Shown here one piece after another: positions 1 through 64,000 of a stretch of DNA of 64,000 nt. The DNA lies in contig NZ_CP142016.1 of NCBI RefSeq assembly GCF_035666175.1, forward strand, positions 1,116,001 through 1,180,000, written 5' to 3'. Position numbers and translations under genes: made by a program. The notes beneath the pieces are model-generated. The model was not told where the DNA came from. It was given only the letters and a program-made list of their open reading frames with translations, and made no database searches. Source of the stretch: Riemerella anatipestifer. GTDB taxonomy: Bacteria > Bacteroidota > Bacteroidia > Flavobacteriales > Weeksellaceae. Position 1 is the first letter of the stretch. Every line of letters starts with the position of its first letter.

Positions 1-88
<88 letters not shown>

Positions 89-222
89 ATGTTTTTCCCG
101 TCTCACTCAAAGTTTTGTTACGCTTTGGTTTTTTCCTTACTTGGTTGTTATAGTATCTTTCAATGTCCTCTATTCTTCTCGCTAAATCTCTCACCGATTT
201 TCTCAGTTCCGATTTGCGAGCG

Positions 223-254
223 CAAAAGTAAAAAGTTTTTTTTAATTGACCAAA
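223..254 (-). promoter_or_regulatory. rrn promoter P2 (proximal)
   Basis: On the minus strand TTTG (254-251), a 20-bp spacer and TACTTTTG (230-223) match the Bacteroidota sigma-ABfr consensus (TTTG, then TAnnTTTG). Predicted transcription starts near 216, giving a leader of about 130 bases before the mature 16S. The bases CCAAATGTTTT around its -33 box also occur at the distal promoter. Confidence 0.65.
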
Positions 255-392
255 TGTTTTTGAAAAAATTTTAAATATTTTTTCTCAACACCGATAAACA
301 CCCCCTCGCAATACTCCTCCTTATTCTTAAGGCTTATTACTACTAAGCATTTAAACTAATCAATCCACTCCTACTCTCTCATATCGAGGCTG

Positions 393-425
393 CAAAAATA
401 TAAATTCTTTGTCATTAACTCCAAA
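393..425 (-). promoter_or_regulatory. rrn promoter P1 (distal)
   Basis: On the minus strand TTTG (425-422), a 21-bp spacer and TATTTTTG (400-393) match the Bacteroidota promoter consensus. It lies 170 bp upstream of a second matching promoter, so the rRNA operon appears to have tandem promoters. A small inverted repeat, AAATGTT-TTAT-AACATTT, overlaps the -33 region. The remaining sequence from 89 to 546 is rRNA leader and AT-rich spacer; I see no gene in it. Confidence 0.65.
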
Positions 426-546
426 TGTTTTATAACATTTTTTTATCCATCATATATAATCGACTGATTTGCAAAATGAAAAATTTGAACATAATCTAGG
501 ACATATAGTAATATATGGTGTACTGCCTACATTTTTATTAGGTTTA

Positions 547-1437
547 TTAAAATAAAGTTAGTGTTTTTGGACTCGCCATTTTGGGTATTTGTAAATTTTT
601 ACCTAATGCTTCATTGAGTGTTTGGATAAAATGTGCGGAAAGAAGCGGAGAGGCTTCCTCTAGATTCTGATGTACAAAAAAATAAAGATTTTGTAAACCT
701 TGCTCCTTCCAATATTTAATGAGTTGTACCCAATCTTCTAATCTTGTATAATCGCTATCTGTATTTGCTCCTACATAACGAATAAATGCTGTGGACGTGG
801 TAAGTCTTTGATGCAACATATCTCTCCTTCCCGCCGTATCCACTATAATATTAGTAATATTTCTACTTTCAAAAAGATTACAAGTTTCTTGAAATACTGT
901 TTCATCAGAAAACCATTTTTCGTTTCTTAGTTCTATGGCTAAAGGAATTTCACAAGGCCAATCTAATACAAACCTCTCTAAACGGTCAAAGTTTTTAGGT
1001 TGAAAATTATCATGAAGTTGCAAAAATACCATTCCAAGCTTTTCATTAAAGTTTAAAATTGAAGTAGCATATTGCGTTACCACATCATTAACATTGATTA
1101 GCCTTCGGTAATGAGATATGGTATTTGTGATTTTTGGAAAAAACTTGAACCCTGCGGGTGTTTTATCTCTCCATACAGCAACCTGCTCAGCGGAAGGTAA
1201 ACTATAAAAGGTCGCGTTAAGTTCAATTGAGTTAAATTGAGTAGAATAATAAGATAGTTCGTCTTTAGTCCCTTTTGGATAAAAGCCTTTCAACTCTGCT
1301 TTATTCCACTTGGCACAACCTACTGAAATATTTAGCTTTTGAACAGGCTTCCCTCCCAATATCCTTAGAGTATCTGGATGTGAACTAGGCAATGTAAAAT
1401 CTACTACCGATGGGTCTAATACTTTTCCGAATTTCAT
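547..1437 (-). CDS. DUF72 (YecE-like) family protein
   Basis: 296 residues, the usual length for DUF72/YecE proteins, a TIM-barrel family found near nucleic-acid and metal enzymes but with no firmly assigned reaction. Family hallmarks visible are the early VGCAKWNKAELKGFYP segment, the YYSTQFNSIELNATFY segment, and LQLHDNF and LAIELRNEKWF further on, in the expected order. There is no signal peptide, so the protein should be cytoplasmic. It lies 28 bp downstream of the serine hydrolase gene on the same strand and may be co-transcribed with it. The ATG at 1437 is the only reasonable start. The family call is secure; the function is unknown. Confidence 0.85.
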   Translation of the reverse strand: MKFGKVLDPSVVDFTLPSSHPDTLRILGGKPVQKLNISVGCAKWNKAELKGFYPKGTKDELSYYSTQFNSIELNATFYSLPSAEQVAVWRDKTPAGFKFFPKITNTISHYRRLINVNDVVTQYATSILNFNEKLGMVFLQLHDNFQPKNFDRLERFVLDWPCEIPLAIELRNEKWFSDETVFQETCNLFESRNITNIIVDTAGRRDMLHQRLTTSTAFIRYVGANTDSDYTRLEDWVQLIKYWKEQGLQNLYFFVHQNLEEASPLLSAHFIQTLNEALGKNLQIPKMASPKTLTLF

Positions 1438-1465
1438 TTTTAAGTTTTAGTCAATTACTTTTTCT

Positions 1466-2548
1466 CTATTTATACTTCCTTTTTAAAAGGTCTAACATTT
1501 CAAAAACACCTTTTTGTGCCTCCGCGGTTCCGCTATTTACCAATATAATATAACCTAAATGCTTTTTTCTATCAATTTGAGCATAGGAAAAAAATGTGCC
1601 ATCTGAACCTGAATGGTCTGAAATCTCTTGAATTTTATCTTGATAATTACCCCAGCCTATAGAATAGTCTTTTTTGGAAGTATATAAGTATTGATAAGTT
1701 TCAGGAGTCAAAATATTTCTTTCCCCAGAAAGCCCCTGTATATTTAATTGTATAAACTTGGAATAATTGTAAATATTCATACTTAAATCTCCCGCTGGTT
1801 CTGCTAAACTCAAATCATAATCGACATTTGGTAAAACTTCAACTTGTTTTCCTCCTTCTAACCAATGCCCTAAAGGTTGATTTTTAGCATTTCTACTAGG
1901 CCAACCCAACCGAAAATCTATCTCTAATTTTGTTTTTAACACTTCTTCTATCAGTTGTTCCCAAGACTTTCCAGAAACTTTTTCAAGCATCATTGCCGCA
2001 ATACTATACCCTGCGTTTGAGTAATTGTAAGTATTTTTGTTTTCTATCGGAGAGAGCCTTAAAACATATTCTCCAAATTTGGTTCTTTTCTGTTGTTTAG
2101 TTCCTTTAAATTTAGGAAGTTTACTATACTCCTCTCCACTAGTAAAAGGCTGAACATTAGCTCTATGGCATAATAAATCTTCTAAAGTTATACTGTGATA
2201 CTTGACATTTGAACTCTTTTTAAACTTTGGAAATAAATCAAAAAACTTGGTTTTCCATTTTATTTTACCTTGTTCTACCAAATATGCAGAAATAAACCCC
2301 GTAATAGCTTTAGTATTAGAACCTAGATGAAATAAATCTTCAAAGGAAGCATTGGGTTTTCCTTTCTTTTCAGTAACTCTGTGATGCCCCCTTACTTTTT
2401 GCACCAATATAGTATCTTTCGTTACAACAGCGAACGCCATTTCGGGAATATCGTATTTTGTCATAATACTATCCGCCTGTCCTTCTAAATTTTGAGCTAA
2501 AAAACTTTCAAAAAATAAAATCAGGGCAATAAATATAATTCTCCACAT
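1466..2548 (-). CDS. Serine hydrolase, beta-lactamase class C / penicillin-binding-protein-like, secreted
   Basis: 360 residues with an N-terminal signal peptide (about residues 1-18). The class C beta-lactamase fold signature is complete: S77-N-T-K80 (SxxK nucleophile and general base), Y176-S-N178, and a late H-S-G motif standing in for the KTG triad. Such proteins may be peptidases or esterases acting on peptidoglycan fragments or D-amino-acid peptides in the periplasm; sequence alone does not separate these from a true beta-lactamase. A TATCTTTG -7 box lies at 2573-2566 on the minus strand, 17 bp before the ATG, with no clear -33 element. The DUF72 gene follows 28 bp downstream. Confidence 0.8.
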   Translation of the reverse strand: MWRIIFIALILFFESFLAQNLEGQADSIMTKYDIPEMAFAVVTKDTILVQKVRGHHRVTEKKGKPNASFEDLFHLGSNTKAITGFISAYLVEQGKIKWKTKFFDLFPKFKKSSNVKYHSITLEDLLCHRANVQPFTSGEEYSKLPKFKGTKQQKRTKFGEYVLRLSPIENKNTYNYSNAGYSIAAMMLEKVSGKSWEQLIEEVLKTKLEIDFRLGWPSRNAKNQPLGHWLEGGKQVEVLPNVDYDLSLAEPAGDLSMNIYNYSKFIQLNIQGLSGERNILTPETYQYLYTSKKDYSIGWGNYQDKIQEISDHSGSDGTFFSYAQIDRKKHLGYIILVNSGTAEAQKGVFEMLDLLKRKYK

Positions 2549-2587
2549 ACTATTGATACTTTGAACAAAGATAGAAAACCTTTAATT

Positions 2588-2622
2588 AAAAAGAAAAACC
2601 ATAGCCCTAAGACTACGGTTTT
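2588..2622 (-). terminator. Terminator of the nrdBA operon
   Basis: On the minus strand AAAACC-g-TAG pairs with CTA-t-GGTTTT around an 8-base loop (stem arms 2622-2613 and 2604-2595), followed by TTTTTCTTTTT. It lies about 40 bp past the nrdA stop. Confidence 0.6.
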
Positions 2623-2659
2623 ATCTTCCTCAACTTTAATTATTACACTCTATATTTAT

Positions 2660-4315
2660 CTATGCTTCGCAACTAGAACAAGTTACAAAATTTACCATCA
2701 ATTCTTTGGACACAGACGAACTTCTCTGATAGTAAAGAGTTTTAACACCTTTCTTCCACGCCTCTATCATCAAGAAGTTAACATCTTTTACTGGCATTGT
2801 GGAAGGAATTTGCAAATTCAAAGATTGTGCTTGGTCTATATACTGCTGTCTTTGAGCCGCTTGACTGATAATTTCCATAGGAGAAATTTCTTTGAAAGTC
2901 TTGAAAACAGCCTTTTCCTCTTCCGTAAGCCCATCTAAATGCTGCACAGAACCATGGTTAAGCATAATGTTTCTCCATGTTTCCTCGTTTTCTAGGCCCT
3001 TCGCTTCCAGCAGTTTTTTAAGGTATTTATTTTTTCTCATAAAATTACCTTTAGCCAAACCTGCTTTATAATAATTTGATGCAAAAGGCTCTATACCTGG
3101 AGAGGTTTGCCCTAAAATAGCCGAACTAGAAGTGGTAGGTGCGATTGCCATCAGCGTGGTATTTCTCATACCGTAACCTTTAAGCAATTCTGGTTCGCCA
3201 TAAATATTAGCTAACTCTTTAGAAGCTGCTTCCGCTTGTTCTTTGATGTGTTTGAATGCTCTAGCATTGAATTGAGTCGCTTCAAAACTTTCAAAAGGAA
3301 TCATATTTTTTTGCAAATACGAATGATACCCTAAAACACCTAGACCTAACGCTCTGTGTTTCATTGCAAAATTTCTAGCTCCTTGTAAATAATAGTTACC
3401 TTCCGTTTTTTCGATAAATTCGGACAATACTGCATCTAAGAAATAAATCGCCAATTTAACCGCATTAGTATCCTTCCACTCATCATAAAGTTCCAAATTC
3501 ATAGAAGAAAGACAACATATAAATGACTCCTCCTGAGTAGATGGCAACATAATTTCTGAACAAAGGTTACTCGCATTAACCAACAACCCTTTATCTTTAT
3601 AAACTTGAGGTTTATTTCTGTTGACATTATCGGTAAAGAAAATATATGGCAACCCTTTCTGCTGTCTGCTTTCTAAAACTTTAGCCCAAATCTTCCTCTT
3701 ATCAATGTCCCCATCTATCATATCTTGCATCCAGTAATCTGGCACGCAAACGCCCGTAAATAGGTTTTGAATAGGGCTACCGATGTCTTTTATCGTCAAA
3801 AACTCCTCTATATCTCCGTGGTCTATATCTAGATAAGCCGCAAACGCCCCTCTTCTTACTCCTCCTTGAGAAACCACATCCATAGCTGTATCAAACAACT
3901 TCATAAAAGAAACTGCCCCAGACGATTTACCGTTATCTGTAACGGCCGTCCCTCTATGACGAAGCTCCCCAAAATAACCAGAAGTACCACCACCTATTTT
4001 GGTTTGCATGATAACTTCTCCCATTTTGTGGGTAATCCCCTCAATACTATCTGGAATATGAACATTGAAACAAGAAATCGGAAGACCTCTCTGCGTTCCC
4101 ATATTCGCCCATACAGGAGACGAAAAGCTAATCCAACCTTTCACAATCATCTCTTCGAAGGCTGGTTGTAACTCTGGTTTATAAAGCCTCTTTGCAGCAG
4201 CCGTAGTAATCCTTTTAATCGCTCCATGCACTGTCTCTCCCTTCAGAAGATAGCCTCTATTGAGCATTTGTTCAGACTCCTCATTTAGCCACCATATATC
4301 TTGTAGTTCTTCCAT
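2660..4315 (-). CDS. nrdA: Ribonucleoside-diphosphate reductase class I, alpha subunit, without ATP-cone
   Basis: 551 residues. It reduces ribonucleoside diphosphates to deoxyribonucleotides together with the NrdB subunit encoded just upstream. Key residues are visible: the disulfide pair in PISCFNVHIPDS and ICCLSSMNLEL, the active-site NLCSEIM (Asn, thiyl-radical Cys, Glu), the radical-transfer tyrosines in LYYQRSSS, and the C-terminal shuttle CSSCEA. The protein begins almost directly at the catalytic domain. The roughly 90-residue N-terminal ATP-cone that gives overall activity control in many alpha subunits is absent, and none is seen in NrdB either. It lies 47 bp downstream of nrdB, in an operon closed by a hairpin at 2588-2622. 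Confidence 0.95.
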   Translation of the reverse strand: MEELQDIWWLNEESEQMLNRGYLLKGETVHGAIKRITTAAAKRLYKPELQPAFEEMIVKGWISFSSPVWANMGTQRGLPISCFNVHIPDSIEGITHKMGEVIMQTKIGGGTSGYFGELRHRGTAVTDNGKSSGAVSFMKLFDTAMDVVSQGGVRRGAFAAYLDIDHGDIEEFLTIKDIGSPIQNLFTGVCVPDYWMQDMIDGDIDKRKIWAKVLESRQQKGLPYIFFTDNVNRNKPQVYKDKGLLVNASNLCSEIMLPSTQEESFICCLSSMNLELYDEWKDTNAVKLAIYFLDAVLSEFIEKTEGNYYLQGARNFAMKHRALGLGVLGYHSYLQKNMIPFESFEATQFNARAFKHIKEQAEAASKELANIYGEPELLKGYGMRNTTLMAIAPTTSSSAILGQTSPGIEPFASNYYKAGLAKGNFMRKNKYLKKLLEAKGLENEETWRNIMLNHGSVQHLDGLTEEEKAVFKTFKEISPMEIISQAAQRQQYIDQAQSLNLQIPSTMPVKDVNFLMIEAWKKGVKTLYYQRSSSVSKELMVNFVTCSSCEA

Positions 4316-4362
4316 TTTGTTTTTCTTGTTTTATTTCTTGCTTTAGATTATCAAAAATTTAT

Positions 4363-5337
4363 CTAAAACAAATCGTTAGCGGTAATACTCTTATCGTGTT
4401 TTGTATAATCTACTGGTCTTTTGGCAAAGAAATCGTCTAATGAGTTAGCAAAAACTTCCTCCTCAAACCATACCATCGGCTTGTATTCTTCCTCTGTAAT
4501 ATTAAACATAGAAGCCATACCAATTCTTTTCAAACTATCGTCTATACGATATTTCATAAAGCTGAGAAGTTGTTTTTTTGATAAATGGTCTAAATCTCCC
4601 ATCTCAAAAATCCAATCTAATATTTCCGCCTCTAGCTCTACCGAGGTTTTAACAATATTATAAATCGCCTCTATATCTTCCTCTTGAAGAAGCTCAGGCT
4701 GTTCTTCCTTTATTTTATTGATGATATAAATCCCTGCATTGGCATGAATTTGCTCATCTACAGAAGTCCACGCAATAATGTTAGATACATTTTTCATATA
4801 GCCCTTAAACCTCGTAAACGAAAGAATAATGGCAAACTGAGAAAACAATGATACATTTTCTATTAAAATACTGAATAATAACAAAGAAGACACATACTCC
4901 TTAGGCGTTGAAGAGTTTGAGTTTTTAAGTACATCGGTTAGAAAATCTATTCTTTTTCTAATAGCAGGATTTTCGATAACATTAAGAAACTCATTGTTAT
5001 ATCCTAAAACTTCAAGTAATCTTGAGTAAGCCTCTGAATGTCTAAACTCACACTCTGCAAAGGTTGCTCCTAATCCGTTAAACTCAGGCTTAGGGAGATG
5101 ATTATAAAGATTACCCCAAAAGGTCTTTACAGACACCTCAATCTGAGCAATTGCTAACAAAGCATTCTTAACTGCATTTTTCTCATGAGGCTCTAGCTGC
5201 GAATGAAAGTCTTGTATATCCGCCGTAAAATCTACCTCTGAATGTACCCAAAAAGACTTATTAATCGCCTCTATATACTGCATTACTTCTGGATACTCAA
5301 AAGGTTTGTAGTTTATTCTTTTCTCAAAAATCCCCAT
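4363..5337 (-). CDS. nrdB: Ribonucleoside-diphosphate reductase class I, beta subunit (probable subclass Id)
   Basis: 324 residues. It houses the dimetal cofactor that starts radical chemistry for NrdA. Metal ligands can be placed at E67, E97, H100, E160, E195 and H198; a tyrosine (Y104) sits where class Ia enzymes have the radical Tyr. The first ligand is Glu rather than the Asp usual in class Ia, and the sequence around FAECEFRHSEAYSRLLE closely resembles what I recall of the Flavobacterium johnsoniae enzyme, the model for Mn-dependent class Id. No nrdI is adjacent, as expected for Id. Assignment to Id is inference; NrdB itself is certain. There is no N-terminal ATP-cone. A 16-bp palindrome upstream (5409-5424) may be an operator. 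Confidence 0.94.
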   Translation of the reverse strand: MGIFEKRINYKPFEYPEVMQYIEAINKSFWVHSEVDFTADIQDFHSQLEPHEKNAVKNALLAIAQIEVSVKTFWGNLYNHLPKPEFNGLGATFAECEFRHSEAYSRLLEVLGYNNEFLNVIENPAIRKRIDFLTDVLKNSNSSTPKEYVSSLLLFSILIENVSLFSQFAIILSFTRFKGYMKNVSNIIAWTSVDEQIHANAGIYIINKIKEEQPELLQEEDIEAIYNIVKTSVELEAEILDWIFEMGDLDHLSKKQLLSFMKYRIDDSLKRIGMASMFNITEEEYKPMVWFEEEVFANSLDDFFAKRPVDYTKHDKSITANDLF

Positions 5338-5646
5338 AATAATTGTTTATTCAGTTTTTTAACTCTTAGTTATTTCTAACAAAGAATAGAATTATATAAC
5401 AATCTAAAAATCAATATATTGATTACACAAAGACTTAACAAAATCCTTTCTACAAAAATAGAAAATGAAAGCCTAAAAATGAAACGAAATATGGATAGAT
5501 TATTTAATCTTTTGGATTCTAATTATATAAGTTTTCCACAATCCTCTATAATCCTATAAATAAGGGCAAAACCACCAATAAACATTTTATAATTAAACAA
5601 AAGATATAAACCTCAATACAAAAAGGAAATGTAATTAAACACCTAT
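5338..5646. other. Intergenic region upstream of nrdB
   Basis: 309 bp, very AT-rich, without a convincing ORF. It must contain the nrdBA promoter and the 3' end of the comF transcript. A possible -7 box for nrdB (TATTTTTG on the minus strand, 5460-5453) has no matching -33 element. Two inverted repeats stand out: AATCAATATATTGATT at 5409-5424 and AGATTA-TT-TAATCT at 5497-5510. Confidence 0.6.
5409..5424. promoter_or_regulatory. NrdR-box-like palindrome before nrdB
   Basis: AATCAATATATTGATT is a perfect 16-bp palindrome whose central ten bases, CAATATATTG, fit the core of the NrdR box (CWATATATWG). NrdR is the common repressor of ribonucleotide reductase genes and normally binds a pair of boxes about 31-32 bp apart. 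I do not see a good second box, and AT-rich DNA yields such palindromes by chance, so this is only a candidate. Confidence 0.35.
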
Positions 5647-6300
5647 TTATTCATCTATTGCCAAAACCAAAACACTCACCTGATTCCCATTTCCTTTTAA
5701 AAGCTCCCAAACCGCTTTACTCATTGTATTTCCTGTGGTATATACATCGTCTATAAGTAAGATGTGTTTACCTTCTATTTTCTCATCTACAGAAAATATA
5801 TTTTGCATCTTTTCTCTATCCAATTTTTGCTTTAAGGCTTGAGGCTTAGAATAGAAATTTCTTTTAAGAAGATAATGAGAATAAGGTATCCTCTGCAACT
5901 GAGATAATGTTTTTGTAAATAAATGCAACTGATTATACCCTCTCTCTCTTTGTTTTTTAGGATGAAGTGGAATATTAGTTAATATATCTATCCCTTGATG
6001 AGATAAATCCATATTTTCAGAAACCCAATGAGCTAACACCTTACCCACACGCTCCATAGAATGGTACTTTAAGGCGTGTATAATATCTTGAGAAAGTTCT
6101 TTTTTCTCGTACTTCATCAAACTAAAAGCCTTATTTACTGGAAATTTAAGAACAACTTTTTGATAAAAATCCCCTTTTCCTCCAAAATCATTGTAGGTAA
6201 AATTGATATGAGACTTACACGCCCAGCAAACGATTTCATCAGAGGAAATAATGAGATTACACTTTAGGCATCTATTGGGCAGAAAAAAATCTAAAAACAT
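5647..6300 (-). CDS. comF: ComF family phosphoribosyltransferase-like protein
   Basis: About 217 residues. An N-terminal zinc-ribbon (CLKC ... CWAC) is followed by a type I phosphoribosyltransferase fold with the PRPP-binding loop ILLIDDVYTTGNT near the C-terminus. ComF proteins support DNA uptake in naturally competent bacteria, probably on the inner face of the membrane during single-strand import. A second competence gene, dprA, lies 4 kb away, which fits the known natural competence of Riemerella. The frame is open to a TTG at 6309, but the ATG at 6298-6300 (MFLDFFLPNRC) is preferred because the family starts there. It lies just downstream of tRNA-Cys but beyond a terminator. Confidence 0.85.
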   Translation of the reverse strand: MFLDFFLPNRCLKCNLIISSDEIVCWACKSHINFTYNDFGGKGDFYQKVVLKFPVNKAFSLMKYEKKELSQDIIHALKYHSMERVGKVLAHWVSENMDLSHQGIDILTNIPLHPKKQRERGYNQLHLFTKTLSQLQRIPYSHYLLKRNFYSKPQALKQKLDREKMQNIFSVDEKIEGKHILLIDDVYTTGNTMSKAVWELLKGNGNQVSVLVLAIDE

Positions 6301-6351
6301 AGTTCCCAAATTAATACCGATAAATATAATACTTACTTAGATACACTCAAC

Positions 6352-6382
6352 AAAAAATCTCATAGCAATACTATGAGATTTC
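6352..6382 (-). terminator. Terminator downstream of tRNA-Cys
   Basis: A perfect stem, AAATCTCATAG with CTATGAGATTT around a 5-base loop, is followed on the minus strand by TTTTTTG. It lies a few bases past the tRNA 3' end. Confidence 0.85.
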
Positions 6383-6388
6383 ATCTAG

Positions 6389-6459
6389 AGGTTCCGAGCG
6401 GATTCGAACCGCTGTACAAGGTTTTGCAGACCTCTGCCTAGCCGCTCGGCCACGGAACC
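6389..6459 (-). tRNA. tRNA-Cys (GCA)
   Basis: The minus strand folds into a 71-nt cloverleaf. The acceptor arm GGTTCCG pairs with CGGAACC, the D arm contains GGCCGAGCGGCTAGGC, the anticodon loop reads CTGCAAA with anticodon GCA, and the T arm is GCGG-TTCGAAT-CCGC. U73 is the discriminator base, an identity element for cysteine tRNA. CCA is not encoded. A TATATTTG -7 box lies just upstream (6480-6473). Confidence 0.97.
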
Positions 6460-6522
6460 ATTTTTAGGTGTGCAAATATAGACATTTTTTATATAACTAA
6501 GAAATTTATCCAAAAATATTTT

Positions 6523-7074
6523 CTATTTTTTCTTTACCCAAGACACAATATTTATGAACAATATTAAAAAACAGAAAGTAACCCAAACTGCATCTCTTAG
6601 CCCTTCTCTCTTATAAAGCCTGATTTGTTTTTCTGCAATATTGGAAAGTTTAGCGCTTTGGTTAAGGTAATTATTAGCTTCGATATAAAGGTCTTCATTT
6701 TTATTTCCCACTATATGTTGTGTAAAATAAACCATTTTTTTTCCAGAAAACGCAACCAACCAAAATTCATCTGTATCCTTCATTCCCAAGTGGCACACAC
6801 GATAATGCTCAGAACGAATATCTTCTAAATGCGCAATATTATACCCCTTATCCAAAACTTCCAAACTATAGAAATCTAGTGTTTGTGGATGTTTATTAAC
6901 CAACTGAATAGCAATACTTCCTCCAACAGGATTAGGATAAATTTTAGTAAAAATCCAATATCCAAAAAAAAGAACGCCTACAATAGTGATTATTTTTCGG
7001 TATAGTTTTAACCTATTTATTCTTACTAGAGAAATCAATAACAGTATAAAAAGAACAAACGACAATGTTTCCAT
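6523..7074 (-). CDS. Hypothetical membrane protein
   Basis: About 183 residues of unrecognised family. Two hydrophobic helices lie at the N-terminus (about 4-20 and 28-46) and one near the C-terminus (about 160-178). Between them is a roughly 110-residue soluble region containing SIAIQLVNKHPQTLDFYSLEVL and VCHLGMKDTDEFW, likely outside the cytoplasm. The frame begins with TTG at 7077; the ATG immediately after it is the more natural start. A matching promoter lies at 7137-7110 and overlaps the end of the HD phosphohydrolase gene, so the gene is probably transcribed on its own. I cannot suggest a function. Confidence 0.65.
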   Translation of the reverse strand: METLSFVLFILLLISLVRINRLKLYRKIITIVGVLFFGYWIFTKIYPNPVGGSIAIQLVNKHPQTLDFYSLEVLDKGYNIAHLEDIRSEHYRVCHLGMKDTDEFWLVAFSGKKMVYFTQHIVGNKNEDLYIEANNYLNQSAKLSNIAEKQIRLYKREGLRDAVWVTFCFLILFINIVSWVKKK

Positions 7075-7109
7075 CAACCAAACATTTAATATAAAATATT
7101 TAACTGACG

Positions 7110-7137
7110 CAAATATATGAATTCTTAATTATTCCAA
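7110..7137 (-). promoter_or_regulatory. Promoter of the membrane-protein gene at 6523-7074
   Basis: On the minus strand TTG (7137-7135), a 17-bp spacer and TATATTTG (7117-7110) match the Bacteroidota consensus. Transcription should start near 7104, about 30 bases before the ATG. Confidence 0.5.
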
Positions 7138-7779
7138 TAAATTCCACTCACGATAGAAAGTTTCTAAAAAAATTAACATAAACTGATGCCTTTTTTCCGC
7201 AATATTTTTACCCTCAGTAGTTTGCATTAAATCTTTTAGGAGTAATAATTTTTCATAAAAATGATTAATTGTAGTTCCTTCTGATTTTTTATATTTCTCC
7301 TTACCAAAGGTTTTTTGAGGTAATATCTCAGGGTTGTACATTGGATTATTTTTATACCCACCAAAGTTGAACGCTCTTGCTACACCTATCGCTCCGATAG
7401 CATCTAGTCTATCTGCATCTTGTACAATTTTAAACTCTATCGGCAATTCTTTCGGTTGACTCTCTTTATTTTTAAAGGAAAGATGTTTGATGATAAATAA
7501 AACTTTATCTATGGTTTCTTCAGAAACTTTTTCCTTCATTAAAAAATCTTTTGATACTTGGAGCGCTAAAGTCTCGTCTCCATTATGGAATTTAGGGTCA
7601 GCTATATCGTGTAATAAAGCCGCAAGATTTACCACTTCCTCATTAGCTGCCTTTTCGGTACTTAAAATTTTTTGGGAAAGTTTCCAAACTCTTTCTATAT
7701 GAAACCAATCGTGTCCAGCCTCTGCTCCTTCTAATTTATTTTTTACAAATTCCTTTGTATTATCAATAAGTGTACTCAT
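7129..7779 (-). CDS. HD-domain phosphohydrolase (YedJ-like)
   Basis: 216 residues with the full HD metal-binding set: H in HDWFHIERVW, the HD doublet in ALLHDIADPKFHNGDE, and D in QDADRLDAIGAIGVARAF. The arrangement is that of small stand-alone HD hydrolases such as YedJ, which cleave phosphate esters of nucleotides or similar metabolites; the substrate is not known. The 5' region is unusual. An IS982 element begins 7 bp upstream of the ATG (one target duplication away), so the native promoter has been pushed 980 bp upstream. Expression now depends on read-through from the co-oriented transposase or on an outward promoter in the element. The coding frame itself is intact. Confidence 0.85.
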   Translation of the reverse strand: MSTLIDNTKEFVKNKLEGAEAGHDWFHIERVWKLSQKILSTEKAANEEVVNLAALLHDIADPKFHNGDETLALQVSKDFLMKEKVSEETIDKVLFIIKHLSFKNKESQPKELPIEFKIVQDADRLDAIGAIGVARAFNFGGYKNNPMYNPEILPQKTFGKEKYKKSEGTTINHFYEKLLLLKDLMQTTEGKNIAEKRHQFMLIFLETFYREWNLLE

Positions 7780-7786
7780 TATATTA

Positions 7787-8766
7787 ACTCGTTGTGCATT
7801 TTAAATAATACTGATTTTTAGATGATTTAATTTTCTTTGGAAGATAAATTTATTGATATATTGAATAACCGTTGCGGCGGTTATTTTACTGATTATCCTT
7901 GTTTTAAAGCCTTCAAAAGTTTTAGCATTGTTTCTTTTAATCATAAATTGGTCGCAAAGTTGAGAGAAAAATGTCTCAATTCGTTTTCGCTTTTTCTTGT
8001 ACAATGAAAATTGAGGAATATAATCTTTCTGATTACTTCTCATTGGTGTATCTAATTTAATATTAGCATAGTTAAATAAATCTATTTGAACTTTTGCTGA
8101 TAAATAGCCTCTATCTCCAATTAAAGTACAGTTTCGCATTTGCTCACCAATATCTTTTAAATAGTGGATGTCGTGAACGGATGCAGGGCTTATATCAAAA
8201 TTCTTAATCACACCATTTAAAGAACATACTGCGTGTAGTTTATAGCCATAGAAATATAATTTCTGTGAAGCACAATAACCATATGTTGGTGAAGAATAGG
8301 ATTGCTCTTTACAAATTTTTGAACGAGTAGAACGAGCGTTTTCACAAACTTTCATTGGCATGCTATCAACGATAAAAATATCTTCAAACTCATTGAACTC
8401 CATCGAAATACGCTGTCTAATTTGCTCTGTTTGTAGGGATAGTCTTCGTTTTCGCTTATTGTAAACACTTCTTTCAATTTTGTTTATCAGAGAGTTTGGC
8501 AATTTTCTAAATAACTGTAATTCGCTATCAATACTCAAGTATTCAGCAGTAATATTAAGACTTATGACTTCTAAATCGCTCATTTTAGGTGTTCTTCTCT
8601 GATAACTAATCAGTTGATTTTCTGAAAAAAGTCCTAAAACTTCCAAAATTCTTTCATATATTTGCTCTATGTTGTTCATTTATATCGTTTTATAGCAAAA
8701 ACAATATACTGATTTTCAGTCTAATAAACAACTCTTGTTTTTTTCATTTCATAATGCACAACGGGT
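7787..8766 (-). mobile_element. Complete IS982-family insertion sequence (ISRa1-like)
   Basis: The 980-bp element is bounded by terminal inverted repeats: the left end begins ACTCGTTGTGCATT and the right end (reverse complement) ACCCGTTGTGCATT, 13 of 14 bases matching. A 7-bp direct repeat, TATATTA, flanks it (7780-7786 and 8767-8773) and is the target-site duplication. It carries one intact transposase gene. Size, ends and transposase fit the IS982 family, and I recognise it as similar to ISRa1 of R. anatipestifer; the exact name needs an ISfinder comparison. Intact ends plus duplication indicate a recent insertion. Confidence 0.93.
7801..8679 (-). CDS. IS982-family transposase
   Basis: 292 residues, full length for IS982 transposases, a DDE-type family. 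Segments typical of the family are FEDIFIVDSMPMKVCENAR (first catalytic Asp in VDSMP), the KLYFYGYKLHAVCSLNGVI block, LIGDRGYLS (second Asp), and the C-terminal RIETFFSQLCDQFMIKRN carrying the catalytic Glu. There is no frameshift, so the element should be able to move. The gene lies inside the terminal repeats and reads toward the HD phosphohydrolase. Confidence 0.95.
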   Translation of the reverse strand: MNNIEQIYERILEVLGLFSENQLISYQRRTPKMSDLEVISLNITAEYLSIDSELQLFRKLPNSLINKIERSVYNKRKRRLSLQTEQIRQRISMEFNEFEDIFIVDSMPMKVCENARSTRSKICKEQSYSSPTYGYCASQKLYFYGYKLHAVCSLNGVIKNFDISPASVHDIHYLKDIGEQMRNCTLIGDRGYLSAKVQIDLFNYANIKLDTPMRSNQKDYIPQFSLYKKKRKRIETFFSQLCDQFMIKRNNAKTFEGFKTRIISKITAATVIQYINKFIFQRKLNHLKISII

Positions 8767-8811
8767 TATATTATTATAAATTTATTCGTAGTTGATTTAC
8801 TCATAAAGAAA

Positions 8812-8844
8812 ACAAAAAGTTCCTCATTTTAAATAGAGGAACTT
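8812..8844 (-). terminator. Terminator of gdhA
   Basis: AAGTTCCTC pairs perfectly with GAGGAACTT around a 10-base loop, followed on the minus strand by TTTTTGTTTTC. It lies about 54 bp past the gdhA stop and before the IS right end. Confidence 0.85.
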
Positions 8845-8897
8845 CTTTCTTTCATTTTACTTTTTACTCGTATTACCCCACGAGAAGGTTTATCATA

Positions 8898-10256
8898 TTA
8901 AACAACACCTTGTGCTAACATAGCCTCTGCTACCTTAACAAACCCAGCGATGTTTGCTCCTTTCACATAGTTTACATAACCATTCTCCTCTTTTCCATAA
9001 TCTCTACATACTTTATGTATGCCTATCATGATTTCTTTTAATCTAGCATCTACTTCCTCAGAAGTCCAGTTAAGACGGATAGAGTTTTGAGTCATCTCTA
9101 ATCCAGAAGTAGCTACACCACCAGCGTTAGACGCTTTACCTGGAGAGAAAAGAACTTTGTTATCTATAAAGTGATTAATTGCATCTAGTGTAGAAGGCAT
9201 ATTAGCCGCCTCAGTAACACAAATACAACCATTTTCTACTAGTTTTTTAGCATCTTCTAAATCTAACTCGTTTTGAGTTGCAGAAGGGATAGCCACATCA
9301 CACTTCACCTCCCACGGACGCTTACCTGCGTGGAACTCAGCTTCTGGATATTTTTTAACATAATCCTCAGCACGGTTGTTTCCGCTCGCTCTAAGCTCTA
9401 ATAAGAAATCTATTTTTTCACCAGTGATACCGTCTTTATCATAAACATATCCATCTGGACCAGAAATAGTAACCGCCTTACCTCCTAGTTGGTCAATTTT
9501 CTTAATTACTCCCCAAGCCACATTTCCAAATCCTGAAACCGTAAATGTTTTACCTTTAACTTCCTCACCTACCGTTCTTAGCATTTGCTCTGCGAAGTAA
9601 ACCACTCCATACCCTGTAGCTTCTGGACGAATTAAAGAACCACCATAAGCCAATCCTTTACCAGTAAGTACTCCTGTAAATTCGTTTCTTATCTTCTTAT
9701 ATTGACCAAAAAGGTAACCTATCTCACGAGCTCCCACACCTATATCTCCAGCAGGAACATCGGTTTGAGGTCCAATATGCTTACAAAGTTCCGTCATAAA
9801 TGCTTGGCAGAATCTCATAATTTCCATATCTGATTTCCCTTGTGGGTCAAAATCAGAACCCCCTTTACCACCACCCATAGGAAGCGTAGTTAAAGAGTTT
9901 TTGAACACTTGTTCAAACGCTAAAAATTTAAGTACTGAAAGATTTACAGTAGGATGGAATCTAATCCCTCCTTTATAAGGTCCGATAGCCGAATTCATCT
10001 GAATTCTAAACCCTCTATTTACTTGTATTTCTCCTTTGTCATCTACCCAAGGAACTCTAAAAATAATTGTTCTCTCCGGCTCTACCATTCTTTCTAGAAG
10101 TTTTTTACCTCTGTATTCTTCTTTGGTAGCAATGAACGGAATTACAGTAACAGCCACCTCTTTTACAGCTTGTAAAAATTCTGGCTCATTAGGATTTTTA
10201 GCCTCTACATTTGCTATAAATTCTTGAATTTTTTGTTCTACATTATATTGTTCCAT
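8898..10256 (-). CDS. gdhA: Glutamate dehydrogenase, hexameric (NADP type likely)
   Basis: 452 residues, standard for the small hexameric GdhA. It interconverts glutamate with 2-oxoglutarate and ammonia, linking nitrogen assimilation to the TCA cycle. The glutamate/2-oxoglutarate site is seen in LPMGGGKGGSDFDP (catalytic Lys), PAGDIGVGAREIG follows, and the dinucleotide fold reads VSGFGNVAWG. The sequence looks like the biosynthetic NADPH class, although cofactor choice cannot be fixed by eye. It is monocistronic: a strong promoter lies 20 bp before the ATG and a terminator after the stop. The 183-bp spacer to dprA contains the tandem repeat AATTTTAATTAAA twice and no gene. Confidence 0.97.
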   Translation of the reverse strand: MEQYNVEQKIQEFIANVEAKNPNEPEFLQAVKEVAVTVIPFIATKEEYRGKKLLERMVEPERTIIFRVPWVDDKGEIQVNRGFRIQMNSAIGPYKGGIRFHPTVNLSVLKFLAFEQVFKNSLTTLPMGGGKGGSDFDPQGKSDMEIMRFCQAFMTELCKHIGPQTDVPAGDIGVGAREIGYLFGQYKKIRNEFTGVLTGKGLAYGGSLIRPEATGYGVVYFAEQMLRTVGEEVKGKTFTVSGFGNVAWGVIKKIDQLGGKAVTISGPDGYVYDKDGITGEKIDFLLELRASGNNRAEDYVKKYPEAEFHAGKRPWEVKCDVAIPSATQNELDLEDAKKLVENGCICVTEAANMPSTLDAINHFIDNKVLFSPGKASNAGGVATSGLEMTQNSIRLNWTSEEVDARLKEIMIGIHKVCRDYGKEENGYVNYVKGANIAGFVKVAEAMLAQGVV

Positions 10257-10275
10257 AGCGTTTAATTGATGCCAA

Positions 10276-10306
10276 CAAAGATAACCTTTTTTTGATATTA
10301 CACAAA
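10276..10306 (-). promoter_or_regulatory. Promoter of gdhA
   Basis: On the minus strand TTTG (10306-10303), a 19-bp spacer and TATCTTTG (10283-10276) are an excellent match to the Bacteroidota consensus. Predicted start near 10270, leaving a leader of about 14 bases. Confidence 0.7.
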
Positions 10307-10439
10307 TCTGATTTTAATTTTTATTAAAACCCACACAAATCAAATATATTAACATCAAAATTTTAATTAAAGTCAATTTTAATTAAAAAAAAGACACTAT
10401 TATGCCCAAAATATCAATTTTAAAAAAGTGATTTTTTAG

Positions 10440-11543
10440 CTAAACAATAGAATATCTCCTCCCAGAATTTGCCCTTATCAATCCCAATAATTCTAATTCT
10501 AACAAAACTGGAAGCACTTTAGAAATAGGTTGATTTAACTTTTCTGACAAGTCGTCCAAAGAAATATCATTAACCTCTTTAATAATATCATAAATAGGCT
10601 TCTGAATAGGAGTTAAAGAAACCTCAACCGAAGGAAAAAGCTCCAAAACTTTAGAAGTATTATCCAAATCTAGGTCTTTTAGCAAACCTTTAATAGAAGA
10701 TATGATTTTAGCTTTATTTTGAAAAATAAGATGATTGCAACCTTGGCTATACTTATCCGTAAGACGCCCTGCCAAAGCGTACACCTCTCTATTATACTGA
10801 TTAGCAAAACTCGCCGTACTAATAGAACCTCCTGCATAAGCAGACTCTACCACAATCGTATTAGCCGAAAGCCCTGCCACAATACGATTTCTTTGCAAAA
10901 AATGTTCTCTATCTGGCTTTTCATCAGAGCAGAATTCAGAAAACAAAGCTCCACCATTATTTAATATTTCTTCAGCGAGAATTTTATGTTTGGACGGATA
11001 AACAATGTGTAAACCGTGTGCTAAAACCGCTGAAGTTTTTATATTGTTTTTTAAAGCCTCTTGATGAGCTATTCCGTCTGTACCTAAAGCTAAACCACTA
11101 ATGACTTGAATATTTTTATTTTTAAACTGAACAATTAAATCCTCCAAAAACGACTTACCATAAGCAGTGGCATTTCTCGTCCCAACAATGCTAATATTAT
11201 TAGCGGTATCGTCATAATCTCCTTTTTGAAAAAGAATAGCTGGAGCATCATAACATTCACCTAAAAGACGAGGAAGCTGATTAAGATGTCTCAGATTGAT
11301 TTTTATCTCGTTTTTAATGCAGAACTCAACTTCCCTTTCGGCAAATTTCAAAAGGCTTTCATCACCAATACCTGAGGCAATTTGTTTACCTATGCCTGAT
11401 ATTTTTCTTAACTCCGATTGAGACAAACTCCAAACCTCCTTAGCAGAACCAACTTCGCCCACTAAATTTGCAAATGTAACATCTCCTACCAAAGAGCTTC
11501 GCCGTAAAGCAATAGAGTATAAAATTTCTTCTGCATTTACCAT
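10440..11543 (-). CDS. dprA: DNA-processing protein DprA
   Basis: 367 residues. DprA binds incoming single-stranded DNA during natural transformation and loads RecA. The Rossmann-like DprA core is marked by SIVGTRNATAYGKSF, SGLALGTDGIAHQEAL and the ERNIVAGLSA-like segment QRNRIVAGLSANTIVVE. A helix-hairpin-helix region lies at the N-terminus (LRKISGIGKQIA) and a winged-helix-like domain at the C-terminus, the full architecture. It is the last gene of a tight run with the lrp-type regulator, a CarboxypepD protein, ruvC and a truncated haemoglobin, 2 bp after the haemoglobin stop. With comF nearby it supports DNA uptake capacity. Confidence 0.96.
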   Translation of the reverse strand: MVNAEEILYSIALRRSSLVGDVTFANLVGEVGSAKEVWSLSQSELRKISGIGKQIASGIGDESLLKFAEREVEFCIKNEIKINLRHLNQLPRLLGECYDAPAILFQKGDYDDTANNISIVGTRNATAYGKSFLEDLIVQFKNKNIQVISGLALGTDGIAHQEALKNNIKTSAVLAHGLHIVYPSKHKILAEEILNNGGALFSEFCSDEKPDREHFLQRNRIVAGLSANTIVVESAYAGGSISTASFANQYNREVYALAGRLTDKYSQGCNHLIFQNKAKIISSIKGLLKDLDLDNTSKVLELFPSVEVSLTPIQKPIYDIIKEVNDISLDDLSEKLNQPISKVLPVLLELELLGLIRANSGRRYSIV

Positions 11544-11545
11544 AA

Positions 11546-11923
11546 CTATCGCCTTGCCATTTCCATCTTGTAAGCCATTAAATTGGCAATATTAGCCGCT
11601 TTGTATTTTGCTGTTTCTGCCATAGAACCTTCGTAGAGCTCATCAATAGTTTCTGTCCAAAGTTTTAGCCAATGTTCGAAGTGATGTTTTTCCATAGGCA
11701 CTAAATCATTGATAGGAAAGTGGGCTCCCATCGGATTTCCTTTATAGGATACCTTACTAAACAATAGCGTTTCCCAAAAGGCATACATTTTTGGTAAATG
11801 TTCGTCCCAATTTACTTTTGCAACTTCGTTAAAGAAAAAGCCTATGGTAGCGTCTTTCCCTACCTTATCATAAAAACGATTAACTAACGCCTCTATATCC
11901 TGACGATTTTCTAGTGCTTTCAT
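11546..11923 (-). CDS. Group III truncated haemoglobin
   Basis: 125 residues of 2-on-2 globin fold. The pattern of the group III family (trHbP) is visible: FYDKVGKDATIGFFF at the B helix, the YAFWETLLF segment, GNPMGAHFPI, and the proximal haem histidine in the KHHFEHWLKLW segment. Proposed roles of the family are binding or detoxifying oxygen, NO or peroxides under microaerobic conditions. It lies 10 bp after ruvC and 2 bp before dprA, so it is translated in the middle of a DNA recombination and uptake operon. Whether this placement is functional is unknown. Confidence 0.92.
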   Translation of the reverse strand: MKALENRQDIEALVNRFYDKVGKDATIGFFFNEVAKVNWDEHLPKMYAFWETLLFSKVSYKGNPMGAHFPINDLVPMEKHHFEHWLKLWTETIDELYEGSMAETAKYKAANIANLMAYKMEMARR

Positions 11924-11933
11924 AAAAGATGAT

Positions 11934-12488
11934 TTATTTAACCCTATCAGGGTTTTGTTTTATAAAACTCTCCCACCCTGAATAATTTTTACCCGTTGCT
12001 AATTTACCCGAATTAAAATGATGACAAACCGCCACCGCCAATCCGTCAGACGCATCTAAGTATTTGGTGGGAAATTCCTTAAGTTTAAGTAAATTTTGCA
12101 ACATTCCTGCCACCTGCTCTTTACTTGCATTACCATTACCTGTAATCGCCATTTTTATTTTTTTGGGAGAATACTCAGTAATAGGAATATCTCTATATAG
12201 ACTTGCCGCCATAGCCACCCCTTGTGCCCGCCCCAACTTCAGCATACTCTGCACATTTTTCCCGTAGAAAGGTGCTTCCAAAGCAACCTCATCTGGATGA
12301 AATTCATCTATAAGCGATAGAGTTCTCTCAAAAATATACTTCAATTTAGTTTCGTGGTTGGGGTATTTTTTTAAAATCAATTCGTTAACGGAAACCAATT
12401 CCATCTTCTGATTTAAAACAGAAATAATCCCGAACCCCATTACGGTAGTACCTGGGTCTATACCCAATATAATTTTCTCTACTTTCAC
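11934..12488 (-). CDS. ruvC: Holliday junction resolvase RuvC
   Basis: 184 residues. RuvC cleaves Holliday junctions made during homologous recombination, working with RuvAB. Catalytic acidic residues are seen in ILGIDPGTTVMGFG (first Asp), VALEAPFYGKN (Glu) and the late DASDGLAVAVCHH (two Asp). The start codon is GTG at 12488 with no ATG alternative before the IDPG motif. The gene follows the CarboxypepD protein by 23 bp. Its partner ruvA is elsewhere in this window at 19106. Confidence 0.97.
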   Translation of the reverse strand: MKVEKIILGIDPGTTVMGFGIISVLNQKMELVSVNELILKKYPNHETKLKYIFERTLSLIDEFHPDEVALEAPFYGKNVQSMLKLGRAQGVAMAASLYRDIPITEYSPKKIKMAITGNGNASKEQVAGMLQNLLKLKEFPTKYLDASDGLAVAVCHHFNSGKLATGKNYSGWESFIKQNPDRVK

Positions 12489-12511
12489 AGGGTAAAAATA
12501 CAGATTAAAAT

Positions 12512-13702
12512 CTATGGTTCAAAATCCAATGGTAAAAGCTCCGAAAGATTACTTCTTGCCCACCCTTCCTCAAATACAAGTTCACTAGGATTGGAATAAT
12601 TGCCATCTGAATAAACTTCAAAGCTAAGCCCTCTACAATCTAATATGTTATTTTTGGATACAGGCATTTCTGTTTTTTGTATTTGTTTTTTGTGCACTGT
12701 ATAGAAATACTTTTTATAATTAACCCCAAGTAAATCCTTAAACTCCAAAAAAACTCTATTTTCACTATTTTTCCTAAATTTATCTGATAATATATTTCTT
12801 TCTATTATGGCAGAGTAGAACATAGGCTCTTCTTCCTTCCTTCTTGCAATATCTTCTATATGAGGAGGGTATTTATTAAATACAATGACTGAATCTTTGG
12901 AAATCTTTTTCCTAAAATCATCAATATAAGTGCGATAAACTTTCAGTTCTTCCGACGACGGATATTTTTCATTACGCTTCCTTACAATCCAATCCACAGA
13001 AAAACCCTCTTCAGATAATCTGTCTTGATAAAGAGCTCTGAAAAAATGTAAGGAACTACCACAATAAGCATTAAGCCTTTCTGTTTGCCACTTTAATTGC
13101 TTATGAGAAGAGCCTTTCATAGGACTAAAAAAAGAAGTTCCAAGATACTTCAAACTATTATCGGAAAGGTTCAGTTCAAATTCCAACAAGTTATAATTTA
13201 CAACATATCCCAATTTTTCGTTACTAATAATAAGAGGTGCTTTTGCACGAGCCTTAAGAACATGCTCCTCTCTATCGTATGCCAATTGTATATCCTTCGG
13301 GTTTTTAACATAAACCATCTCCCTATCATAACCCAAGAGAGTATTAAGAAACTTTTCGATATAACGCTTATACACCTTATCTGTGTATGCCAATAGTTTG
13401 ACCTCTGGAATTTCCGTTTCTTTTTCTAATTTAATTTCTAATGTTTGGCTATACAATTCTTTAATGGGTATTATTTTTGAGGAAAACCCTTTTTTTTCAA
13501 CGATAAGGTTTCCTGTCTTCGCCTTCACACCTGACAAGTAAAATTCCCCATCTTGATTAGATTGTGTTTTATATTGAGTTCCATCTATATAAATCACAGC
13601 CCCTGACAATGGAGTTTCTCGAAAATCCTTAATGTAACCTTTAATACTTTGAGCGTTTATTAAAGTAATTCTCAATAAAACTAACAGAAAAATCACTCTC
13701 AT
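12512..13702 (-). CDS. Secreted carboxypeptidase-regulatory-like domain protein
   Basis: 396 residues with a signal peptide (about 1-17). A CarboxypepD_reg-like beta-sandwich follows (about 19-95: IKGYIKDFRETPLSGAVIYIDGT ... GEFYLSGVKAK), as in many Bacteroidota surface and TonB-linked proteins. The remaining 300 residues have no recognisable catalytic motif but resemble a widespread flavobacterial family with this same N-terminal domain. It probably acts in the periplasm or at the outer membrane. It lies 11 bp downstream of the Lrp-type regulator and 23 bp upstream of ruvC. Function unknown. Confidence 0.75.
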   Translation of the reverse strand: MRVIFLLVLLRITLINAQSIKGYIKDFRETPLSGAVIYIDGTQYKTQSNQDGEFYLSGVKAKTGNLIVEKKGFSSKIIPIKELYSQTLEIKLEKETEIPEVKLLAYTDKVYKRYIEKFLNTLLGYDREMVYVKNPKDIQLAYDREEHVLKARAKAPLIISNEKLGYVVNYNLLEFELNLSDNSLKYLGTSFFSPMKGSSHKQLKWQTERLNAYCGSSLHFFRALYQDRLSEEGFSVDWIVRKRNEKYPSSEELKVYRTYIDDFRKKISKDSVIVFNKYPPHIEDIARRKEEEPMFYSAIIERNILSDKFRKNSENRVFLEFKDLLGVNYKKYFYTVHKKQIQKTEMPVSKNNILDCRGLSFEVYSDGNYSNPSELVFEEGWARSNLSELLPLDFEP

Positions 13703-13713
13703 AGAAATAAACT

Positions 13714-14193
13714 TTAGATTGTGGTTAATGTTATAACATTCATCACTCGGTTATCATTCTTAATGTATTTGAAAATAAAGCTACTCTTAACACTATCTAT
13801 AATATCTAATTTTGATATTTTTCTTAGGATAAACTCTTCATAATGGTGCAAATCTCTTAGCAAAAGTTTCATAATAACATCATAATCCCCAGAAGTAAAT
13901 GCCGCCTCCGTGACTTCCTCAAAAGACAATATTTCTTCTTTAAACTTATTAAAAATCTCTTCCTGATGCTTAATCAATTTAATTTGCATATAGGTAGTAA
14001 AGCCATACCCTAACTTTTCAGCATCTACAATAGCTGTATAGCCTTTAATATAACCATTAGCCTCTAATTTCTTTATCCTATCATGCACAGGTGTTACCGA
14101 CAAACTTACTTTAGCCGCTATTTCTTTCACACTTTGGCTACTATCTTCGACCAATTCTCTAAGAATACTAAAATCAACTTGATCTAACTTCAT
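13714..14193 (-). CDS. Lrp/AsnC family transcriptional regulator
   Basis: About 159 residues, standard length. It has an N-terminal winged helix-turn-helix (LDQVDFSILRELVEDSSQSVKEIAAKVSLS ... RIKKLEANGYIKGY) and a C-terminal RAM effector domain (TSGDYDVIMKLLL). The family senses amino acids and controls their uptake and metabolism. The frame is open upstream to 14259, but the ATG at 14191-14193 is the right start: it begins the conserved domain, and a TATATTTG -7 box (14223-14216) lies between the two candidates. It is divergent from a susC-susD pair with an attenuator-like leader, which suggests the regulator may act on that uptake system. Confidence 0.93.
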   Translation of the reverse strand: MKLDQVDFSILRELVEDSSQSVKEIAAKVSLSVTPVHDRIKKLEANGYIKGYTAIVDAEKLGYGFTTYMQIKLIKHQEEIFNKFKEEILSFEEVTEAAFTSGDYDVIMKLLLRDLHHYEEFILRKISKLDIIDSVKSSFIFKYIKNDNRVMNVITLTTI

Positions 14194-14215
14194 TATTTTT
14201 TTCGGTTTTATCCAG

Positions 14216-14223
14216 CAAATATA
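14216..14223 (-). promoter_or_regulatory. -7 box of the lrp-type gene
   Basis: TATATTTG on the minus strand, 22 bp before the chosen ATG. No good -33 element is visible at the usual distance. Confidence 0.45.
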
Positions 14224-14316
14224 CAAACAAAAAGAAAAATAAACTAAAAAACACAACAAAAATAAATTTAATATCTTTTATTAAATAATAATTAGGTTTT
14301 TTATTTCGACATAATA

Positions 14317-14324
14317 TAACTTTG
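14317..14324 (+). promoter_or_regulatory. -7 box for the susCD leader transcript
   Basis: TAACTTTG fits TAnnTTTG. The -33 region (around 14293) is poor, so activation by a regulator such as the divergent Lrp protein is possible. Predicted start near 14331, 18 bases before a short leader ORF and about 200 bases before susC. Confidence 0.45.
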
Positions 14325-14348
14325 CAGTGTAAATAATCAGTTATAATA

Positions 14349-14423
14349 ATGTTATACAACACTCACCAACTTCTTTTCATTATGATTATGATGAAGAGAA
14401 GACAAACGGCATTATTTGTGTGA
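14349..14423 (+). CDS. Putative leader peptide of the susCD operon
   Basis: A 24-codon ORF, ATG at 14349 and TGA at 14421, lies just after a -7 box and before a strong intrinsic terminator, the classical layout of an attenuator. The peptide reads MLYNTHQLLFIMIMMKRRQT then ALFV, with three Met among codons 12-15. Those codons fall in a 14-bp stem (14370-14383 with 14388-14401, 4-base loop). A ribosome stalled there would open this hairpin. That the ORF is translated is inference. Confidence 0.45.
   Translation: MLYNTHQLLFIMIMMKRRQTALFV
14370..14401 (+). promoter_or_regulatory. Stem-loop inside the leader ORF
   Basis: CTTCTTTTCATTAT pairs with ATGATGAAGAGAAG (two G-U pairs) around the loop GATT, giving a 14-bp hairpin. 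It covers codons 8-18 of the leader ORF, including its Met-rich segment, and could act as a pause or anti-antiterminator hairpin. Confidence 0.5.
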
Positions 14424-14460
14424 GAAGTTTTTAGTTGATATAATATTTCAGTTCCAACGG

Positions 14461-14500
14461 AAGGCTTTAAACACAATGTTTAAAGCCTTTTATTTTTGAG
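14461..14500 (+). terminator. Attenuator-type intrinsic terminator before susC
   Basis: AAGGCTTTAAACA pairs perfectly with TGTTTAAAGCCTT around a 3-base loop, followed by TTATTTTTG. It lies between the predicted promoter and the susC start (29 bp later), so susCD expression requires read-through. An upstream GTTTTTAG (14428-14435) is partly complementary to the 5' arm and might compete with it. Confidence 0.8.
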
Positions 14501-14528
14501 TTAAAAAAAATAAAAAATTATACAACTT

Positions 14529-17471
14529 ATGAAAAAGAAACTACTAAATGCAGGAGCATTAGGTCTGTTTTTAGTGCTTGGAAATAATATACAAGCACAG
14601 GTAAAAGATAGCACAAAAACGAGAGCTATCGAAGAAGTAGTAATAGTAGCCTATGGTAAACAAAAATCCAAAGCTATAGTGGGCTCGGTATCCAGCGTAG
14701 GAAAAGAGGTCCTCTCTACACAACAAACAACTAATGTAGCTACTGCCATACAAGGTAGCGTACCTGGTGTTAATATCATTGGTTCGGCTGACCCTAGCGT
14801 ATCACCAACTATAAGAGTGAGAGGGATTGGCTCTATAAATGCAAGTTCAGACCCACTTATCATTGTAGATGGAGCTCAATATACGGGTAGCTTATCTAAT
14901 ATTTCACAAGAAGAAATAGAAAGCATCAGTGTTCTTAAAGACGGTTCTGCCACCTCTCTATATGGTTCTAGAGGTGCGAATGGTGTAGTTCTAATAACTA
15001 CCAAAAAGGGACGAAAAGGAAGACCAAGAGTAACTTTACAAACTTCTCTAGGATTTGCCTCTCCTGTAAACGAGTTTCATCCTCTTGTAGATAATACAAA
15101 ATACTTACAATACACTTGGGAGTCTCTAAGAAACACCTATGTATTTAAAGACAAACTATCTTACGCAGACGCAGGAGCTAAGGCCGCTTCTTTGATAATC
15201 CCTACATTGCAGTACAATCCATACAATGTTAAAAATCCTATAGATGCTAACGGAAACTTGGTAAGTGGAGCTCAATTACTATGGAATACCGATTGGGCAA
15301 GCCACTTAATAAACCGAAGTGCCGAAAGACAAGAAAGCACAGCTACTGTATCAGGAGGAACTGAACAAAGCACCTACTTCTTAAGTCTAAACTACTTAAA
15401 ACAAGAGAATTCTGTAAAGAATAGTAACTTCGAAAGAATTGCCACTAGATTGAATTTAGAATCTAAGGTACAACCTTGGCTTAGCGTAGGGCTTAATACT
15501 TCCTTTGTGTCTAATAGCAGAAATACACCTCCATTAGATGGTCCTCGCTATGGTTCTCCTATATCTAGTATATACACCATATCTTCTATCTATCCTCTTT
15601 ATCAAAGAGACGAAAATGGTAATCTAATATACGATGAAAACGGTAATCTTTCTTATGATTATGGAGCTGGTAGCCCTAGTACCATTAACTCTCAAAGACC
15701 TTTTACTAGAAACGCCAATCCTGTAGGTTCGTTGGTTTACAATAATTACCGATATGTTACCAATACACTTACCTTAAATGGGTTCGCAAAAATTGATTTC
15801 ACCAAAGACCTTTCATTCCGCTCTAATTATTCATTTGAACAAAACCAAAGGAATAATAAATCATTTGACAATGGGTTATATGGCGAATATGCTCCTCAAA
15901 GTGGTCTTATAGGATACAATAGAGATAATTTTTCTACTAGAAACTTTATTAACTCCCTAAACTACAACACTAGATTAGGAGAAGGGCACAACTTATCCGC
16001 AGACGCTATCGCAGAACTATTTGAAACAACTTATGATTTTATGTATGCTTCTGGTACAGGGCTATTCCCTGGCATCCAAGTTCTTGGTGGAGCCAATACT
16101 CCTAACAGTAGTAGCGGAAATATTCTAAAACAAAGACTAGTAGGCTTATTAGGAAGGGTAAACTACAACTATAAAGAAAAGTACTTTATAGAAGGTTCAT
16201 TCCGTAGAGATGGTTCTAGTGTATTTAGTAGAGATACCAGATGGGGGAATTTCTTTTCCGTTGGAGGAGCTTACATTGTGAGCGAAGAAAACTTTTTAAA
16301 AGGAAACAAAACTCTAAGTTTCCTAAAACTGAAGTCTTCCTACGGAGAACTGGGGAACAATAACTTCAATGTAGCAAAGTACTCTAACGTAATAGAGTAC
16401 GATTTCTTCCCTTACCTAGCTTCGTACAGTACAGGATATTCTGTGGGAGATAAGATAGGGATACTACTTTCATCTCCAAAAGATGCCAATATAAAGTGGG
16501 AAAAAACTGCATCTTTTAATGCAGGGATAGAGTTAGGCTTATTCCAAAACCGAGTGAACATCAATGTAGATTATTACGACAAGCACTCCGTAGATTTAAT
16601 AGGTCCTCTTGTAACAGCAGGTTCCACAGGAGCTACTTCTATAACTTCCAATATCGGAAAGCTAAAAAATTACGGTTGGGAATTTGCCATCAATACTAAA
16701 AACATCAGAACCGAAAACTTCAGATGGGACACTGGACTCAATTTCTCGTTTGATAGAAATAAAATCTTAGCTTTAAGTAATGATGACAAACCTCAGCTTA
16801 AAGATACTAAAAGATGGGAAGTCGGGAAATCTCTTTTTGAGTTTTATATGAGAGAATACGCAGGTGTAAACCCTGATAATGGAAATCCTCTGTGGTACAA
16901 AGATGTTACTGATGCTAATGGCAACATAACCAAAGTAACTACAGAAAAATATTCAGATGCTAGTCTCTATTATCTGAATAAGAGTTCAATCCCTTGGGTA
17001 GTAGGTGGTTTTAATAACTATTTTAAATACAAAAACTTTGACCTCAACGCTCTAATAAACTTTAGCTTCGGAAGCTACCTATACGACGACTCTTACGCAA
17101 GACTAATGAGCGGAAACTTTAACGGAAATTCCAAAAGCGTTGATTTAGAAAGAAGATGGCAAAAACCTGGTGATATTACAGATGTTCCTAGGCTAAGTTC
17201 CACTTCATTAGAAGAGAGCAGTTTGTCATCTCGTTTCTTATTCAAGAATGATTATGTAAGGCTAAAAGCTCTTAATATAGGTTATAATTTTGATAAACAA
17301 GATATTGAAAAAATAGGATTGAAAAATTTAAGACTATTCTTACAAGCAGACAACCTGTTTACTTGGCAAACGAGCAAAAACATAGACCCAGAACAAGCCT
17401 TAAGTGGTCTGACATACGACAGAGCTTTTAGTCTTAAAACAATTTCTTTCGGTCTTAAATTAGAACTTTAA
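14529..17471 (+). CDS. SusC/RagA family TonB-linked outer membrane protein
   Basis: 980 residues with a signal peptide ending near residue 23 (NNIQAQ). A TonB-box-like EEVVIVAYG at about 35-43 leads directly into the plug domain (STQQTTNVATAIQGSVPGVNI, IRVRGIGSIN, VLKDGSATSLYGSRGANGVVLITTKKG). The rest is the 22-strand barrel, ending in the aromatic-rich FSLKTISFGLKLEL. The CarboxypepD_reg-like domain found at the N-terminus of most SusC proteins is absent. With the SusD lipoprotein it should import oligomers such as glycans or peptides. No carbohydrate-active enzyme is nearby, and an Lrp-type regulator is, so a peptide substrate is conceivable but unproven. Confidence 0.96.
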   Translation: MKKKLLNAGALGLFLVLGNNIQAQVKDSTKTRAIEEVVIVAYGKQKSKAIVGSVSSVGKEVLSTQQTTNVATAIQGSVPGVNIIGSADPSVSPTIRVRGIGSINASSDPLIIVDGAQYTGSLSNISQEEIESISVLKDGSATSLYGSRGANGVVLITTKKGRKGRPRVTLQTSLGFASPVNEFHPLVDNTKYLQYTWESLRNTYVFKDKLSYADAGAKAASLIIPTLQYNPYNVKNPIDANGNLVSGAQLLWNTDWASHLINRSAERQESTATVSGGTEQSTYFLSLNYLKQENSVKNSNFERIATRLNLESKVQPWLSVGLNTSFVSNSRNTPPLDGPRYGSPISSIYTISSIYPLYQRDENGNLIYDENGNLSYDYGAGSPSTINSQRPFTRNANPVGSLVYNNYRYVTNTLTLNGFAKIDFTKDLSFRSNYSFEQNQRNNKSFDNGLYGEYAPQSGLIGYNRDNFSTRNFINSLNYNTRLGEGHNLSADAIAELFETTYDFMYASGTGLFPGIQVLGGANTPNSSSGNILKQRLVGLLGRVNYNYKEKYFIEGSFRRDGSSVFSRDTRWGNFFSVGGAYIVSEENFLKGNKTLSFLKLKSSYGELGNNNFNVAKYSNVIEYDFFPYLASYSTGYSVGDKIGILLSSPKDANIKWEKTASFNAGIELGLFQNRVNINVDYYDKHSVDLIGPLVTAGSTGATSITSNIGKLKNYGWEFAINTKNIRTENFRWDTGLNFSFDRNKILALSNDDKPQLKDTKRWEVGKSLFEFYMREYAGVNPDNGNPLWYKDVTDANGNITKVTTEKYSDASLYYLNKSSIPWVVGGFNNYFKYKNFDLNALINFSFGSYLYDDSYARLMSGNFNGNSKSVDLERRWQKPGDITDVPRLSSTSLEESSLSSRFLFKNDYVRLKALNIGYNFDKQDIEKIGLKNLRLFLQADNLFTWQTSKNIDPEQALSGLTYDRAFSLKTISFGLKLEL

Positions 17472-17483
17472 AAAAATAAAAAA

Positions 17484-18908
17484 ATGAATCTATACAAAAT
17501 AAAAACTATAGCTGTTGCAACTTTATTATTAGCCGCAACCTCTTGTCAAAGATATTTAGACGAACCTCAGCCCACAGACGAAATTAGTCTAAATTTAGCA
17601 TTCTCTAGCTTAGACAATGCAGAAGCCAGCCTTACGGGTATCACAAGATTATTAAGAAGTGATACTGATGTACTAGGGCAAAGCACAACCAACTTAGGAA
17701 GTGTCTATTTCGCTAGAACTGTAAGAGGAGAAGATTTTATCGTTCCCAACAGCTGGTACTCTACAGATTATCAAAACACATACAGACTATCCACATCGCG
17801 CAGAACCGCTTTTACATGGAATTATTTTTATAAAATTATCCGCCAGTGTAATGAGTTTATAACAGGGGTTAATCAAAGTGGTAACATTAGTGCGACACAA
17901 AAAAACTCTCTTATAGCTAGAGCTAAGGTGCTACGTGCATTAGCTTATTTTGAAGTTGTACAAGATTTTCAGCTAGGTTACAAAGTTGCTAAAAACCAAC
18001 CTGCAGTACCTATCTACGACAAATATACCAAAGATGCCAATCCTCTTAGTACAACAGAAGAGGTGTATAAATTTATTACTAACGACCTAGAAACTGCCAT
18101 ACCAGAGCTTTCTTATAGCAGAGCTTCAAAAGCTTTTGTTAATAAGCAAGTAGCCTACGCCATAGCTGCTAGAGTTTACCAAGTAAAAGAAGATTGGCAG
18201 AAAGCGGCAGAATATGCTAAACTAGCTTACGGAGGAGATGTTAATACCTCTCTTAACTCTGCAGAATATGCCGAAGGGTTTAAAAAACTAGACTCCCACG
18301 AATGGATATTGGGCTACGGACAACAAGTTGGACAGTCCATCTACTGGACTCAAGCCCCACACTCCTTCACGGATTTATCGCCAATCAATGATGGTTACAG
18401 CAATGTCTATGTAAGTAAATCTTTGTACGATTTGTTCTCTGATACTGATGTTAGAAAATTATTTGACGTAAACCCATCATCAAACAATTATACTAAATAC
18501 AGTACCTATAAATTTACATTCAACAAAGATACTTCAGCGTGTCCTTACATCAGAACTTCGGAAATGATTTTGATAGAAGCCGAAGCTAAATACAGACTAG
18601 GGCAAGAAAGCCAAGCTAAGGATTTACTATTCCAATTACAGCAAAACAGAGACCCTAAAGCCGTAAAATCTGCTAATACAGGAGAAGCTCTCTTTAATGA
18701 AATTCTTACGGAAAGAAGAAAGGAACTATACGGTGAAATAGGTGTAGAAGTCTATGATGCTAGAAGATTGTCTCTGCCTTTAAAAAGGTCTTCGTGGCAC
18801 CCTGTATCGCTATCTTTTGAGGCAAATGATAAGAAAATTATCTACCAGTATCCACAACAAGAGATAGACGCTAACCCTCATCTATCAACTAACATAAATA
18901 GTGATTGA
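17484..18908 (+). CDS. RagB/SusD family nutrient-binding lipoprotein
   Basis: 474 residues with a lipoprotein signal (LLLAATSCQRYLDEPQPTDE; lipid-bearing Cys at about 22). The SusD fold is shown by the N-terminal NLAFSSLDNAEASLTGI segment, TPR-like helices in the middle (LIARAKVLRALAYFEVVQDF, IAARVYQVKEDWQKAAEYA) and the C-terminal ILTERRKELYGEIGVEVYDARR block. It caps the SusC barrel 12 bp upstream and captures the substrate at the cell surface. A terminator follows the stop, so susC-susD is a two-gene unit. Confidence 0.95.
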   Translation: MNLYKIKTIAVATLLLAATSCQRYLDEPQPTDEISLNLAFSSLDNAEASLTGITRLLRSDTDVLGQSTTNLGSVYFARTVRGEDFIVPNSWYSTDYQNTYRLSTSRRTAFTWNYFYKIIRQCNEFITGVNQSGNISATQKNSLIARAKVLRALAYFEVVQDFQLGYKVAKNQPAVPIYDKYTKDANPLSTTEEVYKFITNDLETAIPELSYSRASKAFVNKQVAYAIAARVYQVKEDWQKAAEYAKLAYGGDVNTSLNSAEYAEGFKKLDSHEWILGYGQQVGQSIYWTQAPHSFTDLSPINDGYSNVYVSKSLYDLFSDTDVRKLFDVNPSSNNYTKYSTYKFTFNKDTSACPYIRTSEMILIEAEAKYRLGQESQAKDLLFQLQQNRDPKAVKSANTGEALFNEILTERRKELYGEIGVEVYDARRLSLPLKRSSWHPVSLSFEANDKKIIYQYPQQEIDANPHLSTNINSD

Positions 18909-18955
18909 GAAAACTAAAAAAGAATAAGTTTTTCATTTTTCTTCATATTAACCCG

Positions 18956-18994
18956 AAATCGGAGAGTTCTTAACAGGCTCTCTGATTTTTTTTA
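18956..18994 (+). terminator. Terminator of susCD
   Basis: AAATCGGAGAG pairs with CTCTCTGATTT (11 bp, one G-U) around an 11-base loop, followed by a run of T residues. Confidence 0.85.
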
Positions 18995-19105
18995 TATCTA
19001 ATTTTAATTTATACTCACAAAGTAGATTTTGCTCTTTTTGACAACAAAAACAAAGGTTTAATCCTAAAAAAACTTTAATTTAGCCACTTCAAATACTAGC
19101 AATAT

Positions 19106-19690
19106 ATGATTTATTCTCTCAGAGGTATCGTTCAGGAACTTAGTCCAACCCATTTAATTATAGAAGTTGGTGGTGTGGGTTATTATATAAACATAAGCAT
19201 CAACAGTTCCAAATGTTTCTCTATCGGGAAAGAAGCCTTAATCTATACACAGCAAATTATCAGGGAAGATGCCCATTTACTATACGGCTTTTCGGAACTC
19301 AAAGAGAAAGAAATGTTCAACCTACTTATTTCCGTAAATGGTGTAGGACCTACCTCCGCTATGATTATGCTTTCCTCATTAGAACTGAAGGATATAGCAC
19401 AAGCCATACTCTCTAGCAATAGTGTTGTATTACAAAAAGTAAAAGGCATCGGAACTAAAACTGCACAACGAATTATCATTGATTTAAAAGATAAAGTATT
19501 GCATTTTGGAGCAGACGAATCTGATATTTCTACCTTCGTTAATAATAAAGTAAAGGAAGAATCGTTATCTGCGTTAGAAGTTTTAGGAATTCCTAAAAAA
19601 ATGTCAGAAAAGTTAGCCGACAAAATTTTGAAACAAAATCCAGAAATTCAAACGGAAGATTTAGTAAAACAAATTTTGAAAAATATTTAA
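19106..19690 (+). CDS. ruvA: Holliday junction branch migration protein RuvA
   Basis: 194 residues. RuvA binds four-way junctions and targets the RuvB helicase. Domain I (OB fold: MIYSLRGIVQELSPTHLIIEVGGVGYYI), domain II with two helix-hairpin-helix motifs (LLISVNGVGPTSAM and LQKVKGIGTKTAQRIIIDLKDK), and the C-terminal RuvB-binding domain III are all present. sprA begins 5 bp after its stop, an arrangement common in flavobacteria. Confidence 0.97.
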   Translation: MIYSLRGIVQELSPTHLIIEVGGVGYYINISINSSKCFSIGKEALIYTQQIIREDAHLLYGFSELKEKEMFNLLISVNGVGPTSAMIMLSSLELKDIAQAILSSNSVVLQKVKGIGTKTAQRIIIDLKDKVLHFGADESDISTFVNNKVKEESLSALEVLGIPKKMSEKLADKILKQNPEIQTEDLVKQILKNI

Positions 19691-19695
19691 AATAA

Positions 19696-22600
19696 GTGAA
19701 GCCACATCATCATAATTACACCATACATAAATTATTATGGGTTTTAGGGTTTGTATTTTTTAGTAACCTTACCTACTCCCAAACAGAAAAAGACACTCCA
19801 AATTCTCAACCTCAACTTAGTCTTCCAAATCCTGTTCGATATGAGGCTTTTTACGATGTAAAAGAAGGCGTTTATTTCCTTTATCCTAAGATAGGAAACG
19901 TGGTTACAGGCACACCTATCGTAATGACTCCTTCGGAATATGGTGCTTATGTAAAATCTATTGGACTAAGAAATTACTACCAAGAAAAATCACTCCAATA
20001 CGATTTGGCTAATAATCTAAAAGAGCCAAAAGATGCAGAGAAAAAAAGACTTCTTCCTAGCATCAACATAAAGAACAAATTATTTGAAACTATTTTTGGA
20101 GGTAATAAAATAGAGCTTATCCCACAGGGGTTTGCTTCTTTTGATTTAGGTGGACTTTACCAAAGAATTGACAACCCGCTTATTTTACCACAAAACAGAA
20201 AGAATTTTGCATTTAATATTCAGCAGAGAATCCAGTTAGGCATACTCGGTAAGGTGGGCGAAAACTTACAACTAAAAGCCAACTACGACACCCAAAGTGG
20301 TTTCGCTTTTGAAAATAGACTTAATCTAGCATGGCGTGCAAAGGGTACTTGGAAAGACCTGCAATCCAAAACATTAGGAGAAAGCAAAAGAACAGGTGAG
20401 GATAAAATCATCAAGAATGTAGAATTTGGTAATGTTAATATGCCTCTATCTACCAGTCTTATGCGAGGCTCACAATCGTTATTTGGTTTAAAAACTGAAT
20501 TTCAGTTGGGTAAAACTTATGGTACATTAGTTCTTTCTCAACAACAAGGTGAAGCAAGAACTGTAGTGGCACAAGGTGGAGGTGTACTCAATACCTTTAA
20601 AATAAATGCCATAGACTACGAAGACAATCAGCATTATTATTTAGGGCAATATTTCTTCCAAAACTACGACAATGCCTTAGCGAATTATCCTCAAATCAAT
20701 TCCAAAATCAATATTACGCGTATAGAAGTTTGGGTTCTTGACCAAACAGCGAGTAACCTACAAAATCAAAAAAGTATAGTAGCTGTAAGAGATTTAGGGG
20801 AAGGTTCTGCACAATATCCAAATAACACACAAAACAATCTCTACCAAAGCATTAGTGCTTTAGTTGGTATCAGAGATGCTAATACAGCTTATTCTACTAT
20901 CAATCAGCAATCGTTTCCGAACGCTTCAGGTACTCCTGAAACTTATACCGATGGAGAGCAATTTATCTTTAACCGAAGAGCAAGAAGACTTAATCAAAAC
21001 GAGTTCACATTTCACCCACAGCTAGGATATATATCATTAAACCAAAGACTTACCGACAATCAACTCTTAGCAGTATCTTACTCTTACACCGTTAATGGTT
21101 CTAACCAAGTTTACAAAGTGGGAGAATTTTCAGAGGAAAGTTCGGTTCTTGTAACCAAATTACTAAAGCCTAATGTTTTAGTAAAAACCACTTCTCCTAT
21201 GTGGAACTTGATGATGAAAAACATCTATAGCCTTAATGCTAATGGGGTAACTTCGGACAAGTTCTTCCTCAATGTGTATTATAGAGACCCTAAAAATGGT
21301 AAAGTTAACTATCTACCTAATACACCCGTACAAGATATCAACCTTTTAAAACTCCTAAACTGGGATAGACTTAATCTCAATAATGATTTACAATCTAACG
21401 GAAGTACTTTAGGAGACGGTTTATTTGACTTTGTCAATGGGATTACCATAGACCCAGCCAATGGAAAACTTATCTTTACCAAAGCTCAGCCTTTTGGTAA
21501 TTTTATGGCAAGTACCTTAGGTAGTAACGACCCTCAATTTGTATTCTCGGAGCTTTACCAACAACAAAAGCAAGTAGCTACACAAAGTCCTCTAGCACAA
21601 AGATATACCATAGAAGGACGCTACCAAGGCGGACAAGGACAAGGCATTTCTCTAGGTGCAATAAATGTACCTAAAGGCTCCGTGCGAGTAACTGCCAACG
21701 GAGCTCAACTTACAGAGGGAGTGGACTATACCGTAGATTATATGCTAGGGCAAGTAACTATCATCAACGAAGCTCTTAAACAATCTGGACAAGCCATCAA
21801 TATCTCTTTAGAAAACCAAATGACCTTTAATACCCAAAGACGAAGATTTTGGGGATTGAATTTGGAAAGAAAAATCAGTGATAAATTTATCATTGGAGCT
21901 ACTGCGATGAATTATGCCGAAAGACCTCTTACCCAAAAAGTTCAGATGGGGCAAGAAGCAGTTAATAACACAATGTTGGGTATGAATGTTATGTATAATA
22001 ACGAGTTACCTTTCCTTACAAGGCTTACCGATAAGATTCCGCTCATCAATACCGAAGCACCATCTCACCTTAATTTTAAAGCAGAAGCAGCGTATCTTAT
22101 CCCAGGACAAAATAAGGACATTAACGACCAAGCCTATGTAGATGATTTTGACCAAACCACCTCAAAAATATCACTGAAAGAACCTGCTCTTTGGGCTTTA
22201 GCATCTAAACCAGAGAAAAACCCTAATGATATTATATTCAAAAACTCAGCATTAGACAATGATGTTAAAAATGGATACGGTAGAGGGCTATTATCTTGGT
22301 ATTACATAGACCCTAGATTCTACGGTGTAGGAGGTAAAGCCCCTAATGGCATCACTGCTGATGCGTTGTCTAACCACGCCTCACGCCGTGTGAGAATGAA
22401 CGAACTTTACAACAGCAGAGATTTTGTTGCTGGTGACCAAACCTATACCAATACCTTAGATATTACCTACTACCCTACCGAAAGAGGGCCATACAATCTA
22501 AACTCAGCCAACGAGTCTACTGCGGAAAGATGGGCTGGTATGATGAGACCTATCTCTGTGTCTAACTTTACCAATGCCAATATTGAATACGTTGAATTTT

Positions 22601-25600
22601 GGCTAATGGATCCTTACGCTGATGGAAAAATGCTGGGTACTAATCCTAAATTATTACTACACTTAGGAAATGTTTCCGAAGATATACTGAAAGACGGTAA
22701 ACTGCAATACGAAAACGGATTGCCTACTCCAGAAACCCCTGCAAGAACCTCCGAAAGCAGCTGGGGGACTCAGCCAGAACAACAGCCTGTTCTATATGCC
22801 TTCTCATCAGAAGGGGCTAATAGAACGGCACAAGATGTAGGTTATGATGGTTTAGATAATGTTCAGGAAGCCACCAAATTTGGCACAACTTTTATCAATC
22901 CTGTGACTAATCTTACCGACCCTGCCGCAGACGACTTCGTGTTTTACCTTTCTACACAATTCCAAGGTGCTTTAGCCTCTTCGGTAGTAGAGCGTTATAG
23001 ATATTTCCGAAACCCAGACGGAAACTCCAAAGCCAACTCAATGGAGGTAGCCTCTCAAATACCCGATGCAGAAGACCTCAATGGCGATTTTAATCTAGAT
23101 CAAAGCGAAAGTTATAACCAATACACCATCAATTTAGATAAAGCTAATTTAGTTTTAGGAAAAAACTTTATCGTAGATGAAAAGGAAACCGAAGCCAAGT
23201 TCCAAAATGGACAAACTAGTAGAAGTAAATGGTTTTTATTCCGTATTCCTGTTAAACAGTTTGATGCTGATGCTGGGGAAGCTAGTGATGCTATCCTAAA
23301 TAATGTAAGGTTTGCGAGAATGATTTTTAAAGGGTTTGACGAAACCTCAACACTAAGATTTGGTACTTTTGATTTAGTAAGATCAGACTGGAGAAAATTC
23401 ACTAAAAACATTGCAGTTATCAACGAATCTGAGGAAGGCAACTACAACATAGATAACTCTAACTTTGATGTAGGAAGTGTTAATTTAGAAGAAAACTCAA
23501 AAGGTACTCCACCTTATGTTATTCCTCCTGGCATAAACAGGCAGGTACTAAGTGGAACTACTGGAGCACAAAGACAAAATGAGGCTTCTCTTTACTTAAA
23601 GGCAACCAATCTTTCTAAAACATCACACGCTTCTAGAGGAGTGTTTAAGAATGTAGCGTTGGATATGCGTCGTTACGAAAAATTAGAACTTTTTGTACAC
23701 GCCGAAGACCTTAAAGATGTTACCTCTAACAGGCTAGACCGGAACGCCAAGTTCTTTATCCGTCTAGGAAGTGATGCCATAGACAACTATTACGAATACG
23801 AGTCTTCACTAAAATACACCGCTAAAAACGCAACCTCTCCACTAGACATTTGGCCAACTGAGAACACGATTAACTTTAATCTAAAAGAATTCATCAATGC
23901 CAAACTAAGAAGAGAAACCGCAGGGATAAGTCTAGACCAAAGATATAAAGACCAAGAGTATGGTGATAGCCACAGAGCTATATTTACCAAAGGGCGCCCT
24001 AGTTTGGGTAACATTTCTACCATCGTGATTGGGGTAAGAAATACAGGTTCTGATTCTAAAGATTTAGTACTTTGGGTAAACGAAATTCGTCTTTCTGGAA
24101 TAGAAAACAAAGGAGGCTATGCAGCCAATGCTAACCTCAATTTTAACTTAGGAGATTTTGCTAATGTAAATGCCAACGCTGCTATCTCTACCATAGGATT
24201 TGGTTCTATAGACCAAAAACCTACCGAAAGACAGCAAACACAAAACACCGCATTTTCCATCAACACGACAGTAAATGTGGATAAATTCCTTCCTGAAAAA
24301 GCAGGAATGAAAATCCCTGTTAACTACTCTTACACCCAAACTATTGAGGATCCTAAGTACAACCCACTTAATGACGATGTCCTCTTTAATGAAGATCCTA
24401 AAAAAGACCAACTTAAACAAGTGGTGAGAACTTACACTCAGCAAAGAAGTTTTGGCGTGGTGAATATGAGAAAAGAAAGGGTAAACTCCGAGAAGAAGCC
24501 TAAGTTCTACGATGTAGAGAACTTAGCTCTTACCGCTGTTTATCACGACGACTATTACAGAGACATCTACACCAAGAAAAACTACCGACAAAACTTAAAG
24601 GCTTATATAGACTACAACTATAACTTTAAACCTTGGGTAATAAAACCGTTCAACAAAGTTATAAGTGATACTGCCAAGATAGTTCCTTATGTAAAATGGA
24701 TTAAAGAGTTCAATATCAACCCTATCCCAACTCGTTTTTCTTTCAGAACAGAACTAGATAGAAATTATAGCGAACTAGAGTTTAGAAATATTGAAGCCCT
24801 ACTTAATGGGAATAGTTCTCAAAACTTTGATGTTCTTAAAAACAGAAATTTCTTCTTTGGTTGGCAGTATAACCTAGGATTTAATTTCACTAAGTCTTTC
24901 AAAGCCGAAATATTCTCTGCCACTAGAACTCTTAACGATGACTGGGCAGTAAATACTATGGACACCAGATCTATCTTCCAAAATCCGTTTAAAGTGGGAC
25001 GACCTGTACTCTATAACCACAGAATACAGTTTAATTACCGTTTGTCTTTTGAGCACTTCCCTTACCTAGATTTTGTGAATGCGGAGCTGGGCTATGGGTT
25101 GCAATACAACTGGAATGCAAGGTCTACCGTCCTCCTCAATAGTGCGAGTGGAAACTTAGGAAATGTAGCTCAAAACACCAATAATAAGGTAGCCACTGCT
25201 TCGTTGGATATTCCTCTGTTATTAGGAAAATTTAAATACTTTAGAAAGTTAGACTCTATCCGACAAGGAAGAAACAGAGAAATAGACTCGCTTAATCAGG
25301 TTTATGAAAAGGCTTTTGCTAATGAAAATAGCCGTAAGAGATTTAAGTTTAAGTCTTATAGATTTAAAAATCAATTATCTTTAACTCAGAAAGTAATGTC
25401 GGCTTTAACTTCCATTAAGCAAGCTAACCTTAATTTTAATGAAAATAACGGAACCGTACTTCCTGGGATACTTTCAGAACCGAACTTTTTCGGTATAGGA
25501 CGAAGAGGATTTGGAGGTCCTACCAGTGGTTTCCTACTAGGCTCTCAGGCTGACATTAGAAGACTTGCCGTAGAAAATAACTGGGTTACTCAGTCAGAGT

Positions 25601-26724
25601 ATCTTAACGACCCTTATACCCAAATGAGCAATAGAAATGTTACGGCTAATATCGTTATAGAGCCTATAAAGAATTTGAGGGTAGATGTTAACTTCCTTCA
25701 AACTTATAATAAAATGCTCACTCACGGCGGATTTAATATAGACTTAGATGGCAATCGTGCCAATGGTATACAATTCTCTTTTGCTAACGAGATGATAAGC
25801 TACTCTAACACAGAGTTCCTAATAGGTACTACTCTAAAAAATAGCACAGACATCTTTAACGATATTAAAGCTAGAGCTAGAGAGTTTTCTAGACTTAATA
25901 GTGGTAACTTGACAACTGACGGTTTCGTGGAAGGCTACAGTATTGCCAACACTTATGTTTTGGTTCCTGCATTCCGCTCTGCGTTATCAGGGAAATCAGT
26001 TTCTATGAAAAACCCTACTCGCCCTAACTTCCCGTTACCTAACTGGCGACTTACTTACTCTGGGCTTAGAAACATTCCTTTTATCAACAGTCAGTTTGAG
26101 AAGTTTGATATACAGCATGCCTATACTTCTACCTATACAGCCACAGGAATACAGTCTAATATAGATTATTATAACAACCCTAATGCTCTAGATGTAAGAG
26201 GTAATAAACTGAATCCTTATGTATTTTCTCAAGCTATGTTTGTAGAAGAGTTTGCTCCTTTTGTAGGTGCTGATGTTACCATGAGAAACCACATGCAGTT
26301 TAGAGCTCACTACAACAGAAACAGAATGTTTTTACTAGGCTTAGTAAACCAAACCTTAACCGAAGATTCTGGCTCTGAGTATGTGCTTGGTTTTGGATAC
26401 ATCTTAAAAGATTTAAAACTAAAACTAAGATATAAAGGTAAATCAAAAGATATTAAGAGCGACCTTAATGTTCGTGCCGATTTCTCGTTGAGAGATAACA
26501 AGACATCTATCATCAATATCTTAAAAGATGATGCCCAAGTAACGGGAGGACAGCGTTTGCTAGGCATTAAAGTATCTGCGGATTACAATATGTCTCAAAA
26601 CTTTAACATTCGTTTCTTCTACGACCAACTGATGACGAAGTACAAAATCTCCACAGCATTCCCACTATCTACTGTTAGAGCAGGGTTATCAGCCACATTT
26701 ACCTTTGGAGGAAACGGAATGTAA
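19696..26724 (+). CDS. sprA: Cell surface protein SprA, type IX secretion translocon / gliding motility
   Basis: 2342 residues, close to the size of Flavobacterium johnsoniae SprA. SprA forms the giant outer-membrane beta-barrel channel through which type IX secretion system cargo leaves the cell. A signal peptide (about 12-30, KLLWVLGFVFFSNLTYSQ) is followed by a long series of SprA-type beta segments and the C-terminal AGLSATFTFGGNGM. The start is GTG at 19696, directly after an in-frame TAA and 5 bp after the ruvA stop; there is no ATG before the signal peptide. Translation is probably coupled to ruvA. A terminator follows. Confidence 0.97.
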   Translation: MKPHHHNYTIHKLLWVLGFVFFSNLTYSQTEKDTPNSQPQLSLPNPVRYEAFYDVKEGVYFLYPKIGNVVTGTPIVMTPSEYGAYVKSIGLRNYYQEKSLQYDLANNLKEPKDAEKKRLLPSINIKNKLFETIFGGNKIELIPQGFASFDLGGLYQRIDNPLILPQNRKNFAFNIQQRIQLGILGKVGENLQLKANYDTQSGFAFENRLNLAWRAKGTWKDLQSKTLGESKRTGEDKIIKNVEFGNVNMPLSTSLMRGSQSLFGLKTEFQLGKTYGTLVLSQQQGEARTVVAQGGGVLNTFKINAIDYEDNQHYYLGQYFFQNYDNALANYPQINSKINITRIEVWVLDQTASNLQNQKSIVAVRDLGEGSAQYPNNTQNNLYQSISALVGIRDANTAYSTINQQSFPNASGTPETYTDGEQFIFNRRARRLNQNEFTFHPQLGYISLNQRLTDNQLLAVSYSYTVNGSNQVYKVGEFSEESSVLVTKLLKPNVLVKTTSPMWNLMMKNIYSLNANGVTSDKFFLNVYYRDPKNGKVNYLPNTPVQDINLLKLLNWDRLNLNNDLQSNGSTLGDGLFDFVNGITIDPANGKLIFTKAQPFGNFMASTLGSNDPQFVFSELYQQQKQVATQSPLAQRYTIEGRYQGGQGQGISLGAINVPKGSVRVTANGAQLTEGVDYTVDYMLGQVTIINEALKQSGQAINISLENQMTFNTQRRRFWGLNLERKISDKFIIGATAMNYAERPLTQKVQMGQEAVNNTMLGMNVMYNNELPFLTRLTDKIPLINTEAPSHLNFKAEAAYLIPGQNKDINDQAYVDDFDQTTSKISLKEPALWALASKPEKNPNDIIFKNSALDNDVKNGYGRGLLSWYYIDPRFYGVGGKAPNGITADALSNHASRRVRMNELYNSRDFVAGDQTYTNTLDITYYPTERGPYNLNSANESTAERWAGMMRPISVSNFTNANIEYVEFWLMDPYADGKMLGTNPKLLLHLGNVSEDILKDGKLQYENGLPTPETPARTSESSWGTQPEQQPVLYAFSSEGANRTAQDVGYDGLDNVQEATKFGTTFINPVTNLTDPAADDFVFYLSTQFQGALASSVVERYRYFRNPDGNSKANSMEVASQIPDAEDLNGDFNLDQSESYNQYTINLDKANLVLGKNFIVDEKETEAKFQNGQTSRSKWFLFRIPVKQFDADAGEASDAILNNVRFARMIFKGFDETSTLRFGTFDLVRSDWRKFTKNIAVINESEEGNYNIDNSNFDVGSVNLEENSKGTPPYVIPPGINRQVLSGTTGAQRQNEASLYLKATNLSKTSHASRGVFKNVALDMRRYEKLELFVHAEDLKDVTSNRLDRNAKFFIRLGSDAIDNYYEYESSLKYTAKNATSPLDIWPTENTINFNLKEFINAKLRRETAGISLDQRYKDQEYGDSHRAIFTKGRPSLGNISTIVIGVRNTGSDSKDLVLWVNEIRLSGIENKGGYAANANLNFNLGDFANVNANAAISTIGFGSIDQKPTERQQTQNTAFSINTTVNVDKFLPEKAGMKIPVNYSYTQTIEDPKYNPLNDDVLFNEDPKKDQLKQVVRTYTQQRSFGVVNMRKERVNSEKKPKFYDVENLALTAVYHDDYYRDIYTKKNYRQNLKAYIDYNYNFKPWVIKPFNKVISDTAKIVPYVKWIKEFNINPIPTRFSFRTELDRNYSELEFRNIEALLNGNSSQNFDVLKNRNFFFGWQYNLGFNFTKSFKAEIFSATRTLNDDWAVNTMDTRSIFQNPFKVGRPVLYNHRIQFNYRLSFEHFPYLDFVNAELGYGLQYNWNARSTVLLNSASGNLGNVAQNTNNKVATASLDIPLLLGKFKYFRKLDSIRQGRNREIDSLNQVYEKAFANENSRKRFKFKSYRFKNQLSLTQKVMSALTSIKQANLNFNENNGTVLPGILSEPNFFGIGRRGFGGPTSGFLLGSQADIRRLAVENNWVTQSEYLNDPYTQMSNRNVTANIVIEPIKNLRVDVNFLQTYNKMLTHGGFNIDLDGNRANGIQFSFANEMISYSNTEFLIGTTLKNSTDIFNDIKARAREFSRLNSGNLTTDGFVEGYSIANTYVLVPAFRSALSGKSVSMKNPTRPNFPLPNWRLTYSGLRNIPFINSQFEKFDIQHAYTSTYTATGIQSNIDYYNNPNALDVRGNKLNPYVFSQAMFVEEFAPFVGADVTMRNHMQFRAHYNRNRMFLLGLVNQTLTEDSGSEYVLGFGYILKDLKLKLRYKGKSKDIKSDLNVRADFSLRDNKTSIINILKDDAQVTGGQRLLGIKVSADYNMSQNFNIRFFYDQLMTKYKISTAFPLSTVRAGLSATFTFGGNGM

Positions 26725-26746
26725 TACTTTTATGTCAACAATCACT

Positions 26747-26785
26747 AAAGCTCCAAAAGGTATAAACCTTATTGGAGCTTTTTTA
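26747..26785 (+). terminator. Terminator of ruvA-sprA
   Basis: AAAGCTCCAA pairs with TTGGAGCTTT, with an inner AAGG/CCTT pairing, followed by TTTT. It lies 22 bp past the sprA stop. Confidence 0.85.
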
Positions 26786-26817
26786 TTAGCAATAAAACCA
26801 CATCACCGATTATTTAG

Positions 26818-26825
26818 TATCTTTG
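26818..26825 (+). promoter_or_regulatory. -7 box of queD
   Basis: TATCTTTG ends only 4 bp before the ATG at 26830. Transcription should begin at or within a base or two of the start codon, so the mRNA would be leaderless. Confidence 0.5.
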
Positions 26826-26829
26826 CCAC

Positions 26830-27273
26830 ATGATTAGAATTACTAAGATTTTTTCATTTGAAACCGCTCATGTCCTTTACAACTACGATGGCAAGTGCAA
26901 GAATATGCACGGGCATTCGTACAAACTATTTGTTACCGTAAAGGGGGTCCCTATCAATGATTTAGACCACCCTAAAAACGGAATGGTAGTAGATTTTGGG
27001 GATATTAAAAAGATTGTGAAAGAAGAAATTGTAGATGTGTGGGACCACGCCGTCTTGCTCAATGCCAACTCACCACATATCAGCTTAGGGAAAGAGTTAG
27101 AAGAAAAAGGACACAAAGTAATATTCTGCAACTACCAGCCGACTTGCGAAAATATGCTTTACGACATTGCCGCTAAAATCAAAAACAGGCTCCCCGAGTC
27201 TGTGCAACTAGCCTATCTAAAACTCCACGAAACAGAAAACTCCTACGGAGAATGGTTGGCAGAGGAGAATTAG
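26830..27273 (+). CDS. queD: 6-carboxytetrahydropterin synthase (QueD)
   Basis: 147 residues of the T-fold 6-pyruvoyl-tetrahydropterin synthase family. The pattern CKNMHGHSY (CxxxHGH) carries the catalytic Cys and two of the zinc-binding His residues and distinguishes QueD, which makes 6-carboxytetrahydropterin for queuosine, from the animal enzyme. GMVVDFGDIK and WDHAVLLN (third catalytic site) follow in order, then PTCENML. It is first in a three-gene unit with lpxH (27 bp gap) and a hydrolase. Confidence 0.9.
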   Translation: MIRITKIFSFETAHVLYNYDGKCKNMHGHSYKLFVTVKGVPINDLDHPKNGMVVDFGDIKKIVKEEIVDVWDHAVLLNANSPHISLGKELEEKGHKVIFCNYQPTCENMLYDIAAKIKNRLPESVQLAYLKLHETENSYGEWLAEEN

Positions 27274-27300
27274 TCTTTTAAAACAGATGTTACCAACGCT

Positions 27301-28068
27301 ATGACGATTACATTAGAAGACAGAAAAAAAATCTACTTCGCCTCTGACCAGCACTTCGGAGCCCCCACTCTAGAAGCCAGTAAACTTAGAGAACAAAAGT
27401 TTGTGCAATGGCTAGAAGACATTCGGAAAGATGCCCAAGTGCTGTTCCTTATGGGAGACTTGTTTGATTTTTGGCACGAGTGGCAGTTTGTAGTTCCTAG
27501 AGGCTTCGTGAGGGTGCTTGGTAAATTAGCCGAACTTAAAGACCAAGGCATAGACATCTACTTTTTTGTAGGTAACCACGACCTATGGATGAAAGACTAC
27601 TTTGAGAAAGAACTCGGAATACCCGTTTTTTTTGAAAAAAGATACGCCACCATCAATGGCAAAAGGTTTCTCCTCGCCCACGGCGATGGTTTAGGTCCTG
27701 GCGATAAGGGCTACAAAAGAATGAAAAAGGTATTTACCAACCCTCTAGCTCAGTGGTTGTTCAAGTGGATTCACCCCGATATTTCAATGAAGCTTGCCCT
27801 GTACCTTTCTCAGAAAAACAAAATGATAAGTGGCGAAGAAGACAAAGAATTTTTGGGTGAAGACCGAGAGTTTTTAGTACGCTATTCCAAAGAAAAACTA
27901 AAGGCGGAGCATATAGACTATTTCGTATTTGGGCATAGACACCTCCCGATGATTTTGGAGGTGGGAGCAGGAGCCTCTTATGTTAATCTAGGCGATTGGA
28001 TTTCTTACTATTCTTATGGTGTTTTTGATGGGACTCAATTTCAGCTTAAATACCTAAGCAACTTATGA
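27301..28068 (+). CDS. lpxH: UDP-2,3-diacylglucosamine diphosphatase, LpxH-like
   Basis: 255 residues of the calcineurin-like metallophosphoesterase fold. The five metal-binding blocks are present: SDQHFG (with Gln where DxH proteins have Asp-x-His spacing DQH), MGDLFDFW, VGNHDLWM, LAHGDGLG, and FGHRHLP. The enzyme hydrolyses UDP-2,3-diacylglucosamine to lipid X in lipid A synthesis at the inner membrane. Its stop overlaps the start of the following hydrolase gene by 4 bp (ATGA). The identity as LpxH rather than another phosphoesterase rests on overall resemblance to flavobacterial LpxH. Confidence 0.88.
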   Translation: MTITLEDRKKIYFASDQHFGAPTLEASKLREQKFVQWLEDIRKDAQVLFLMGDLFDFWHEWQFVVPRGFVRVLGKLAELKDQGIDIYFFVGNHDLWMKDYFEKELGIPVFFEKRYATINGKRFLLAHGDGLGPGDKGYKRMKKVFTNPLAQWLFKWIHPDISMKLALYLSQKNKMISGEEDKEFLGEDREFLVRYSKEKLKAEHIDYFVFGHRHLPMILEVGAGASYVNLGDWISYYSYGVFDGTQFQLKYLSNL

Positions 28069-28907
28069 GTGAATTCACCCTTACCACTTCCGATGGCTAC
28101 CCTCTTGCGGTAAGCCTCTTTAAACCAGAAGCAGAGAATACGAATGGTAAATTATTACTCATCAATTCAGCAACAGGAGTAAAACAATATGTCTATTACA
28201 GTTTTGCCAAATACCTAATGTCAAAAGGCTACACGGTAATCACTTATGATTATAGAGGCATCGCATCTTCTAAGCCCACTAAAATGAAAGGCTTTAAAGC
28301 CAGTATGAGGCTATGGGGAACCGAAGACTATAAAACATTAACCAACTACATCAAAACACATTTTCCTCATTACGAGAAATATATTATGGGACATTCCGTA
28401 GGAGCTTTGATTACAGGAATGAACCCAGACACTAATCTTTTTAAAAAGATAATATTTATAGGAGCTCAAGACGCTTATGTAAAACACTTAGATTCTAAAA
28501 CTAGATGGGCTGCTTACCTAGGTTTTGGTATATTGCAACCTCTACTTACCGAAATGTTAGGGTATTTCCCTGCCTCTATTCTTGGCCTAGGAGAATCTCT
28601 TCCAAAGGGTGTAGCTTACGATTGGAGAAGGCTTATTCTTAACAAAAAATCTACTCTTAAACTCCTAGAGATGTCTTATGACTATACAGAGCACCTTCAT
28701 CAGGATACTTTGGTTCTCTATGCCGATGATGACAACTGGCTCACAGAAAAAGGCGTTAAAAGTTTAATGAACACTTATCATAATCTGAAAGCAAAATATC
28801 ATATCATAAAATCTGAACTTTCTCCTAAAAACGATATTGGACACATCAACTTTTTTAGAAGTTACAACGCTCCACTATGGCACATTGTGGAAGATTACTT
28901 GAAATAA
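28065..28907 (+). CDS. Alpha/beta hydrolase
   Basis: 280 residues of the alpha/beta hydrolase fold. The oxyanion-region segment LLLINSATGVKQYVYYSFAKYL, the YDYRGIASS strand, and the nucleophile elbow GHSVG (Ser at about 111) are clear; a late Asp (LYADDDNW) and His (DIGHINFF) complete a plausible triad. The family resembles predicted serine hydrolases annotated COG4757; the substrate is unknown. It is translationally coupled to lpxH and ends at a bidirectional terminator. Confidence 0.85.
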   Translation: MSEFTLTTSDGYPLAVSLFKPEAENTNGKLLLINSATGVKQYVYYSFAKYLMSKGYTVITYDYRGIASSKPTKMKGFKASMRLWGTEDYKTLTNYIKTHFPHYEKYIMGHSVGALITGMNPDTNLFKKIIFIGAQDAYVKHLDSKTRWAAYLGFGILQPLLTEMLGYFPASILGLGESLPKGVAYDWRRLILNKKSTLKLLEMSYDYTEHLHQDTLVLYADDDNWLTEKGVKSLMNTYHNLKAKYHIIKSELSPKNDIGHINFFRSYNAPLWHIVEDYLK

Positions 28908-28938
28908 AAATCCAACACAATTATCGTGTTGGATTTTT
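28906..28938. terminator. Bidirectional terminator between the hydrolase and the prolyl oligopeptidase genes
   Basis: AAAAATCCAACAC pairs perfectly with GTGTTGGATTTTT around a 7-base loop, with T runs on both strands. It serves the convergent genes on either side. Confidence 0.9.
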
Positions 28939-28962
28939 ATTTTGAAGGCGTTGTATTACATC

Positions 28963-31077
28963 TTACTTTTTAAGATTTCTAATGCCCATTTCATAAAGAG
29001 CAAAGCTCATTAAGTCGGCATTTTCGCCTATCACTTGGTCGGTAGAACGCCCCGCTCCGTGTCCTGCATTCATTTCTATTCTAACAAGTGCTGGGTTAGA
29101 ACAGGTCTGTTTTTCTTGCAATTCCGCTCCAAACTTAAACGAGTGTGCAGGGACTACTCTATCGTCGTGGTCGCTAGTAATAATCATAGTAGAAGGGTAG
29201 CAAACGCCTTTCTTAACATTGTGTACAGGAGAGTAAGATTTTAGATATTCAAACATCGCTTTGCTATCTTGTGCCGTACCGTAATCATACGCCCACCCTG
29301 CTCCTGCAGTAAAGGTGTGATACCTCAACATATCCAAAACGCCCACACCAGGGAAAGCCACTTTAGCAAGGTCAGGACGCATCGTCATTGTAGCACCCAC
29401 AAGCAGACCTCCGTTAGAACGCCCAGAAAGTGCCATAAATTCAGGAGAGGTATAACCTTTAGATTGTAAGTATTCTCCAGCTGCTATAAAATCATTAAAT
29501 ACATTTTTCTTTTTCATTTTAGTTCCTGCGTTGTGCCATTTTTTACCATACTCACCACCACCTCTAATGTTAGGCACTGCGTAGATGCCTCCGTTTTCCA
29601 TCCATACCGCATTTGCTACAGAAAAGGCAGGTTTTAGACTCACATTAAAACCTCCATAAGAATAAAGAATGGTAGGGTTTTTACCATCTAGCTTAATACC
29701 TTTCTTATAGTTGATAGTCATTGGAACTTTAGTGCCATCTTTAGAAGTGTAGAACACTTGCTCCGAAACAAAATCATCTGGATTAAATTTAACCTTTGGC
29801 TTTTGATACACCGAAGAAGCTCCCGTTTCTACATTGAATTTATAAATCGTATTAGGTGTAATGTAGCTTGTGAAAGCATAGTACAATTCTTTTTCGGAAT
29901 CTTTACCAGAGAAGCCTCCTGCAGTACCTTTACCTGGAAGAGTAATATCTCTTACCTTTTTTCCATCATAATCCATTTGTTGTACTAGAGTTACGGCATC
30001 TTTCATATAATTAGCAAAGATATAGCCTCCTCCCGTAGATACACTTAGTACATTTTCTGCTTCAGGAATGATATCCGTCCAAACGCTAGGTTTTTTAATA
30101 TCAAATTTTACCAACCTCATATTTGGAGCACCTTTATCCGTAAGAGCATAGATAAAATCTCCTTTAGTATCTAACACATTAGTGTTATAGTCGTATCCTT
30201 GTTGAATAGGAACAAAATCTGTATTGTTCTTTAAATCTTTAATGTAAAGCTCGTTACCACTGGTTGCGTTAGCCGCAGAAAGGATAAGGTAACGCTGGTC
30301 TTCGGAAACTTCAGCACCGATATATCTTCTCTTAAAGTTTTCGCCACCTATGATAAGTTGGTCTTGAGACTGCTTAGTTCCTAACTTATGGAAATACACC
30401 TTGTGCATATCAGTCTTAGCAGAAAGTACACTTCCGTCTGGCTTATCATAGCTAGAATAGAAAAAACCTTCGTCTCCTAACCAAGAAATCCCACTAAATT
30501 TAACATCTACTAAAGTTTCGTCTATTTGTTTTTTAGTAATCGCATCTAAGATGATGATTTTGTTCCAATCGCTACCACCTTCCGAAATTTTATAAGCTAC
30601 TAAATTACCTTTCTTATTAAACGAAATACCCGCTAGAGAAGTTGTCCCATCTTTAGAAAACTGATTAGGGTCTAAGAATACCTCTGTATTGTCATTCTTA
30701 TCTTTTCTATACAATACTGATTGAGCTTGTAGCCCGTCATTTTTGTAAAAATAGGTATAATCACCCTCTTTAAAAGGAGCTGAAATTTTTTCGTAGTTCC
30801 ACATATCTTTCAGTTGAGCTTTAATCTCATCACGGAAAGAGATTTGGTCTAGATAGTTCTGTGTAAAAGCCACTTGTCTCTTTACCCAATCTTTGGTATC
30901 CTCTGCACGGTCGTCCTCCAACCAACGGTAAGGGTCTTGTACTTGTGTACCAAAGTAAGTATCGGTATGATTCACTTTTTTAGTTTCAGGATAATTCATT
31001 TTAGCGGTTTTTTGTTGAGTGCTACAAGACACCAAAACCACAGCAGCCACTCCTAAATACAAATGTTTAAACTTCAT
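28963..31077 (-). CDS. Prolyl oligopeptidase family serine peptidase (S9A), lipoprotein
   Basis: 704 residues. An N-terminal lipoprotein signal (VVLVSCSTQQ; Cys at about 18) is followed by the seven-bladed propeller, entered by the characteristic DPYRWLEDDRAEDTKDWV, then the alpha/beta hydrolase domain. The catalytic triad is visible as Ser in SGRSNGGLL, Asp in SDHDDRVVP and His in NAGHGAGR. It cleaves after proline in peptides too short for proteases, probably in the periplasm. It follows bcp by 14 bp and is likely co-transcribed with it. Confidence 0.95.
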   Translation of the reverse strand: MKFKHLYLGVAAVVLVSCSTQQKTAKMNYPETKKVNHTDTYFGTQVQDPYRWLEDDRAEDTKDWVKRQVAFTQNYLDQISFRDEIKAQLKDMWNYEKISAPFKEGDYTYFYKNDGLQAQSVLYRKDKNDNTEVFLDPNQFSKDGTTSLAGISFNKKGNLVAYKISEGGSDWNKIIILDAITKKQIDETLVDVKFSGISWLGDEGFFYSSYDKPDGSVLSAKTDMHKVYFHKLGTKQSQDQLIIGGENFKRRYIGAEVSEDQRYLILSAANATSGNELYIKDLKNNTDFVPIQQGYDYNTNVLDTKGDFIYALTDKGAPNMRLVKFDIKKPSVWTDIIPEAENVLSVSTGGGYIFANYMKDAVTLVQQMDYDGKKVRDITLPGKGTAGGFSGKDSEKELYYAFTSYITPNTIYKFNVETGASSVYQKPKVKFNPDDFVSEQVFYTSKDGTKVPMTINYKKGIKLDGKNPTILYSYGGFNVSLKPAFSVANAVWMENGGIYAVPNIRGGGEYGKKWHNAGTKMKKKNVFNDFIAAGEYLQSKGYTSPEFMALSGRSNGGLLVGATMTMRPDLAKVAFPGVGVLDMLRYHTFTAGAGWAYDYGTAQDSKAMFEYLKSYSPVHNVKKGVCYPSTMIITSDHDDRVVPAHSFKFGAELQEKQTCSNPALVRIEMNAGHGAGRSTDQVIGENADLMSFALYEMGIRNLKK

Positions 31078-31091
31078 AACTAATAATAAAT

Positions 31092-31541
31092 TTAAGATTC
31101 TAATATTTGAGCCGAATGCTCCTTTGTTTTTACTTTATCTATAATCCTCGTACACACGCCATTTTCATCAAAAATAAAGGTGGTACGAACAATACCCATA
31201 AACTCTTTCCCCATAAACTTTTTAAGTTGCCATACCCCAAAAGCCTCTATGACTTGTCTTTCTTCATCGGCTAGAAGGTCGTAAGGGAAGTTAAATTTAT
31301 CGTGAAATTTCTTTTGTTTTTCCACAGAATCGGCACTTACACCCAAAAGAGTATAGCCTTGTTTTTGTAGAGTCTCGTAGTTCTCGCTTAAGTTACACGC
31401 CTCTGCGGTACACCCCGGCGTATTGGCTTTAGGATAAAAGAAAACCACCAATTTTTTACCCTTAAAGTCTGATGCACTTACCCCTTTTCCGTCTTGATTT
31501 TTCACCGTAAAAGCAGGAAGGCTATCACCTATGTTTATCAT
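31092..31541 (-). CDS. bcp: Thioredoxin-dependent thiol peroxidase (BCP-type peroxiredoxin)
   Basis: 149 residues. The peroxidatic site reads PKANTPGCTAEACNLSENY: peroxidatic Cys followed four residues later by a resolving Cys, as in atypical two-Cys BCP/PrxQ enzymes. The enzyme reduces hydrogen peroxide and organic peroxides in the cytoplasm using thioredoxin. A strong promoter (31589-31559) overlaps that of the divergent nth gene. The prolyl oligopeptidase gene follows 14 bp downstream. Confidence 0.95.
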   Translation of the reverse strand: MINIGDSLPAFTVKNQDGKGVSASDFKGKKLVVFFYPKANTPGCTAEACNLSENYETLQKQGYTLLGVSADSVEKQKKFHDKFNFPYDLLADEERQVIEAFGVWQLKKFMGKEFMGIVRTTFIFDENGVCTRIIDKVKTKEHSAQILES

Positions 31542-31547
31542 AATGTT

Positions 31548-31555
31548 TATTTTTG
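31548..31555 (+). promoter_or_regulatory. -7 box of nth
   Basis: TATTTTTG, 18 bp before the nth ATG. No -33 element is clear. It lies 3 bp from the -7 box of the divergent bcp promoter. Confidence 0.4.
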
Positions 31556-31558
31556 TCC

Positions 31559-31589
31559 CAAATTTAGTTTAAAATGACCAAAAAACAAA
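31559..31589 (-). promoter_or_regulatory. Promoter of bcp
   Basis: On the minus strand TTTG (31589-31586), a 19-bp spacer and TAAATTTG (31566-31559) match the consensus well. Its -33 box lies inside the nth coding region, so the two promoters face each other over about 40 bp. Confidence 0.6.
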
Positions 31590-32194
31590 GAGCCGAAATC
31601 ATCATACAAGAGTTAGAACGCCTATATCCTGAGACGCCTATCCCTCTAGACCACAAAGACCCATACACCTTGCTAGTTGCCGTGGCTCTTTCGGCACAAA
31701 CTACCGACAAGAAAGTAAATGAAGTAACCCCCCAACTATTTGCCGTAGCAGACACTCCTTTCAAAATGAAAGAGTTGGAAGTTGATGAAATTAAAAATCT
31801 AATTAAAGAAATAGGTCTTTCAAACACTAAAGCTAAAAACCTTAAAGCGATGGCAGAGCTATTGGTAGAACGACACCAAGGCATAGTTCCCCAATCTTTT
31901 GAAGAGTTGGAAGCCTTACCTGGTGTGGGACACAAGACGGCTTCGGTAGTGATGAGCCAAGCCTTTGGCGTTCCTGCTTTTCCTGTGGATACCCATATCC
32001 ATAGACTGATGACTCAATGGAAACTCACTTCTGGAAAAAATGTAACCGAAACCGAAAAAGATGCTAAAAAGATTTTCCCAAAAGACAAATGGAATAGCTT
32101 ACATCTGCAAATTATTTTTTATGGTAGAGAATATTCTCCCGCTAGAGGTAAAGGCGATAAAGATTTTATTACCAAAATGCTTTTTGAAAAGTAA
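31574..32194 (+). CDS. nth: Endonuclease III-like DNA glycosylase lacking the Fe-S cluster loop
   Basis: 206 residues of the HhH-GPD superfamily. The helix-hairpin-helix LPGVGHKTASVV with catalytic Lys121 and the catalytic Asp139 in PVDTHIHRL are intact, so a bifunctional glycosylase/AP lyase acting on oxidised pyrimidines is expected. The C-terminus is odd. Where E. coli Nth has four Cys holding a 4Fe-4S cluster, this protein reads REYSPARGKGDKDF, and there is no cysteine anywhere in the protein. The fold must be stabilised differently. It is divergent from bcp, and both genes fit an oxidative-damage theme. Confidence 0.93.
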   Translation: MTKKQRAEIIIQELERLYPETPIPLDHKDPYTLLVAVALSAQTTDKKVNEVTPQLFAVADTPFKMKELEVDEIKNLIKEIGLSNTKAKNLKAMAELLVERHQGIVPQSFEELEALPGVGHKTASVVMSQAFGVPAFPVDTHIHRLMTQWKLTSGKNVTETEKDAKKIFPKDKWNSLHLQIIFYGREYSPARGKGDKDFITKMLFEK

Positions 32195-32249
32195 AAGAAT
32201 TACTTTATCAAAAATTTGGTTGCTTACCCTTAATTAAAATTTAACAATA

Positions 32250-33764
32250 TTATCTATTTAGTTCAAGAATAGGGTCTATATATTCCCTATCGTTACTTAA
32301 ACGAGGAACTTTGTTTTGTCCGCCTAGTTTCCCTCTACTTTCCAACCAATCATAAAATAAGTTAGCTCTAGCGATATGAATCACAGGTTTTTTTAGTGTC
32401 ATATCATTATAACGCTTGGCTTCGTAGTCGGAATTGATGGATTTTAAAGTTTCATCAAACACTTTTTCAAAAGTTGTCATATCATTAGGAACTTGGCTGA
32501 ACTCTATAACCCACTCGTGAGCTCCACTTTCACTTCCCTTCATAAAGATAGGAGCAGCGGTATAATCGGTAATCTTAGCGGCGGTTGCTTCACACGCTTT
32601 TTGTAAAGCCATTTCGGCATTATCAATCATCAATTCTTCTCCAAAAGCGTTGATGTAATGCTTGGTTCTGCCTGATATTTTGATGCGATAAGGATCGGTG
32701 CTGGTAAATCTCACGGTGTCGCCTATTAAGTAACGCCAAAGCCCACCATTAGTGGTAATTACTACGGCATAGTTTTTACCTACTTCCACCTCTTCCAGCG
32801 GAATTGCTTTAAGATTGGTCTCGGAAAAATGTTCCATAGGAATAAATTCGTAGAAAATCCCATAATCTAGCATTAGTAACATTTCATCACTATCAGACCT
32901 ATCCTGAATACCGAAAAATCCTTCGGAAGCATTGTAAATTTCGTAATAATTAATGTCTTTACCAATGAGCTCCTTGTATTGTTCTCTATAAGGCTTAAAG
33001 CTAATTCCTCCGTGGAAAAACACTTCTAAATTAGGCCAAAGTTCAGAGATGGAACCTTTGCCTGTTTTTTTCAAGATGCGTTGCAATAGCACCATCATCC
33101 AGCTAGGTACTCCTGTAAGGCTTCCCACATCTTCTTGCCTTACTTCGGATACGATGGCTTTCAGTTTAGTTTCCCACTCAGACATCAGTGAGGTTTTTTT
33201 GCTAGGCGTGGTGGTAATTTCTACCCAAAAAGGCAAATTTTCTATTAAAATCGCCGATAAATCTCCAAACTTAGTATTAAAATCCTCATATAGCTCCGAG
33301 CTTCCTCCCAGTCTTAAATTTTTATATTGAAATAAAGTATTCTCTGGGTGGTTGTTAGCGTAGATAGACACTAAGTCTTTCCCTGCTTTGAAGTGGCAAT
33401 CCTCTAGACTTTCATCAGAAATAGGGATAAATTTACTTTTGGCATTAGTGGTTCCAGAAGACTTTGCGAATTTTCTAATGTAGCCATTCCATATCACATT
33501 TTTTTCGCCTTTTCTTGCCCTTTCTATATAAGGCTCAAAATCTTCATAGGTTACAATTGGAACTTGATTACAAAAGTCCTGATAGCTAGAAATATTTTTA
33601 AACCCATATTCTTTTCCATACACTGTTTCTTCAGCTCTGAAGAGTTGCGAAAAAAGAATACCCTTTTGCGTTTCTATAGGATGCTTAATAAAATTTTGTA
33701 TCTGATCCATTCTTTGGCGAATGAACCAGTTTACCACTGTATTGAAGAGAACCTTTGTTGCCAT
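32250..33764 (-). CDS. GH3 auxin-responsive promoter family protein (acyl-adenylate superfamily)
   Basis: About 504 residues, resembling plant GH3 acyl-acid amido synthetases. The ATP-binding KSSGTTNAKSKFIP (motif I) and the YEIYNASEGFFGIQ and TTNGGLWRYLIGDTVRF segments are in place. Bacterial homologues are widespread in Bacteroidota, with the acyl acid and amine unknown. The frame is open to a TTG at 33773, but that codon lies inside a TATCTTTG -7 box (33778-33771); the ATG at 33762-33764 is the start, giving a leaderless or nearly leaderless mRNA. Confidence 0.85.
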   Translation of the reverse strand: MATKVLFNTVVNWFIRQRMDQIQNFIKHPIETQKGILFSQLFRAEETVYGKEYGFKNISSYQDFCNQVPIVTYEDFEPYIERARKGEKNVIWNGYIRKFAKSSGTTNAKSKFIPISDESLEDCHFKAGKDLVSIYANNHPENTLFQYKNLRLGGSSELYEDFNTKFGDLSAILIENLPFWVEITTTPSKKTSLMSEWETKLKAIVSEVRQEDVGSLTGVPSWMMVLLQRILKKTGKGSISELWPNLEVFFHGGISFKPYREQYKELIGKDINYYEIYNASEGFFGIQDRSDSDEMLLMLDYGIFYEFIPMEHFSETNLKAIPLEEVEVGKNYAVVITTNGGLWRYLIGDTVRFTSTDPYRIKISGRTKHYINAFGEELMIDNAEMALQKACEATAAKITDYTAAPIFMKGSESGAHEWVIEFSQVPNDMTTFEKVFDETLKSINSDYEAKRYNDMTLKKPVIHIARANLFYDWLESRGKLGGQNKVPRLSNDREYIDPILELNR

Positions 33765-33770
33765 ACCGAG

Positions 33771-33778
33771 CAAAGATA
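33771..33778 (-). promoter_or_regulatory. -7 box of the GH3-family gene
   Basis: TATCTTTG on the minus strand ends 6 bp before the ATG at 33764. It decides the start codon, since the alternative upstream TTG is part of the box. Confidence 0.5.
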
Positions 33779-33923
33779 ATACTTTTTCTGTTTTGTTTGG
33801 GTATCATAAGAACCCACAAATATCAGTTTCATAAATTCTTTTTGTTCCAAAAAACTTCAATAATATTAGAAACTTGAGTTTACATTCTGTAAATTTGCTG
33901 TTTCAAAAAAGAATTATCAAAAT

Positions 33924-35435
33924 ATGGAAAAAGTACGCGTTCGTTTTGCACCAAGTCCTACAGGAGCTTTACATTTGGGAGGTGTAAGAACGGCATTATA
34001 CGACTATTTGTTTGCAAAACATCATGGAGGCGATTTTGTCCTTAGAATAGAAGATACCGACTCTGCTAGATATGTAGAAGGTGCTGAAGAATACATTATG
34101 GAGGCATTAGAATGGTGTGGTATCGTCCCTGATGAAAGCCCTAAACATGGTGGACCTTATGCTCCATACAGACAGTCGGAACGAAGAGCTATCTATGACC
34201 AATATACTGACCAAATATTAAAAACAGATTATGCTTACATCGCTTTTGACACTCCAGAAGAGTTAGATGCTATCCGAAAAGAGTTTGAAAGCAGAGGCGA
34301 AGTTTTTGCGTACAATTACAGAACTCGTGGCAGATTGAGAAATAGCATCAGCCTTCCTAAAGAAGAGGTAGAGCAACTACTTGCGGAAAAAACACCTTAT
34401 GTGGCAAGGTTTAAAATGCCTGTGGACAGAATTGTAAGTCTTAAAGATATTATCAGAGGGGATTTCAGCGTAAATACCAACGACTTAGACGACAAAGTTT
34501 TAGTTAAAAATGATGGAATGCCAACCTATCATTTCGCTAATATTATTGATGACCACGAAATGAAAATTACCCATGTGATTAGAGGGGAAGAATGGTTACC
34601 GTCTATGGCGTTACATGTACTCTTATATGAAGCTATGGGTTGGGACGCTCCCGAATTCGCTCATTTATCATTGATATTAAAACCAGAAGGTAAAGGTAAA
34701 CTAAGCAAAAGAGATGGAGCTAAGTTTGGTTTCCCTGTTTTCCCATTAGATTTCCAAGACCCTGAAAGTGGAGAAATATGGAAAGGTTACAGAGAATCTG
34801 GCTATTTCCCAGAGGCATTTGTAAATATGGTGGCTCTTCTCGGTTGGACTCCAGCAGACGACAAAGAAATTTTATCTATGGAAGAGATGGTTCAAGAGTT
34901 TGACCTTTACAAAGTACACAAGGCGGGTGCTAGATTTAGTTTAGACAAAGCCAAGTGGTTTAACCATCAGTATCTACAACAAAAGTCTAACAACCAGCTT
35001 TTGGAAGAATTAAAACAAATAGAAAATGTTAATTCTAAACAAATTTCTGACGAGGTACTGCTGAAAATAGTTTCTCTAATGAAAGAAAGAGCCACTTTTG
35101 TAAAGGATATCTACGAGGAAGGAAAGTTCTTTTTTGAAGCTCCTCAATCTTTTGATGAGAAAGCCGTTAAAAAAGCTTGGAAGGAAGATACTCACGGAGT
35201 AATGGCTACTCTAACAACTGTACTAGAAGCTATTTCTTTTGATGCAGAAACCATCAAAAATGCCATTCACGATTTTGCAACAGAACATTCTTTAGGTATG
35301 GGTAAAGTAATGATGCCTTTGCGTTTGGCACTCGTTGGTGAATTAAAAGGTCCTGATGTGCCTGATTTAATGGAAATCATTGGCAAAGAAGAAAGCCTTA
35401 ACAGATTAAAAAAGGCGTTGGAGGTTTTAAAGTAA
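33924..35435 (+). CDS. gltX: Glutamyl-tRNA synthetase
   Basis: 503 residues, a class I aminoacyl-tRNA synthetase. The HIGH-type motif appears in APSPTGALHLGGVRTALYDYLFA and the KMSKS loop as KLSKRDG. RIEDTDSARYVEG and the C-terminal alpha-helical anticodon-binding domain complete the enzyme. It charges tRNA-Glu (a non-discriminating role on tRNA-Gln cannot be judged here). A TAAATTTG -7 box lies at 33890-33897, 26 bp before the ATG. accA follows 53 bp downstream with its own -7 box. Confidence 0.98.
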   Translation: MEKVRVRFAPSPTGALHLGGVRTALYDYLFAKHHGGDFVLRIEDTDSARYVEGAEEYIMEALEWCGIVPDESPKHGGPYAPYRQSERRAIYDQYTDQILKTDYAYIAFDTPEELDAIRKEFESRGEVFAYNYRTRGRLRNSISLPKEEVEQLLAEKTPYVARFKMPVDRIVSLKDIIRGDFSVNTNDLDDKVLVKNDGMPTYHFANIIDDHEMKITHVIRGEEWLPSMALHVLLYEAMGWDAPEFAHLSLILKPEGKGKLSKRDGAKFGFPVFPLDFQDPESGEIWKGYRESGYFPEAFVNMVALLGWTPADDKEILSMEEMVQEFDLYKVHKAGARFSLDKAKWFNHQYLQQKSNNQLLEELKQIENVNSKQISDEVLLKIVSLMKERATFVKDIYEEGKFFFEAPQSFDEKAVKKAWKEDTHGVMATLTTVLEAISFDAETIKNAIHDFATEHSLGMGKVMMPLRLALVGELKGPDVPDLMEIIGKEESLNRLKKALEVLK

Positions 35436-35488
35436 AATCTCTTTTATTAAAAAATTATTAAATTTGAACGGTAAATTATCTCATCAAT

Positions 35489-36445
35489 ATGGAATATTTA
35501 GATTTTGAAACCCCTATAAAAGAACTCATGGAGCAGTACGAAAAGTGCTCTCTAGTAGGCGAAGAAAGTGGCGTGGATATGAAAACGGCGTGTAGCCAAA
35601 TAGAAGATAAAATCAACAAGAAAAAGAAGGAGATATACGGTAATCTTACGCCTTGGCAAAGGGTACAGTTGTCTCGTCACCCTAACCGACCTTATACTTT
35701 AGATTATATTAAAGGAATTGCAGATGAAGGTAGCTTTGTGGAAATGCACGGTGATAGAAACTTCGCAGATGATACAGCTATGGTGGGTGGTTTAGCCAAA
35801 ATTGAAGGGCAATCTGTAATGTTTATAGGAACTCAAAAAGGGCGAACTACCAAAGAAAGACAACACAGAAGATTCGGAATGAGTAACCCTGAAGGTTACC
35901 GAAAAGCTCTTAGACTAATGAAATTAGCAGAGAAATTTAATATTCCTGTGGTTACTTTTATAGATACACCAGGGGCCTATCCTGGACTAGAAGCTGAAGA
36001 AAGAGGTCAAGGCGAGGCTATTGCAAGAAACATCTACGAAATGTGCCAACTTAAAACCCCTATTTTCTGCTATGTAATTGGCGAAGGTGCTAGTGGTGGT
36101 GCTTTAGGTATAGGTGTTGGCAACAAGGTTTATATGATGGAGAACTCTTGGTACTCCGTAATTTCTCCTGAAAACTGTTCTGCTATATTATGGAGAAATT
36201 GGGAGCATAAAGAAGAGGCCGCCTCTACTATGAAACTAACAGCACAAGACTCTCTCAAAGAAAAAATTATAGACGGTATTATAGAAGAACCTCTAGGAGG
36301 AGCTCACTACGACCCAAGTGTAGCTTACCAAAATGTAAAAAACTCTATCTTAAATAACATCAAAGCCTTTAAGAAATTCTCGGCTAAAGAGTTAGAATCT
36401 CAAAGACAAGATAAATTTATTTCAATGGGTAGATTTAAAGGGTAA
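35489..36445 (+). CDS. accA: Acetyl-CoA carboxylase carboxyltransferase subunit alpha
   Basis: 318 residues, normal length. AccA and AccD form the carboxyltransferase that moves CO2 from biotin to acetyl-CoA, the first step of fatty acid synthesis. The N-terminal helical region ([22 protein letters not shown]) and the crotonase-type core ([68 protein letters not shown]) are typical. TAAATTTG at 35459-35466 is a probable -7 box. It ends at a bidirectional terminator. Confidence 0.98.
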
Positions 36446-36450
36446 CAAAA

Positions 36451-36480
36451 AAAGAGGTTGTTTTTATCAACCTCTTTTTT
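36451..36480. terminator. Bidirectional terminator between accA and the 194-residue secreted protein gene
   Basis: AAAGAGGTTG pairs with CAACCTCTTT around a 7-base loop, with T runs on both strands. Confidence 0.9.
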
Positions 36481-36488
36481 ATTTATAT

Positions 36489-37073
36489 TTAGTTCCCTAG
36501 AACCATTTCCATATCGTCAGTTACCTTTTTAGAAGTGCTGAACTGAGCATTGCATATTGTAGAAGAAAACTGGTAAGTCCCTTTTTGCAACAAAGTCGCA
36601 TTTCTACCTGAAGCTGGAATATTTAGTTCCAATGTCTTTTTACCATCACTAATTTTAAGAATAATTGGACATTTGGACTTATTTCTTACAGAAAAATAAG
36701 CCTCATTTTCGTTAGGTGTATCGCCTAAAAGATGGTTAATCATATCAGCAGCTTTCTCATTTTCTGTCTTAGAAGAATTATTTTTAATACTACTAGTTGT
36801 CTTAGATGATGATTTTTTTTCTACCACTACTGGAGTAGATGCTGTTTTCTTTTTAGAATCATTTGAGGTATTACCATTAAGGATATTATAAAGTTTAGCC
36901 TTAAATTTAGGCGTATCAGGATGGTCTGGATTATACTTTATAAAATTAGCAATTACCTTAATATCATCAGAAGCCTCCACCTGTTGCGGCGTATATTTTG
37001 ATTGTGCATTTACCCATAAAACCGTACTAAAAAGTAGTCCATACACCATTAGGATTTTAAATTTCATTCTCAT
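36489..37073 (-). CDS. Secreted hypothetical protein (DUF6759-like)
   Basis: 194 residues with a signal peptide (about 1-24). Two parts are visible: an N-terminal segment (KYTPQQVEASDDIKVIANFI, NPDHPDTPKFKAKL) and a C-terminal beta domain (about 120-194: NEAYFSVRNKSKCPIILKIS ... GTYQFSSTICNAQFSTSKKV). They are joined by a low-complexity Ser/Thr/Lys/Asn linker. The layout resembles a Chryseobacterium/Riemerella family that I recall as DUF6759; that name is not certain. Function unknown. Confidence 0.7.
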   Translation of the reverse strand: MRMKFKILMVYGLLFSTVLWVNAQSKYTPQQVEASDDIKVIANFIKYNPDHPDTPKFKAKLYNILNGNTSNDSKKKTASTPVVVEKKSSSKTTSSIKNNSSKTENEKAADMINHLLGDTPNENEAYFSVRNKSKCPIILKISDGKKTLELNIPASGRNATLLQKGTYQFSSTICNAQFSTSKKVTDDMEMVLGN

Positions 37074-37150
37074 CTCTCTTATAATTTAAACTCTTTACTC
37101 GTTATCTAAAACAACGCAAAAACTCTATTTTTAGTTTATGCTAAAATTAT

Positions 37151-37158
37151 TATCTTTG
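37151..37158 (+). promoter_or_regulatory. -7 box of tsf
   Basis: TATCTTTG, giving a predicted start near 37165 and a leader of about 53 bases to the tsf ATG. No consensus -33 box is evident. Confidence 0.45.
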
Positions 37159-37217
37159 CACGGGTTTATTTAGAGACCCAAATATAGAGATAAAAAATAA
37201 CTAAAAATATTATTATT

Positions 37218-38186
37218 ATGTATTCACCAGCTGCAGCAGATGTTGCAAAACTAAGAAACACTACAGGGGCAGGAATAATGGACTGCAAAAAAGCTTTAGT
37301 AGAAGCTGAAGGAGATTTTGATAAAGCAATAGAAATCCTTAGAAAAAAAGGACAAAAAGTAGCTGCTAATAGAGCTGACAGAGAGTCTGCAGAAGGAGCT
37401 GTTATTGCTAAAGTAAATGCAGACAACACTGCAGGTGCTATTATCGCTCTTAATTGTGAGACTGACTTCGTAGCTAAAAACGAAGATTTCGTAGCACTAG
37501 CTCACAAATTAGCTGAACAAGCAATTAACTACTCTAGCAAAGAAGAGTTTTTAGCTTCTGACTTCGGAGGAATGACCGTAGCTGATAAACTTATCGAACA
37601 AACTGGGGTTATCGGAGAGAAAATTGAAATCGGTGCGTTTGAAACTATCAAAGGAGCTTATCTAGGAGCTTATATCCACGTAGGAAATAAAATCGCTGCT
37701 ATTACAGCTCTTTCTAAAAACTTCGACCAAGCGGCAGATTTAGCTAAAGATGTATCTATGCAGGTAGCTTCTATGGGAGCTGAAACGCTTTCTTACAAAG
37801 ATTTTGATCCAGCTTACATCGCTAGCGAAACTGAAGCTCGTATTGCTGTAATACAAAAAGAAAACGAAGAGTTAATTCGTTTAGGTAAGCCGTTAAAGAA
37901 TGTACCTAAATACATCTCTTATGCACAACTTACTGAAGAAGTTCTAAAACAAGCTGAAGAAGATGCTAAAGCAGAACTAAAAGCAGAAGGCAAGCCTGAG
38001 CAAATTTGGGATAAAATTATTCCTGGTAAAATCCAAAAATTCATCAGTGATAACACAACTCTAGACCAAGAGAAAGCATTATTAGACCAAAACTTCATTA
38101 AAGATGATAGCAAAAAAGTAGCTGAATATGTGAAGTCTTTCGGTGATGATGTAGAAATCGTAGGATTTAGAAGAGTTAGCCTATAA
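37218..38186 (+). CDS. tsf: Translation elongation factor Ts
   Basis: 322 residues. EF-Ts recharges EF-Tu by nucleotide exchange. The N-terminal UBA-like domain (AADVAKLRNTTGAGIMDCKKALVEAEGDF, LRKKGQKVAANRADRESAEG) and the TDF motif (CETDFVAKNEDF) are unmistakable. It is longer than E. coli EF-Ts because of extra sequence in the C-terminal half. It is alone here with its own promoter and terminator, whereas most flavobacteria have it directly behind rpsB; rpsB is not in the window. Confidence 0.97.
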   Translation: MYSPAAADVAKLRNTTGAGIMDCKKALVEAEGDFDKAIEILRKKGQKVAANRADRESAEGAVIAKVNADNTAGAIIALNCETDFVAKNEDFVALAHKLAEQAINYSSKEEFLASDFGGMTVADKLIEQTGVIGEKIEIGAFETIKGAYLGAYIHVGNKIAAITALSKNFDQAADLAKDVSMQVASMGAETLSYKDFDPAYIASETEARIAVIQKENEELIRLGKPLKNVPKYISYAQLTEEVLKQAEEDAKAELKAEGKPEQIWDKIIPGKIQKFISDNTTLDQEKALLDQNFIKDDSKKVAEYVKSFGDDVEIVGFRRVSL

Positions 38187-38201
38187 TTATAAAATTCAAA
38201 T

Positions 38202-38237
38202 AAAAAAAGAAGAACCCAATTGGTTCTTCTTTTTTTA
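38202..38237. terminator. Bidirectional terminator between tsf and the ROK kinase gene
   Basis: AAAAAAAGAAGAACC and GGTTCTTCTTTTTTT form a long stem around a 5-base loop, with T runs on both strands. Confidence 0.9.
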
Positions 38238-38263
38238 TTTATATCACTTTGTAGATAATTATT

Positions 38264-39229
38264 TTACTTTTCCCAAACTAGAGAACTAGCGCCTAATATC
38301 GCTGCATCTGCTTCGTCTAGTTCACTAAAAACTAATTTTACTTTTCCTCTAAATATAGGTAACAAGTTTCTCTCCATATGCAGCCTTGTTGGTTTTAGAA
38401 TGAAATCTCCCGCCTTTATAACGCCACCAAATAATAAAATAGCCTCTGGAGAAGAGAACATAACAAAATTAGCCAATGCTTCCCCTAATTTTTGACCAGT
38501 ATATCTAAAGACCTCTACTGCCGTAGGGTCTCCTTCCAAAGCACACTCGTGTACTGTTTTAGCGTTAATCTGTTCCTCTGGATAGTTATTAAGCATAGAT
38601 TCTGGAAACTCTGCCCTCATCTTTTTAGCTGTTATCGCAATGCCTGTTGCAGAAGCATAAGCCTCTAAACTCCCTTCCGAGCCTGTACTCCAGTGCTTTC
38701 TTCCTCCAGGTTTCACTATGGTATGCCCTAGCTCCCCCGCAAAACCGTCGTGACCATACACCAACTGACCATTAGCAATAACTCCACTCCCAACACCTGT
38801 ACCTAGAGTTATCATTATAAAATCTTTCATTCCTCTTGCGGCCCCAAACATCATTTCTCCATAAGCCGCTGCATTGGCATCATTAGTTACCTTACACGGT
38901 ACCCCAAATTTCGCAGTAATTTTCTCTGCTAGAGGCACTATTCCTTTCCATTTGAGGTTAGGTGCATTTTCTATAGTACCTTTATAATAGTTACCGTTAG
39001 GAGCTCCTATGCCTATACCTTCTAATTGGCTTTTAGCATCGTGTTGTTCTAATATAGGTTCTATTTCTTTATAGAGTGTGTTTATAAAATCATCTATATC
39101 ATCATAGTCTGTCTTTATCCTGCCTTTTCCTAAAATTTCCCCTCTGTGGTTCACCAAACCAAACTTAGTGTTGGTACCTCCTATATCTATTCCTAAAGCC
39201 ATACGGCTAGACAAATCCGAAACTGTCAT
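38264..39229 (-). CDS. ROK family sugar kinase (glucokinase-like) without the zinc-binding cysteines
   Basis: 321 residues. The ASKHA phosphate-1 motif ALGIDIGGTNTKFGL, the substrate loop with VTNDANAAAYGE (catalytic Asp in the ND pair), and LGTGVGSGVI (phosphate-2) identify a ROK kinase, probably a glucokinase of the cytoplasm. The typical ROK zinc motif CxCGxxGCxE is replaced: residues 180-188 read WSTGSEGSL, so all three Cys are missing while the glycine frame and the following Glu are kept. Loss may be shared by the lineage. It is monocistronic. Confidence 0.88.
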   Translation of the reverse strand: MTVSDLSSRMALGIDIGGTNTKFGLVNHRGEILGKGRIKTDYDDIDDFINTLYKEIEPILEQHDAKSQLEGIGIGAPNGNYYKGTIENAPNLKWKGIVPLAEKITAKFGVPCKVTNDANAAAYGEMMFGAARGMKDFIMITLGTGVGSGVIANGQLVYGHDGFAGELGHTIVKPGGRKHWSTGSEGSLEAYASATGIAITAKKMRAEFPESMLNNYPEEQINAKTVHECALEGDPTAVEVFRYTGQKLGEALANFVMFSSPEAILLFGGVIKAGDFILKPTRLHMERNLLPIFRGKVKLVFSELDEADAAILGASSLVWEK

Positions 39230-39296
39230 ACTTTATATTTTTAGGAGGATAAAAGTACAATTTTATTTTTTTACTGACAATGAAATACAACTTCTA

Positions 39297-39328
39297 TTTG
39301 TATATTAAAAAAAAAGATGATATGTTTG
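39297..39328 (+). promoter_or_regulatory. Strong Bacteroidota-type promoter of unknown target
   Basis: TTTG (39297-39300), a 20-bp spacer and TATGTTTG (39321-39328) match the consensus. An ATG follows at 39338, the close spacing seen at other genes of this window. The transcript would cover the AC repeat and possibly the HU-like gene 0.5 kb downstream. Confidence 0.55.
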
Positions 39329-39337
39329 CCCCAGTTT

Positions 39338-39481
39338 ATGCAGTACACTATCAACCACATACAAGAAAATGTAAAAAAGTTACAAAATTATTTGGCTGTT
39401 CCAAATAATTTTGTAAACACACACACACACACACACACACACAGTTGCGTGCGTACGCGTATTATACCACTTTTTATCTAA
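39338..39481 (+). CDS. Short ORF interrupted by an (AC)13 repeat, possible phase-variable gene
   Basis: 47 codons beginning MQYTINHIQENVKKLQNYL, placed 9 bp after a good promoter. The frame enters the AC repeat as a Thr-His run and stops at 39479. One more AC unit (14) or two fewer (11) would shift it into a frame that stays open to 39842, about 169 codons in all, with several hydrophobic stretches. The third frame stops at 39495. Against this being a real gene, the downstream part overlaps DNA hairpins and a 14-bp repeat that is not a multiple of three. Coding status is uncertain. Confidence 0.3.
   Translation: MQYTINHIQENVKKLQNYLAVPNNFVNTHTHTHTHSCVRTRIIPLFI
39380..39416. repeat. 16-bp perfect inverted repeat
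   Basis: TTACAAAATTATTTGG and CCAAATAATTTTGTAA flank a 5-base loop (CTGTT). On the minus strand the stem is followed by CTTTTTTAC, so it could be a minus-strand terminator; on the plus strand it abuts the AC repeat. Confidence 0.9.
39417..39442 (+). repeat. (AC)13 dinucleotide microsatellite
   Basis: Thirteen AC units in a row. After AG the alternation of purine and pyrimidine continues through TGCGTGCGTACGCGTAT to about 39462, a composition prone to Z-DNA. Such tracts change length by replication slippage. Confidence 0.97.
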
Positions 39482-39571
39482 ATTTTTATCGTTAATTATA
39501 AATGTTCCGCCAATTTTTGTTGGGGGCTTTTTTCGTTTATCCTATTCTAATTTTAGTTTTCATCAATATTT

Positions 39572-39629
39572 GCTAAAAGCACCATTGTTTTGTCTTACAA
39601 CTTGGTCGTTCTTGTTGGGTGCTTTTAGC
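39572..39629. repeat. 12-bp inverted repeat with 34-base loop
   Basis: GCTAAAAGCACC (39572-39583) and GGTGCTTTTAGC (39618-39629) are perfectly complementary. It is the first of three successive stem-loops before the HU-like gene; the next, CAGAAAG with CTTTCTG, is at 39633-39660. Confidence 0.85.
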
Positions 39630-39665
39630 GTTCAGAAAGGTAGCCTTTGCTGTCTTTCTGTCTTA

Positions 39666-39712
39666 GCCTTTCCTCTCGTTTTGTGTGTGTTGAGAGGGGA
39701 AAGGCATTTTTT
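39666..39712 (+). terminator. Terminator-like hairpin upstream of the HU-like gene
   Basis: GCCTTTCC-TCTC pairs with GAGAGGGGAAAGGC (two-base bulge) around a loop of 14 bases, followed by ATTTTTTAGG. It could end a short transcript from the promoter at 39297 or attenuate the HU-like gene. Confidence 0.55.
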
Positions 39713-39767
39713 AGGACTAGAAGTTAGATGTGAGATATTAGAACTTAGTATTACCTCAACTCTTAAG

Positions 39768-39837
39768 TCTAATATCCAATACCTAACACTCAACATTCAG
39801 AATCTAACATCTGAAATCCAATATCTAAAATCTAAAC
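39768..39837 (+). repeat. Degenerate 14-bp tandem repeat, five units
   Basis: Units are TCTAATATCCAATA, CCTAACACTCAACA, TTCAGAATCTAACA, TCTGAAATCCAATA and TCTAAAATCTAAAC. The strand is nearly free of G. A weaker sixth unit may precede it at 39754. The repeat ends 15 bp before the ATG of the HU-like gene. Confidence 0.75.
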
Positions 39838-39852
39838 CTTAAATACTAGATT

Positions 39853-40236
39853 ATGTCAATTAAGTACAAAACCATTCAGAAAGCCCAGCCAGGTGTGGCG
39901 GGCGGAGGCGACAAAAAATTCTATGCATCGCCTGTGTATCAAGGAGAGAAAACTCTAGAAGGTCTTACCAAAGACATCGAGAAAATTTCCACCGTAAGTG
40001 GGGCAGACATCAGAGCGGTGCTTTATGCACTCGTAGATGTGATGCAAAATTCACTTTCAGACGGACAGATTGTAAGGCTAGGCGAACTCGGCAGTATGAG
40101 AGTGAGCCTTAGCAGTGAGGGCAAAGCCAAAGAGGAGGAAGTAACTTCGGCAGCAGTAAAGTCAGCAAAGGTGCTGTTTACCCCAGGTTCTGACCTTAAA
40201 AAGATGCTGCAAACGCTGAAGTTTGAAAAAGCCTAG
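39853..40236 (+). CDS. HU-family DNA-binding protein (HU-like, extended N-terminus)
   Basis: 127 residues. Its beginning, MSIKYKTIQKAQPGV, and the core (EGLTKDIEKISTVSGADIRAVLYALVDVMQNSLSDGQIVRLGELGSMRVS) match the HU-HIG group, which is common and multicopy in Bacteroidota. These proteins have an extra N-terminal strand compared with classical HU and a helical pair for dimerisation; a role in binding or bending DNA is assumed. It ends with LKKMLQTLKF. It is surrounded by unusual repeats on both sides and followed by a surface-protein gene, and the region may be a mobile or variable module. Confidence 0.85.
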   Translation: MSIKYKTIQKAQPGVAGGGDKKFYASPVYQGEKTLEGLTKDIEKISTVSGADIRAVLYALVDVMQNSLSDGQIVRLGELGSMRVSLSSEGKAKEEEVTSAAVKSAKVLFTPGSDLKKMLQTLKFEKA

Positions 40237-40251
40237 CTACCCACAAAAAAT

Positions 40252-40314
40252 TTCCTAGCTAGGGAATAGTAATTCTCAAGCTAGGAAATTCTAAACGCCA
40301 CGCTAGGGAATTTT
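40252..40314. repeat. Cluster of GCTAGGGAATT repeats
   Basis: Within 63 bp the motif GCTAGGRAAT occurs three times in direct orientation (40258, 40280, 40302; spacing 22 bp each) and once inverted, making TTCCTAGCTAGGGAA nearly palindromic at 40252-40266. No hairpin followed by T residues results, so it is not a simple terminator. Confidence 0.8.
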
Positions 40315-40375
40315 AACCCAAAGAATAACAAAGAAAAAATTAAACGAAATCATTAACAACTTTAAAATAAATTTT

Positions 40376-42196
40376 ATGAAAACAAAGACTACAAAATTAA
40401 GTATATTCGCCTTTTTAGGTTTAGGGTTAGCAGCTTATGGGCAAAGTGGTAAGGTAGGTATTAACACTGGTAAACCTGCAGCTACACTAGAGGTACAACC
40501 TACTTCTACTAACTTAGCTGGAACTACTAACGAGGGGTTCATCGCTCCAAAACTTTCTAAAACGCGTATTGCTGCTATTGCTAGCCCTGTAGAAGGAACT
40601 TTGGTGTATGCCACAGACGAAGCCGACAGTAAAATTTCGGATTATACAGGTACAGATACCAAAGTAGCCAAAATCACAGAAAAAGGCTACTACTATTATA
40701 ATGGCACAGAGTGGGTAAAGAGTGCCGCAGGAACTTATAGCGAGATTTGGAAGGAGAATAAGTTTATGGACGGAAGTATTCTTAGAAGCGAGGTTATACT
40801 CCCATTCTTAGATTCGGAGGGGGAGAAAAGAAATGGGATAACCGCTTCTTTCCAATCTCCAGATAAACTGAATGAGCTTGGTTTTTCACTATCGGCTTAT
40901 GGGATAGGAATGAAAAGGTATCATAATGGGGTTACCCCTACAGCACTCGTTTTAGAAAAGTCAAGAGGCACAATAGATAACCCTACCGCTATACAAAGTA
41001 ATGATGGAATAGGTCAAATACACTTTAGAGTAGGAGACCCTACGAGTTCTTTTTCGGGAAATAGAGATGCTTCATTTTTCAGAACAACGGTATTAGAGTA
41101 TAATGATTTGAATTCGTTTTCATCTGAATTAGCTTGGGGAGTTAGACGAACAACAGACTCTAAACCCTATTTTGCGATGTTCCTCTCTCCTGATGCAGGG
41201 CTTGGAGTAGGTAATAAAGCTACTGATGAACGCCTTTTGGTAAGAGGAACTCCTGTTCATCAAAACATTGTTAAATTTAAGTCTGCCACCAATAATGATG
41301 CTTTTTGGATTACTAACCAGTCACATACTTACACCCGTGCATTTACAGCATTAGGAGAAGGGGCAGTAGGCTCTGTAATCAATATTCAAAACGATTCTAA
41401 AACAGGTACTACACAAGCCAACAGATGGATGTGGTTTAACGCCTACGACACTACCCCAGCCGACCCTGTATCTGGATACAGAGAGGGGTTGCAGTTATGG
41501 TCTTACAATACGGATAATTCTGCTCCAAGTTCAGGACCTAAACTCATTATTAAGGACAACGGAAATGTAGGGATAGGAGGTGCTTACGCTTATAAAACAA
41601 ATCCTGATATTGATGAGAAACTAGTAGTAGGTGGCTCTATTAAATCTACCGCATTAGCAGGTAATGGGCTTAAAAGTGTGATGGCAGATGAAAATGGTAA
41701 ACTGGTAGTAGGGACTTCTGCAACGGCTCTAGGCTTATGGGCTAACGATGCTAATAATAATTTAGCTAGATTGGCTACTACTTCTGATGGCACTACTGCT
41801 AGGACTAATGATAACCGCGTTACCATAGCAGACGACGGAGCGGTTACAGCTAAAAGTTTTATGGGATATAGCGGAGCTACCATCTTCCCAGACTATGTGT
41901 TCCAAAAGTATTATACAGGTACTTCTAGCCTCAAAGCAGATTATAGCTTTAAAACGCTTAGCCAAGTAGAAAACTTTGTAAAGACCAATGGGCATTTGCC
42001 AGGATATTTGTCAGCTTCTAAAATCAAAGAGCAAGGTTATATAGACCTTATGGCTACCCAGCTTACCAATGTAGAAAAGATAGAAGAACTCTACTTACAC
42101 TTATTAGAAAAAGACAAAGAGGTAAAGGCACTAAAAGCTAAAAATGAGGAACTAGAAACTCGTTTGCAAAAATTAGAAACTTTACTAAACCAGTAG
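40376..42196 (+). CDS. Secreted surface/fibre-like protein with C-terminal coiled coil
   Basis: 606 residues with a signal peptide (about 1-22, ending AAYGQ). The start of the mature protein (GKVGINTGKPAATLEVQP) is the pattern of flavobacterial surface proteins that begin VGINTxxPxATLxV. A long beta-rich middle is followed by DEKLVVGGSIKSTALAGNGLKS and then QVENFVKTNGHLPGYLSASKIKEQGYIDLMATQL and a heptad coiled coil to the C-terminus (about 560-606). This end resembles tail-fibre/intramolecular-chaperone-linked proteins of Bacteroidota, but no S74 catalytic pair is obvious. No type IX secretion C-terminal domain is seen. Role in adhesion is a guess. Confidence 0.75.
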   Translation: MKTKTTKLSIFAFLGLGLAAYGQSGKVGINTGKPAATLEVQPTSTNLAGTTNEGFIAPKLSKTRIAAIASPVEGTLVYATDEADSKISDYTGTDTKVAKITEKGYYYYNGTEWVKSAAGTYSEIWKENKFMDGSILRSEVILPFLDSEGEKRNGITASFQSPDKLNELGFSLSAYGIGMKRYHNGVTPTALVLEKSRGTIDNPTAIQSNDGIGQIHFRVGDPTSSFSGNRDASFFRTTVLEYNDLNSFSSELAWGVRRTTDSKPYFAMFLSPDAGLGVGNKATDERLLVRGTPVHQNIVKFKSATNNDAFWITNQSHTYTRAFTALGEGAVGSVINIQNDSKTGTTQANRWMWFNAYDTTPADPVSGYREGLQLWSYNTDNSAPSSGPKLIIKDNGNVGIGGAYAYKTNPDIDEKLVVGGSIKSTALAGNGLKSVMADENGKLVVGTSATALGLWANDANNNLARLATTSDGTTARTNDNRVTIADDGAVTAKSFMGYSGATIFPDYVFQKYYTGTSSLKADYSFKTLSQVENFVKTNGHLPGYLSASKIKEQGYIDLMATQLTNVEKIEELYLHLLEKDKEVKALKAKNEELETRLQKLETLLNQ

Positions 42197-42217
42197 CCTC
42201 GCTACTCTACCACAACC

Positions 42218-42252
42218 AAACACTCGTTCGCTATAAGAACGAGTGTTTTTTA
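42218..42252 (+). terminator. Terminator of the 606-residue surface protein gene
   Basis: AAACACTCGTTC pairs perfectly with GAACGAGTGTTT around a 7-base loop, followed by TTTTATC. Confidence 0.9.
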
Positions 42253-42295
42253 TCTTAATCATTGTATTTTCACAACCTAAATAACAAACAACAAA

Positions 42296-42546
42296 ATGTA
42301 CCTCATCGTATTTTTAGGACTAGGTCTATCTGTCTATGCCCAAAGCGGTAAAATCTACGGACACACTGACAGCGGTGGTCCTAGCCACTTGTACAAAGTA
42401 GAACCCACCACTGGGAATATTACCAAAACTATCATAATTATAAGACGCCACCAATGTTGATTGAGAAGATATTACCCCAAGATGATACCCACTTCTTTGT
42501 GGCAGATGTCGGTAACAATACTAATATACCACTGATAAAAAAGTAA
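42296..42546 (+). pseudogene. Decayed gene for a secreted protein of the WEDIAQDDTHF family
   Basis: The first 54 codons read as a secreted protein (MYLIVFLGLGLSVYAQSGK with a signal peptide, then a GGPSHLYKVEPTTGNITKT segment). A frame change then gives ATNVD, a TGA at 42462-42464 where the family has Trp, and EDIT; a further shift gives QDDTHFFVADVGNN before a final stop at 42544. Joined, these pieces spell ATNVDWEDI-QDDTHFFVADVGNN, a motif I know from flavobacterial secreted proteins. At least two frameshifts, one nonsense change and loss of the rest of the gene are implied. The leader resembles that of the preceding surface protein. Confidence 0.75.
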
Positions 42547-42581
42547 ACCGTACCTATACCCTCCCAAATGTATAAAAATTG

Positions 42582-42589
42582 TATCTTTG
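42582..42589 (+). promoter_or_regulatory. -7 box of the His-rich receptor locus
   Basis: TATCTTTG, ending 9 bp before the ATG at 42599. No consensus -33 box is visible, which would fit an activator- or repressor-controlled promoter. A TTG overlapping this box is not a credible start. Confidence 0.5.
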
Positions 42590-42598
42590 CGGGCAGGA

Positions 42599-42967
42599 AT
42601 GTTAAAGAAGTATCCGTTTATCTACTTAATACTAATTTTTACACTCTCCACAAAAATTCTAATTTTCGGTGGAGAGTGGTCTTTGGATACCTATACTCAT
42701 AACATTAGCAATCATCAAGAAAGAAATCAAGAAGACAACGAGTGCTTAAAAGGTATCATCTGCAATCATCACACTCATTTTAGTGCGCAGAAACATTACA
42801 AATCTTTTTTCTCTGCCTCTTACTTTGTTTTGCCTAAGCTGGTAAATATTCCCTCACTTCTGAAACATAAAAGGGAGAAAAAAATAGCAGATTATAGAAA
42901 GTGGCAGATAGTAAAATATACTTTCACTCATTCTAATAGAGGACCTCCTCATCTAAAACTATCTTAG
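42599..42967 (+). CDS. Small membrane-anchored protein with a Cys/His cluster
   Basis: About 122 residues of no family I can name. A hydrophobic N-terminal helix (about 6-23, FIYLILIFTLSTKILIF) is followed by a polar part that contains CLKGIICNHHTHFSAQKH (about 48-65), a C-x6-C-x-HH-x-H pattern suited to binding a metal ion, then a basic C-terminus. It is the first gene before a TonB-dependent receptor and a His-rich lipoprotein. A role as a metal-binding accessory or sensor of this uptake locus is inference. The frame is open to a TTG at 42587, rejected because it lies in the -7 box. Confidence 0.6.
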   Translation: MLKKYPFIYLILIFTLSTKILIFGGEWSLDTYTHNISNHQERNQEDNECLKGIICNHHTHFSAQKHYKSFFSASYFVLPKLVNIPSLLKHKREKKIADYRKWQIVKYTFTHSNRGPPHLKLS

Positions 42968-43090
42968 TTATTACAATATGCTACCCTTTCTACAAAGGTA
43001 GCATCTATCGGTTTTAATCAAATTTTGTAAAACTTTGAATATAAACTACCATTATTTTGTGGTGGTTTGTATCATGGTAAATCACTACAA

Positions 43091-45142
43091 ATGAATTTAG
43101 AAAAAATGAGAGGAATACTCCTTTTATGCTTCTTTTCGTGGGTAGTAGGCATTGCCCAAACCCCAAAAGAAAAAACAATAGATACGGTTAGTATCAGCGA
43201 AAATAGAAAACAAATAGTTCTAAACCCAATACAGAAAATAAAGGAGTATACAGGAAGTCATCTAGCCGAAATGTTAAAAAACACTCCTGGCGTTAGCATC
43301 GTACAAACTGGAGCTAATGTTTCTAAACCAATTATAGAAGGGCTATCTAGTAATCGTGTCTTGATACTACACAATGGTGTAAAATTATTAAATCAGGACT
43401 GGTCAGATCATCATGCACCAGAGGTAGATATTACAGCTTACCAAGATGTAAAAATTATAAAAGGGGCAAGGAGCGTTCGCTATGGTAGTGGAGCTTTAGG
43501 CGGCGTTATTCTATTATCCCCTAAACCTTTATCTTTTCATAATGGCTTGAATGGCTCCGTAAGTATTTCTGGAAACTCTAATGACGGGAAGTCTATTATC
43601 AATACCATTGTTAGGAGTTCTATAAAAAATACTTGGGCATGGCAAATACAACAGAGCTACCACTATTCTGGCGACTATAAAACAGCTAATTATTATGTGA
43701 ACAATACAGGCTACCGACAACTTAATACTTTGGGAATGATAGGCTACAAAAAGGGCATCTTTTCTGGAACATTAAGTTTCAACCGATTTTATACCGAAAT
43801 GGGTGTCTTTTATGGTTCATTAACAGGAAATATAGAAGAGTTTAGTCAAAAAATTAACGATAGCGCCCCCGAAAAAACCAGTGCTTTTGCTTACGATATC
43901 AATGCCCCTAAACAAAATACAACTCACCTTACACTAAAGTTTAATTCAAAATTAAATTTTGATACAGAAAATTTTGTAACTATTGATTACAGCTATCAAA
44001 ACAACTACCGAAAAGAATTTGATGTTAGGCGACTAGACAGAACAAGTATTCCTACTCAACATCTTAATTTAGATTCACACTTAATTGAAAGTATATGGAA
44101 TAAAACTTATTTCAAAAACCTAAAAGGAAGCATTGGACTACAATATCATTATCAAGAAAACACCAATATTCCAGGAACGGGCGTCCCTCCAACTATTCCT
44201 AATTATCTTCTTCATAATTATGCAGCTTTCTTTACTTCAGAATATTTTAAAAACTCTTGGAGAGCAGAATTGGGACTAAGATATGACTACCGCAAAACAA
44301 ATGCACTAGGCTATAATTTTTTAGGAAACTTATACGGTAGTAAAAGAACTTTTTCTAACCTTTCATACAATCTATTGGTAGAAAAAAAGCTGGCTGAAAG
44401 ATGGAACTATTCTTTAGATTTTGGTTTAGCGTGGAGAAGTCCAGAACCTTATGAAATGTATGTAAATGGCAAGCAACACGGTATCCCTATTTTTTATATT
44501 GGCAAAGAAGATTTAGAATCTGAAAAAGGATTTAAAATATCTCAAAAAATAGGCTACCTCCACAAAAATCTCAAAATTGATGTATCTACTTTTTTACAAC
44601 CAATAAATGGATATATTTACAGTATCCCTAGTGGTAACTATAAATATCTTTTTTCTGGCCCCTCTATTATCTTCCAAATGGTTCAGAGTAATGCTTTTTT
44701 TAGAGGTGGGGACATTTCCCTAGACTGGAAAATATCATCTCATTTGCGTTATAAAACAAATGTATCTGTAGTCTATGCTAATGATGCCAAGACTAAAGAC
44801 TATTTGCCAATGATTCCTCCTCTTACTCTTTACCAACAGTGGAAATGGCAAATACCCTCTAACCTACTCAATTATCTATACATTACTGCTGAACATCAAT
44901 ACGCCGCACAACAGAAAAGATACAATCCCAAACAAGATCTAATGCCACCTCCTAGTGCTTATCATACATTTGGATTTAATATTGCAACCGAATTCTACTA
45001 CACCAAACAGAACACCTGTTTTGTAGCACTAGGCATTAGCAATCTTACCAACCAACAATATAAAAATTATACTGACCATTTTAGATATTTTGTTCATGCT
45101 AAAGGAATAGATTTCCAATTAAAAACCATTATTAATTTTTAA
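43091..45142 (+). CDS. TonB-dependent outer membrane receptor, probable metal or haem type
   Basis: About 683 residues. A signal peptide (FFSWVVGIAQ) leads to the plug domain with GSHLAEMLKNTPGVSIVQTGANVSKPIIEGLSSNRVLILHNGVKL and then QDWSDHHAPEVD, a His/acid-rich loop at the place where ZnuD-like and related metal receptors carry such residues. KIIKGARSVRYGSGALGGVI closes the plug; the beta-barrel ends with FQLKTIINF. There is no CarboxypepD domain. ATG 43091 is taken as start (another at 43106). It is followed 20 bp later by a His-rich lipoprotein. Substrate is inferred as zinc, copper, iron or haem, and is not established. Confidence 0.9.
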   Translation: MNLEKMRGILLLCFFSWVVGIAQTPKEKTIDTVSISENRKQIVLNPIQKIKEYTGSHLAEMLKNTPGVSIVQTGANVSKPIIEGLSSNRVLILHNGVKLLNQDWSDHHAPEVDITAYQDVKIIKGARSVRYGSGALGGVILLSPKPLSFHNGLNGSVSISGNSNDGKSIINTIVRSSIKNTWAWQIQQSYHYSGDYKTANYYVNNTGYRQLNTLGMIGYKKGIFSGTLSFNRFYTEMGVFYGSLTGNIEEFSQKINDSAPEKTSAFAYDINAPKQNTTHLTLKFNSKLNFDTENFVTIDYSYQNNYRKEFDVRRLDRTSIPTQHLNLDSHLIESIWNKTYFKNLKGSIGLQYHYQENTNIPGTGVPPTIPNYLLHNYAAFFTSEYFKNSWRAELGLRYDYRKTNALGYNFLGNLYGSKRTFSNLSYNLLVEKKLAERWNYSLDFGLAWRSPEPYEMYVNGKQHGIPIFYIGKEDLESEKGFKISQKIGYLHKNLKIDVSTFLQPINGYIYSIPSGNYKYLFSGPSIIFQMVQSNAFFRGGDISLDWKISSHLRYKTNVSVVYANDAKTKDYLPMIPPLTLYQQWKWQIPSNLLNYLYITAEHQYAAQQKRYNPKQDLMPPPSAYHTFGFNIATEFYYTKQNTCFVALGISNLTNQQYKNYTDHFRYFVHAKGIDFQLKTIINF

Positions 45143-45162
45143 CCATTTAATTTTTATTTTTT

Positions 45163-46050
45163 ATGAAAAAGAAATTTTCATTCAACCATTTAGTTATGGT
45201 ATTGATTTTTATCGTTAGTGTGATAAGTGTACAATCCTGTAATAGGGACGACTCTCCACTTGCACCAACCGACGAAACTACTGATAAAGGGCACGAAGAG
45301 TGGGCTAAAGTCACTTTTAAATTCACTAAAGGACATCTTCATGGTACAAATTTTCACGGAGACCCTATAAATCCTAAAACCAAATATTTCAAATCAGTAC
45401 AAGAGATTTCTTATGAAATTAATGAAAAGGGGGATGTAGTCCCTAGTACCCAAGAACCCATTCGTTTTATACAAGGAAGCGAATATGGACTTGAGATAAC
45501 TTATTATAATAAAAAAGGGGAAGTCGTTAATCAAGAATTTGTTTCTGAAAAAATGGCACCAATTCATCAACACTTTTTTATGATTAAAGATACAAAATCA
45601 TTAGAAGGTAAACCTCTTAGTTTACAAACTCTAGATGTACTTAATTACACCTATAGAGACACTGTACCTTGGGATAAAATGATACGCTATGGAGGAGAAT
45701 TAAGAGATACTAAAGATCCTATAGGATTAAAAGGCTATTTTTCTGTCAAGGAAAAATATATCAATTTTGCTCTAAACGTTGTCTTAGTTCATGTTATTAA
45801 AGGAAACAAACTAGATGACAATGGTAATCCTTATCCATTCCATAATCCTAGCAAAAGAATTTTAGGAGTACAAGACCTCAATTTGAATATACCCGTAAGA
45901 GTATACGCTGCACATCCTGAAGGTGATTATGAAATTGATGACCTTATCAACGATATTGCAAAAGAATTTAACATTAGTTACGAAGAAGCTGAAAAAGATT
46001 GGGATGAATCATTTGATGCACCTCATGACAGCAGCAAATATTGGCTATAA
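45163..46050 (+). CDS. Histidine-rich lipoprotein of the TonB receptor locus
   Basis: 295 residues with a lipoprotein signal (IVSVISVQSCNRDD; Cys at about 26). Histidines cluster in GHLHGTNFHGDP (about 57-68) and in MAPIHQHFFMI (about 127-137), with further HVIKG, HNPS and AAHPEGD sites. The body looks beta-rich. Lipoproteins next to TonB receptors often bind the ligand at the cell surface or hand it over, so a metal- or haem-binding role for the pair is likely, by inference. The family is not one I can name. A strong hairpin follows the stop. Confidence 0.75.
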   Translation: MKKKFSFNHLVMVLIFIVSVISVQSCNRDDSPLAPTDETTDKGHEEWAKVTFKFTKGHLHGTNFHGDPINPKTKYFKSVQEISYEINEKGDVVPSTQEPIRFIQGSEYGLEITYYNKKGEVVNQEFVSEKMAPIHQHFFMIKDTKSLEGKPLSLQTLDVLNYTYRDTVPWDKMIRYGGELRDTKDPIGLKGYFSVKEKYINFALNVVLVHVIKGNKLDDNGNPYPFHNPSKRILGVQDLNLNIPVRVYAAHPEGDYEIDDLINDIAKEFNISYEEAEKDWDESFDAPHDSSKYWL

Positions 46051-46084
46051 ATCTTTTCTTCTTCAATAAAGCATGAACAAAACA

Positions 46085-46117
46085 AAATGGGACTACATAT
46101 AATATGTAGTCCCATTT
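46085..46117. terminator. Hairpin between the His-rich lipoprotein gene and secA
   Basis: AAATGGGACTACATA pairs perfectly with TATGTAGTCCCATTT around a 3-base loop. A T-rich stretch (TTTTGTTTTG) follows on the minus strand, so it serves secA best; it probably also slows plus-strand transcripts. Confidence 0.75.
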
Positions 46118-46134
46118 AAATAATACTAAATGCT

Positions 46135-49100
46135 CTATGCTGGTATCTCTCCCTTATAAAGGAAAGAAATAATTTCCTTATTGATTTTATCTACCATCTC
46201 ACTAAACAAGTGGAAAGACTCTTGCTTATAAATCACCAATGGGTCTTTCTGCTCGTAAACTGCTCCTTGAGAAGAACGGCGTAAGTCGTCCATTTCTCTT
46301 AGATGAAGTTTCCAATTCTCATCAATAATAGATAAGCAAATGTTTTTCTCAAAATCGTTGATAAGGCTATCACACTGCGTTTCGTATGCTTCTTTAAGAT
46401 CAGCGAGAATAGTCATTGTCTTAGTACCATCACTAAAAGGCACTTGTATCATCTTAAACATATTACCTTGGTTTTGGTACACATTTTCAATAATAGGGAA
46501 CGACTTTTCTTTAAGCAAATTAAGTTTCATCTCATAATCTTCTTGAGCCTTTTTGAAAACAATATCGGTAAGTTCCTTAACTGTTTTATTTTTAAAATCC
46601 GCTTCGGATACAGGAGCTTCCATAGTAAAGTATTTAATAACTTCAAACTCAAAATCTTTGTAATCTCCGTGCATCTTGGTTTGATTAACAATAGAATGAG
46701 ACACATCAAATATCATATTAGCAATATCATACTTTAAGTGGTCTCCAAAGAGTGCATTCTTTCTTCTCTTATAAATCACATCTCTCTGCTTATTCATTAC
46801 ATCATCGTACTCCAACAATCTTTTACGAATACCAAAGTTGTTTTCCTCCACTTTCTTCTGTGCCCTTTCAATAGACTTAGTAATCATGGAGTGCTGTATT
46901 ACCTCGCCCTCTTTATGCCCTAGTCTATCCATCATTTTTGCAATTCTTTCTGAACCGAAAAGACGCATCAAATTGTCCTCTAACGATACATAGAACTGTG
47001 AACTACCTGGGTCTCCTTGTCTTCCTGCACGACCTCTCAACTGTCTGTCCACACGGCGAGAATCATGTCTTTCTGTACCAATAATAGCCAAACCTCCAGC
47101 ATCTTTCACTTCTTTACTCAGCTTAATATCGGTACCACGACCCGCCATATTAGTTGCTATGGTTACAACACCAGCCCTTCCTGCTTCGGCAACAATCTCT
47201 GCCTCCTTTTTGTGAAGTTTAGCATTAAGCACTTGGTGCGGAATTTTTCTTAATTGTAATGCTTTAGAAAGTAGTTGCGAAATTTCTACCGAAGTCGTAC
47301 CCACTAAAACAGGTCTTCCTGCCGAAGTTAATTTCTCCACTTCTTCTATTACAGCATTATATTTTTCACGATTGGTTTTATATACTAAATCGTGTTTATC
47401 ATTTCTTTGTATCGGACGGTTGGTCGGAATCACCACCACATCTAATTTATAGATTTCCCAGAACTCGCCTGCCTCTGTTTCGGCAGTACCCGTCATACCC
47501 GCTAGCTTGTTGTACATACGGAAATAGTTCTGAAGAGTAATTGTAGCAAAAGTCTGAGTAGCCGCTTCTATCTTTACATTTTCTTTAGCTTCTATAGCTT
47601 GATGCAAACCGTCTGAATAACGGCGTCCTTCCATAATACGACCCGTTTGCTCATCTACAATCTTTACCTCACCATCCATCACCACATATTGGTCGTCTTT
47701 TTCAAAAAGGGTGTATGCCTTTAGAAGCTGGTTAAGCGTGTGTATCCTCTCTGATTTTACAGCAAAGTCTCTAAACAAGTCCTCTTTCTTAGCAAACTCT
47801 TCTTCTTTAGGTAAATTCTGTGCTTCTAATTCCGCCAATTCAGTTCCTATATCTTGTAGAACGAAGAAATTAGGGTCAGAGTTTCCTTGAGACATATACT
47901 CAACCCCTTTGTCTGTAAGGTCTATCTGATTATTTTTTTCATCAATCACGAAATAAAGGTCTTTATCTACCTTTGGCATTTCACGATTGTTATCTTGCAT
48001 ATATTGTGCTTCTACTTTCTGTAAAAGCGTTTTGTTACCTGTTTCTGAAAGGAACTTTATCAGTTGTCTATTTTTAGGTAAACCTCTGTACGCTTGTAAA
48101 AGTTTAAAGCCACCTTCTTTAGTATTTCCTTGAGTAATTAGTTTTTTTGCTTCGTGGAATATTGTAGAAACCGTTTTCTTCTGAACATCTACAATTCTAT
48201 CTACAGAAGGCTTAAGAACATCAAACTCTTGTCTGTCTCCCTGAGGCACTGGACCTGATATAATCAAAGGCGTTCTAGCATCATCTATCAATACAGAGTC
48301 CACCTCATCTACGATAGCATAGTTAAGTTCACCCTGTACCATTTCGTTAGGTGAATTTACCATATTATCTCTTAGGTAATCAAAACCAAACTCATTATTA
48401 GTTCCGTAAGTAATGTTACATTGATAAGCCTTTCTTCTAGCATCAGAGTTAGGCTGATGATTATCAATACAATCTATACTAAGCCCGTGAAATTCGTACA
48501 ATGGCCCCATCCAAGCGGAGTCTCTTCTCGCAAGGTAGTCATTCACCGTTACCACATGCACTCCTCTTCCTGGTAAGGCATTAAGGTAAATAGGTAGTGT
48601 ACCTACTAAAGTTTTACCTTCCCCAGTAGCCATCTCTGCTATCTTACCGCCGTGTAAGACCACACCTCCTATAAACTGAACATCGTAATGAACCATGTCC
48701 CACTGCACCTTAGTCCCTGCGGCATCCCAATGATTTAGCCAAACCGCCTCATCACCTTCTAGCACAACGAAATCTTTAGTTGCAGCTAAAGCTCTATCTC
48801 TATCGTTAGCCTTTACTCTAATTTCTCCATTTTGAGCCCATCTTCGTGCCGTTTCTTTTAGTACAGCAAAGGCTTCAGGAAGAATATCTGTAAGTACTTT
48901 CTCTTCTATCTGATAGGCTTCTTTTTTAAGCTCTTCTATTTTGTTGAATAAAGCTTCTTTTTCATCAACATCTTTAGAGGTTTTAATTTTCTCCTTAAGT
49001 TCTTCTACTTGAGAGGTTATTTTAGAGGTTGCTTCTTTAATTTTATTCTGAAACTCTTCTGTTTTTTGTCTCAAACCATCGTCCGAAAGTTTTCCTACTT

Positions 49101-49206
49101 CTGGTTCAACAGCTTTTATTTTAGCAACTACTTTCTTTACCTCTTTAAGGTCTTTTTCATTTTTATTTCCGAGGAAACTTTTAAGGATTGTGTTTAAAAA
49201 ACTCAT
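46135..49206 (-). CDS. secA: Preprotein translocase subunit SecA
   Basis: 1023 residues, within the large Bacteroidota form. SecA is the ATPase that drives proteins through SecYEG. Walker A ([20 protein letters not shown]), the [19 protein letters not shown] block (Walker B), [11 protein letters not shown], and [13 protein letters not shown] with the [19 protein letters not shown] motor motif are intact. The C-terminus ends FLYKGEIPA: the zinc-binding CxCxSGxxxxxCC/H tail for SecB and lipids is missing, as I recall for many Bacteroidota. The N-terminal region (about 20-100) has an additional coiled-coil stretch rich in Lys and Glu. Confidence 0.98.
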
Positions 49207-49260
49207 AATCTAATTGTTCATTTTTTCAGCTATAATGCTGGTGCTTTTTGATAGTAACTA

Positions 49261-49296
49261 AAAAGGAAACTTACAGCCGTAATGCTGCAAGTTTCA
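49261..49296 (-). terminator. Terminator of the DUF2795 gene
   Basis: GAAACTTaCAGC pairs with GCTGcAAGTTTC (one mismatch) around a 6-base loop, followed on the minus strand by CCTTTTTAG. Confidence 0.7.
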
Positions 49297-49311
49297 CAAT
49301 TGTGTCTAATT

Positions 49312-49533
49312 TTAATATTCGTCTTCGTTCCAAAGGAAGTCTTCGTCCGTAGGATAATCGCTCCATACTTCCTCTATGCTCTCGTAGATTTCGCCTTCGT
49401 CTTCTATCGCCTGAAGGTTTTCTACTACTTCCATTGGAGCACCTGTTCTAATAGCGTAGTCTATAAGCTCCGCTTTTGTCATTGGCCAAGGGGCATCACT
49501 TAAATAAGATGCCAATTCTAATGTCCAGTACAT
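49312..49533 (-). CDS. DUF2795 domain protein
   Basis: 73 residues, short and acidic. The sequence MYWTLELASYLSDAPWPMTK, IDYAIRTGAPMEVVENLQ and EIYESIEEVWSDYPTDEDF fits the DUF2795 family of small flavobacterial proteins, recalled from related genomes. No function is known. A -7 box (TATTTTTG, 49559-49552 on the minus strand) lies 18 bp before the ATG, and a terminator follows the stop, so it is transcribed alone. Confidence 0.85.
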   Translation of the reverse strand: MYWTLELASYLSDAPWPMTKAELIDYAIRTGAPMEVVENLQAIEDEGEIYESIEEVWSDYPTDEDFLWNEDEY

Positions 49534-49626
49534 AATATTCTATATTTTTTGCAAAAATAAAAAATAAAGTGAATTATTCTTTATCTTTAAAGTTATAATT
49601 AAAGGTTAATTTATAAATACTTGCGA

Positions 49627-50658
49627 CTACTTTCTCAAAAACCATTCCACAAACTTTTTTATGCCATTTTGGAAGTTTGTAGTTGGTGCATAGCCTATTT
49701 TCTGTTGTGCCTTTCTAATATCTGCATTAGTTTTTTGTACATCTCCTGCCTGCATTGGTAATTTATTAAGAGTAGCCTTAACCCCTAGCTCTTCCTCTAT
49801 AGTTGACAGCATTTTATGCAAAGAAACCACCTCACTTTCACCTAAGTTGAAAATTTCATAAACCCCTGTATTATCCTCTACATATTTTATGGATTTTATT
49901 ATACCATCAATGATATCATCGATAAAAGTGTAGTCTCTAGCCGTATTGCCATCACCATAAAATGGTACTAACTCATTCTCTTTAATTATTTTGGCAAATT
50001 TATGTATTGCTAAATCAGGACGTTGCCTAGGACCATAGACCGTAAAAAACCTCAACTGAACCATATCCATACCATACAAATGGTGGTAAGTATGCCCCAA
50101 AATTTCCACACATTTTTTAGTAGCTGCATAAGGGGAAATTGGTCTATCCACATTGTCTTCTTCCGAAAATGGAATTTTCTCATTATTACCGTAAACACTA
50201 GAAGAAGAAGCTATTACAAACTTACAAACATCTAAATCTTTAGCCACTTCCCAAAGATTCATAGTACCTTTAATATTTACTTCTTGATACTCCAAAGGGC
50301 TTTCTATGGAAGGGCGAACACCTGCCAAAGCCGCCAAGTGAACCACCACGTCGGGACGATGATTTTTAAAGATTTTTTCCAGTCCTTCTTTATCTCTAAT
50401 ATCCTGATAATAAAATCTATAATTACCTTTATTAACCAAAGAAGCTAACTTTATTATATCCAAATTTTTATTTTCAAAGTCAAAATTTATTGTTACTCCT
50501 ACGGATTCTAAAGTATTCTTTATTTTTATTTTATAGTCGTAGAAATCATCAAAATTATCAACATTGATGACAAAATGTCCGTTTTTCAATAAAGTTTCTA
50601 CAAGATGAGAACCAATAAAACCGCTTCCTCCTGTAACAAGGTAAGTTTTCTTCTCCAT
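49627..50658 (-). CDS. NAD-dependent epimerase, UDP-glucuronate 4-epimerase-like
   Basis: 343 residues of the extended SDR family. The NAD-binding GGSGFIGSHLVETLL, the VVHLAALAGVRPSIE segment, the catalytic Ser in SSSSVYGN and the YxxxK pair in SPYAATKK are clear; RFFTVYGPRQRPDLAIHKF follows. The LAALAGVRPSIE and GPRQRPDLA patterns are those of UDP-glucuronate 4-epimerases, so conversion of UDP-glucuronate to UDP-galacturonate for surface polysaccharide is the best guess. An insertion (NFDFENKNLDIIKL) is present after the first strands. TACCTTTG at 50687-50680 is its likely -7 box. It is alone, not in a polysaccharide cluster. Confidence 0.88.
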   Translation of the reverse strand: MEKKTYLVTGGSGFIGSHLVETLLKNGHFVINVDNFDDFYDYKIKIKNTLESVGVTINFDFENKNLDIIKLASLVNKGNYRFYYQDIRDKEGLEKIFKNHRPDVVVHLAALAGVRPSIESPLEYQEVNIKGTMNLWEVAKDLDVCKFVIASSSSVYGNNEKIPFSEEDNVDRPISPYAATKKCVEILGHTYHHLYGMDMVQLRFFTVYGPRQRPDLAIHKFAKIIKENELVPFYGDGNTARDYTFIDDIIDGIIKSIKYVEDNTGVYEIFNLGESEVVSLHKMLSTIEEELGVKATLNKLPMQAGDVQKTNADIRKAQQKIGYAPTTNFQNGIKKFVEWFLRK

Positions 50659-50815
50659 TTATTCAATTTTAATTAAGTACAAAGGTACATAATTGCTGTA
50701 TTTTATTGTCTAAAAAACTCTACAAATAGTCATTTTTATTGCCTTATGTTAAATTTTCATAAAAAGGAAAGATTTAGTAAAAAAGTTTTATTTTTGCAAA
50801 CTATATAATTAAACA

Positions 50816-51700
50816 ATGAAAAAATACATTCTCATACTCTCATTAGTCCTATTTTCTGTATCTTGTAACAGACAATACGACCTAGCAATGAAAAGTGCTG
50901 ATAAAGATCTGATTCTGAAAACGGCTAATGAAATGTACACCAAAAAGAAATGGAAAGAAGCTCTAAGTTTATACGAAAGAGTTCAGAATCTAATTTCTGG
51001 TACAGATGAAGCTTCCGATATTTTATTCAAATCTGCCTACGCTAACTATTACGACAAGCAATACAGAATTGCAGGACATCAATTTAAAAAGTTTTCGGTA
51101 AATAGTGCTTTGGCTACCGACCCTAGAAAGGAAGAAGCCGCTTATATGTCTGCTATTTGCTACTACCAAGGCTCTATGGATTACAACCTAGACCAAAAAG
51201 ATACAGAACTAGCAATAAACGAATTACAAAGCTTCTTAAATAACTACCCTAATTCCGAAAGAGCTAAGAACATCAACGAGCTTATTGATGAACTTTCTTA
51301 CAAGCTAGAATTTAAGGCTTATGAAAATGCTCGTCAATACTACAAAATGCTAGAACTAAAATCAGCTATTATTAGTTTTGAAAATGTATTGGATGATTTC
51401 CCATCTACAAAACTTCGTCCAAAAATAGAAACTATGCTTATGGACGCAAAAGCTAAACTAGCCATAGATTCTAGGTTTAAACTTAAGAGAGAAAGATTAG
51501 AGCATGCCATAGCTTATACTTATCTCATGGAAAAAAATTATCCAAACACAGATATTTCTAAAACAGCTCTAGACCTTAGAAAAAAACTAAATACTGAATT
51601 AGATAACTTTTCTAAGTTAGAGAAACTTGTAGAACAAAAGAAAGAGGAACTAAAGGCTAAAGAAAAGGAGAGAGAAGAAAAAGAAAAAGCTACTAAATAA
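50816..51700 (+). CDS. bamD: Outer membrane protein assembly factor BamD
   Basis: 294 residues. The lipoprotein signal (LVLFSVSCNRQ; Cys at about 17) and a string of TPR helices (TANEMYTKKKWKEALSLYERVQN, ILFKSAYANYYDKQYRIAGHQFK, AAYMSAICYYQGS) are those of BamD, the essential lipoprotein partner of BamA in inserting barrel proteins. The C-terminus is a Lys/Glu-rich helix. A TATTTTTG -7 box lies at 50789-50796. The order bamD-rpoZ-coaBC is conserved in Bacteroidota. Confidence 0.93.
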   Translation: MKKYILILSLVLFSVSCNRQYDLAMKSADKDLILKTANEMYTKKKWKEALSLYERVQNLISGTDEASDILFKSAYANYYDKQYRIAGHQFKKFSVNSALATDPRKEEAAYMSAICYYQGSMDYNLDQKDTELAINELQSFLNNYPNSERAKNINELIDELSYKLEFKAYENARQYYKMLELKSAIISFENVLDDFPSTKLRPKIETMLMDAKAKLAIDSRFKLKRERLEHAIAYTYLMEKNYPNTDISKTALDLRKKLNTELDNFSKLEKLVEQKKEELKAKEKEREEKEKATK

Positions 51701-51741
51701 GGCTTACTCAAAAAACATTTTTTTTGTTATATATAATTATT

Positions 51742-51749
51742 TATCTTTG
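51742..51749 (+). promoter_or_regulatory. -7 box of rpoZ
   Basis: TATCTTTG, 30 bp before the ATG. A TTTG lies only 15 bp upstream of it (51723-51726), shorter than the usual spacer. Confidence 0.45.
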
Positions 51750-51779
51750 CAGACCTAAACAATAAAATACCCACCGAAA

Positions 51780-52103
51780 ATGAGTGTAAAAGATTCTAAA
51801 GCAGAAGTAAACACTATTACTTATAATCGTGATAAAATAGAAGAAAAAGTAGGCTCTATCTATGAAGCTATAGTAATTATGGGTAAAAGAGCTGAGCAAA
51901 TAAACGCAGAAATTCGCACAGAGCTTCACAATAAGTTAGATGAGTTTGCTGTACACAATGCTACTTTAGAAGAAGTTTTTGAAAACAGAGAACAAATAGA
52001 AATTTCTAAACTTTACGAAAAACTACCTAAACCTACCTCTATTGCTGTAAGAGAGTGGTTAGACGGTGAAGTTTATTTCAGAAAAAGAGAAGAAAAAGCT
52101 TAA
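51780..52103 (+). CDS. rpoZ: RNA polymerase omega subunit
   Basis: 107 residues. In Bacteroidota omega is divergent; the pattern here (YEAIVIMGKRAEQINAEI and LEEVFENREQIEISKLYEKLPKPTSIAVREWLDGEVYFRK) is the form found between bamD and coaBC in flavobacteria. It assists folding and assembly of the beta-prime subunit. It has its own -7 box and a terminator after the stop. Confidence 0.85.
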   Translation: MSVKDSKAEVNTITYNRDKIEEKVGSIYEAIVIMGKRAEQINAEIRTELHNKLDEFAVHNATLEEVFENREQIEISKLYEKLPKPTSIAVREWLDGEVYFRKREEKA

Positions 52104-52121
52104 AACCGTTTGCAATATACT

Positions 52122-52152
52122 AACGCTTCCCACAAAAGGAAGCGTTTTTTTA
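52122..52152 (+). terminator. Terminator of rpoZ
   Basis: AACGCTTCC pairs perfectly with GGAAGCGTT around a 7-base loop, followed by TTTTTT. Confidence 0.9.
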
Positions 52153-52215
52153 TTTGCTTTTTTCTATATTGAAATAAAAAAACTATATTAGTCGCCCTAT
52201 AAGTGAAAAGACACT

Positions 52216-53418
52216 ATGATTTTGAACAATAAAAAAATCCTAATAGCCATTACAGGCGGAATAGCTGCCTACAAAATCAATTTATTAGTCAGAGATTTTG
52301 TTAAGGCTGGAGCTGATGTAAAGGTTATATTAACTCCCTCTGCTGAAAAGTTTGTTTCTAAATTGACTTTAGCCACTTTATCCAAGAATGAAGTTTTATC
52401 TGAACTTATTTCAGAAGACGAAGAATGGAACAACCATGTAGAACTAGGACTTTGGGCTGACGCTATGATTATTGCCCCATGTACAGCAAACACTTTAGCC
52501 AAGATGGTTCACGGAATTTGTGATAACCTTGTAATCGCTACTTACCTATCGGCTAAATGCCCTGTATTTATTGCTCCTGCAATGGATTTGGATATGTATC
52601 AACACCCTTCTACTAAAAGAAATTTAGATTTAGCAACTACATTTGGCAACCATATCATTCCTGCAGAAGAAGGCGAACTTGCAAGTGGTTTGGTTGGTAT
52701 CGGTAGATTAGCTGAACCTTGCACTATTTTCAATCATATCCATGAGTATTTTAAGAGTCAAAACTCTACTTCAAAACTCAATCAAAAAAAAATACTCATC
52801 ACGGCTGGACCAACCTACGAAGCTATAGACCCAGTGAGATTTATAGGCAATCATTCCTCTGGAAAAATGGGCTACGCTTTAGCCGAAACTGCCGCACAAA
52901 GAGGTGCAAAGGTTATTCTTATCTCTGGACCTTCCAACGAAATCGCACATCACCCTGATATAGAACTACACTCGGTAACTTCCGCAAAAGAAATGTACCA
53001 AGAAGTTTTTAAATACTATAATGATGTAGATATTGCCATTGCAAGTGCTGCCGTTGCCGATTATACTCCCAAAGTTGTGGCTTCCGAAAAAATAAAAAAA
53101 CAAGAAGAGCAGTTTACCATAGAATTGGTTAAAAACCCTGATATTCTCAAAGCAATGGGGGAACAAAAAAAGCATCAAATTTTGGTAGGTTTTGCTTTAG
53201 AGACACAAAACGAAGAGGAAAATGCCAAGGGTAAACTAGAGAAAAAAAACTTAGATATGATTGTTCTCAACTCCCTTAAAGATAGCGGAGCAGGATTCAA
53301 AAAAAACACCAATAAAGTCAGCATTATTACTTCTAAATCAACCAACACATTTGATTTAAAATCAAAAAAAGAAGTAGCCAAAGACATTCTAGACTTTATA
53401 GAAAACCAGCTAATATAA
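52216..53418 (+). CDS. coaBC: Bifunctional phosphopantothenoylcysteine decarboxylase/synthase
   Basis: 400 residues with both halves. CoaC (about 1-180) is a flavoprotein decarboxylase with ITGGIAAYK, the PCTANTLAKMVHGICDNL segment and PAMDLDMYQHP (catalytic region). CoaB (about 190-400) joins cysteine to phosphopantothenate and has ITAGPTYEAIDPVRFIGNHSSGKMGYALAE and ASAAVADY. Together they make 4-phosphopantetheine for coenzyme A. It starts a tight run with a nucleotidyltransferase (6 bp gap). Confidence 0.97.
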   Translation: MILNNKKILIAITGGIAAYKINLLVRDFVKAGADVKVILTPSAEKFVSKLTLATLSKNEVLSELISEDEEWNNHVELGLWADAMIIAPCTANTLAKMVHGICDNLVIATYLSAKCPVFIAPAMDLDMYQHPSTKRNLDLATTFGNHIIPAEEGELASGLVGIGRLAEPCTIFNHIHEYFKSQNSTSKLNQKKILITAGPTYEAIDPVRFIGNHSSGKMGYALAETAAQRGAKVILISGPSNEIAHHPDIELHSVTSAKEMYQEVFKYYNDVDIAIASAAVADYTPKVVASEKIKKQEEQFTIELVKNPDILKAMGEQKKHQILVGFALETQNEEENAKGKLEKKNLDMIVLNSLKDSGAGFKKNTNKVSIITSKSTNTFDLKSKKEVAKDILDFIENQLI

Positions 53419-53424
53419 CCTTAT

Positions 53425-54138
53425 ATGAAAGCACTGATTTTTGCAGCAGGCAAAGGCACAAGGCTAAAACCCTTTACAGACCAACACCCTAAAGCTCTCG
53501 CTAAAGTGAATAATATTCCACTTTTGGAGCGAAATATTAAATATTTGCAATCATTTGGCATCAATGATTTTGTGATTAACATACATCATTTCGGAAATCA
53601 AATTTTAGATTTTCTCAAAGAAAACAATTATTTCGGTGCCAACATAGAAATTTCTGATGAAACCAATGAACTATTAGAAACAGGCGGTGGTATGATGTTT
53701 GCAAGACCTTTCTTAGAGAAAGAATCTCACTTCTTGGTGATGAATGCAGATATTCTAACCAATCTTGACATTGCAAAGTTTGTAGAGTTTCATTTATCAT
53801 CAAACCAAATGGTAACTCTTGCCGTATCGGATAGAAAAAGTTCTAGAAAACTCCTTTTTGACCAAAATAAATTTTTATGTGGCTGGACTAACAAAAATAC
53901 AGGAGAACTAAAACTATCCAAAACCAACGATACACTCAAAGAGTTGGCATTTAGTGGAATACATTGTATTTCCTCGGAGATTTTCTCAAGAATTAAACGA
54001 AAAGGCAAATTCTCTATTATTGATGAGTATTTAGACCTAATGAATGAAAAAGTAATTATAGGCTATGAGCATAATGCTCTACTAATAGACGTAGGCAAGC
54101 CTGAAGCCATAACAGAAGCAGAAAAATATTTTTTATGA
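53425..54138 (+). CDS. NTP-transferase-fold nucleotidyltransferase (MurU-like)
   Basis: 237 residues. The signature MKALIFAAGKGTRLKPFTDQ with HPKALAKVNNIPLLERNI, and the metal-binding MNADILTNLD, identify a sugar-phosphate nucleotidyltransferase. Overall length and the FGINDFVINIHHFGNQI segment recall MurU (N-acetylmuramate-1-phosphate uridylyltransferase of cell-wall recycling), but other sugar 1-phosphates are possible. It overlaps the next gene by 4 bp (ATGA). Confidence 0.85.
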   Translation: MKALIFAAGKGTRLKPFTDQHPKALAKVNNIPLLERNIKYLQSFGINDFVINIHHFGNQILDFLKENNYFGANIEISDETNELLETGGGMMFARPFLEKESHFLVMNADILTNLDIAKFVEFHLSSNQMVTLAVSDRKSSRKLLFDQNKFLCGWTNKNTGELKLSKTNDTLKELAFSGIHCISSEIFSRIKRKGKFSIIDEYLDLMNEKVIIGYEHNALLIDVGKPEAITEAEKYFL

Positions 54139-54866
54139 TAGACAATAATAGTAATAATAACGACTCTACCGACAACCGTATAAGTGATAGTTTCCGCCCG
54201 AAAACTTGGGACGAAAGCATCACCAAAGACAGTTGGATGGTATTTAAAGTAATGGCCGAACTCGTAAACGGCTACGAAAGTATGGTAAAATTAGGACCTT
54301 GTGTTTCTATATTTGGCTCTGCCAGACTAAAAGAAGACGACCCTTATTACCAAATGACCGTAGATATTGCGAAGAAAATAACAGAACTAGGGTTTGGAGT
54401 TATCACGGGTGGCGGACCTGGGATTATGGAAGCGGGGAATAGAGGTGCCTTTGAAGCAAAGGGTAAGTCTATTGGGCTAAACATTGAACTTCCTTTTGAG
54501 CAACACTTTAATCCTTACATCAGCAAAGATTACAACATGACTTTTGATTATTTCTTTGTAAGAAAGGTGATGTTTGTAAAATACTCACAAGGGTTCATCG
54601 TAATGCCTGGAGGTTTTGGAACACTAGACGAACTATCCGAAGCTCTTACCTTAATACAAACTCGAAAAATAGGAAGATTTCCTATCGTTTTAGTAGGTTC
54701 TAAATTTTGGAGCGGATTATTAGACTGGTTTAAAGATACACTACTTGAAAACAAGCTAATTTCTCCAGAAGATCTCAACCTGTTCCGTGTGGTAGATACT
54801 GCCGAAGAAGCTGTAGCACACATTAAAGCCTTTTATGAGAAATATGCCATTAGTGTCAATTTCTAG
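54135..54866 (+). CDS. LOG family protein (TIGR00730 type)
   Basis: 243 residues. The lysine-decarboxylase-like Rossmann signature GVITGGGPGIMEAGNRGAFEAKG and the PGGFGTLDELSEALTLIQTRKI motif are both intact. Homologues cleave cytokinin-type or other nucleoside monophosphates to free base and ribose phosphate; some are nucleotide 5'-monophosphate nucleosidases (PpnN). The N-terminal extension with Asn/Asp-rich SNNNDSTDN is disordered. It is translationally coupled to the nucleotidyltransferase gene. Confidence 0.9.
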   Translation: MIDNNSNNNDSTDNRISDSFRPKTWDESITKDSWMVFKVMAELVNGYESMVKLGPCVSIFGSARLKEDDPYYQMTVDIAKKITELGFGVITGGGPGIMEAGNRGAFEAKGKSIGLNIELPFEQHFNPYISKDYNMTFDYFFVRKVMFVKYSQGFIVMPGGFGTLDELSEALTLIQTRKIGRFPIVLVGSKFWSGLLDWFKDTLLENKLISPEDLNLFRVVDTAEEAVAHIKAFYEKYAISVNF

Positions 54867-54914
54867 TATTGGCATAATTATTGAGATTATAGTACACAAC
54901 AAAAAACAATTATA

Positions 54915-55388
54915 ATGAAAAAGTTTTTAAACATATTAGGTATTTTCGCTTTAGTGAGTTTTGTAATGAGTTTCTTCCCTAGTGAATTTTACTCTACAAT
55001 GACTAAAGTGGACTACATAGATGGTAGCAACACACTAAAGTTTACAACAAAACTAAACACTTCTCACATTAGTGATGTGATTAAAGTAGATGCAAGAACA
55101 GCTGCTTTTGAAGCTGAATTGAAAAAGTATATTAACTCTAAGGTTGCTGTTTCTATCAATGGTAAACCTCAAGCCATAACCTTTACAGGTAGCCAAGTAA
55201 GCGGCGAGAGCGTTTGGATTTACTATGAGGTAAATAATGTAGCTTCCATCAGTACAATTAAAATAAAGAATGCCATACTATTGGAAGCCTACCCTAAGCA
55301 ACTTAACCTTGTTAATATATCCTACAAGGGTAATCAAAAGAACATGAATTTCTCTAGAGGAAACGATACTAGTGAAGTTTCTTTCTAA
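54915..55388 (+). CDS. Secreted DUF6702-like protein
   Basis: 157 residues with a signal peptide (about 1-23). The beta-rich body (FYSTMTKVDYIDGSNTLKF, ISDVIKVD, YYEVNNVASISTIKIKNAILLEAYPKQLNLVNISYKG) matches the shape of the Bacteroidota DUF6702 family, which begins with an FYxSxTxVxY strand and ends in a similar NxxxxxY segment. Function unknown. It lies between the coaBC run and a TetR regulator and ends at a bidirectional terminator. Confidence 0.75.
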   Translation: MKKFLNILGIFALVSFVMSFFPSEFYSTMTKVDYIDGSNTLKFTTKLNTSHISDVIKVDARTAAFEAELKKYINSKVAVSINGKPQAITFTGSQVSGESVWIYYEVNNVASISTIKIKNAILLEAYPKQLNLVNISYKGNQKNMNFSRGNDTSEVSF

Positions 55389-55413
55389 ACCAAATTTCAA
55401 AATATTGTACAGT

Positions 55414-55447
55414 AAAAATCCCTATCTTGTTTAAGATAGGGATTTTT
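55414..55447. terminator. Bidirectional terminator between the DUF6702-like and TetR genes
   Basis: AAAAATCCCTATCTT pairs perfectly with AAGATAGGGATTTTT around a 4-base loop, with T runs on both strands. The TetR stop codon follows directly. Confidence 0.92.
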
Positions 55448-56068
55448 TTATTCTTCATAACCTAAAATTGCGTAAATCATCGTCTTAAGATGATGTTCCA
55501 TTTTTTTCTCCAAAGCTGGCAAATAAGCCTCTCCTTTAGGTAAATAGCTTTTATAAAAAAACTGATTTCTAATCGCAAATAAGACTGTCCCAATAAGACT
55601 GGCTAATATCTCTTCTGACTTAGCTATCTTTTTGAATACTCCTATAGCAATACCTTTTTGTATTGCCTCCTCTAGCCTATGGGTACATAACTCATAAAAA
55701 TCTTGTAAAAAAACGGCTAAATTAGAATTAAAACCAATCTCTTGAGTCGCAAATCCGTGAAAGTAATTGAATTTCAGCATCTGCTTTACAATAAAAGAGA
55801 CCATTTCTGAAATCTGAACTTCTGGGCTTGCCTTAGCTATAGTTTGGGTAAAAAGGCTAAACATCTCTCGCGTCTTCTCTACCCTGTACTGATAAAGAGA
55901 GACCATCATTTTCTCCTTTGAACCAAAATAATAAGAAATCATTGCTATATTTACTCCTGCTTTCTTTGCTATTTCCCTAACGGACGCTCCATCAAAGCCC
56001 TTTGCTGCAATTAAATCCTCTGCAGCATTTAAGATATTGATTTGTTTTTGAGTAAAGTTTTGATTCAT
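55448..56068 (-). CDS. TetR/AcrR family transcriptional regulator
   Basis: 206 residues. The N-terminal helix-turn-helix domain (KQINILNAAEDLIAAKGFDGASVREIAKKAGVNIAMISYYFGSKEKMM) is a textbook TetR DNA-binding domain; the C-terminal ligand domain is variable. It is divergent from the tatD-like gene. Its -7 box (TAACTTTG, 56094-56087) is preceded by a small inverted repeat GTTA-GTT-TAAC (56075-56085) between the promoter and the start codon, a possible self-operator, and by a repeated AGTTAG. No transport gene is adjacent, so the target is unknown. Confidence 0.92.
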   Translation of the reverse strand: MNQNFTQKQINILNAAEDLIAAKGFDGASVREIAKKAGVNIAMISYYFGSKEKMMVSLYQYRVEKTREMFSLFTQTIAKASPEVQISEMVSFIVKQMLKFNYFHGFATQEIGFNSNLAVFLQDFYELCTHRLEEAIQKGIAIGVFKKIAKSEEILASLIGTVLFAIRNQFFYKSYLPKGEAYLPALEKKMEHHLKTMIYAILGYEE

Positions 56069-56141
56069 ATATAAGTTAGTTTAACACAAAGTTAGAAAAA
56101 ATATTAGATATACATACCCTTATTTTATTATCTTCGCTAGT

Positions 56142-56768
56142 ATGTTTTTCAATTTTCATCACCATAACCCGACCGAATTTGGTATTTACAATCTTCCTAA
56201 AGAGAATTATTCACATCAAGATTATTTTTCTATAGGAATTCACCCAATGGATATTACATCTGATTATGAAAAAATATTGCAAAATATAAAAATAATCGCA
56301 CAAAGTAAAAATTGTATCGCCATAGGAGAATGCGGATTAGATGCATTAGTTCCCATTAATGAACATTTACAAACCGAAGTTTTTAAACTTCATATAGAAC
56401 TAGCAAAAACTCTAAAGAAGCCTCTAATTATCCATTGTGTAAAACGCCATAATGAAGTTGCTAGACTTTGTAAAAACCTTGATATTCCTGTCATTTTCCA
56501 CGGGTTTAATAAGAATAAAAATATTGCAAATATGCTTTTAGAAAAAGGTTTTTATCTTTCTTTTGCCACAGCTCTTTTTAAAAATTTATCTTTGCAAAAT
56601 GTTTTTATAGAAACTCCTTTAGAAAGGATATTTTTAGAAACCGACGACTCCTCTAATAATATAGAGCAAGTTTATATAAAAGCTGCAGAGCTTAAACAGC
56701 TTTCTGTACAAGAACTTAAAAGTAGGATTGAAAACAACATTCTAAATGTTTTAAAATTAAATTTATGA
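56142..56768 (+). CDS. TatD-family metal-dependent hydrolase, short form
   Basis: 208 residues, shorter than classic TatD DNases (about 260). Metal ligands are recognisable: HHH near residue 5-7 (HxH), Glu in AIGECGLD, His in PLIIHCVKRHNE, His in VIFHGFN and Asp in LETDDS. The family includes 3'-5' DNases; the reduced size leaves the substrate open. A TATCTTCG -7 box (one mismatch, 56129-56136) ends 5 bp before the ATG. tcdA overlaps by 4 bp. Confidence 0.85.
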   Translation: MFFNFHHHNPTEFGIYNLPKENYSHQDYFSIGIHPMDITSDYEKILQNIKIIAQSKNCIAIGECGLDALVPINEHLQTEVFKLHIELAKTLKKPLIIHCVKRHNEVARLCKNLDIPVIFHGFNKNKNIANMLLEKGFYLSFATALFKNLSLQNVFIETPLERIFLETDDSSNNIEQVYIKAAELKQLSVQELKSRIENNILNVLKLNL

Positions 56769-57493
56769 CAAATAACTGGCTGGAAAGAACAGAACTTTTA
56801 ATAAAACAAGACGGACTAAATAAACTACAAAACGCCAATATTTTGGTAATAGGATTGGGTGGCGTAGGCTCTTTTGCTGCAGAATTTTTGGCAAGAGCTG
56901 GCGTAGGAAAAATGACGATAATAGATGGCGATACGGTAGACATTACCAATATCAATAGACAACTTCCAGCATTACACTCTACTGTGAATCAATCCAAGGT
57001 AGAATTGGTTTATACGAGATTAAAAGACATCAATCCTAACTTAGACCTTACAGCCATCAATGAGTTTCTTACGCCTGAACGAATGGAGTCCATTCTTACC
57101 AAAGAAAAGTTTGACTATGTTTTGGACTGCATTGATAGCGTTTCCCCAAAACTATCTCTTATCTTAGCTGCTAAAAGAAATAAAATAAAAATAGTGAGTG
57201 CTATGGGAGCTGGTGGCAAAACCGACCCTTCCAAAGTAATGGTGAGAGATATTAGTAAAACCAACAACTGTTTTTTAGCCAAGCAAATACGAAAAAGACT
57301 TCGCAAAGAGAAAATCAATAAGGGTGTCAAATGTGTATTCTCCACCGAATTACAAAAAGAAGACAGCCTTAAAATGACCGATGGGTCTAATTTCAAAAAA
57401 TCTTTTTACGGCACCATTAGTTTTATGCCTGCATTATTTGGTCTCCACGCAGCAGCTGAAGTTATCAATTATCTTACTAAAAAAGACGTATGA
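56765..57493 (+). CDS. tcdA: tRNA threonylcarbamoyladenosine dehydratase
   Basis: 242 residues of the E1-like ThiF/MoeB superfamily. The ATP-binding ILVIGLGGVGSFAAEFLARAGVGKMTIIDGDTVDITNINRQ is highly conserved; DCIDSVSPKLSLI and the MGAGGKTDPSKVMVRDISKTNNC segment are those of TcdA (CsdL), which dehydrates t6A to the cyclic ct6A form in tRNA. It lies between a tatD-like gene and rnpA, overlapping each by 4 bp. Confidence 0.94.
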   Translation: MTNNWLERTELLIKQDGLNKLQNANILVIGLGGVGSFAAEFLARAGVGKMTIIDGDTVDITNINRQLPALHSTVNQSKVELVYTRLKDINPNLDLTAINEFLTPERMESILTKEKFDYVLDCIDSVSPKLSLILAAKRNKIKIVSAMGAGGKTDPSKVMVRDISKTNNCFLAKQIRKRLRKEKINKGVKCVFSTELQKEDSLKMTDGSNFKKSFYGTISFMPALFGLHAAAEVINYLTKKDV

Positions 57494-57831
57494 GCTATAC
57501 CTACCCTAAATCTGAAAGATTAAAGTCTAAAAAAGATATTACCTCTCTTTTTGAGAAAGGAAAATGGCTGACTTGTGGCAACATTAGACTCATCTTTGCT
57601 GATGCAGAGGCAAGTAAAATCGGGGTTTCTGTATCCAAACGCTATTTCAAAAAAGCTACCGACAGAAACAGAGTGAAAAGACTCCTGAGAGAATGCTATC
57701 GCCTAAACAAAGAGTTATTTCATCAAAAATTTGGAGCTACACCTCACGCTATGATATTTTGGGTATCTGCAGAAATGCCTAAAAAATATCAGTTGGTAGA
57801 AGAAGATTTTATAAAACTTTGCAAAAAGTAA
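57490..57831 (+). CDS. rnpA: Ribonuclease P protein component
   Basis: 113 residues. The core YPKSERLKSKKDITSLFEKGKW, IGVSVSKRYFKKATDRNRVKRLLRECYRLNK (the RNR basic motif) identifies the protein subunit that helps RNase P RNA mature tRNA 5' ends. The usual neighbour rpmH is not here; instead it is translationally coupled to tcdA, so this operon has two tRNA-processing genes. Confidence 0.96.
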   Translation: MSYTYPKSERLKSKKDITSLFEKGKWLTCGNIRLIFADAEASKIGVSVSKRYFKKATDRNRVKRLLRECYRLNKELFHQKFGATPHAMIFWVSAEMPKKYQLVEEDFIKLCKK

Positions 57832-57844
57832 TACTTAGAGAAAT

Positions 57845-59245
57845 CTAAGCTCTTCCGCCCATTCTCATTTGTTTAATTTCTTCTATTTTTTCTGCATAAA
57901 TATCAACCTTTTCTGGATATTTATTTTGTAAAATACCATAAGCCTCAATAGCCTTAGTATAAAGATGTTGTTCTACATAAAGCTGAGCTAAGGTTTCCGT
58001 CATTAGATGAGAAATATCATCACCTTTTTCTTTGATTACAAACTCTTTTTCTTCTTTAATAGGTGTGTGTTTATCTACCTTAGCAATGCTAGGATTAGTC
58101 TCTATAAACTTGTCTATAATTTGAGATTTTTTATCAACTTCAGGAACTACCGTCCTATCTATTTTGAGCCAGTTTTGCCAAGTATTGATGAAACTTGGGA
58201 CATTACTTTCCTCAACCTCTGGTTGAGTTTCAGTAGCAACAACAGCATCTATCGGAGCTGGAGTATCACCAAAAAAAGAAACATTTAAGGCTTGTCTTTC
58301 TTCCGATTCTTCCCCTAAATCTTCTAGAGTTCCCTCCCTTACTAGAGTTTCTGTATTATTGTTTTCCACTAAGATAGGTTCTTCTTTCACCTCCTCCTTA
58401 AGTTCTAGAGATGGCTTGGGTTTACCTATCAAAGCATCAGGCAAATGCGTTTCAATAGACATAGGCTTCCATTCTGAAGCTAAATTTTCTTCTAGTTGAA
58501 GACTATCATTTAACCTATCCTCCATAGATTCTACTAAAACTTCCGTAGGAACTTCTTCCGTTACAACAGGTTTTTGTTCTTCTACTATGTTTCCTTTAAC
58601 CACTTCGCTTTTTATGTTGCTTTCAACCTTTAATTCGGTATCGGGTGTTTTAAATTTAATGTTTGGTAAAAATGCTTCCATTTCTTGAAAACTTAAACTT
58701 GTAGCCTCTTCCTCTTTGCTATCAGCCTCAAAAACTTCCTCTCTATCTACCTCTATTTTTTGAGTATTGACTTCTTCTACAATCCCTATTTTTTCATCAT
58801 TCTGAACCTCATCAGTGATTGATGATTGCGACTCCATAGCTTCATCAAAATCTACCACTTCTAACTCTTCCTCCTCTAAAACAATACCCATAGCCACAGG
58901 TACTTCCTCTGCGTTTTCAGATAAGACATTGGTCTCGCTTGGAGTTACCGCTTCTTCTATCTTCTCAACAGATTCTTCTTCAGAAACCAAAGATTGAACC
59001 TCCTCTACTTTTTTCGGTTTACCAAAAATCAACTGATATAATATCTTTTTATCTGTGGTAAAAGCAGCTGTTTCTGACAAAACAGAATTATAATTCTCAG
59101 GAAAAAACTTATGAGTCCCCATCAACTTCAAAGCCCTTAGCGACTGTAGATAAGGTTGATTTTTAAGCTCTTTATCTAGCAAAGCCACATCGTCTTTCTG
59201 AATAAGTTGAGGCTGTTTTATAAGTTCTAAAATTCTAGCATTCAT
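57845..59245 (-). CDS. Acidic TPR-containing protein of the lptE operon
   Basis: 466 residues in three parts. The N-terminal about 75 residues are folded (MNARILELIKQPQLIQKDD, YLQSLRALKLMGTHKFFPENY). A long, strongly acidic and Val/Glu-rich central region (about 75-390) looks disordered. A C-terminal TPR pair (LMTETLAQLYVEQHLYTKAIEAYGILQNKYPEKVDIY) ends the protein. It has no signal peptide or membrane segment. It starts 4 bp after lptE, an association I recall from other flavobacteria. Function unknown; a scaffold role is only a guess. Confidence 0.75.
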   Translation of the reverse strand: MNARILELIKQPQLIQKDDVALLDKELKNQPYLQSLRALKLMGTHKFFPENYNSVLSETAAFTTDKKILYQLIFGKPKKVEEVQSLVSEEESVEKIEEAVTPSETNVLSENAEEVPVAMGIVLEEEELEVVDFDEAMESQSSITDEVQNDEKIGIVEEVNTQKIEVDREEVFEADSKEEEATSLSFQEMEAFLPNIKFKTPDTELKVESNIKSEVVKGNIVEEQKPVVTEEVPTEVLVESMEDRLNDSLQLEENLASEWKPMSIETHLPDALIGKPKPSLELKEEVKEEPILVENNNTETLVREGTLEDLGEESEERQALNVSFFGDTPAPIDAVVATETQPEVEESNVPSFINTWQNWLKIDRTVVPEVDKKSQIIDKFIETNPSIAKVDKHTPIKEEKEFVIKEKGDDISHLMTETLAQLYVEQHLYTKAIEAYGILQNKYPEKVDIYAEKIEEIKQMRMGGRA

Positions 59246-59249
59246 AATT

Positions 59250-59792
59250 TTACCAGTTGGCTACTATGTCGTTAAATATCTTATTGATGATTCTCTCATT
59301 CACGATTTGAACCTGAGAACTTTCTATCTGAGTAATATCTAAATCACTATTGTAAACCGCTTCATCGGTATAGGTTCTATCAAAACTAAGCTGAGGGTCT
59401 ATTTTATTTTCATACCTTACCTTAACACTAATTACTAGTTTGTTTTGAGCTGCTTGCATCACTCCACCTTGTGTGGACACTCCTGTAGATATCGTGGTTG
59501 GCTCGTTAAGGCGATAATCTACAATCTCTCCTTCTATCATCAAATCAGGGTTTTGAGTGGCTCCTTTAAGGGTTGTTCTCTGCAAAAACCTGTTTTGTAA
59601 AGCTATGGTAAACTGCTGACTTAACTCTGGATTTACCAAAGCTGCATTGTTAGGAAATGTTTTTATCTGTATTGTTTTCATCTCCGGTGTCAAAGAATTC
59701 CCCGTAAAGCTATAACAACTTGTTAGGAACAAGAAACTCAAAAATGAAAATAATATTTTACTCAATCTCATTTGATGATAGATGATATTCAT
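59250..59792 (-). CDS. lptE: LPS assembly lipoprotein LptE
   Basis: About 180 residues; ATG at 59792 or 59771 (the latter begins MRLSKILFSF). A lipoprotein signal (LFLTSCYSFTGNSL) is followed by the LptE pattern TIQIKTFPNNAALVNPELSQQFTIALQNRF and DLMIEGEIVDYRL. LptE is the plug of the LptD translocon that places lipopolysaccharide in the outer leaflet. Bacteroidota LptE is short and divergent, but the fingerprint is good. It lies 3 bp after the sigma-54 activator gene. Confidence 0.88.
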   Translation of the reverse strand: MNIIYHQMRLSKILFSFLSFLFLTSCYSFTGNSLTPEMKTIQIKTFPNNAALVNPELSQQFTIALQNRFLQRTTLKGATQNPDLMIEGEIVDYRLNEPTTISTGVSTQGGVMQAAQNKLVISVKVRYENKIDPQLSFDRTYTDEAVYNSDLDITQIESSQVQIVNERIINKIFNDIVANW

Positions 59793-59795
59793 AAT

Positions 59796-61070
59796 TTAGT
59801 CTTCTAAATCATATTGTTTAATCTTACGATAAAGCGTTCGTTGAGAAATACCTAATGCTTCCGCCGCTTTATTTCGTCTTCCGTTATGCATTTCTAGTGC
59901 TTTTACAATAAGCTCTCGCTCATTGTTCTGCAAAGATAAAGATTCTGGCTTAGCTTCTTCTACCTCTATATCTTCAATTTCCACATCATCTTGCACAGGT
60001 GCTACCATACCAGACTCCATACCACTATTTTGATTTTCAAAATAAAGTAAAGACCCTGTATTAACCGCCGCCGTATCTGGTGTGTAAATTCTATTGATAA
60101 GACTTTTCTCGTGATGGCTAAAATCAGAATTCCCTCTATTTTTTATCAGCTCCGAAGTGAGTGATTTTAAATCATTGATATCGTTCCTCATATCAAAGAG
60201 TATTTTATACATAATCTCTCTCTCGGAACTAAAATCAGAACCCGAGCTACCCATTGTATTCTTCTGAACTAAAGCAGGCAATTTATTTTCTGTAGGAATA
60301 TACTCCGCTAATCTTACAGCATCTATCTCTCTTTTTTGCTCTACCACCGTCATCTGCTCTACCAAATTCCTCAACTGTCTCACATTCCCAGGGAAAGGAT
60401 ATTGTTCTAAATAATTTACCGCATCATCAGTAAGTTTAAGTTCAGGCATACGGTATTTTTCTGCAAAATCTATTGCGAATTTTCTAAAAAGCAAATGGAT
60501 ATCTCCCTTACGTTCTCTAAGTGGTGGCATATCTATCTGCACCGTATTCAGACGGTAAAATAAATCCTCACGGAAACGCCCGTCTTGGATTGCACTCAGC
60601 ATATTAACATTGGTTGCTGCCACAATACGCACATTGGTTTTCTGTATTTGGGAAGACCCCACCTTCATAAACTCCCCGCTTTCTAACACACGCAACAGAC
60701 GAACCTGTGTTTGTAAAGGCAACTCTCCTACCTCATCTAAAAAGATAGTTCCACCATCTGCCACTTCAAAATAGCCCTTTCGTGTGGAAGTTGCCCCTGT
60801 AAAAGCCCCTTTTTCGTGTCCAAAAAGTTCGGAGTCTATAGTACCTTCTGGGATAGCCCCACAGTTTACCACGATATAAGGTTGATGCTTTCGGCGTGAT
60901 TCGGAGTGAATGATTTTAGGAATAAACTCTTTACCAACCCCACTCTCTCCAATCACCAAAACCGAAATATCCGTAGGTGCTACCTGTATGGCCTTTTCTA
61001 AAGCTCTATTGAGTACGGGATAGTTGCCTATAATCCCAAATCTATTCTTTATATTTTGTAGCTCTGACAT
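59796..61070 (-). CDS. Sigma-54-dependent transcriptional activator
   Basis: 424 residues. The AAA+ domain begins almost at once: Walker A GESGVGKE (41-48), the sigma-54-contacting GAFTGA loop (88-93), and DEVGELP (Walker B, about 112-118). The C-terminus carries a Fis-type helix-turn-helix (NNERELIVKALEMHNGRRNKAAEALGISQRTLYRKI). There is no N-terminal receiver or PAS domain, so input is unclear; such stand-alone activators are common in Bacteroidota. An acidic linker (EIEDIEVEEAKPE) precedes the DNA-binding domain. It is the second gene of the miaB-lptE operon. Confidence 0.95.
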   Translation of the reverse strand: MSELQNIKNRFGIIGNYPVLNRALEKAIQVAPTDISVLVIGESGVGKEFIPKIIHSESRRKHQPYIVVNCGAIPEGTIDSELFGHEKGAFTGATSTRKGYFEVADGGTIFLDEVGELPLQTQVRLLRVLESGEFMKVGSSQIQKTNVRIVAATNVNMLSAIQDGRFREDLFYRLNTVQIDMPPLRERKGDIHLLFRKFAIDFAEKYRMPELKLTDDAVNYLEQYPFPGNVRQLRNLVEQMTVVEQKREIDAVRLAEYIPTENKLPALVQKNTMGSSGSDFSSEREIMYKILFDMRNDINDLKSLTSELIKNRGNSDFSHHEKSLINRIYTPDTAAVNTGSLLYFENQNSGMESGMVAPVQDDVEIEDIEVEEAKPESLSLQNNERELIVKALEMHNGRRNKAAEALGISQRTLYRKIKQYDLED

Positions 61071-61097
61071 CTTTGATAAAATTAAAGGTTAAAAAAC

Positions 61098-62531
61098 TTA
61101 GTCCACTCTCCCCAAAAGTGTGCCTTGCGTATTATCATAGACAAAAACAGAAACTATGTCTCCTATCTTCTGCCCTTCTTTCTTATCAAACACACAAACC
61201 GCATTTTGGGAGTTTCTTCCTTTCCATTGATTTTTATCCTTTTTACTTTCTCCTTCTATCAGAATTTCATGATGACGCCCTACATAGCCTTTCATTCTCT
61301 TTCTAGAAAGCTCTCCCTGCAAATCTATAACTTCCTGCAAACGGCGTTTTTTAACCTCCGCCGGGACATTGTCTTCCATTTTTTTATGAGCAGGCGTCCC
61401 TGGTCTTTCTGAATAAGCGAACATATAACCGTAATCATACTCCACCTCTTTCATAAGAGACAGGGTATCTTGATGGTCTTCTTCCGTTTCATTACAGAAG
61501 CCTACTATCATATCTTGAGAAAAAGCTACATCAGGCACTATTTTTCTTGCCTCTCTAATAAGCTCTAGATATTCTTCTCTAGTATGCTGTCTGTTCATTA
61601 GTTCTAGCATTTTGTTGCTTCCCGTCTGAACAGGCAAATGCACATACTTACAAATATTAGGATACTGAGCCATTTTCCTAAACACCTCTAAACTCATATC
61701 TTGAGGGTTAGAAGTAGAAAATCTGATACGCATCTCTGGTACTGTCTTTGCGACCATCTCTAAGAGTTGAGAGAAGTCTACCGCTGTAGCTTTTTGCATC
61801 TCTGTGGCTTTATCAAAGTCTTTTTTAGGACCGCCACCGTACCAAAGGTAAGAATCTACATTCTGCCCCAGTAAAGTAATTTCCTTATAGCCGTTTTCCC
61901 ATAATTCTTGGCATTCTTTGATAATAGAATGTGGGTCTCTACTCCTTTCTCTTCCCCTAGTGAAAGGCACCACACAGAAAGTACACATATTATCGCAACC
62001 TCTAGTAATGGTTACAAAAGCTGTAACCCCATTACCCCCCAACCTCACAGGGTTGATGTCTGCATAGGTTTCTTCCTTAGAGAGAATCACATTGATGGCA
62101 TCTCTACCGTCTTCGGTTTCTTTAAGTAGGTTAGGTAAATCTCTGTATGCATCAGGACCAACTACCAAATCCACCAGCTGTTCCTCTTCTAAAAATTTGG
62201 TTTTAAGCCTTTCTGCCATACAGCCCAAAACCCCCACCGTAAGACTTGGTTTTTCTTTTTTCAAATTCTTGAACTGAGACAAACGCATTCTTACTGTTTG
62301 CTCTGCCTTCTCTCTAATAGAGCAAGTGTTAAGCAAAATTAAATCTGCTTCTTCTACCTTTAGAGTAGTATTGTAGCCTTCATCATTTAAAATAGAAGCC
62401 ACGATTTCGCTATCAGAAAAATTCATTTGGCAACCATAACTTTCTAAAAAAAGTTTCTTAGAGTTGCCTTCCTTTTCTGCTATGGCGTAAGCCTCTCCCT
62501 GACGACTTTCGTCTATATATTTCTCTTGCAT
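61098..62531 (-). CDS. miaB: tRNA-2-methylthio-N6-dimethylallyladenosine synthase MiaB
   Basis: 477 residues. The N-terminal MTTase domain holds three cluster Cys (YGCQMN, NTCSIRE, VLGCMAE). The radical-SAM triad CDNMCTFC is followed by [10 protein letters not shown], and a TRAM domain closes the protein ([13 protein letters not shown]). MiaB adds methylthio groups to i6A37 of tRNA. A TATATTTG -7 box lies at 62588-62581. It heads a run with the sigma-54 activator (27 bp), lptE and the TPR protein. Confidence 0.97.
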
Positions 62532-62694
62532 AGTCTATTGTATTAACCATTAAATATTACCCACAGGATAATCTAAACCGCAAATATACTAATTATTATG
62601 ACAAAATGGCAGATAAAAACTATCGTATCATGAGAAATATAACTCGGTTACTTTCAACTGAAGACGACACTTTATTTCCGAAACCTTTTTTAAG

Positions 62695-63489
62695 CTAATC
62701 TTTTATTTCAAGTTCCACCACATAGCCCTCGTGGGAACGGACATTCATTACGCCACCATCTTCAAACGCCAAGTACTGCCCTTTAACTCCTTTTAAAATA
62801 CCTTGATATTCTTTTGTTTTGCTTAAATTTATAGAAGTAATTTTTTCTAAAGGTGTATAAGGATATTTTAAATTATAAAGTTCAGACTCTACCACAAACT
62901 TTTGACTTTCTTTTGGGAATAAACCAACAACCTCCTCTCTTAATGCAAACAAATCCACTTCGCTAGCTCCATCATCGGAGAGCATTTTTCTCCAATTGGT
63001 TTTATCGGATAAATGGTTTTTAAGAGCGACTTCTATAACTCCTGCTTCGTAGCGGTTTTCCGTCTTTGCTATGGGCAAAGCCTTTGTTGCTCCTTGGTCT
63101 ATCCATCTAGTAGGCACTTGTGTTTGTCTGGTAACCCCAACTTTAACCTCCCCCGTATAAGCCAAATAAACCAAATGAGGTTGTAGCTGTATTTTCCGTT
63201 CCACCTCTATATCTCTTTCTTCTATATCTAGGTGGGCTTTAGAAAGTTCGGGCTTTAGGATAGTTTCACTAGCGTAAGGGCTTTCAAAAAAGCATTTTTT
63301 ACAAAACCCCATCTGGTACACAGGCTCATCGCTCCCACATTCCACACACTGAAATCCTATATGCTTTATACTCAACCTACGGTTAAACAAAGCGTTGATG
63401 TGCAGTAAATCATTAGATAGATTAAGGTAATATTGGATAGGTTCTGCCAACTGTGCAGACATCTTGAGTACTTGCCCTGTAAATAACAT
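62695..63489 (-). CDS. DUF2797 domain protein
   Basis: About 264 residues. A central zinc-ribbon (CVECGSDEPVYQMGFCKKC) and LVYLAYTGEVKVGVTRQTQVPTRWIDQGA fit the DUF2797 family, whose second part resembles a GIY-YIG-like fold. Function unknown. The frame is open to a TTG at 63537, but a complete promoter (63538-63507) overlies that stretch, so the ATG at 63487-63489 (MLFTGQVLKMS) is the start, with a leader of about 11 bases. Confidence 0.85.
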   Translation of the reverse strand: MLFTGQVLKMSAQLAEPIQYYLNLSNDLLHINALFNRRLSIKHIGFQCVECGSDEPVYQMGFCKKCFFESPYASETILKPELSKAHLDIEERDIEVERKIQLQPHLVYLAYTGEVKVGVTRQTQVPTRWIDQGATKALPIAKTENRYEAGVIEVALKNHLSDKTNWRKMLSDDGASEVDLFALREEVVGLFPKESQKFVVESELYNLKYPYTPLEKITSINLSKTKEYQGILKGVKGQYLAFEDGGVMNVRSHEGYVVELEIKD

Positions 63490-63506
63490 CTTTTGTGAAT
63501 TTTCAT

Positions 63507-63538
63507 CAAAAATACAGATTAAATTCGTCAGTAACAAA
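63507..63538 (-). promoter_or_regulatory. Promoter of the DUF2797 gene
   Basis: On the minus strand TTTG (63538-63535), a 20-bp spacer and TATTTTTG (63514-63507). Excellent match; it decides the start codon of the gene. Confidence 0.65.
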
Positions 63539-63555
63539 CCAATGAATTATCAGAC

Positions 63556-63586
63556 TTTGCTACTAAAAACAAAAACAATACATTTG
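63556..63586 (+). promoter_or_regulatory. Promoter of the DUF4153 gene
   Basis: TTTG (63556-63559), a 19-bp spacer and TACATTTG (63579-63586) match the consensus. Predicted start near 63592, about 15 bases before the ATG. It is back to back with the DUF2797 promoter. Confidence 0.65.
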
Positions 63587-63606
63587 TTATCTAATTTAAT
63601 CTAATT

Positions 63607-64000
63607 ATGAAACTACTTAATAACGCTCTCAAAAATTTAAAGAAAGTAGTTGCCAGCTACCCAATGGTACTACTTTCGGCGCTCATTTCTTATATCGCCA
63701 TCGTTACAACTACTATATGGGATACAAAGTCCGATTTTGTTTATAATATGACGGTTATTGCCTTTGTTTCTGCCACGGGGATGGGCTTATTCTTTTCTAT
63801 AAAAAAACTAAGTGATGTTATCGGTAAAAAGTGGATTCTTAATATCTTGGGCGTAGTGCTATTAGTGGGATATTACGCTATTTTCCCCAATGGTGAAAAC
63901 AAATTCAGCTCTCAGTTTGAAACCTTTAAATTTATAGTTATTATTGTGGCCGCAATTATCCATTTATTTATTTCGGTAGCTCCTTTTTTACCAAAGGTTA
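63607..64000 (+). CDS. DUF4153 membrane protein, 5' part (cut by the window end)
   Basis: The ATG at 63607 opens a frame that runs off the window after about 131 codons. It reads MKLLNNALKNLKKVVASYPM followed by VLLSALISYIAIVTTTI, then further helices (VIAFVSATGMGLFFSI, WILNILGVVLLVGYYAIF, FIVIIVAAIIHLFISVAPF). At least four membrane segments with this N-terminal pattern fit DUF4153, a multi-pass inner membrane family of unknown function. The rest of the gene lies to the right. Confidence 0.75.
   Translation, partial: MKLLNNALKNLKKVVASYPMVLLSALISYIAIVTTTIWDTKSDFVYNMTVIAFVSATGMGLFFSIKKLSDVIGKKWILNILGVVLLVGYYAIFPNGENKFSSQFETFKFIVIIVAAIIHLFISVAPFLPKV

Follow-up and report, generated by a model that had tools for sequence, protein, structure and literature searches.

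The window, the whole stretch of 64,000 nucleotides that was analysed, carries a susC-susD pair whose products belong to the SusC and SusD families above cut-off (Table 1). A leader with a promoter box, a short open reading frame (ORF), and an intrinsic terminator precedes the pair, and an Lrp/AsnC-type regulator gene diverges from it. The -7 box, the 24-codon ORF, the 14-bp hairpin, and the terminator ahead of susC had all been described in a first-pass annotation of this DNA, and each was recovered at the site claimed. Transcription probably starts near 14330. The terminator stem (14459-14491) comprises 15 pairs and a 3-nt loop and is followed by an interrupted T tract. Because the upstream gene is divergent, this forward-strand terminator cannot end an upstream transcript and could act only on entry into susC.

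Table 1. Features of the susC leader and flanking genes (positions within the window)
Feature	Position	Strand	Supporting observation
-7 box TAACTTTG (TAnnTTTG, Bacteroidetes-type); leader promoter	14317-14324	+	TAnnTTTG in 6/6 orthologous loci
Leader ORF, 24 codons, MLYNTHQLLFIMIMMKRRQTALFV	14349-14423	+	counterpart ORF with Ile/Met core in each of the other five species
Ile/Met codon block I-M-I-M-M, proposed stall codons	14379-14393	+	codon spacing to antiterminator arm
14-bp hairpin over Ile/Met codons, possible pause hairpin	14370-14401	+	-14.0 kcal/mol
Antiterminator left arm (predicted): leader ORF end, its stop codon and 9 nt	14416-14432	+	duplex with 14460-14476
Intrinsic terminator; 5' arm and loop (14460-14476) form the predicted antiterminator right arm	14459-14498	+	terminator at same place in 6/6 loci
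susC, 980 aa, SusC/RagA TonB-linked outer-membrane protein	14529-17471	+	TIGR04056, 671 bits
susD, 474 aa, SusD/RagB lipoprotein	17484-18908	+	PF14322 and PF07980
Terminator-like hairpin closing the susC-susD operon	18955-18989	+	hairpin prediction
Divergent Lrp/AsnC-type regulator	13714-14193	-	PF01037 and PF13412; adjoins leader in 5/6 species

To place the leader in a comparative context, 320 genomes of the family were searched for orthologues of SusC, with about 67% identity or more taken as a clear orthologue. Five further genomes qualified: G001 (Riemerella anatipestifer CCUG25054), G003 (R. columbina), G004, G005, and G017. Together with the window's own genome (G000), they give six orthologous loci, five in Riemerella-genus genomes and one, that of G017, in another genus. 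The box, the leader ORF, and the terminator are kept in all six, so the lack of conservation in relatives that the first-pass annotation named as a refutation does not apply. The box sits 17-37 nt upstream of an ORF of 24-35 codons with an Ile/Met core, and the terminator ends 29-39 nt before susC. Written out in full, the leader peptides are MLYNTINKSHHRFLFIMIMMKRRQTALFV in G004, MLYNTINKNHHLFLFIMTMMKRKQTALFV in G001, MTTFNTILKHKNTPITFIIMMCKGIKLCDKRSERL in G003, MLTPRFIMISMMIAHYIKMIMWHTGYREHRSNA in G005, and MNFIKNTNSISIHTIICMGKEICIIN in G017, and the terminator sequences of G003, G005, and G017 differ from those of the window's group (G000, G004, and G001).

Within that group of three closest species, which are not independent of each other, the leader ORFs differ by an in-frame indel of 15 nt (five codons), and the last nine codons are invariant except for one R/K change. 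All 14 pairs of the hairpin over the Ile/Met codons are kept there, one of them varying on both sides (C-G, U-G, and U-A); in G003, G005, and G017, no such hairpin was seen at the corresponding position. A further pairing is possible between the start region of the ORF (14346-14361) and a segment after its stop codon (14435-14449); it is kept in G000, G004, and G001 despite a 2-nt indel and may keep the untranslated leader off.

The layout is confined to these orthologues among the loci compared. None of 19 SusC loci of the family with about 46-51% identity has such an ORF-plus-terminator arrangement directly upstream of susC, and no such leader precedes susC at other loci of the genome to which the window belongs (L123 and L128-L130). 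In a wider collection of 79 SusC loci, the layout is present in two, both Riemerella orthologues, and not in the other 77, although in three of these a terminator-like hairpin lies close to the presumed start, with no leader ORF of a comparable kind. Scans for the same leader elsewhere used the codon pattern FI[IM]MM across 316 genomes of the family and, within the window's genome, ATGATKATGATG. The former pattern is commoner in the family than its backward control, with inspected matches scattered and many inside long frames; among the loci inspected (about 30 family matches and all 9 in the window's genome), only the present one had the layout.

AT-rich DNA yields many weak hairpins and short ORFs, and terminator-like sites are indeed somewhat numerous here (12 against 7.2 expected in 12 kb), so a chance hairpin beside a chance ORF deserves consideration. 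Such a coincidence is hardly credible, however, given the folding energy of the 206-nt leader (-49.1 kcal/mol; shuffles, -29.1 ± 3.6; z = -5.6; 0/200 as low) and the recurrence of the layout in 6/6 orthologues and in none of the distant homologues. It is also improbable that the terminator merely damps susC constitutively, or that susC has a separate promoter after the terminator, with the short ORF non-regulatory in either case. A second TAnnTTTG match, TATTTTTG at 14491-14498, does lie inside the T tract of the window, 30 nt before susC; this match is missing in the other five species, whereas the box before the ORF is present in 6/6, and the ORF is retained together with its Ile/Met core. 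The match at 14491-14498 is probably due to chance, though it might be a second promoter.

All six loci allow pairing between the end of the leader ORF and the 5' arm and loop of the terminator. In the window's group, this predicted antiterminator joins UUGUGU (14416-14421) and GAAGUUUUU (14424-14432) to GAAGGCUUU (14460-14468) and ACACAA (14471-14476), with a duplex energy of -15.0 kcal/mol against -7.0 ± 2.1 for shuffles (p = 0.002). The first-pass annotation had offered a partial pairing of GTTTTTAG with the terminator arm as a weak candidate; the predicted pairing of 14416-14432 with 14460-14476 is stronger than the one suggested. G005 reaches a comparable result with a different sequence, GAGCAU and GAAGU pairing with ACUUC and AUGCUC (-13.6 kcal/mol, p = 0.002). 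The counterpart in G017 is weak (p = 0.10), and that in G003 is no better than chance (p = 0.73). Arms and stall codons were picked after the sequences had been viewed, which makes all of these p-values optimistic.

Folding was also computed with a ribosome placed on the leader. A ribosome stalled at the Met codons leaves the RNA beyond it, as far as the terminator loop, to fold as the antiterminator; the pairing probability of the 5' arm is then 0.47-0.86, compared with 0.03-0.38 when the ribosome is at the stop codon. The terminator of the window has a probability of 0.95 in untranslated RNA, 0.47 with the ribosome stalled, and 0.96 with the ribosome at the stop codon. At equilibrium, the complete RNA of G003, G005, and G017 favours the terminator in every ribosome state; thus, the antiterminator would need to form first in these three.

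We consider it likely, on the strength of these sequence comparisons and predicted folds, that the susC-susD operon is governed by ribosome-mediated transcription attenuation keyed to the charging of tRNA-Met and/or tRNA-Ile. Once transcription has begun, the leader ORF would be translated at once. With ample charged tRNA at the Ile/Met block, the ribosome would reach the stop codon and mask the left arm of the antiterminator, so that the terminator forms ahead of susC. A stall at the Met (or Ile) codons would instead leave the left arm free to pair with the 5' arm and loop of the terminator, and RNA polymerase would continue into susC-susD. Leader RNA that is not translated would be expected to terminate as well. 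That the attenuator works in the cell is something we infer from sequence.

The short conserved I-M core of the leader ORF and the terminator behind it would also suit small-molecule sensing by a nascent arrest peptide in the manner of TnaC. Residues flanking the core vary widely among G000, G003, G005, and G017, however, and RNA pairing in the antiterminator accounts for the invariant tail seen in the close species; we therefore rate an arrest peptide as a rather remote prospect, a little below that of a terminator without regulatory input from the ORF.

Attenuation by an amino acid had been proposed in the first-pass annotation with Met as the principal signal and Ile, Leu, or Phe in reserve. 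Conservation, codon placement, and antiterminator pairing support this for Met (or Ile) and do not support Leu or Phe: in G017, Leu codons are missing ahead of the antiterminator arm, and the position of Phe codons is not constant. A Met codon lies 22-24 nt upstream of the arm in 6/6 loci, the tightest placement of all residues. By permutation over four lineages, the placement of Met has P = 0.0026 (0.043 for any residue). Both residues are enriched in the leaders of the four lineages (Met, 11/114, P = 6e-5; Ile, 20/114, P = 3e-4; background frequencies assumed).

The same attenuator might sense isoleucine alone, with the Met codons merely following, and we regard this as a minority possibility that nonetheless merits weight. 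The enrichment of Ile is in its favour, and when the three close species count as one, Ile codons are placed just as tightly as Met codons. In the six species, by contrast, Ile codons range over 28-34 nt upstream of the arm, a wider span than that of Met, and G001 has Thr at the position of the second Ile of its group. Metabolism speaks more for Ile: IlvC (PF01450) and IlvD (PF00920) are absent from 6/6 genomes and present in 14/14 control genomes, so branched-chain amino acids are probably required, whereas MetE and MetH are both absent only in G003 and G005 of the six (they are also lost in G002). Both are present in G000, G001, and G004, and G017 has MetH together with a MetE fragment at a contig end. 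Moreover, Met shortage would limit initiation of the leader too, which argues for Ile or a double signal. The sensed signal would thus be Met and/or Ile, Met having the tighter placement and Ile the more uniform auxotrophy. In its most specific form, with a Met-codon (possibly Met and Ile) attenuator switching on the scavenging of outside nutrients through SusCD according to tRNA charging, the proposal is tentative, although better placed than sensing of isoleucine alone.

RagA, part of the RagAB system of Porphyromonas gingivalis, is a peptide importer. It is also the best solved relative of the present SusC (E = 8e-89), and an importer of the RagAB-like SusCD type taking up peptides or amino acids is therefore plausible by analogy, in line with the inference of the first-pass annotation; the resemblance of the present SusD to RagB is weak (E = 5e-7), which sets the pair apart from RagAB. 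The divergent Lrp/AsnC-type regulator is a possible second input, as the first-pass annotation had it. Its gene is absent next to the leader in G005, so the leader is independent of that neighbour.

Leader-peptide attenuators are known for the amino-acid operons trp, his, thr, ilvGMEDA, and phe. In Actinobacteria, they have been described for trp and leuS (PMC1262725), and in the reports consulted, leader peptides precede genes for amino-acid biosynthesis or tRNA synthetases (PMC1262725; PMC9723704). The present leader shares with these classic attenuators a short ORF containing codons for the putative sensed residue, a predicted antiterminator and a terminator that exclude each other, and a predicted preference for the terminator when a ribosome is at the stop codon. 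It differs from them in its target, an outer-membrane SusCD importer rather than biosynthesis or a tRNA synthetase, in its Met/Ile core codons, and in a predicted antiterminator that uses the ORF end, the stop codon, and part of the terminator loop. In Flavobacterium psychrophilum, a member of the same class of bacteria, leader peptides have been proposed in structured 5' regions reported before amino-acid biosynthesis operons; the main text of that report names no SusC target (PMC9723704).

Control of susC at the RNA level has a parallel in the DonS family of Bacteroides, which differs in consisting of cis-antisense RNAs, without a leader ORF or terminator, that act in glycan systems (PMC7366714). 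The class of mechanism proposed here is thus known, and its SusCD target, as well as Met if that is the signal, appears to be new: an incomplete survey of the openly accessible literature turned up no report of Met-codon attenuation or of attenuation of SusC/TonB genes. As far as is known, control of SusCD importers lies mostly with dedicated transcription regulators, and antisense RNAs act on some of them. If the proposal is correct, a leader peptide couples such an importer directly to tRNA charging in bacteria without branched-chain amino-acid synthesis, and would itself point to an amino acid or peptide as the substrate of the importer. Consisting of a single ORF, antiterminator, and terminator, the arrangement would be an easily tested system.

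Methionine genes are cited as targets of S-box riboswitches (PMC1262725), and the window's genome carries one. A SAM riboswitch (RF00162, 81 bits) lies upstream of methionine synthase at L203:1948-5814 (G000:C1 about 2407447-2411313), where the start and the main part of the gene occupy adjoining frames (2117-3127 and 3127-5814) and a metF-like gene follows. A Met leader before metH was considered and rejected, as the riboswitch occupies that site, and none was seen before metE. The riboswitch shares with the present leader a methionine-related signal and premature control in the leader; unlike the latter, it binds S-adenosylmethionine without translation and belongs to an Rfam family. Were the Met reading to hold, a switch responding to tRNA charging would coexist in one genome with a SAM riboswitch on the methionine synthesis operon. 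Rfam 15 covariance models gave no match to 13000-15500 up to E = 5; elsewhere in the window, Rfam matches fall at its edge, on the end of a 16S rRNA gene (1-88, reverse strand), and on a tRNA gene at 6389-6459 (reverse strand).

Follow-up and report, generated by a model that had tools for sequence, protein, structure and literature searches.

A likely arrest-leader switch ahead of a ZnuD-like TonB-dependent receptor and a histidine-rich lipoprotein in Riemerella anatipestifer

The window, the whole 64,000-nucleotide stretch of Riemerella anatipestifer DNA analysed here, carries three genes in succession on the + strand at 42599-46050, as read from its open reading frames: a small ORF of 122 aa (42599-42967), a TonB-dependent receptor of 683 aa (43091-45142) and a lipoprotein of 295 aa (45163-46050). 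The genes are real and are syntenic in relatives. An earlier note on this DNA had called them co-directional, which holds, and had inferred a zinc/copper/haem acquisition unit; a likely metal-acquisition locus is supported, since the receptor resembles ZnuD and OprC and the histidines of its partner lipoprotein are conserved. The receptor (E<=1e-100) is encoded in 15 of 197 genomes of the family, every one of which has the lipoprotein as well, and the small ORF was detected in 11 of the 15; the order leader-receptor-lipoprotein is found in the window and in those 11 operon genomes. Since no leader was found in the other four (G017, G050, G065 and G076) nor at a second locus in G033, it is not obligatory. 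The co-occurrence in other genomes that the earlier note proposed to check is supported. An Rfam scan of 42000-46300 gave no match. The strong hairpin that had been taken to close the locus is real (46085-46117, 15 pairs, between convergent genes), but in our scan its T-run lies on the minus strand, and the hairpin is therefore best explained as terminating the convergent gene. Elsewhere in the window, an ISRa1 copy lies at 7801-8679 and matches 10 of 72,556 plasmid records, all of them from Riemerella, in support of that genus.

The small protein starts at ATG 42599 and combines a hydrophobic N-terminal segment (a 17-residue stretch from residue 7, mean hydropathy 2.28), a Cys/His motif and a C-terminal RGPP five residues before the stop. 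The putative metal-sensing motif, C49-x5-C55-x-H57-x2-H60 (42743-42778, + strand), places its second Cys 58 residues before the predicted arrest Arg. The cysteine pair reads C49-LKGII-C55, followed by N-HH-T-H; the earlier note was thus right about the length of the protein and wrong in spacing the cysteines as C-x6-C. The motif Cys and His align in all six same-genus leaders; same-genus relatives have C-x4-C where the window has C-x5-C. The codons of R114-P117 (42938-42949, + strand), missed in the earlier note, form a predicted ribosome-arrest site, judged from their conservation and from the arrest activity of RGPP described in the parts of PMC12992588 covered here. In an alignment of 11 syntenic small ORFs there is little in common except the Cys and the C-terminal R-G-P-P: only C55, R114, P116 and P117 are invariant, C49 and G115 nearly so (the leader of G042 ends in RPPP instead of RGPP), and the eight distant leaders share 13-24% identity with that of the window. 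RGPP is the best conserved part of the protein. Neither Pfam nor NCBIfam gave a match over a cut-off. DUF2946 (PF11162) has no match at E<=1 in the window leader and none in its genome, whereas 3 of 35 related leaders match at E<=0.1 (best 0.0012), as do 16 among 148 genomes of the phylum at E<=0.01, two of them over the cut-off. A profile comparison of two alignments is given no weight for homology, since the second includes members of the first.

Arrest of ribosomes at RGPP has been published and, as far as PMC12992588 was covered, this tetrapeptide is reported to be avoided more than any other in ten major groups of bacteria. In the genome that holds the window, 13 sites match the RGPP/RAPP DNA pattern (21 match the reversed control), and just two ORFs of 60 aa or more have the motif within 20 residues of their end. 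Both of these lie 80-125 bases before a receptor of the same family as that of the window, and these two receptors are the only matches to the window receptor that the search of the genome gave at E<=0.001. Two same-genus genomes show no such depletion of the DNA pattern (82 sites against 63 in the control for G001, 31 against 40 for G077); loci were given for 30 of their 113 sites, and just one of these has the motif C-terminally in an ORF of 60 aa or more, namely the operon leader of G077. Across 80 loci of named receptor relatives, four of them with fewer than 450 bases before the receptor frame, an RGPP/RAPP ORF lies upstream at 29 and none was found at 51. Three of these leaders carry 10-12 residues after the motif, and all were kept. 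Counted over ORFs of 50-200 aa at the same loci, the motif occurs in 29/150 in the upstream zone versus 3/2347 elsewhere.

The metal motifs are spaced from the C-terminal RGPP and not from the N terminus, as measured in 40 of 42 leaders (the near-duplicates L026 and L027 were dropped). The C-x-H-x2-H motif lies 58-61 residues from the arrest Arg with a standard deviation of 0.83 (n=16), as opposed to 7.17 when measured to the first start codon, and 26 of the 27 CXXC-type leaders place their CxxC 43-47 residues from the Arg; a CxxC at that distance is carried by 26 of the 42 leaders. By hydropathy, the only measure used here, the leaders appear secretory or membrane-anchored, with a hydrophobic N terminus (hydropathy >=1.6) in 39 of the 42.

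Upstream of the small ORF, TATCTTTG (42582-42589, + strand, 9 bases before the start codon) matches TAnnTTTG, the -7 promoter consensus of Bacteroidota, and is a candidate promoter element; no TAnnTTTG element lies between leader and receptor. The gap between these two genes (42968-43090, + strand, 123 bases) is more structured than its shuffles (z -5.1) and is predicted to form two hairpins, one at about 42978-43004 and one at about 43039-43072. Single folds of the gap at 12 loci vary from z -0.2 to -5.8, with values of -2.8 or lower in six (the window, L026, L027, L030, L035 and L040). Such structure is thus found beyond the closest relatives as well. A Zur or Fur site, which the earlier note had suggested seeking near 42540-42590, did not emerge: in the 90 bases before 42599 the best 9+9 palindrome pairs 5/9, joint-lowest among the 41 loci scanned.

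The lipoprotein (+ strand) carries the two histidine clusters described in the earlier note, GHLHGTNFHGDP and IHQHFF. Of its 11 histidines, seven are conserved in 13 or more of the 14 relatives compared: H58, H60, H65, H137 and H210 in all 14, and H44 and H135 in 13, while H9, H227, H251 and H288 are variable. Pfam and NCBIfam gave no match over a cut-off, PDB sequences none at E<=10, and a Foldseek search with the model (pLDDT 70.5) none at E<=0.001. A likeness to RhoGDI (best Z 6.8 by VIA, rmsd 3.7, 117 residues aligned) was set aside because the Z score lies in the tool's common range. The Bacteroidota pair BtuB-BtuG (PDB 8blw, 8p98) likewise joins a TonB receptor to a lipoprotein partner; the window lipoprotein differs in having no solved relative by sequence, and it might serve as a lid or cap.

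The closest described system is the CruR-BfrG-BP2921 operon of Bordetella pertussis, in which, as far as PMC9426467 (2022) was covered, a copper-sensing leader with a C-terminal RAPP and a CXXC heads a three-gene TonB-transporter operon. Both loci share an R-x-P-P a few residues before the stop (RGPP followed by five residues in the window leader), a Cys motif at a set distance upstream with an export-type N terminus, and a leader that is first of three genes with the TonB-dependent transporter second, after a gap of 123 bases in the window and 162 in the CruR operon. They differ in the leader family (CruR is a DUF2946 leader with RAPP; the window leader has RGPP and no DUF2946 match), in the distance from Cys motif to arrest motif (58 versus about 45) and in the third gene, which is PepSY_TM in the CruR operon and a His-rich lipoprotein here. 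The window leader has C-x5-C-x-H-x2-H in place of CXXC, the copper-sensing residues of CruR, and the window receptor is nearest ZnuD and OprC, unlike that of the CruR operon. RAPP/RGPP leaders before TonB receptors were described in 2025 as a class found across Gram-negative bacteria (PMC12992588, in the parts covered), with which the window locus shares a small (<300 aa) ORF with a hydrophobic N terminus, a motif near the C terminus and a receptor directly downstream. The first protein, which had been thought new, is thus of a kind not wholly new, although the parts of PMC12992588 covered mention neither this locus nor any Cys2-His2 form that obeys a spacing rule, and "zinc" does not occur in its main text.

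Taken from the sequence, the locus is probably a CruR-like arrest-leader switch ahead of a metal-uptake receptor and lipoprotein, a confidence that attaches to the switch and not to zinc. We infer arrest, metal sensing, the direction of regulation, a single transcript, the Rho step and the role of the lipoprotein along the following lines. One promoter just ahead of the leader would give a transcript with the 122-aa leader as its first ORF, and the leader would be exported or membrane-anchored. When the metal is scarce, the ribosome translating the leader would stall at the C-terminal RGPP, and the stalled ribosome would keep the transcript open or protected so that receptor and lipoprotein are made. 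When the metal is present, it would bind the Cys2-His2 motif some 58 residues upstream of RGPP, which should by then be outside the ribosome tunnel; arrest would be released, the leader completed and downstream expression lowered, by Rho-dependent termination in the case of CruR. A Rho gene is present in the genome. The receptor would carry a metal ion inward through the outer membrane, and the lipoprotein would bind metal as its partner. As to the metal, we think zinc the likeliest, at about an even chance, followed by copper and then by haem or another.

The receptor may start at ATG 43091, at ATG 43106 or at TTG 43067, and a profile search of the PDB ranks ZnuD first (8e-26). In a fold search with the model (pLDDT 85.5), ZnuD of Neisseria meningitidis again ranks first (4rdt_A, Z 40.3, rmsd 2.1, 583 residues aligned; 4rvw, Z 39.3). 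Its lead is small: the third entry (4rdr, Z 36.1) lies below several OprC entries and is tied with the haem receptor ChuA (35.8), and a modelled ZnuD-like fold does not by itself set the receptor apart from other TonB receptors. Identity to ZnuD is 16%, and the NCBIfam model for ZnuD (NF038289) scores 61.8 bits against a cut-off of 950. The plug loop WSDHHAPEVD (43400-43429, + strand), which contains the DHHAPEVD reported in the earlier note, brings H108 into line with the ZnuD zinc ligand His-100. Of the other ligands, Asp-99 faces His-107, with Asp-106 adjacent; a histidine cluster stands in the His-499 loop region, H463 being one residue off that ligand; and Glu-340 falls outside the alignment. 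The receptor was searched for in viral contigs without a match. OMP76 of R. anatipestifer was considered and is taken as a different protein because it has 710 aa in the parts of PMC10281475 covered. In a zntR study, as far as covered, the listed receptors fall in a zinc-loaded mutant; their locus tags were not matched to the window gene.

The same arrest leader could instead sense copper as CruR does (PMC9426467, in part), ahead of an OprC/BfrG-like copper importer. OprC comes second among the structural matches (up to Z 37.5); it trails the top ZnuD entry by 2.8 Z units and outscores the third, and the CxxC spacing of the 26 leaders above suits this reading. However, the window leader is of the type that lacks CxxC and keeps the Cys2-His2 motif, and in G071 a lone lipoprotein gene adjoins a Zur-like gene. 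In the alignment, moreover, the copper-site Cys of OprC (Cys143) and its Met face Asp-103 and His-107 of the window receptor, respectively. We consider copper rather unlikely, while giving it real weight.

A haem or haemophore uptake locus working by the same leader logic seems improbable. Below threshold, NCBIfam matches the receptor best to models of haem receptors (116.5 bits against a cut-off of 316.85), and plug-loop and loop-6 histidines are common to HasR and ZnuD in the sources as far as covered; the same sources record, however, that ZnuD too was at first wrongly annotated as a receptor for haem, and the best ZnuD and OprC entries outrank ChuA, ShuA, PhuR and HasR, if by a narrow margin in the case of ChuA.

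The view of the earlier note, that the small protein itself serves in uptake by binding metal in the periplasm or membrane, we regard as very improbable. Its hydrophobic N terminus and conserved Cys and His would suit such a role, but the sequence outside the motifs is hard to align, the motif spacing follows the C-terminal RGPP, and it is hard to see why a passive protein would retain a tetrapeptide so strongly avoided (PMC12992588, in part). What is conserved, an RGPP arrest motif with Cys/His at near-fixed distances, is what published arrest-peptide leaders have, and the protein is most likely a self-stalling metal-sensing leader peptide rather than uptake machinery. There is only a very slight chance that the arrest leader here, like SecM, VemP or ApdA, senses the export of proteins or their insertion into the membrane rather than a metal: the leaders do look exported and the first-studied RAPP leaders monitor Sec or YidC in the literature as far as covered, but metal-type receptors and lipoproteins rather than Sec genes lie downstream, the Cys/His motifs are conserved, and CruR regulation survived loss of its export features (PMC9426467, in part).

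Within the arrest-leader switch, it is possible, though we hold it only tentatively, that a zinc-sensing nascent peptide took over the job of Zur in Riemerella and related genera and controls a ZnuD-like receptor and its lipoprotein, its Cys2-His2 motif reading zinc during translation from a position just beyond the ribosome tunnel. ZnuD is Zur-controlled in Neisseria, whereas the genome of the window has no Zur-like match at E<=1e-8 and a single Fur-family match, judged Fur-like by eye from its sequence. A Zur-like protein occurs in none of the 15 operon genomes versus 124 of 182 others (Fisher p 1.3e-7); counted by genus, the association is weak (1/8 versus 15/25, p=0.039), 58 genomes are without both operon and Zur-like gene, and the lack of Zur might stem from the small size and host adaptation of these genomes. 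In their main text, two studies of Fur in R. anatipestifer mention neither Zur nor zinc. As part of this Zur-replacement reading, the leader would be built like a ruler, its metal motif lying 43-47 or 58-61 residues ahead of the point of arrest and being open to change towards another metal specificity.

Within the literature found, copper in Proteobacteria is the one case in which metal control through a nascent peptide has been elucidated, and the open-licence literature searched held no zinc-sensing arrest leader, which does not prove that there is none. As a candidate in Bacteroidota the locus is compact and deletable, with another sensing motif, no Zur-like gene found and a ZnuD-like receptor, and it makes a direct prediction: altering RGPP or the Cys/His residues would change receptor expression. 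It also suggests why looking for Zur or Fur boxes at such Riemerella loci may prove fruitless, in bird pathogens that face nutritional immunity.

Three co-directional ORFs lie on the plus strand as the earlier note had proposed: a small ORF of 122 aa (42599-42967), a TonB-dependent receptor (43091-45142) and a His-rich lipoprotein (45163-46050). The Cys pair of the small protein is C-x5-C, not the C-x6-C first read, and the strong closing hairpin does exist (46085-46117) but with its T-run on the minus strand. Among the 197 family genomes searched, the lipoprotein is matched in 16 (E<=0.001) and the receptor in 20 (E<=1e-70), with 15 of those reaching E<=1e-100; these 15 are the lipoprotein genomes less G071, and the other five receptor genomes (E between 1e-71 and 1e-84) are without the lipoprotein. 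Inspection of gene neighbourhoods at 16 stretches places an ORF of 111-127 aa 5' of the receptor in 11 of these 15 operon genomes (G000, the window's own, G001, G002, G005, G019, G033, G034, G042, G052, G066 and G077). The small protein is thus not obligatory: the neighbourhoods inspected gave no such ORF in G017, G050, G065 and G076, nor at a second G033 locus. A plain sequence search returns it in just 9 of 197 genomes (E<=0.01), several matches having internal stops, because its sequence diverges so fast.

At L031, L032 and L033 (G076, G050 and G065; one genus) a Cys-rich ORF of 133 aa, resembling a zinc ribbon by eye, occupies the leader position, and the receptor carries an N-terminal extension. 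Just 5' of the window leader, what looks like the remains of a gene for a short secreted protein spans 42296-42540; in the related stretch L027 a 79-aa ORF shares its start, and none was seen in L026. The window also holds an ISRa1 (IS982 family) copy at 7801-8679, which shares 99% identity or more with copies on ten Riemerella plasmids and identifies the genus as Riemerella.

Sequence comparison indicates that the small protein is most likely a leader, of a predicted ribosome-arrest type. In an 11-ORF alignment, C55, R114, P116 and P117 are invariant and C49 and G115 nearly so, the G042 leader ending RPPP. Across 42 leaders the motif is RGPP in 22, RAPP in 19 and RPPP in one, and lies 1-12 residues from the stop (5 in the window leader). 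According to PMC12992588, both RGPP and RAPP arrest the ribosomes of bacteria, the more stable arrest being that at RGPP, and no tetrapeptide is more under-represented than RGPP in ten major bacterial groups. Within the window, [RKA][AG]PP occurs once, in the leader (19,443 residues scanned, in 53 mechanical ORFs of 120 aa or longer). Genome-wide, the RGPP/RAPP DNA pattern (both strands, any frame, Ser codons included) has 13 sites versus 21 for a reversed control, and for only two of the 13 does an ORF of 60 aa or longer end no more than 20 residues away: those in the window leader and in that of L208, a locus outside the window (G000:C1:830673-834074). There, a 113-aa CxxC ORF ending RGPPSI lies 80 bases before a 790-aa receptor with an EHAPSVD plug, and the module's lipoprotein, of 189 aa, contains HNHDE and HDDHTHD; the two receptors are the only own-genome matches returned for the window receptor query (E<=0.001). 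In L028 (G034) both module types occur a few kilobases apart (4520-8043 and 11141-14592, reversed orientation), the second leader ending RAPPTIA. Further RGPP-ending ORFs in stretches of relatives (L070:720-1053 and L082:6988-7318), not before a matched receptor, are candidate leaders of other genes.

The putative metal motifs keep near-fixed distances from the first residue of the predicted arrest motif, the Arg. CxxC lies 43-47 residues before it in 26 of 42 leaders, and in 18 leaders C-x-H-x2-H precedes it by 58-61; nine carry both and seven neither. With two near-duplicate leaders removed, the standard deviation of the C-x-H-x2-H spacing is 0.83 when measured to the Arg and 7.17 when measured to the earliest possible start codon (n=16), and that of CxxC 2.91 versus 11.74 (n=27, one outlier at 58). 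For CruR, the copper-sensing leader of Bordetella pertussis, PMC9426467 gives a CXXC-RAPP distance of 45, kept within one or two residues. A motif position fixed to the stalled codon is a requirement of a sensor acting on the ribosome. Six same-genus leaders form a separate type, with C-x4/5-C, then two aligned His, and no CxxC at 43-47; C49, G52, C55, H57, H60, RGPP, K68, S74, L78, P79 and K106 are invariant in all six, two of which are near-identical to the window leader. From their second Cys to the Arg it is 58 residues in five leaders and 60 in the sixth, and the L034 leader has a His spacing of x3 instead of x2.

We counted as a leader any ORF 5' of the receptor that reaches 50 aa or more and carries R[AG]PP among its last 20 residues. 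Of 80 named receptor relatives among the matches listed, 29 have one, 24 of these being among the first 40 entries and 5 among the remaining 40; between the leader's end and the open receptor frame lie 3-339 bases. Among ORFs of 50-200 aa, such endings mark 29 of 150 in the upstream zone versus 3 of 2347 in the rest of these loci. The genera include Capnocytophaga, Sphingobacterium, Porphyromonas, Pedobacter, Hymenobacter, Bacteroides, Parabacteroides, Mucilaginibacter and Zunongwangia, and four leader-bearing loci fall outside Bacteroidota. The leader fits a published class, that of RAPP/RGPP leaders preceding TonB receptors (PMC12992588), so its kind is already known. In the accessible text of the literature searched, we found no description of a Cys2-His2 leader type without CxxC, of the two-position spacing rule, or of a leader tied to a ZnuD-like receptor and a His lipoprotein. 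The leader is CruR-like in its putative working, yet outside the DUF2946/CruR family by the tests made.

TATCTTTG, which begins 17 bases 5' of the leader ATG, fits the Bacteroidota -7 element. Around the first start codon, 30 of 41 leaders have a -7-like element in the -90 to +60 region, a count without a chance control; none was found in the window's leader-receptor gap, and no palindromic operator is evident before the leader. Predicted structure in the gap exceeds that of its own shuffles at six of 12 loci (z -5.1 in the window, -5.8 in L027, -4.1 in L040, -3.8 in L035, -2.8 in L026 and L030) and not at the other six. Rho is encoded in the genome, and the output step may be Rho termination, as it is in CruR.

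The receptor falls below every NCBIfam cut-off, its best sub-threshold models being haem, then copper and zinc. A 15-sequence receptor profile matches the zinc receptor ZnuD best in the PDB (8e-26), followed by PhuR, a haem receptor (2.6e-22), and the AlphaFold2 model (pLDDT 85.5, pTM 0.85) also finds ZnuD best with Foldseek (1.7e-35). By VIA, ZnuD 4rdt_A is best (Z 40.3, rmsd 2.1, 583 aligned) and the copper receptor OprC second (Z 37.5, rmsd 2.4, 578 aligned); 4rdr, a third ZnuD entry, has Z 36.1 and the haem receptor ChuA 35.8 (rmsd 2.8, 573 aligned). H108, aligned to ZnuD His-100, and H463, one residue off His-499, are conserved in 15 of 15 receptors, while at position 107 (ZnuD Asp-99) eight have Asp, three His, three Gln and one Ala, Asp-106 being present in all seven rows without Asp-107. 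Given this ligand alignment, the predicted metal site would bear a good but not exact resemblance to that of ZnuD. The six receptors closest to the window's have both H602 and H669 (alignment A7), and the other 24 have neither; the lipoprotein is found at the loci of these six, weakly so at L064, and the two residues may contact lipoprotein or metal, a reading confounded by relatedness.

Seven of the 11 lipoprotein His are conserved in 13 or 14 of 14 relatives. The beta-rich model, of weak confidence, has no significant structural match. By analogy with BtuB-BtuG, a Bacteroidota receptor-lipoprotein pair, the lipoprotein would be a metal-capturing partner of the receptor.

In G071 (L041), a short lone lipoprotein relative adjoins a Fur-family gene whose protein has Zur proteins as its two best PDB matches; neither receptor nor leader was seen in the inspected stretch. 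Relatives of this Zur-like protein occur in 124 of 197 genomes (E<=1e-8, a wide threshold that takes in other Fur-family proteins) and in 0 of 15 operon genomes (Fisher p 1.3e-7), or by genus in 1 of 8 operon genera versus 15 of 25 others (p 0.039), statistics that ignore relatedness. We found no description of this inverse association in the accessible text of the literature searched. The single Fur-family match of the window's own genome looks like Fur. As to the metal, copper is the alternative, on the CruR precedent and with OprC shortly after ZnuD in the structural matches; haem is a weak candidate, suggested by weak NCBIfam matches and by ChuA and PhuR not far behind. Since ZnuD is the nearest structure, the leader motif is Cys2-His2 and the lone lipoprotein relative of G071 adjoins a Zur-like gene, we favour zinc as the metal of this locus, a reading we hold about evenly balanced between right and wrong.
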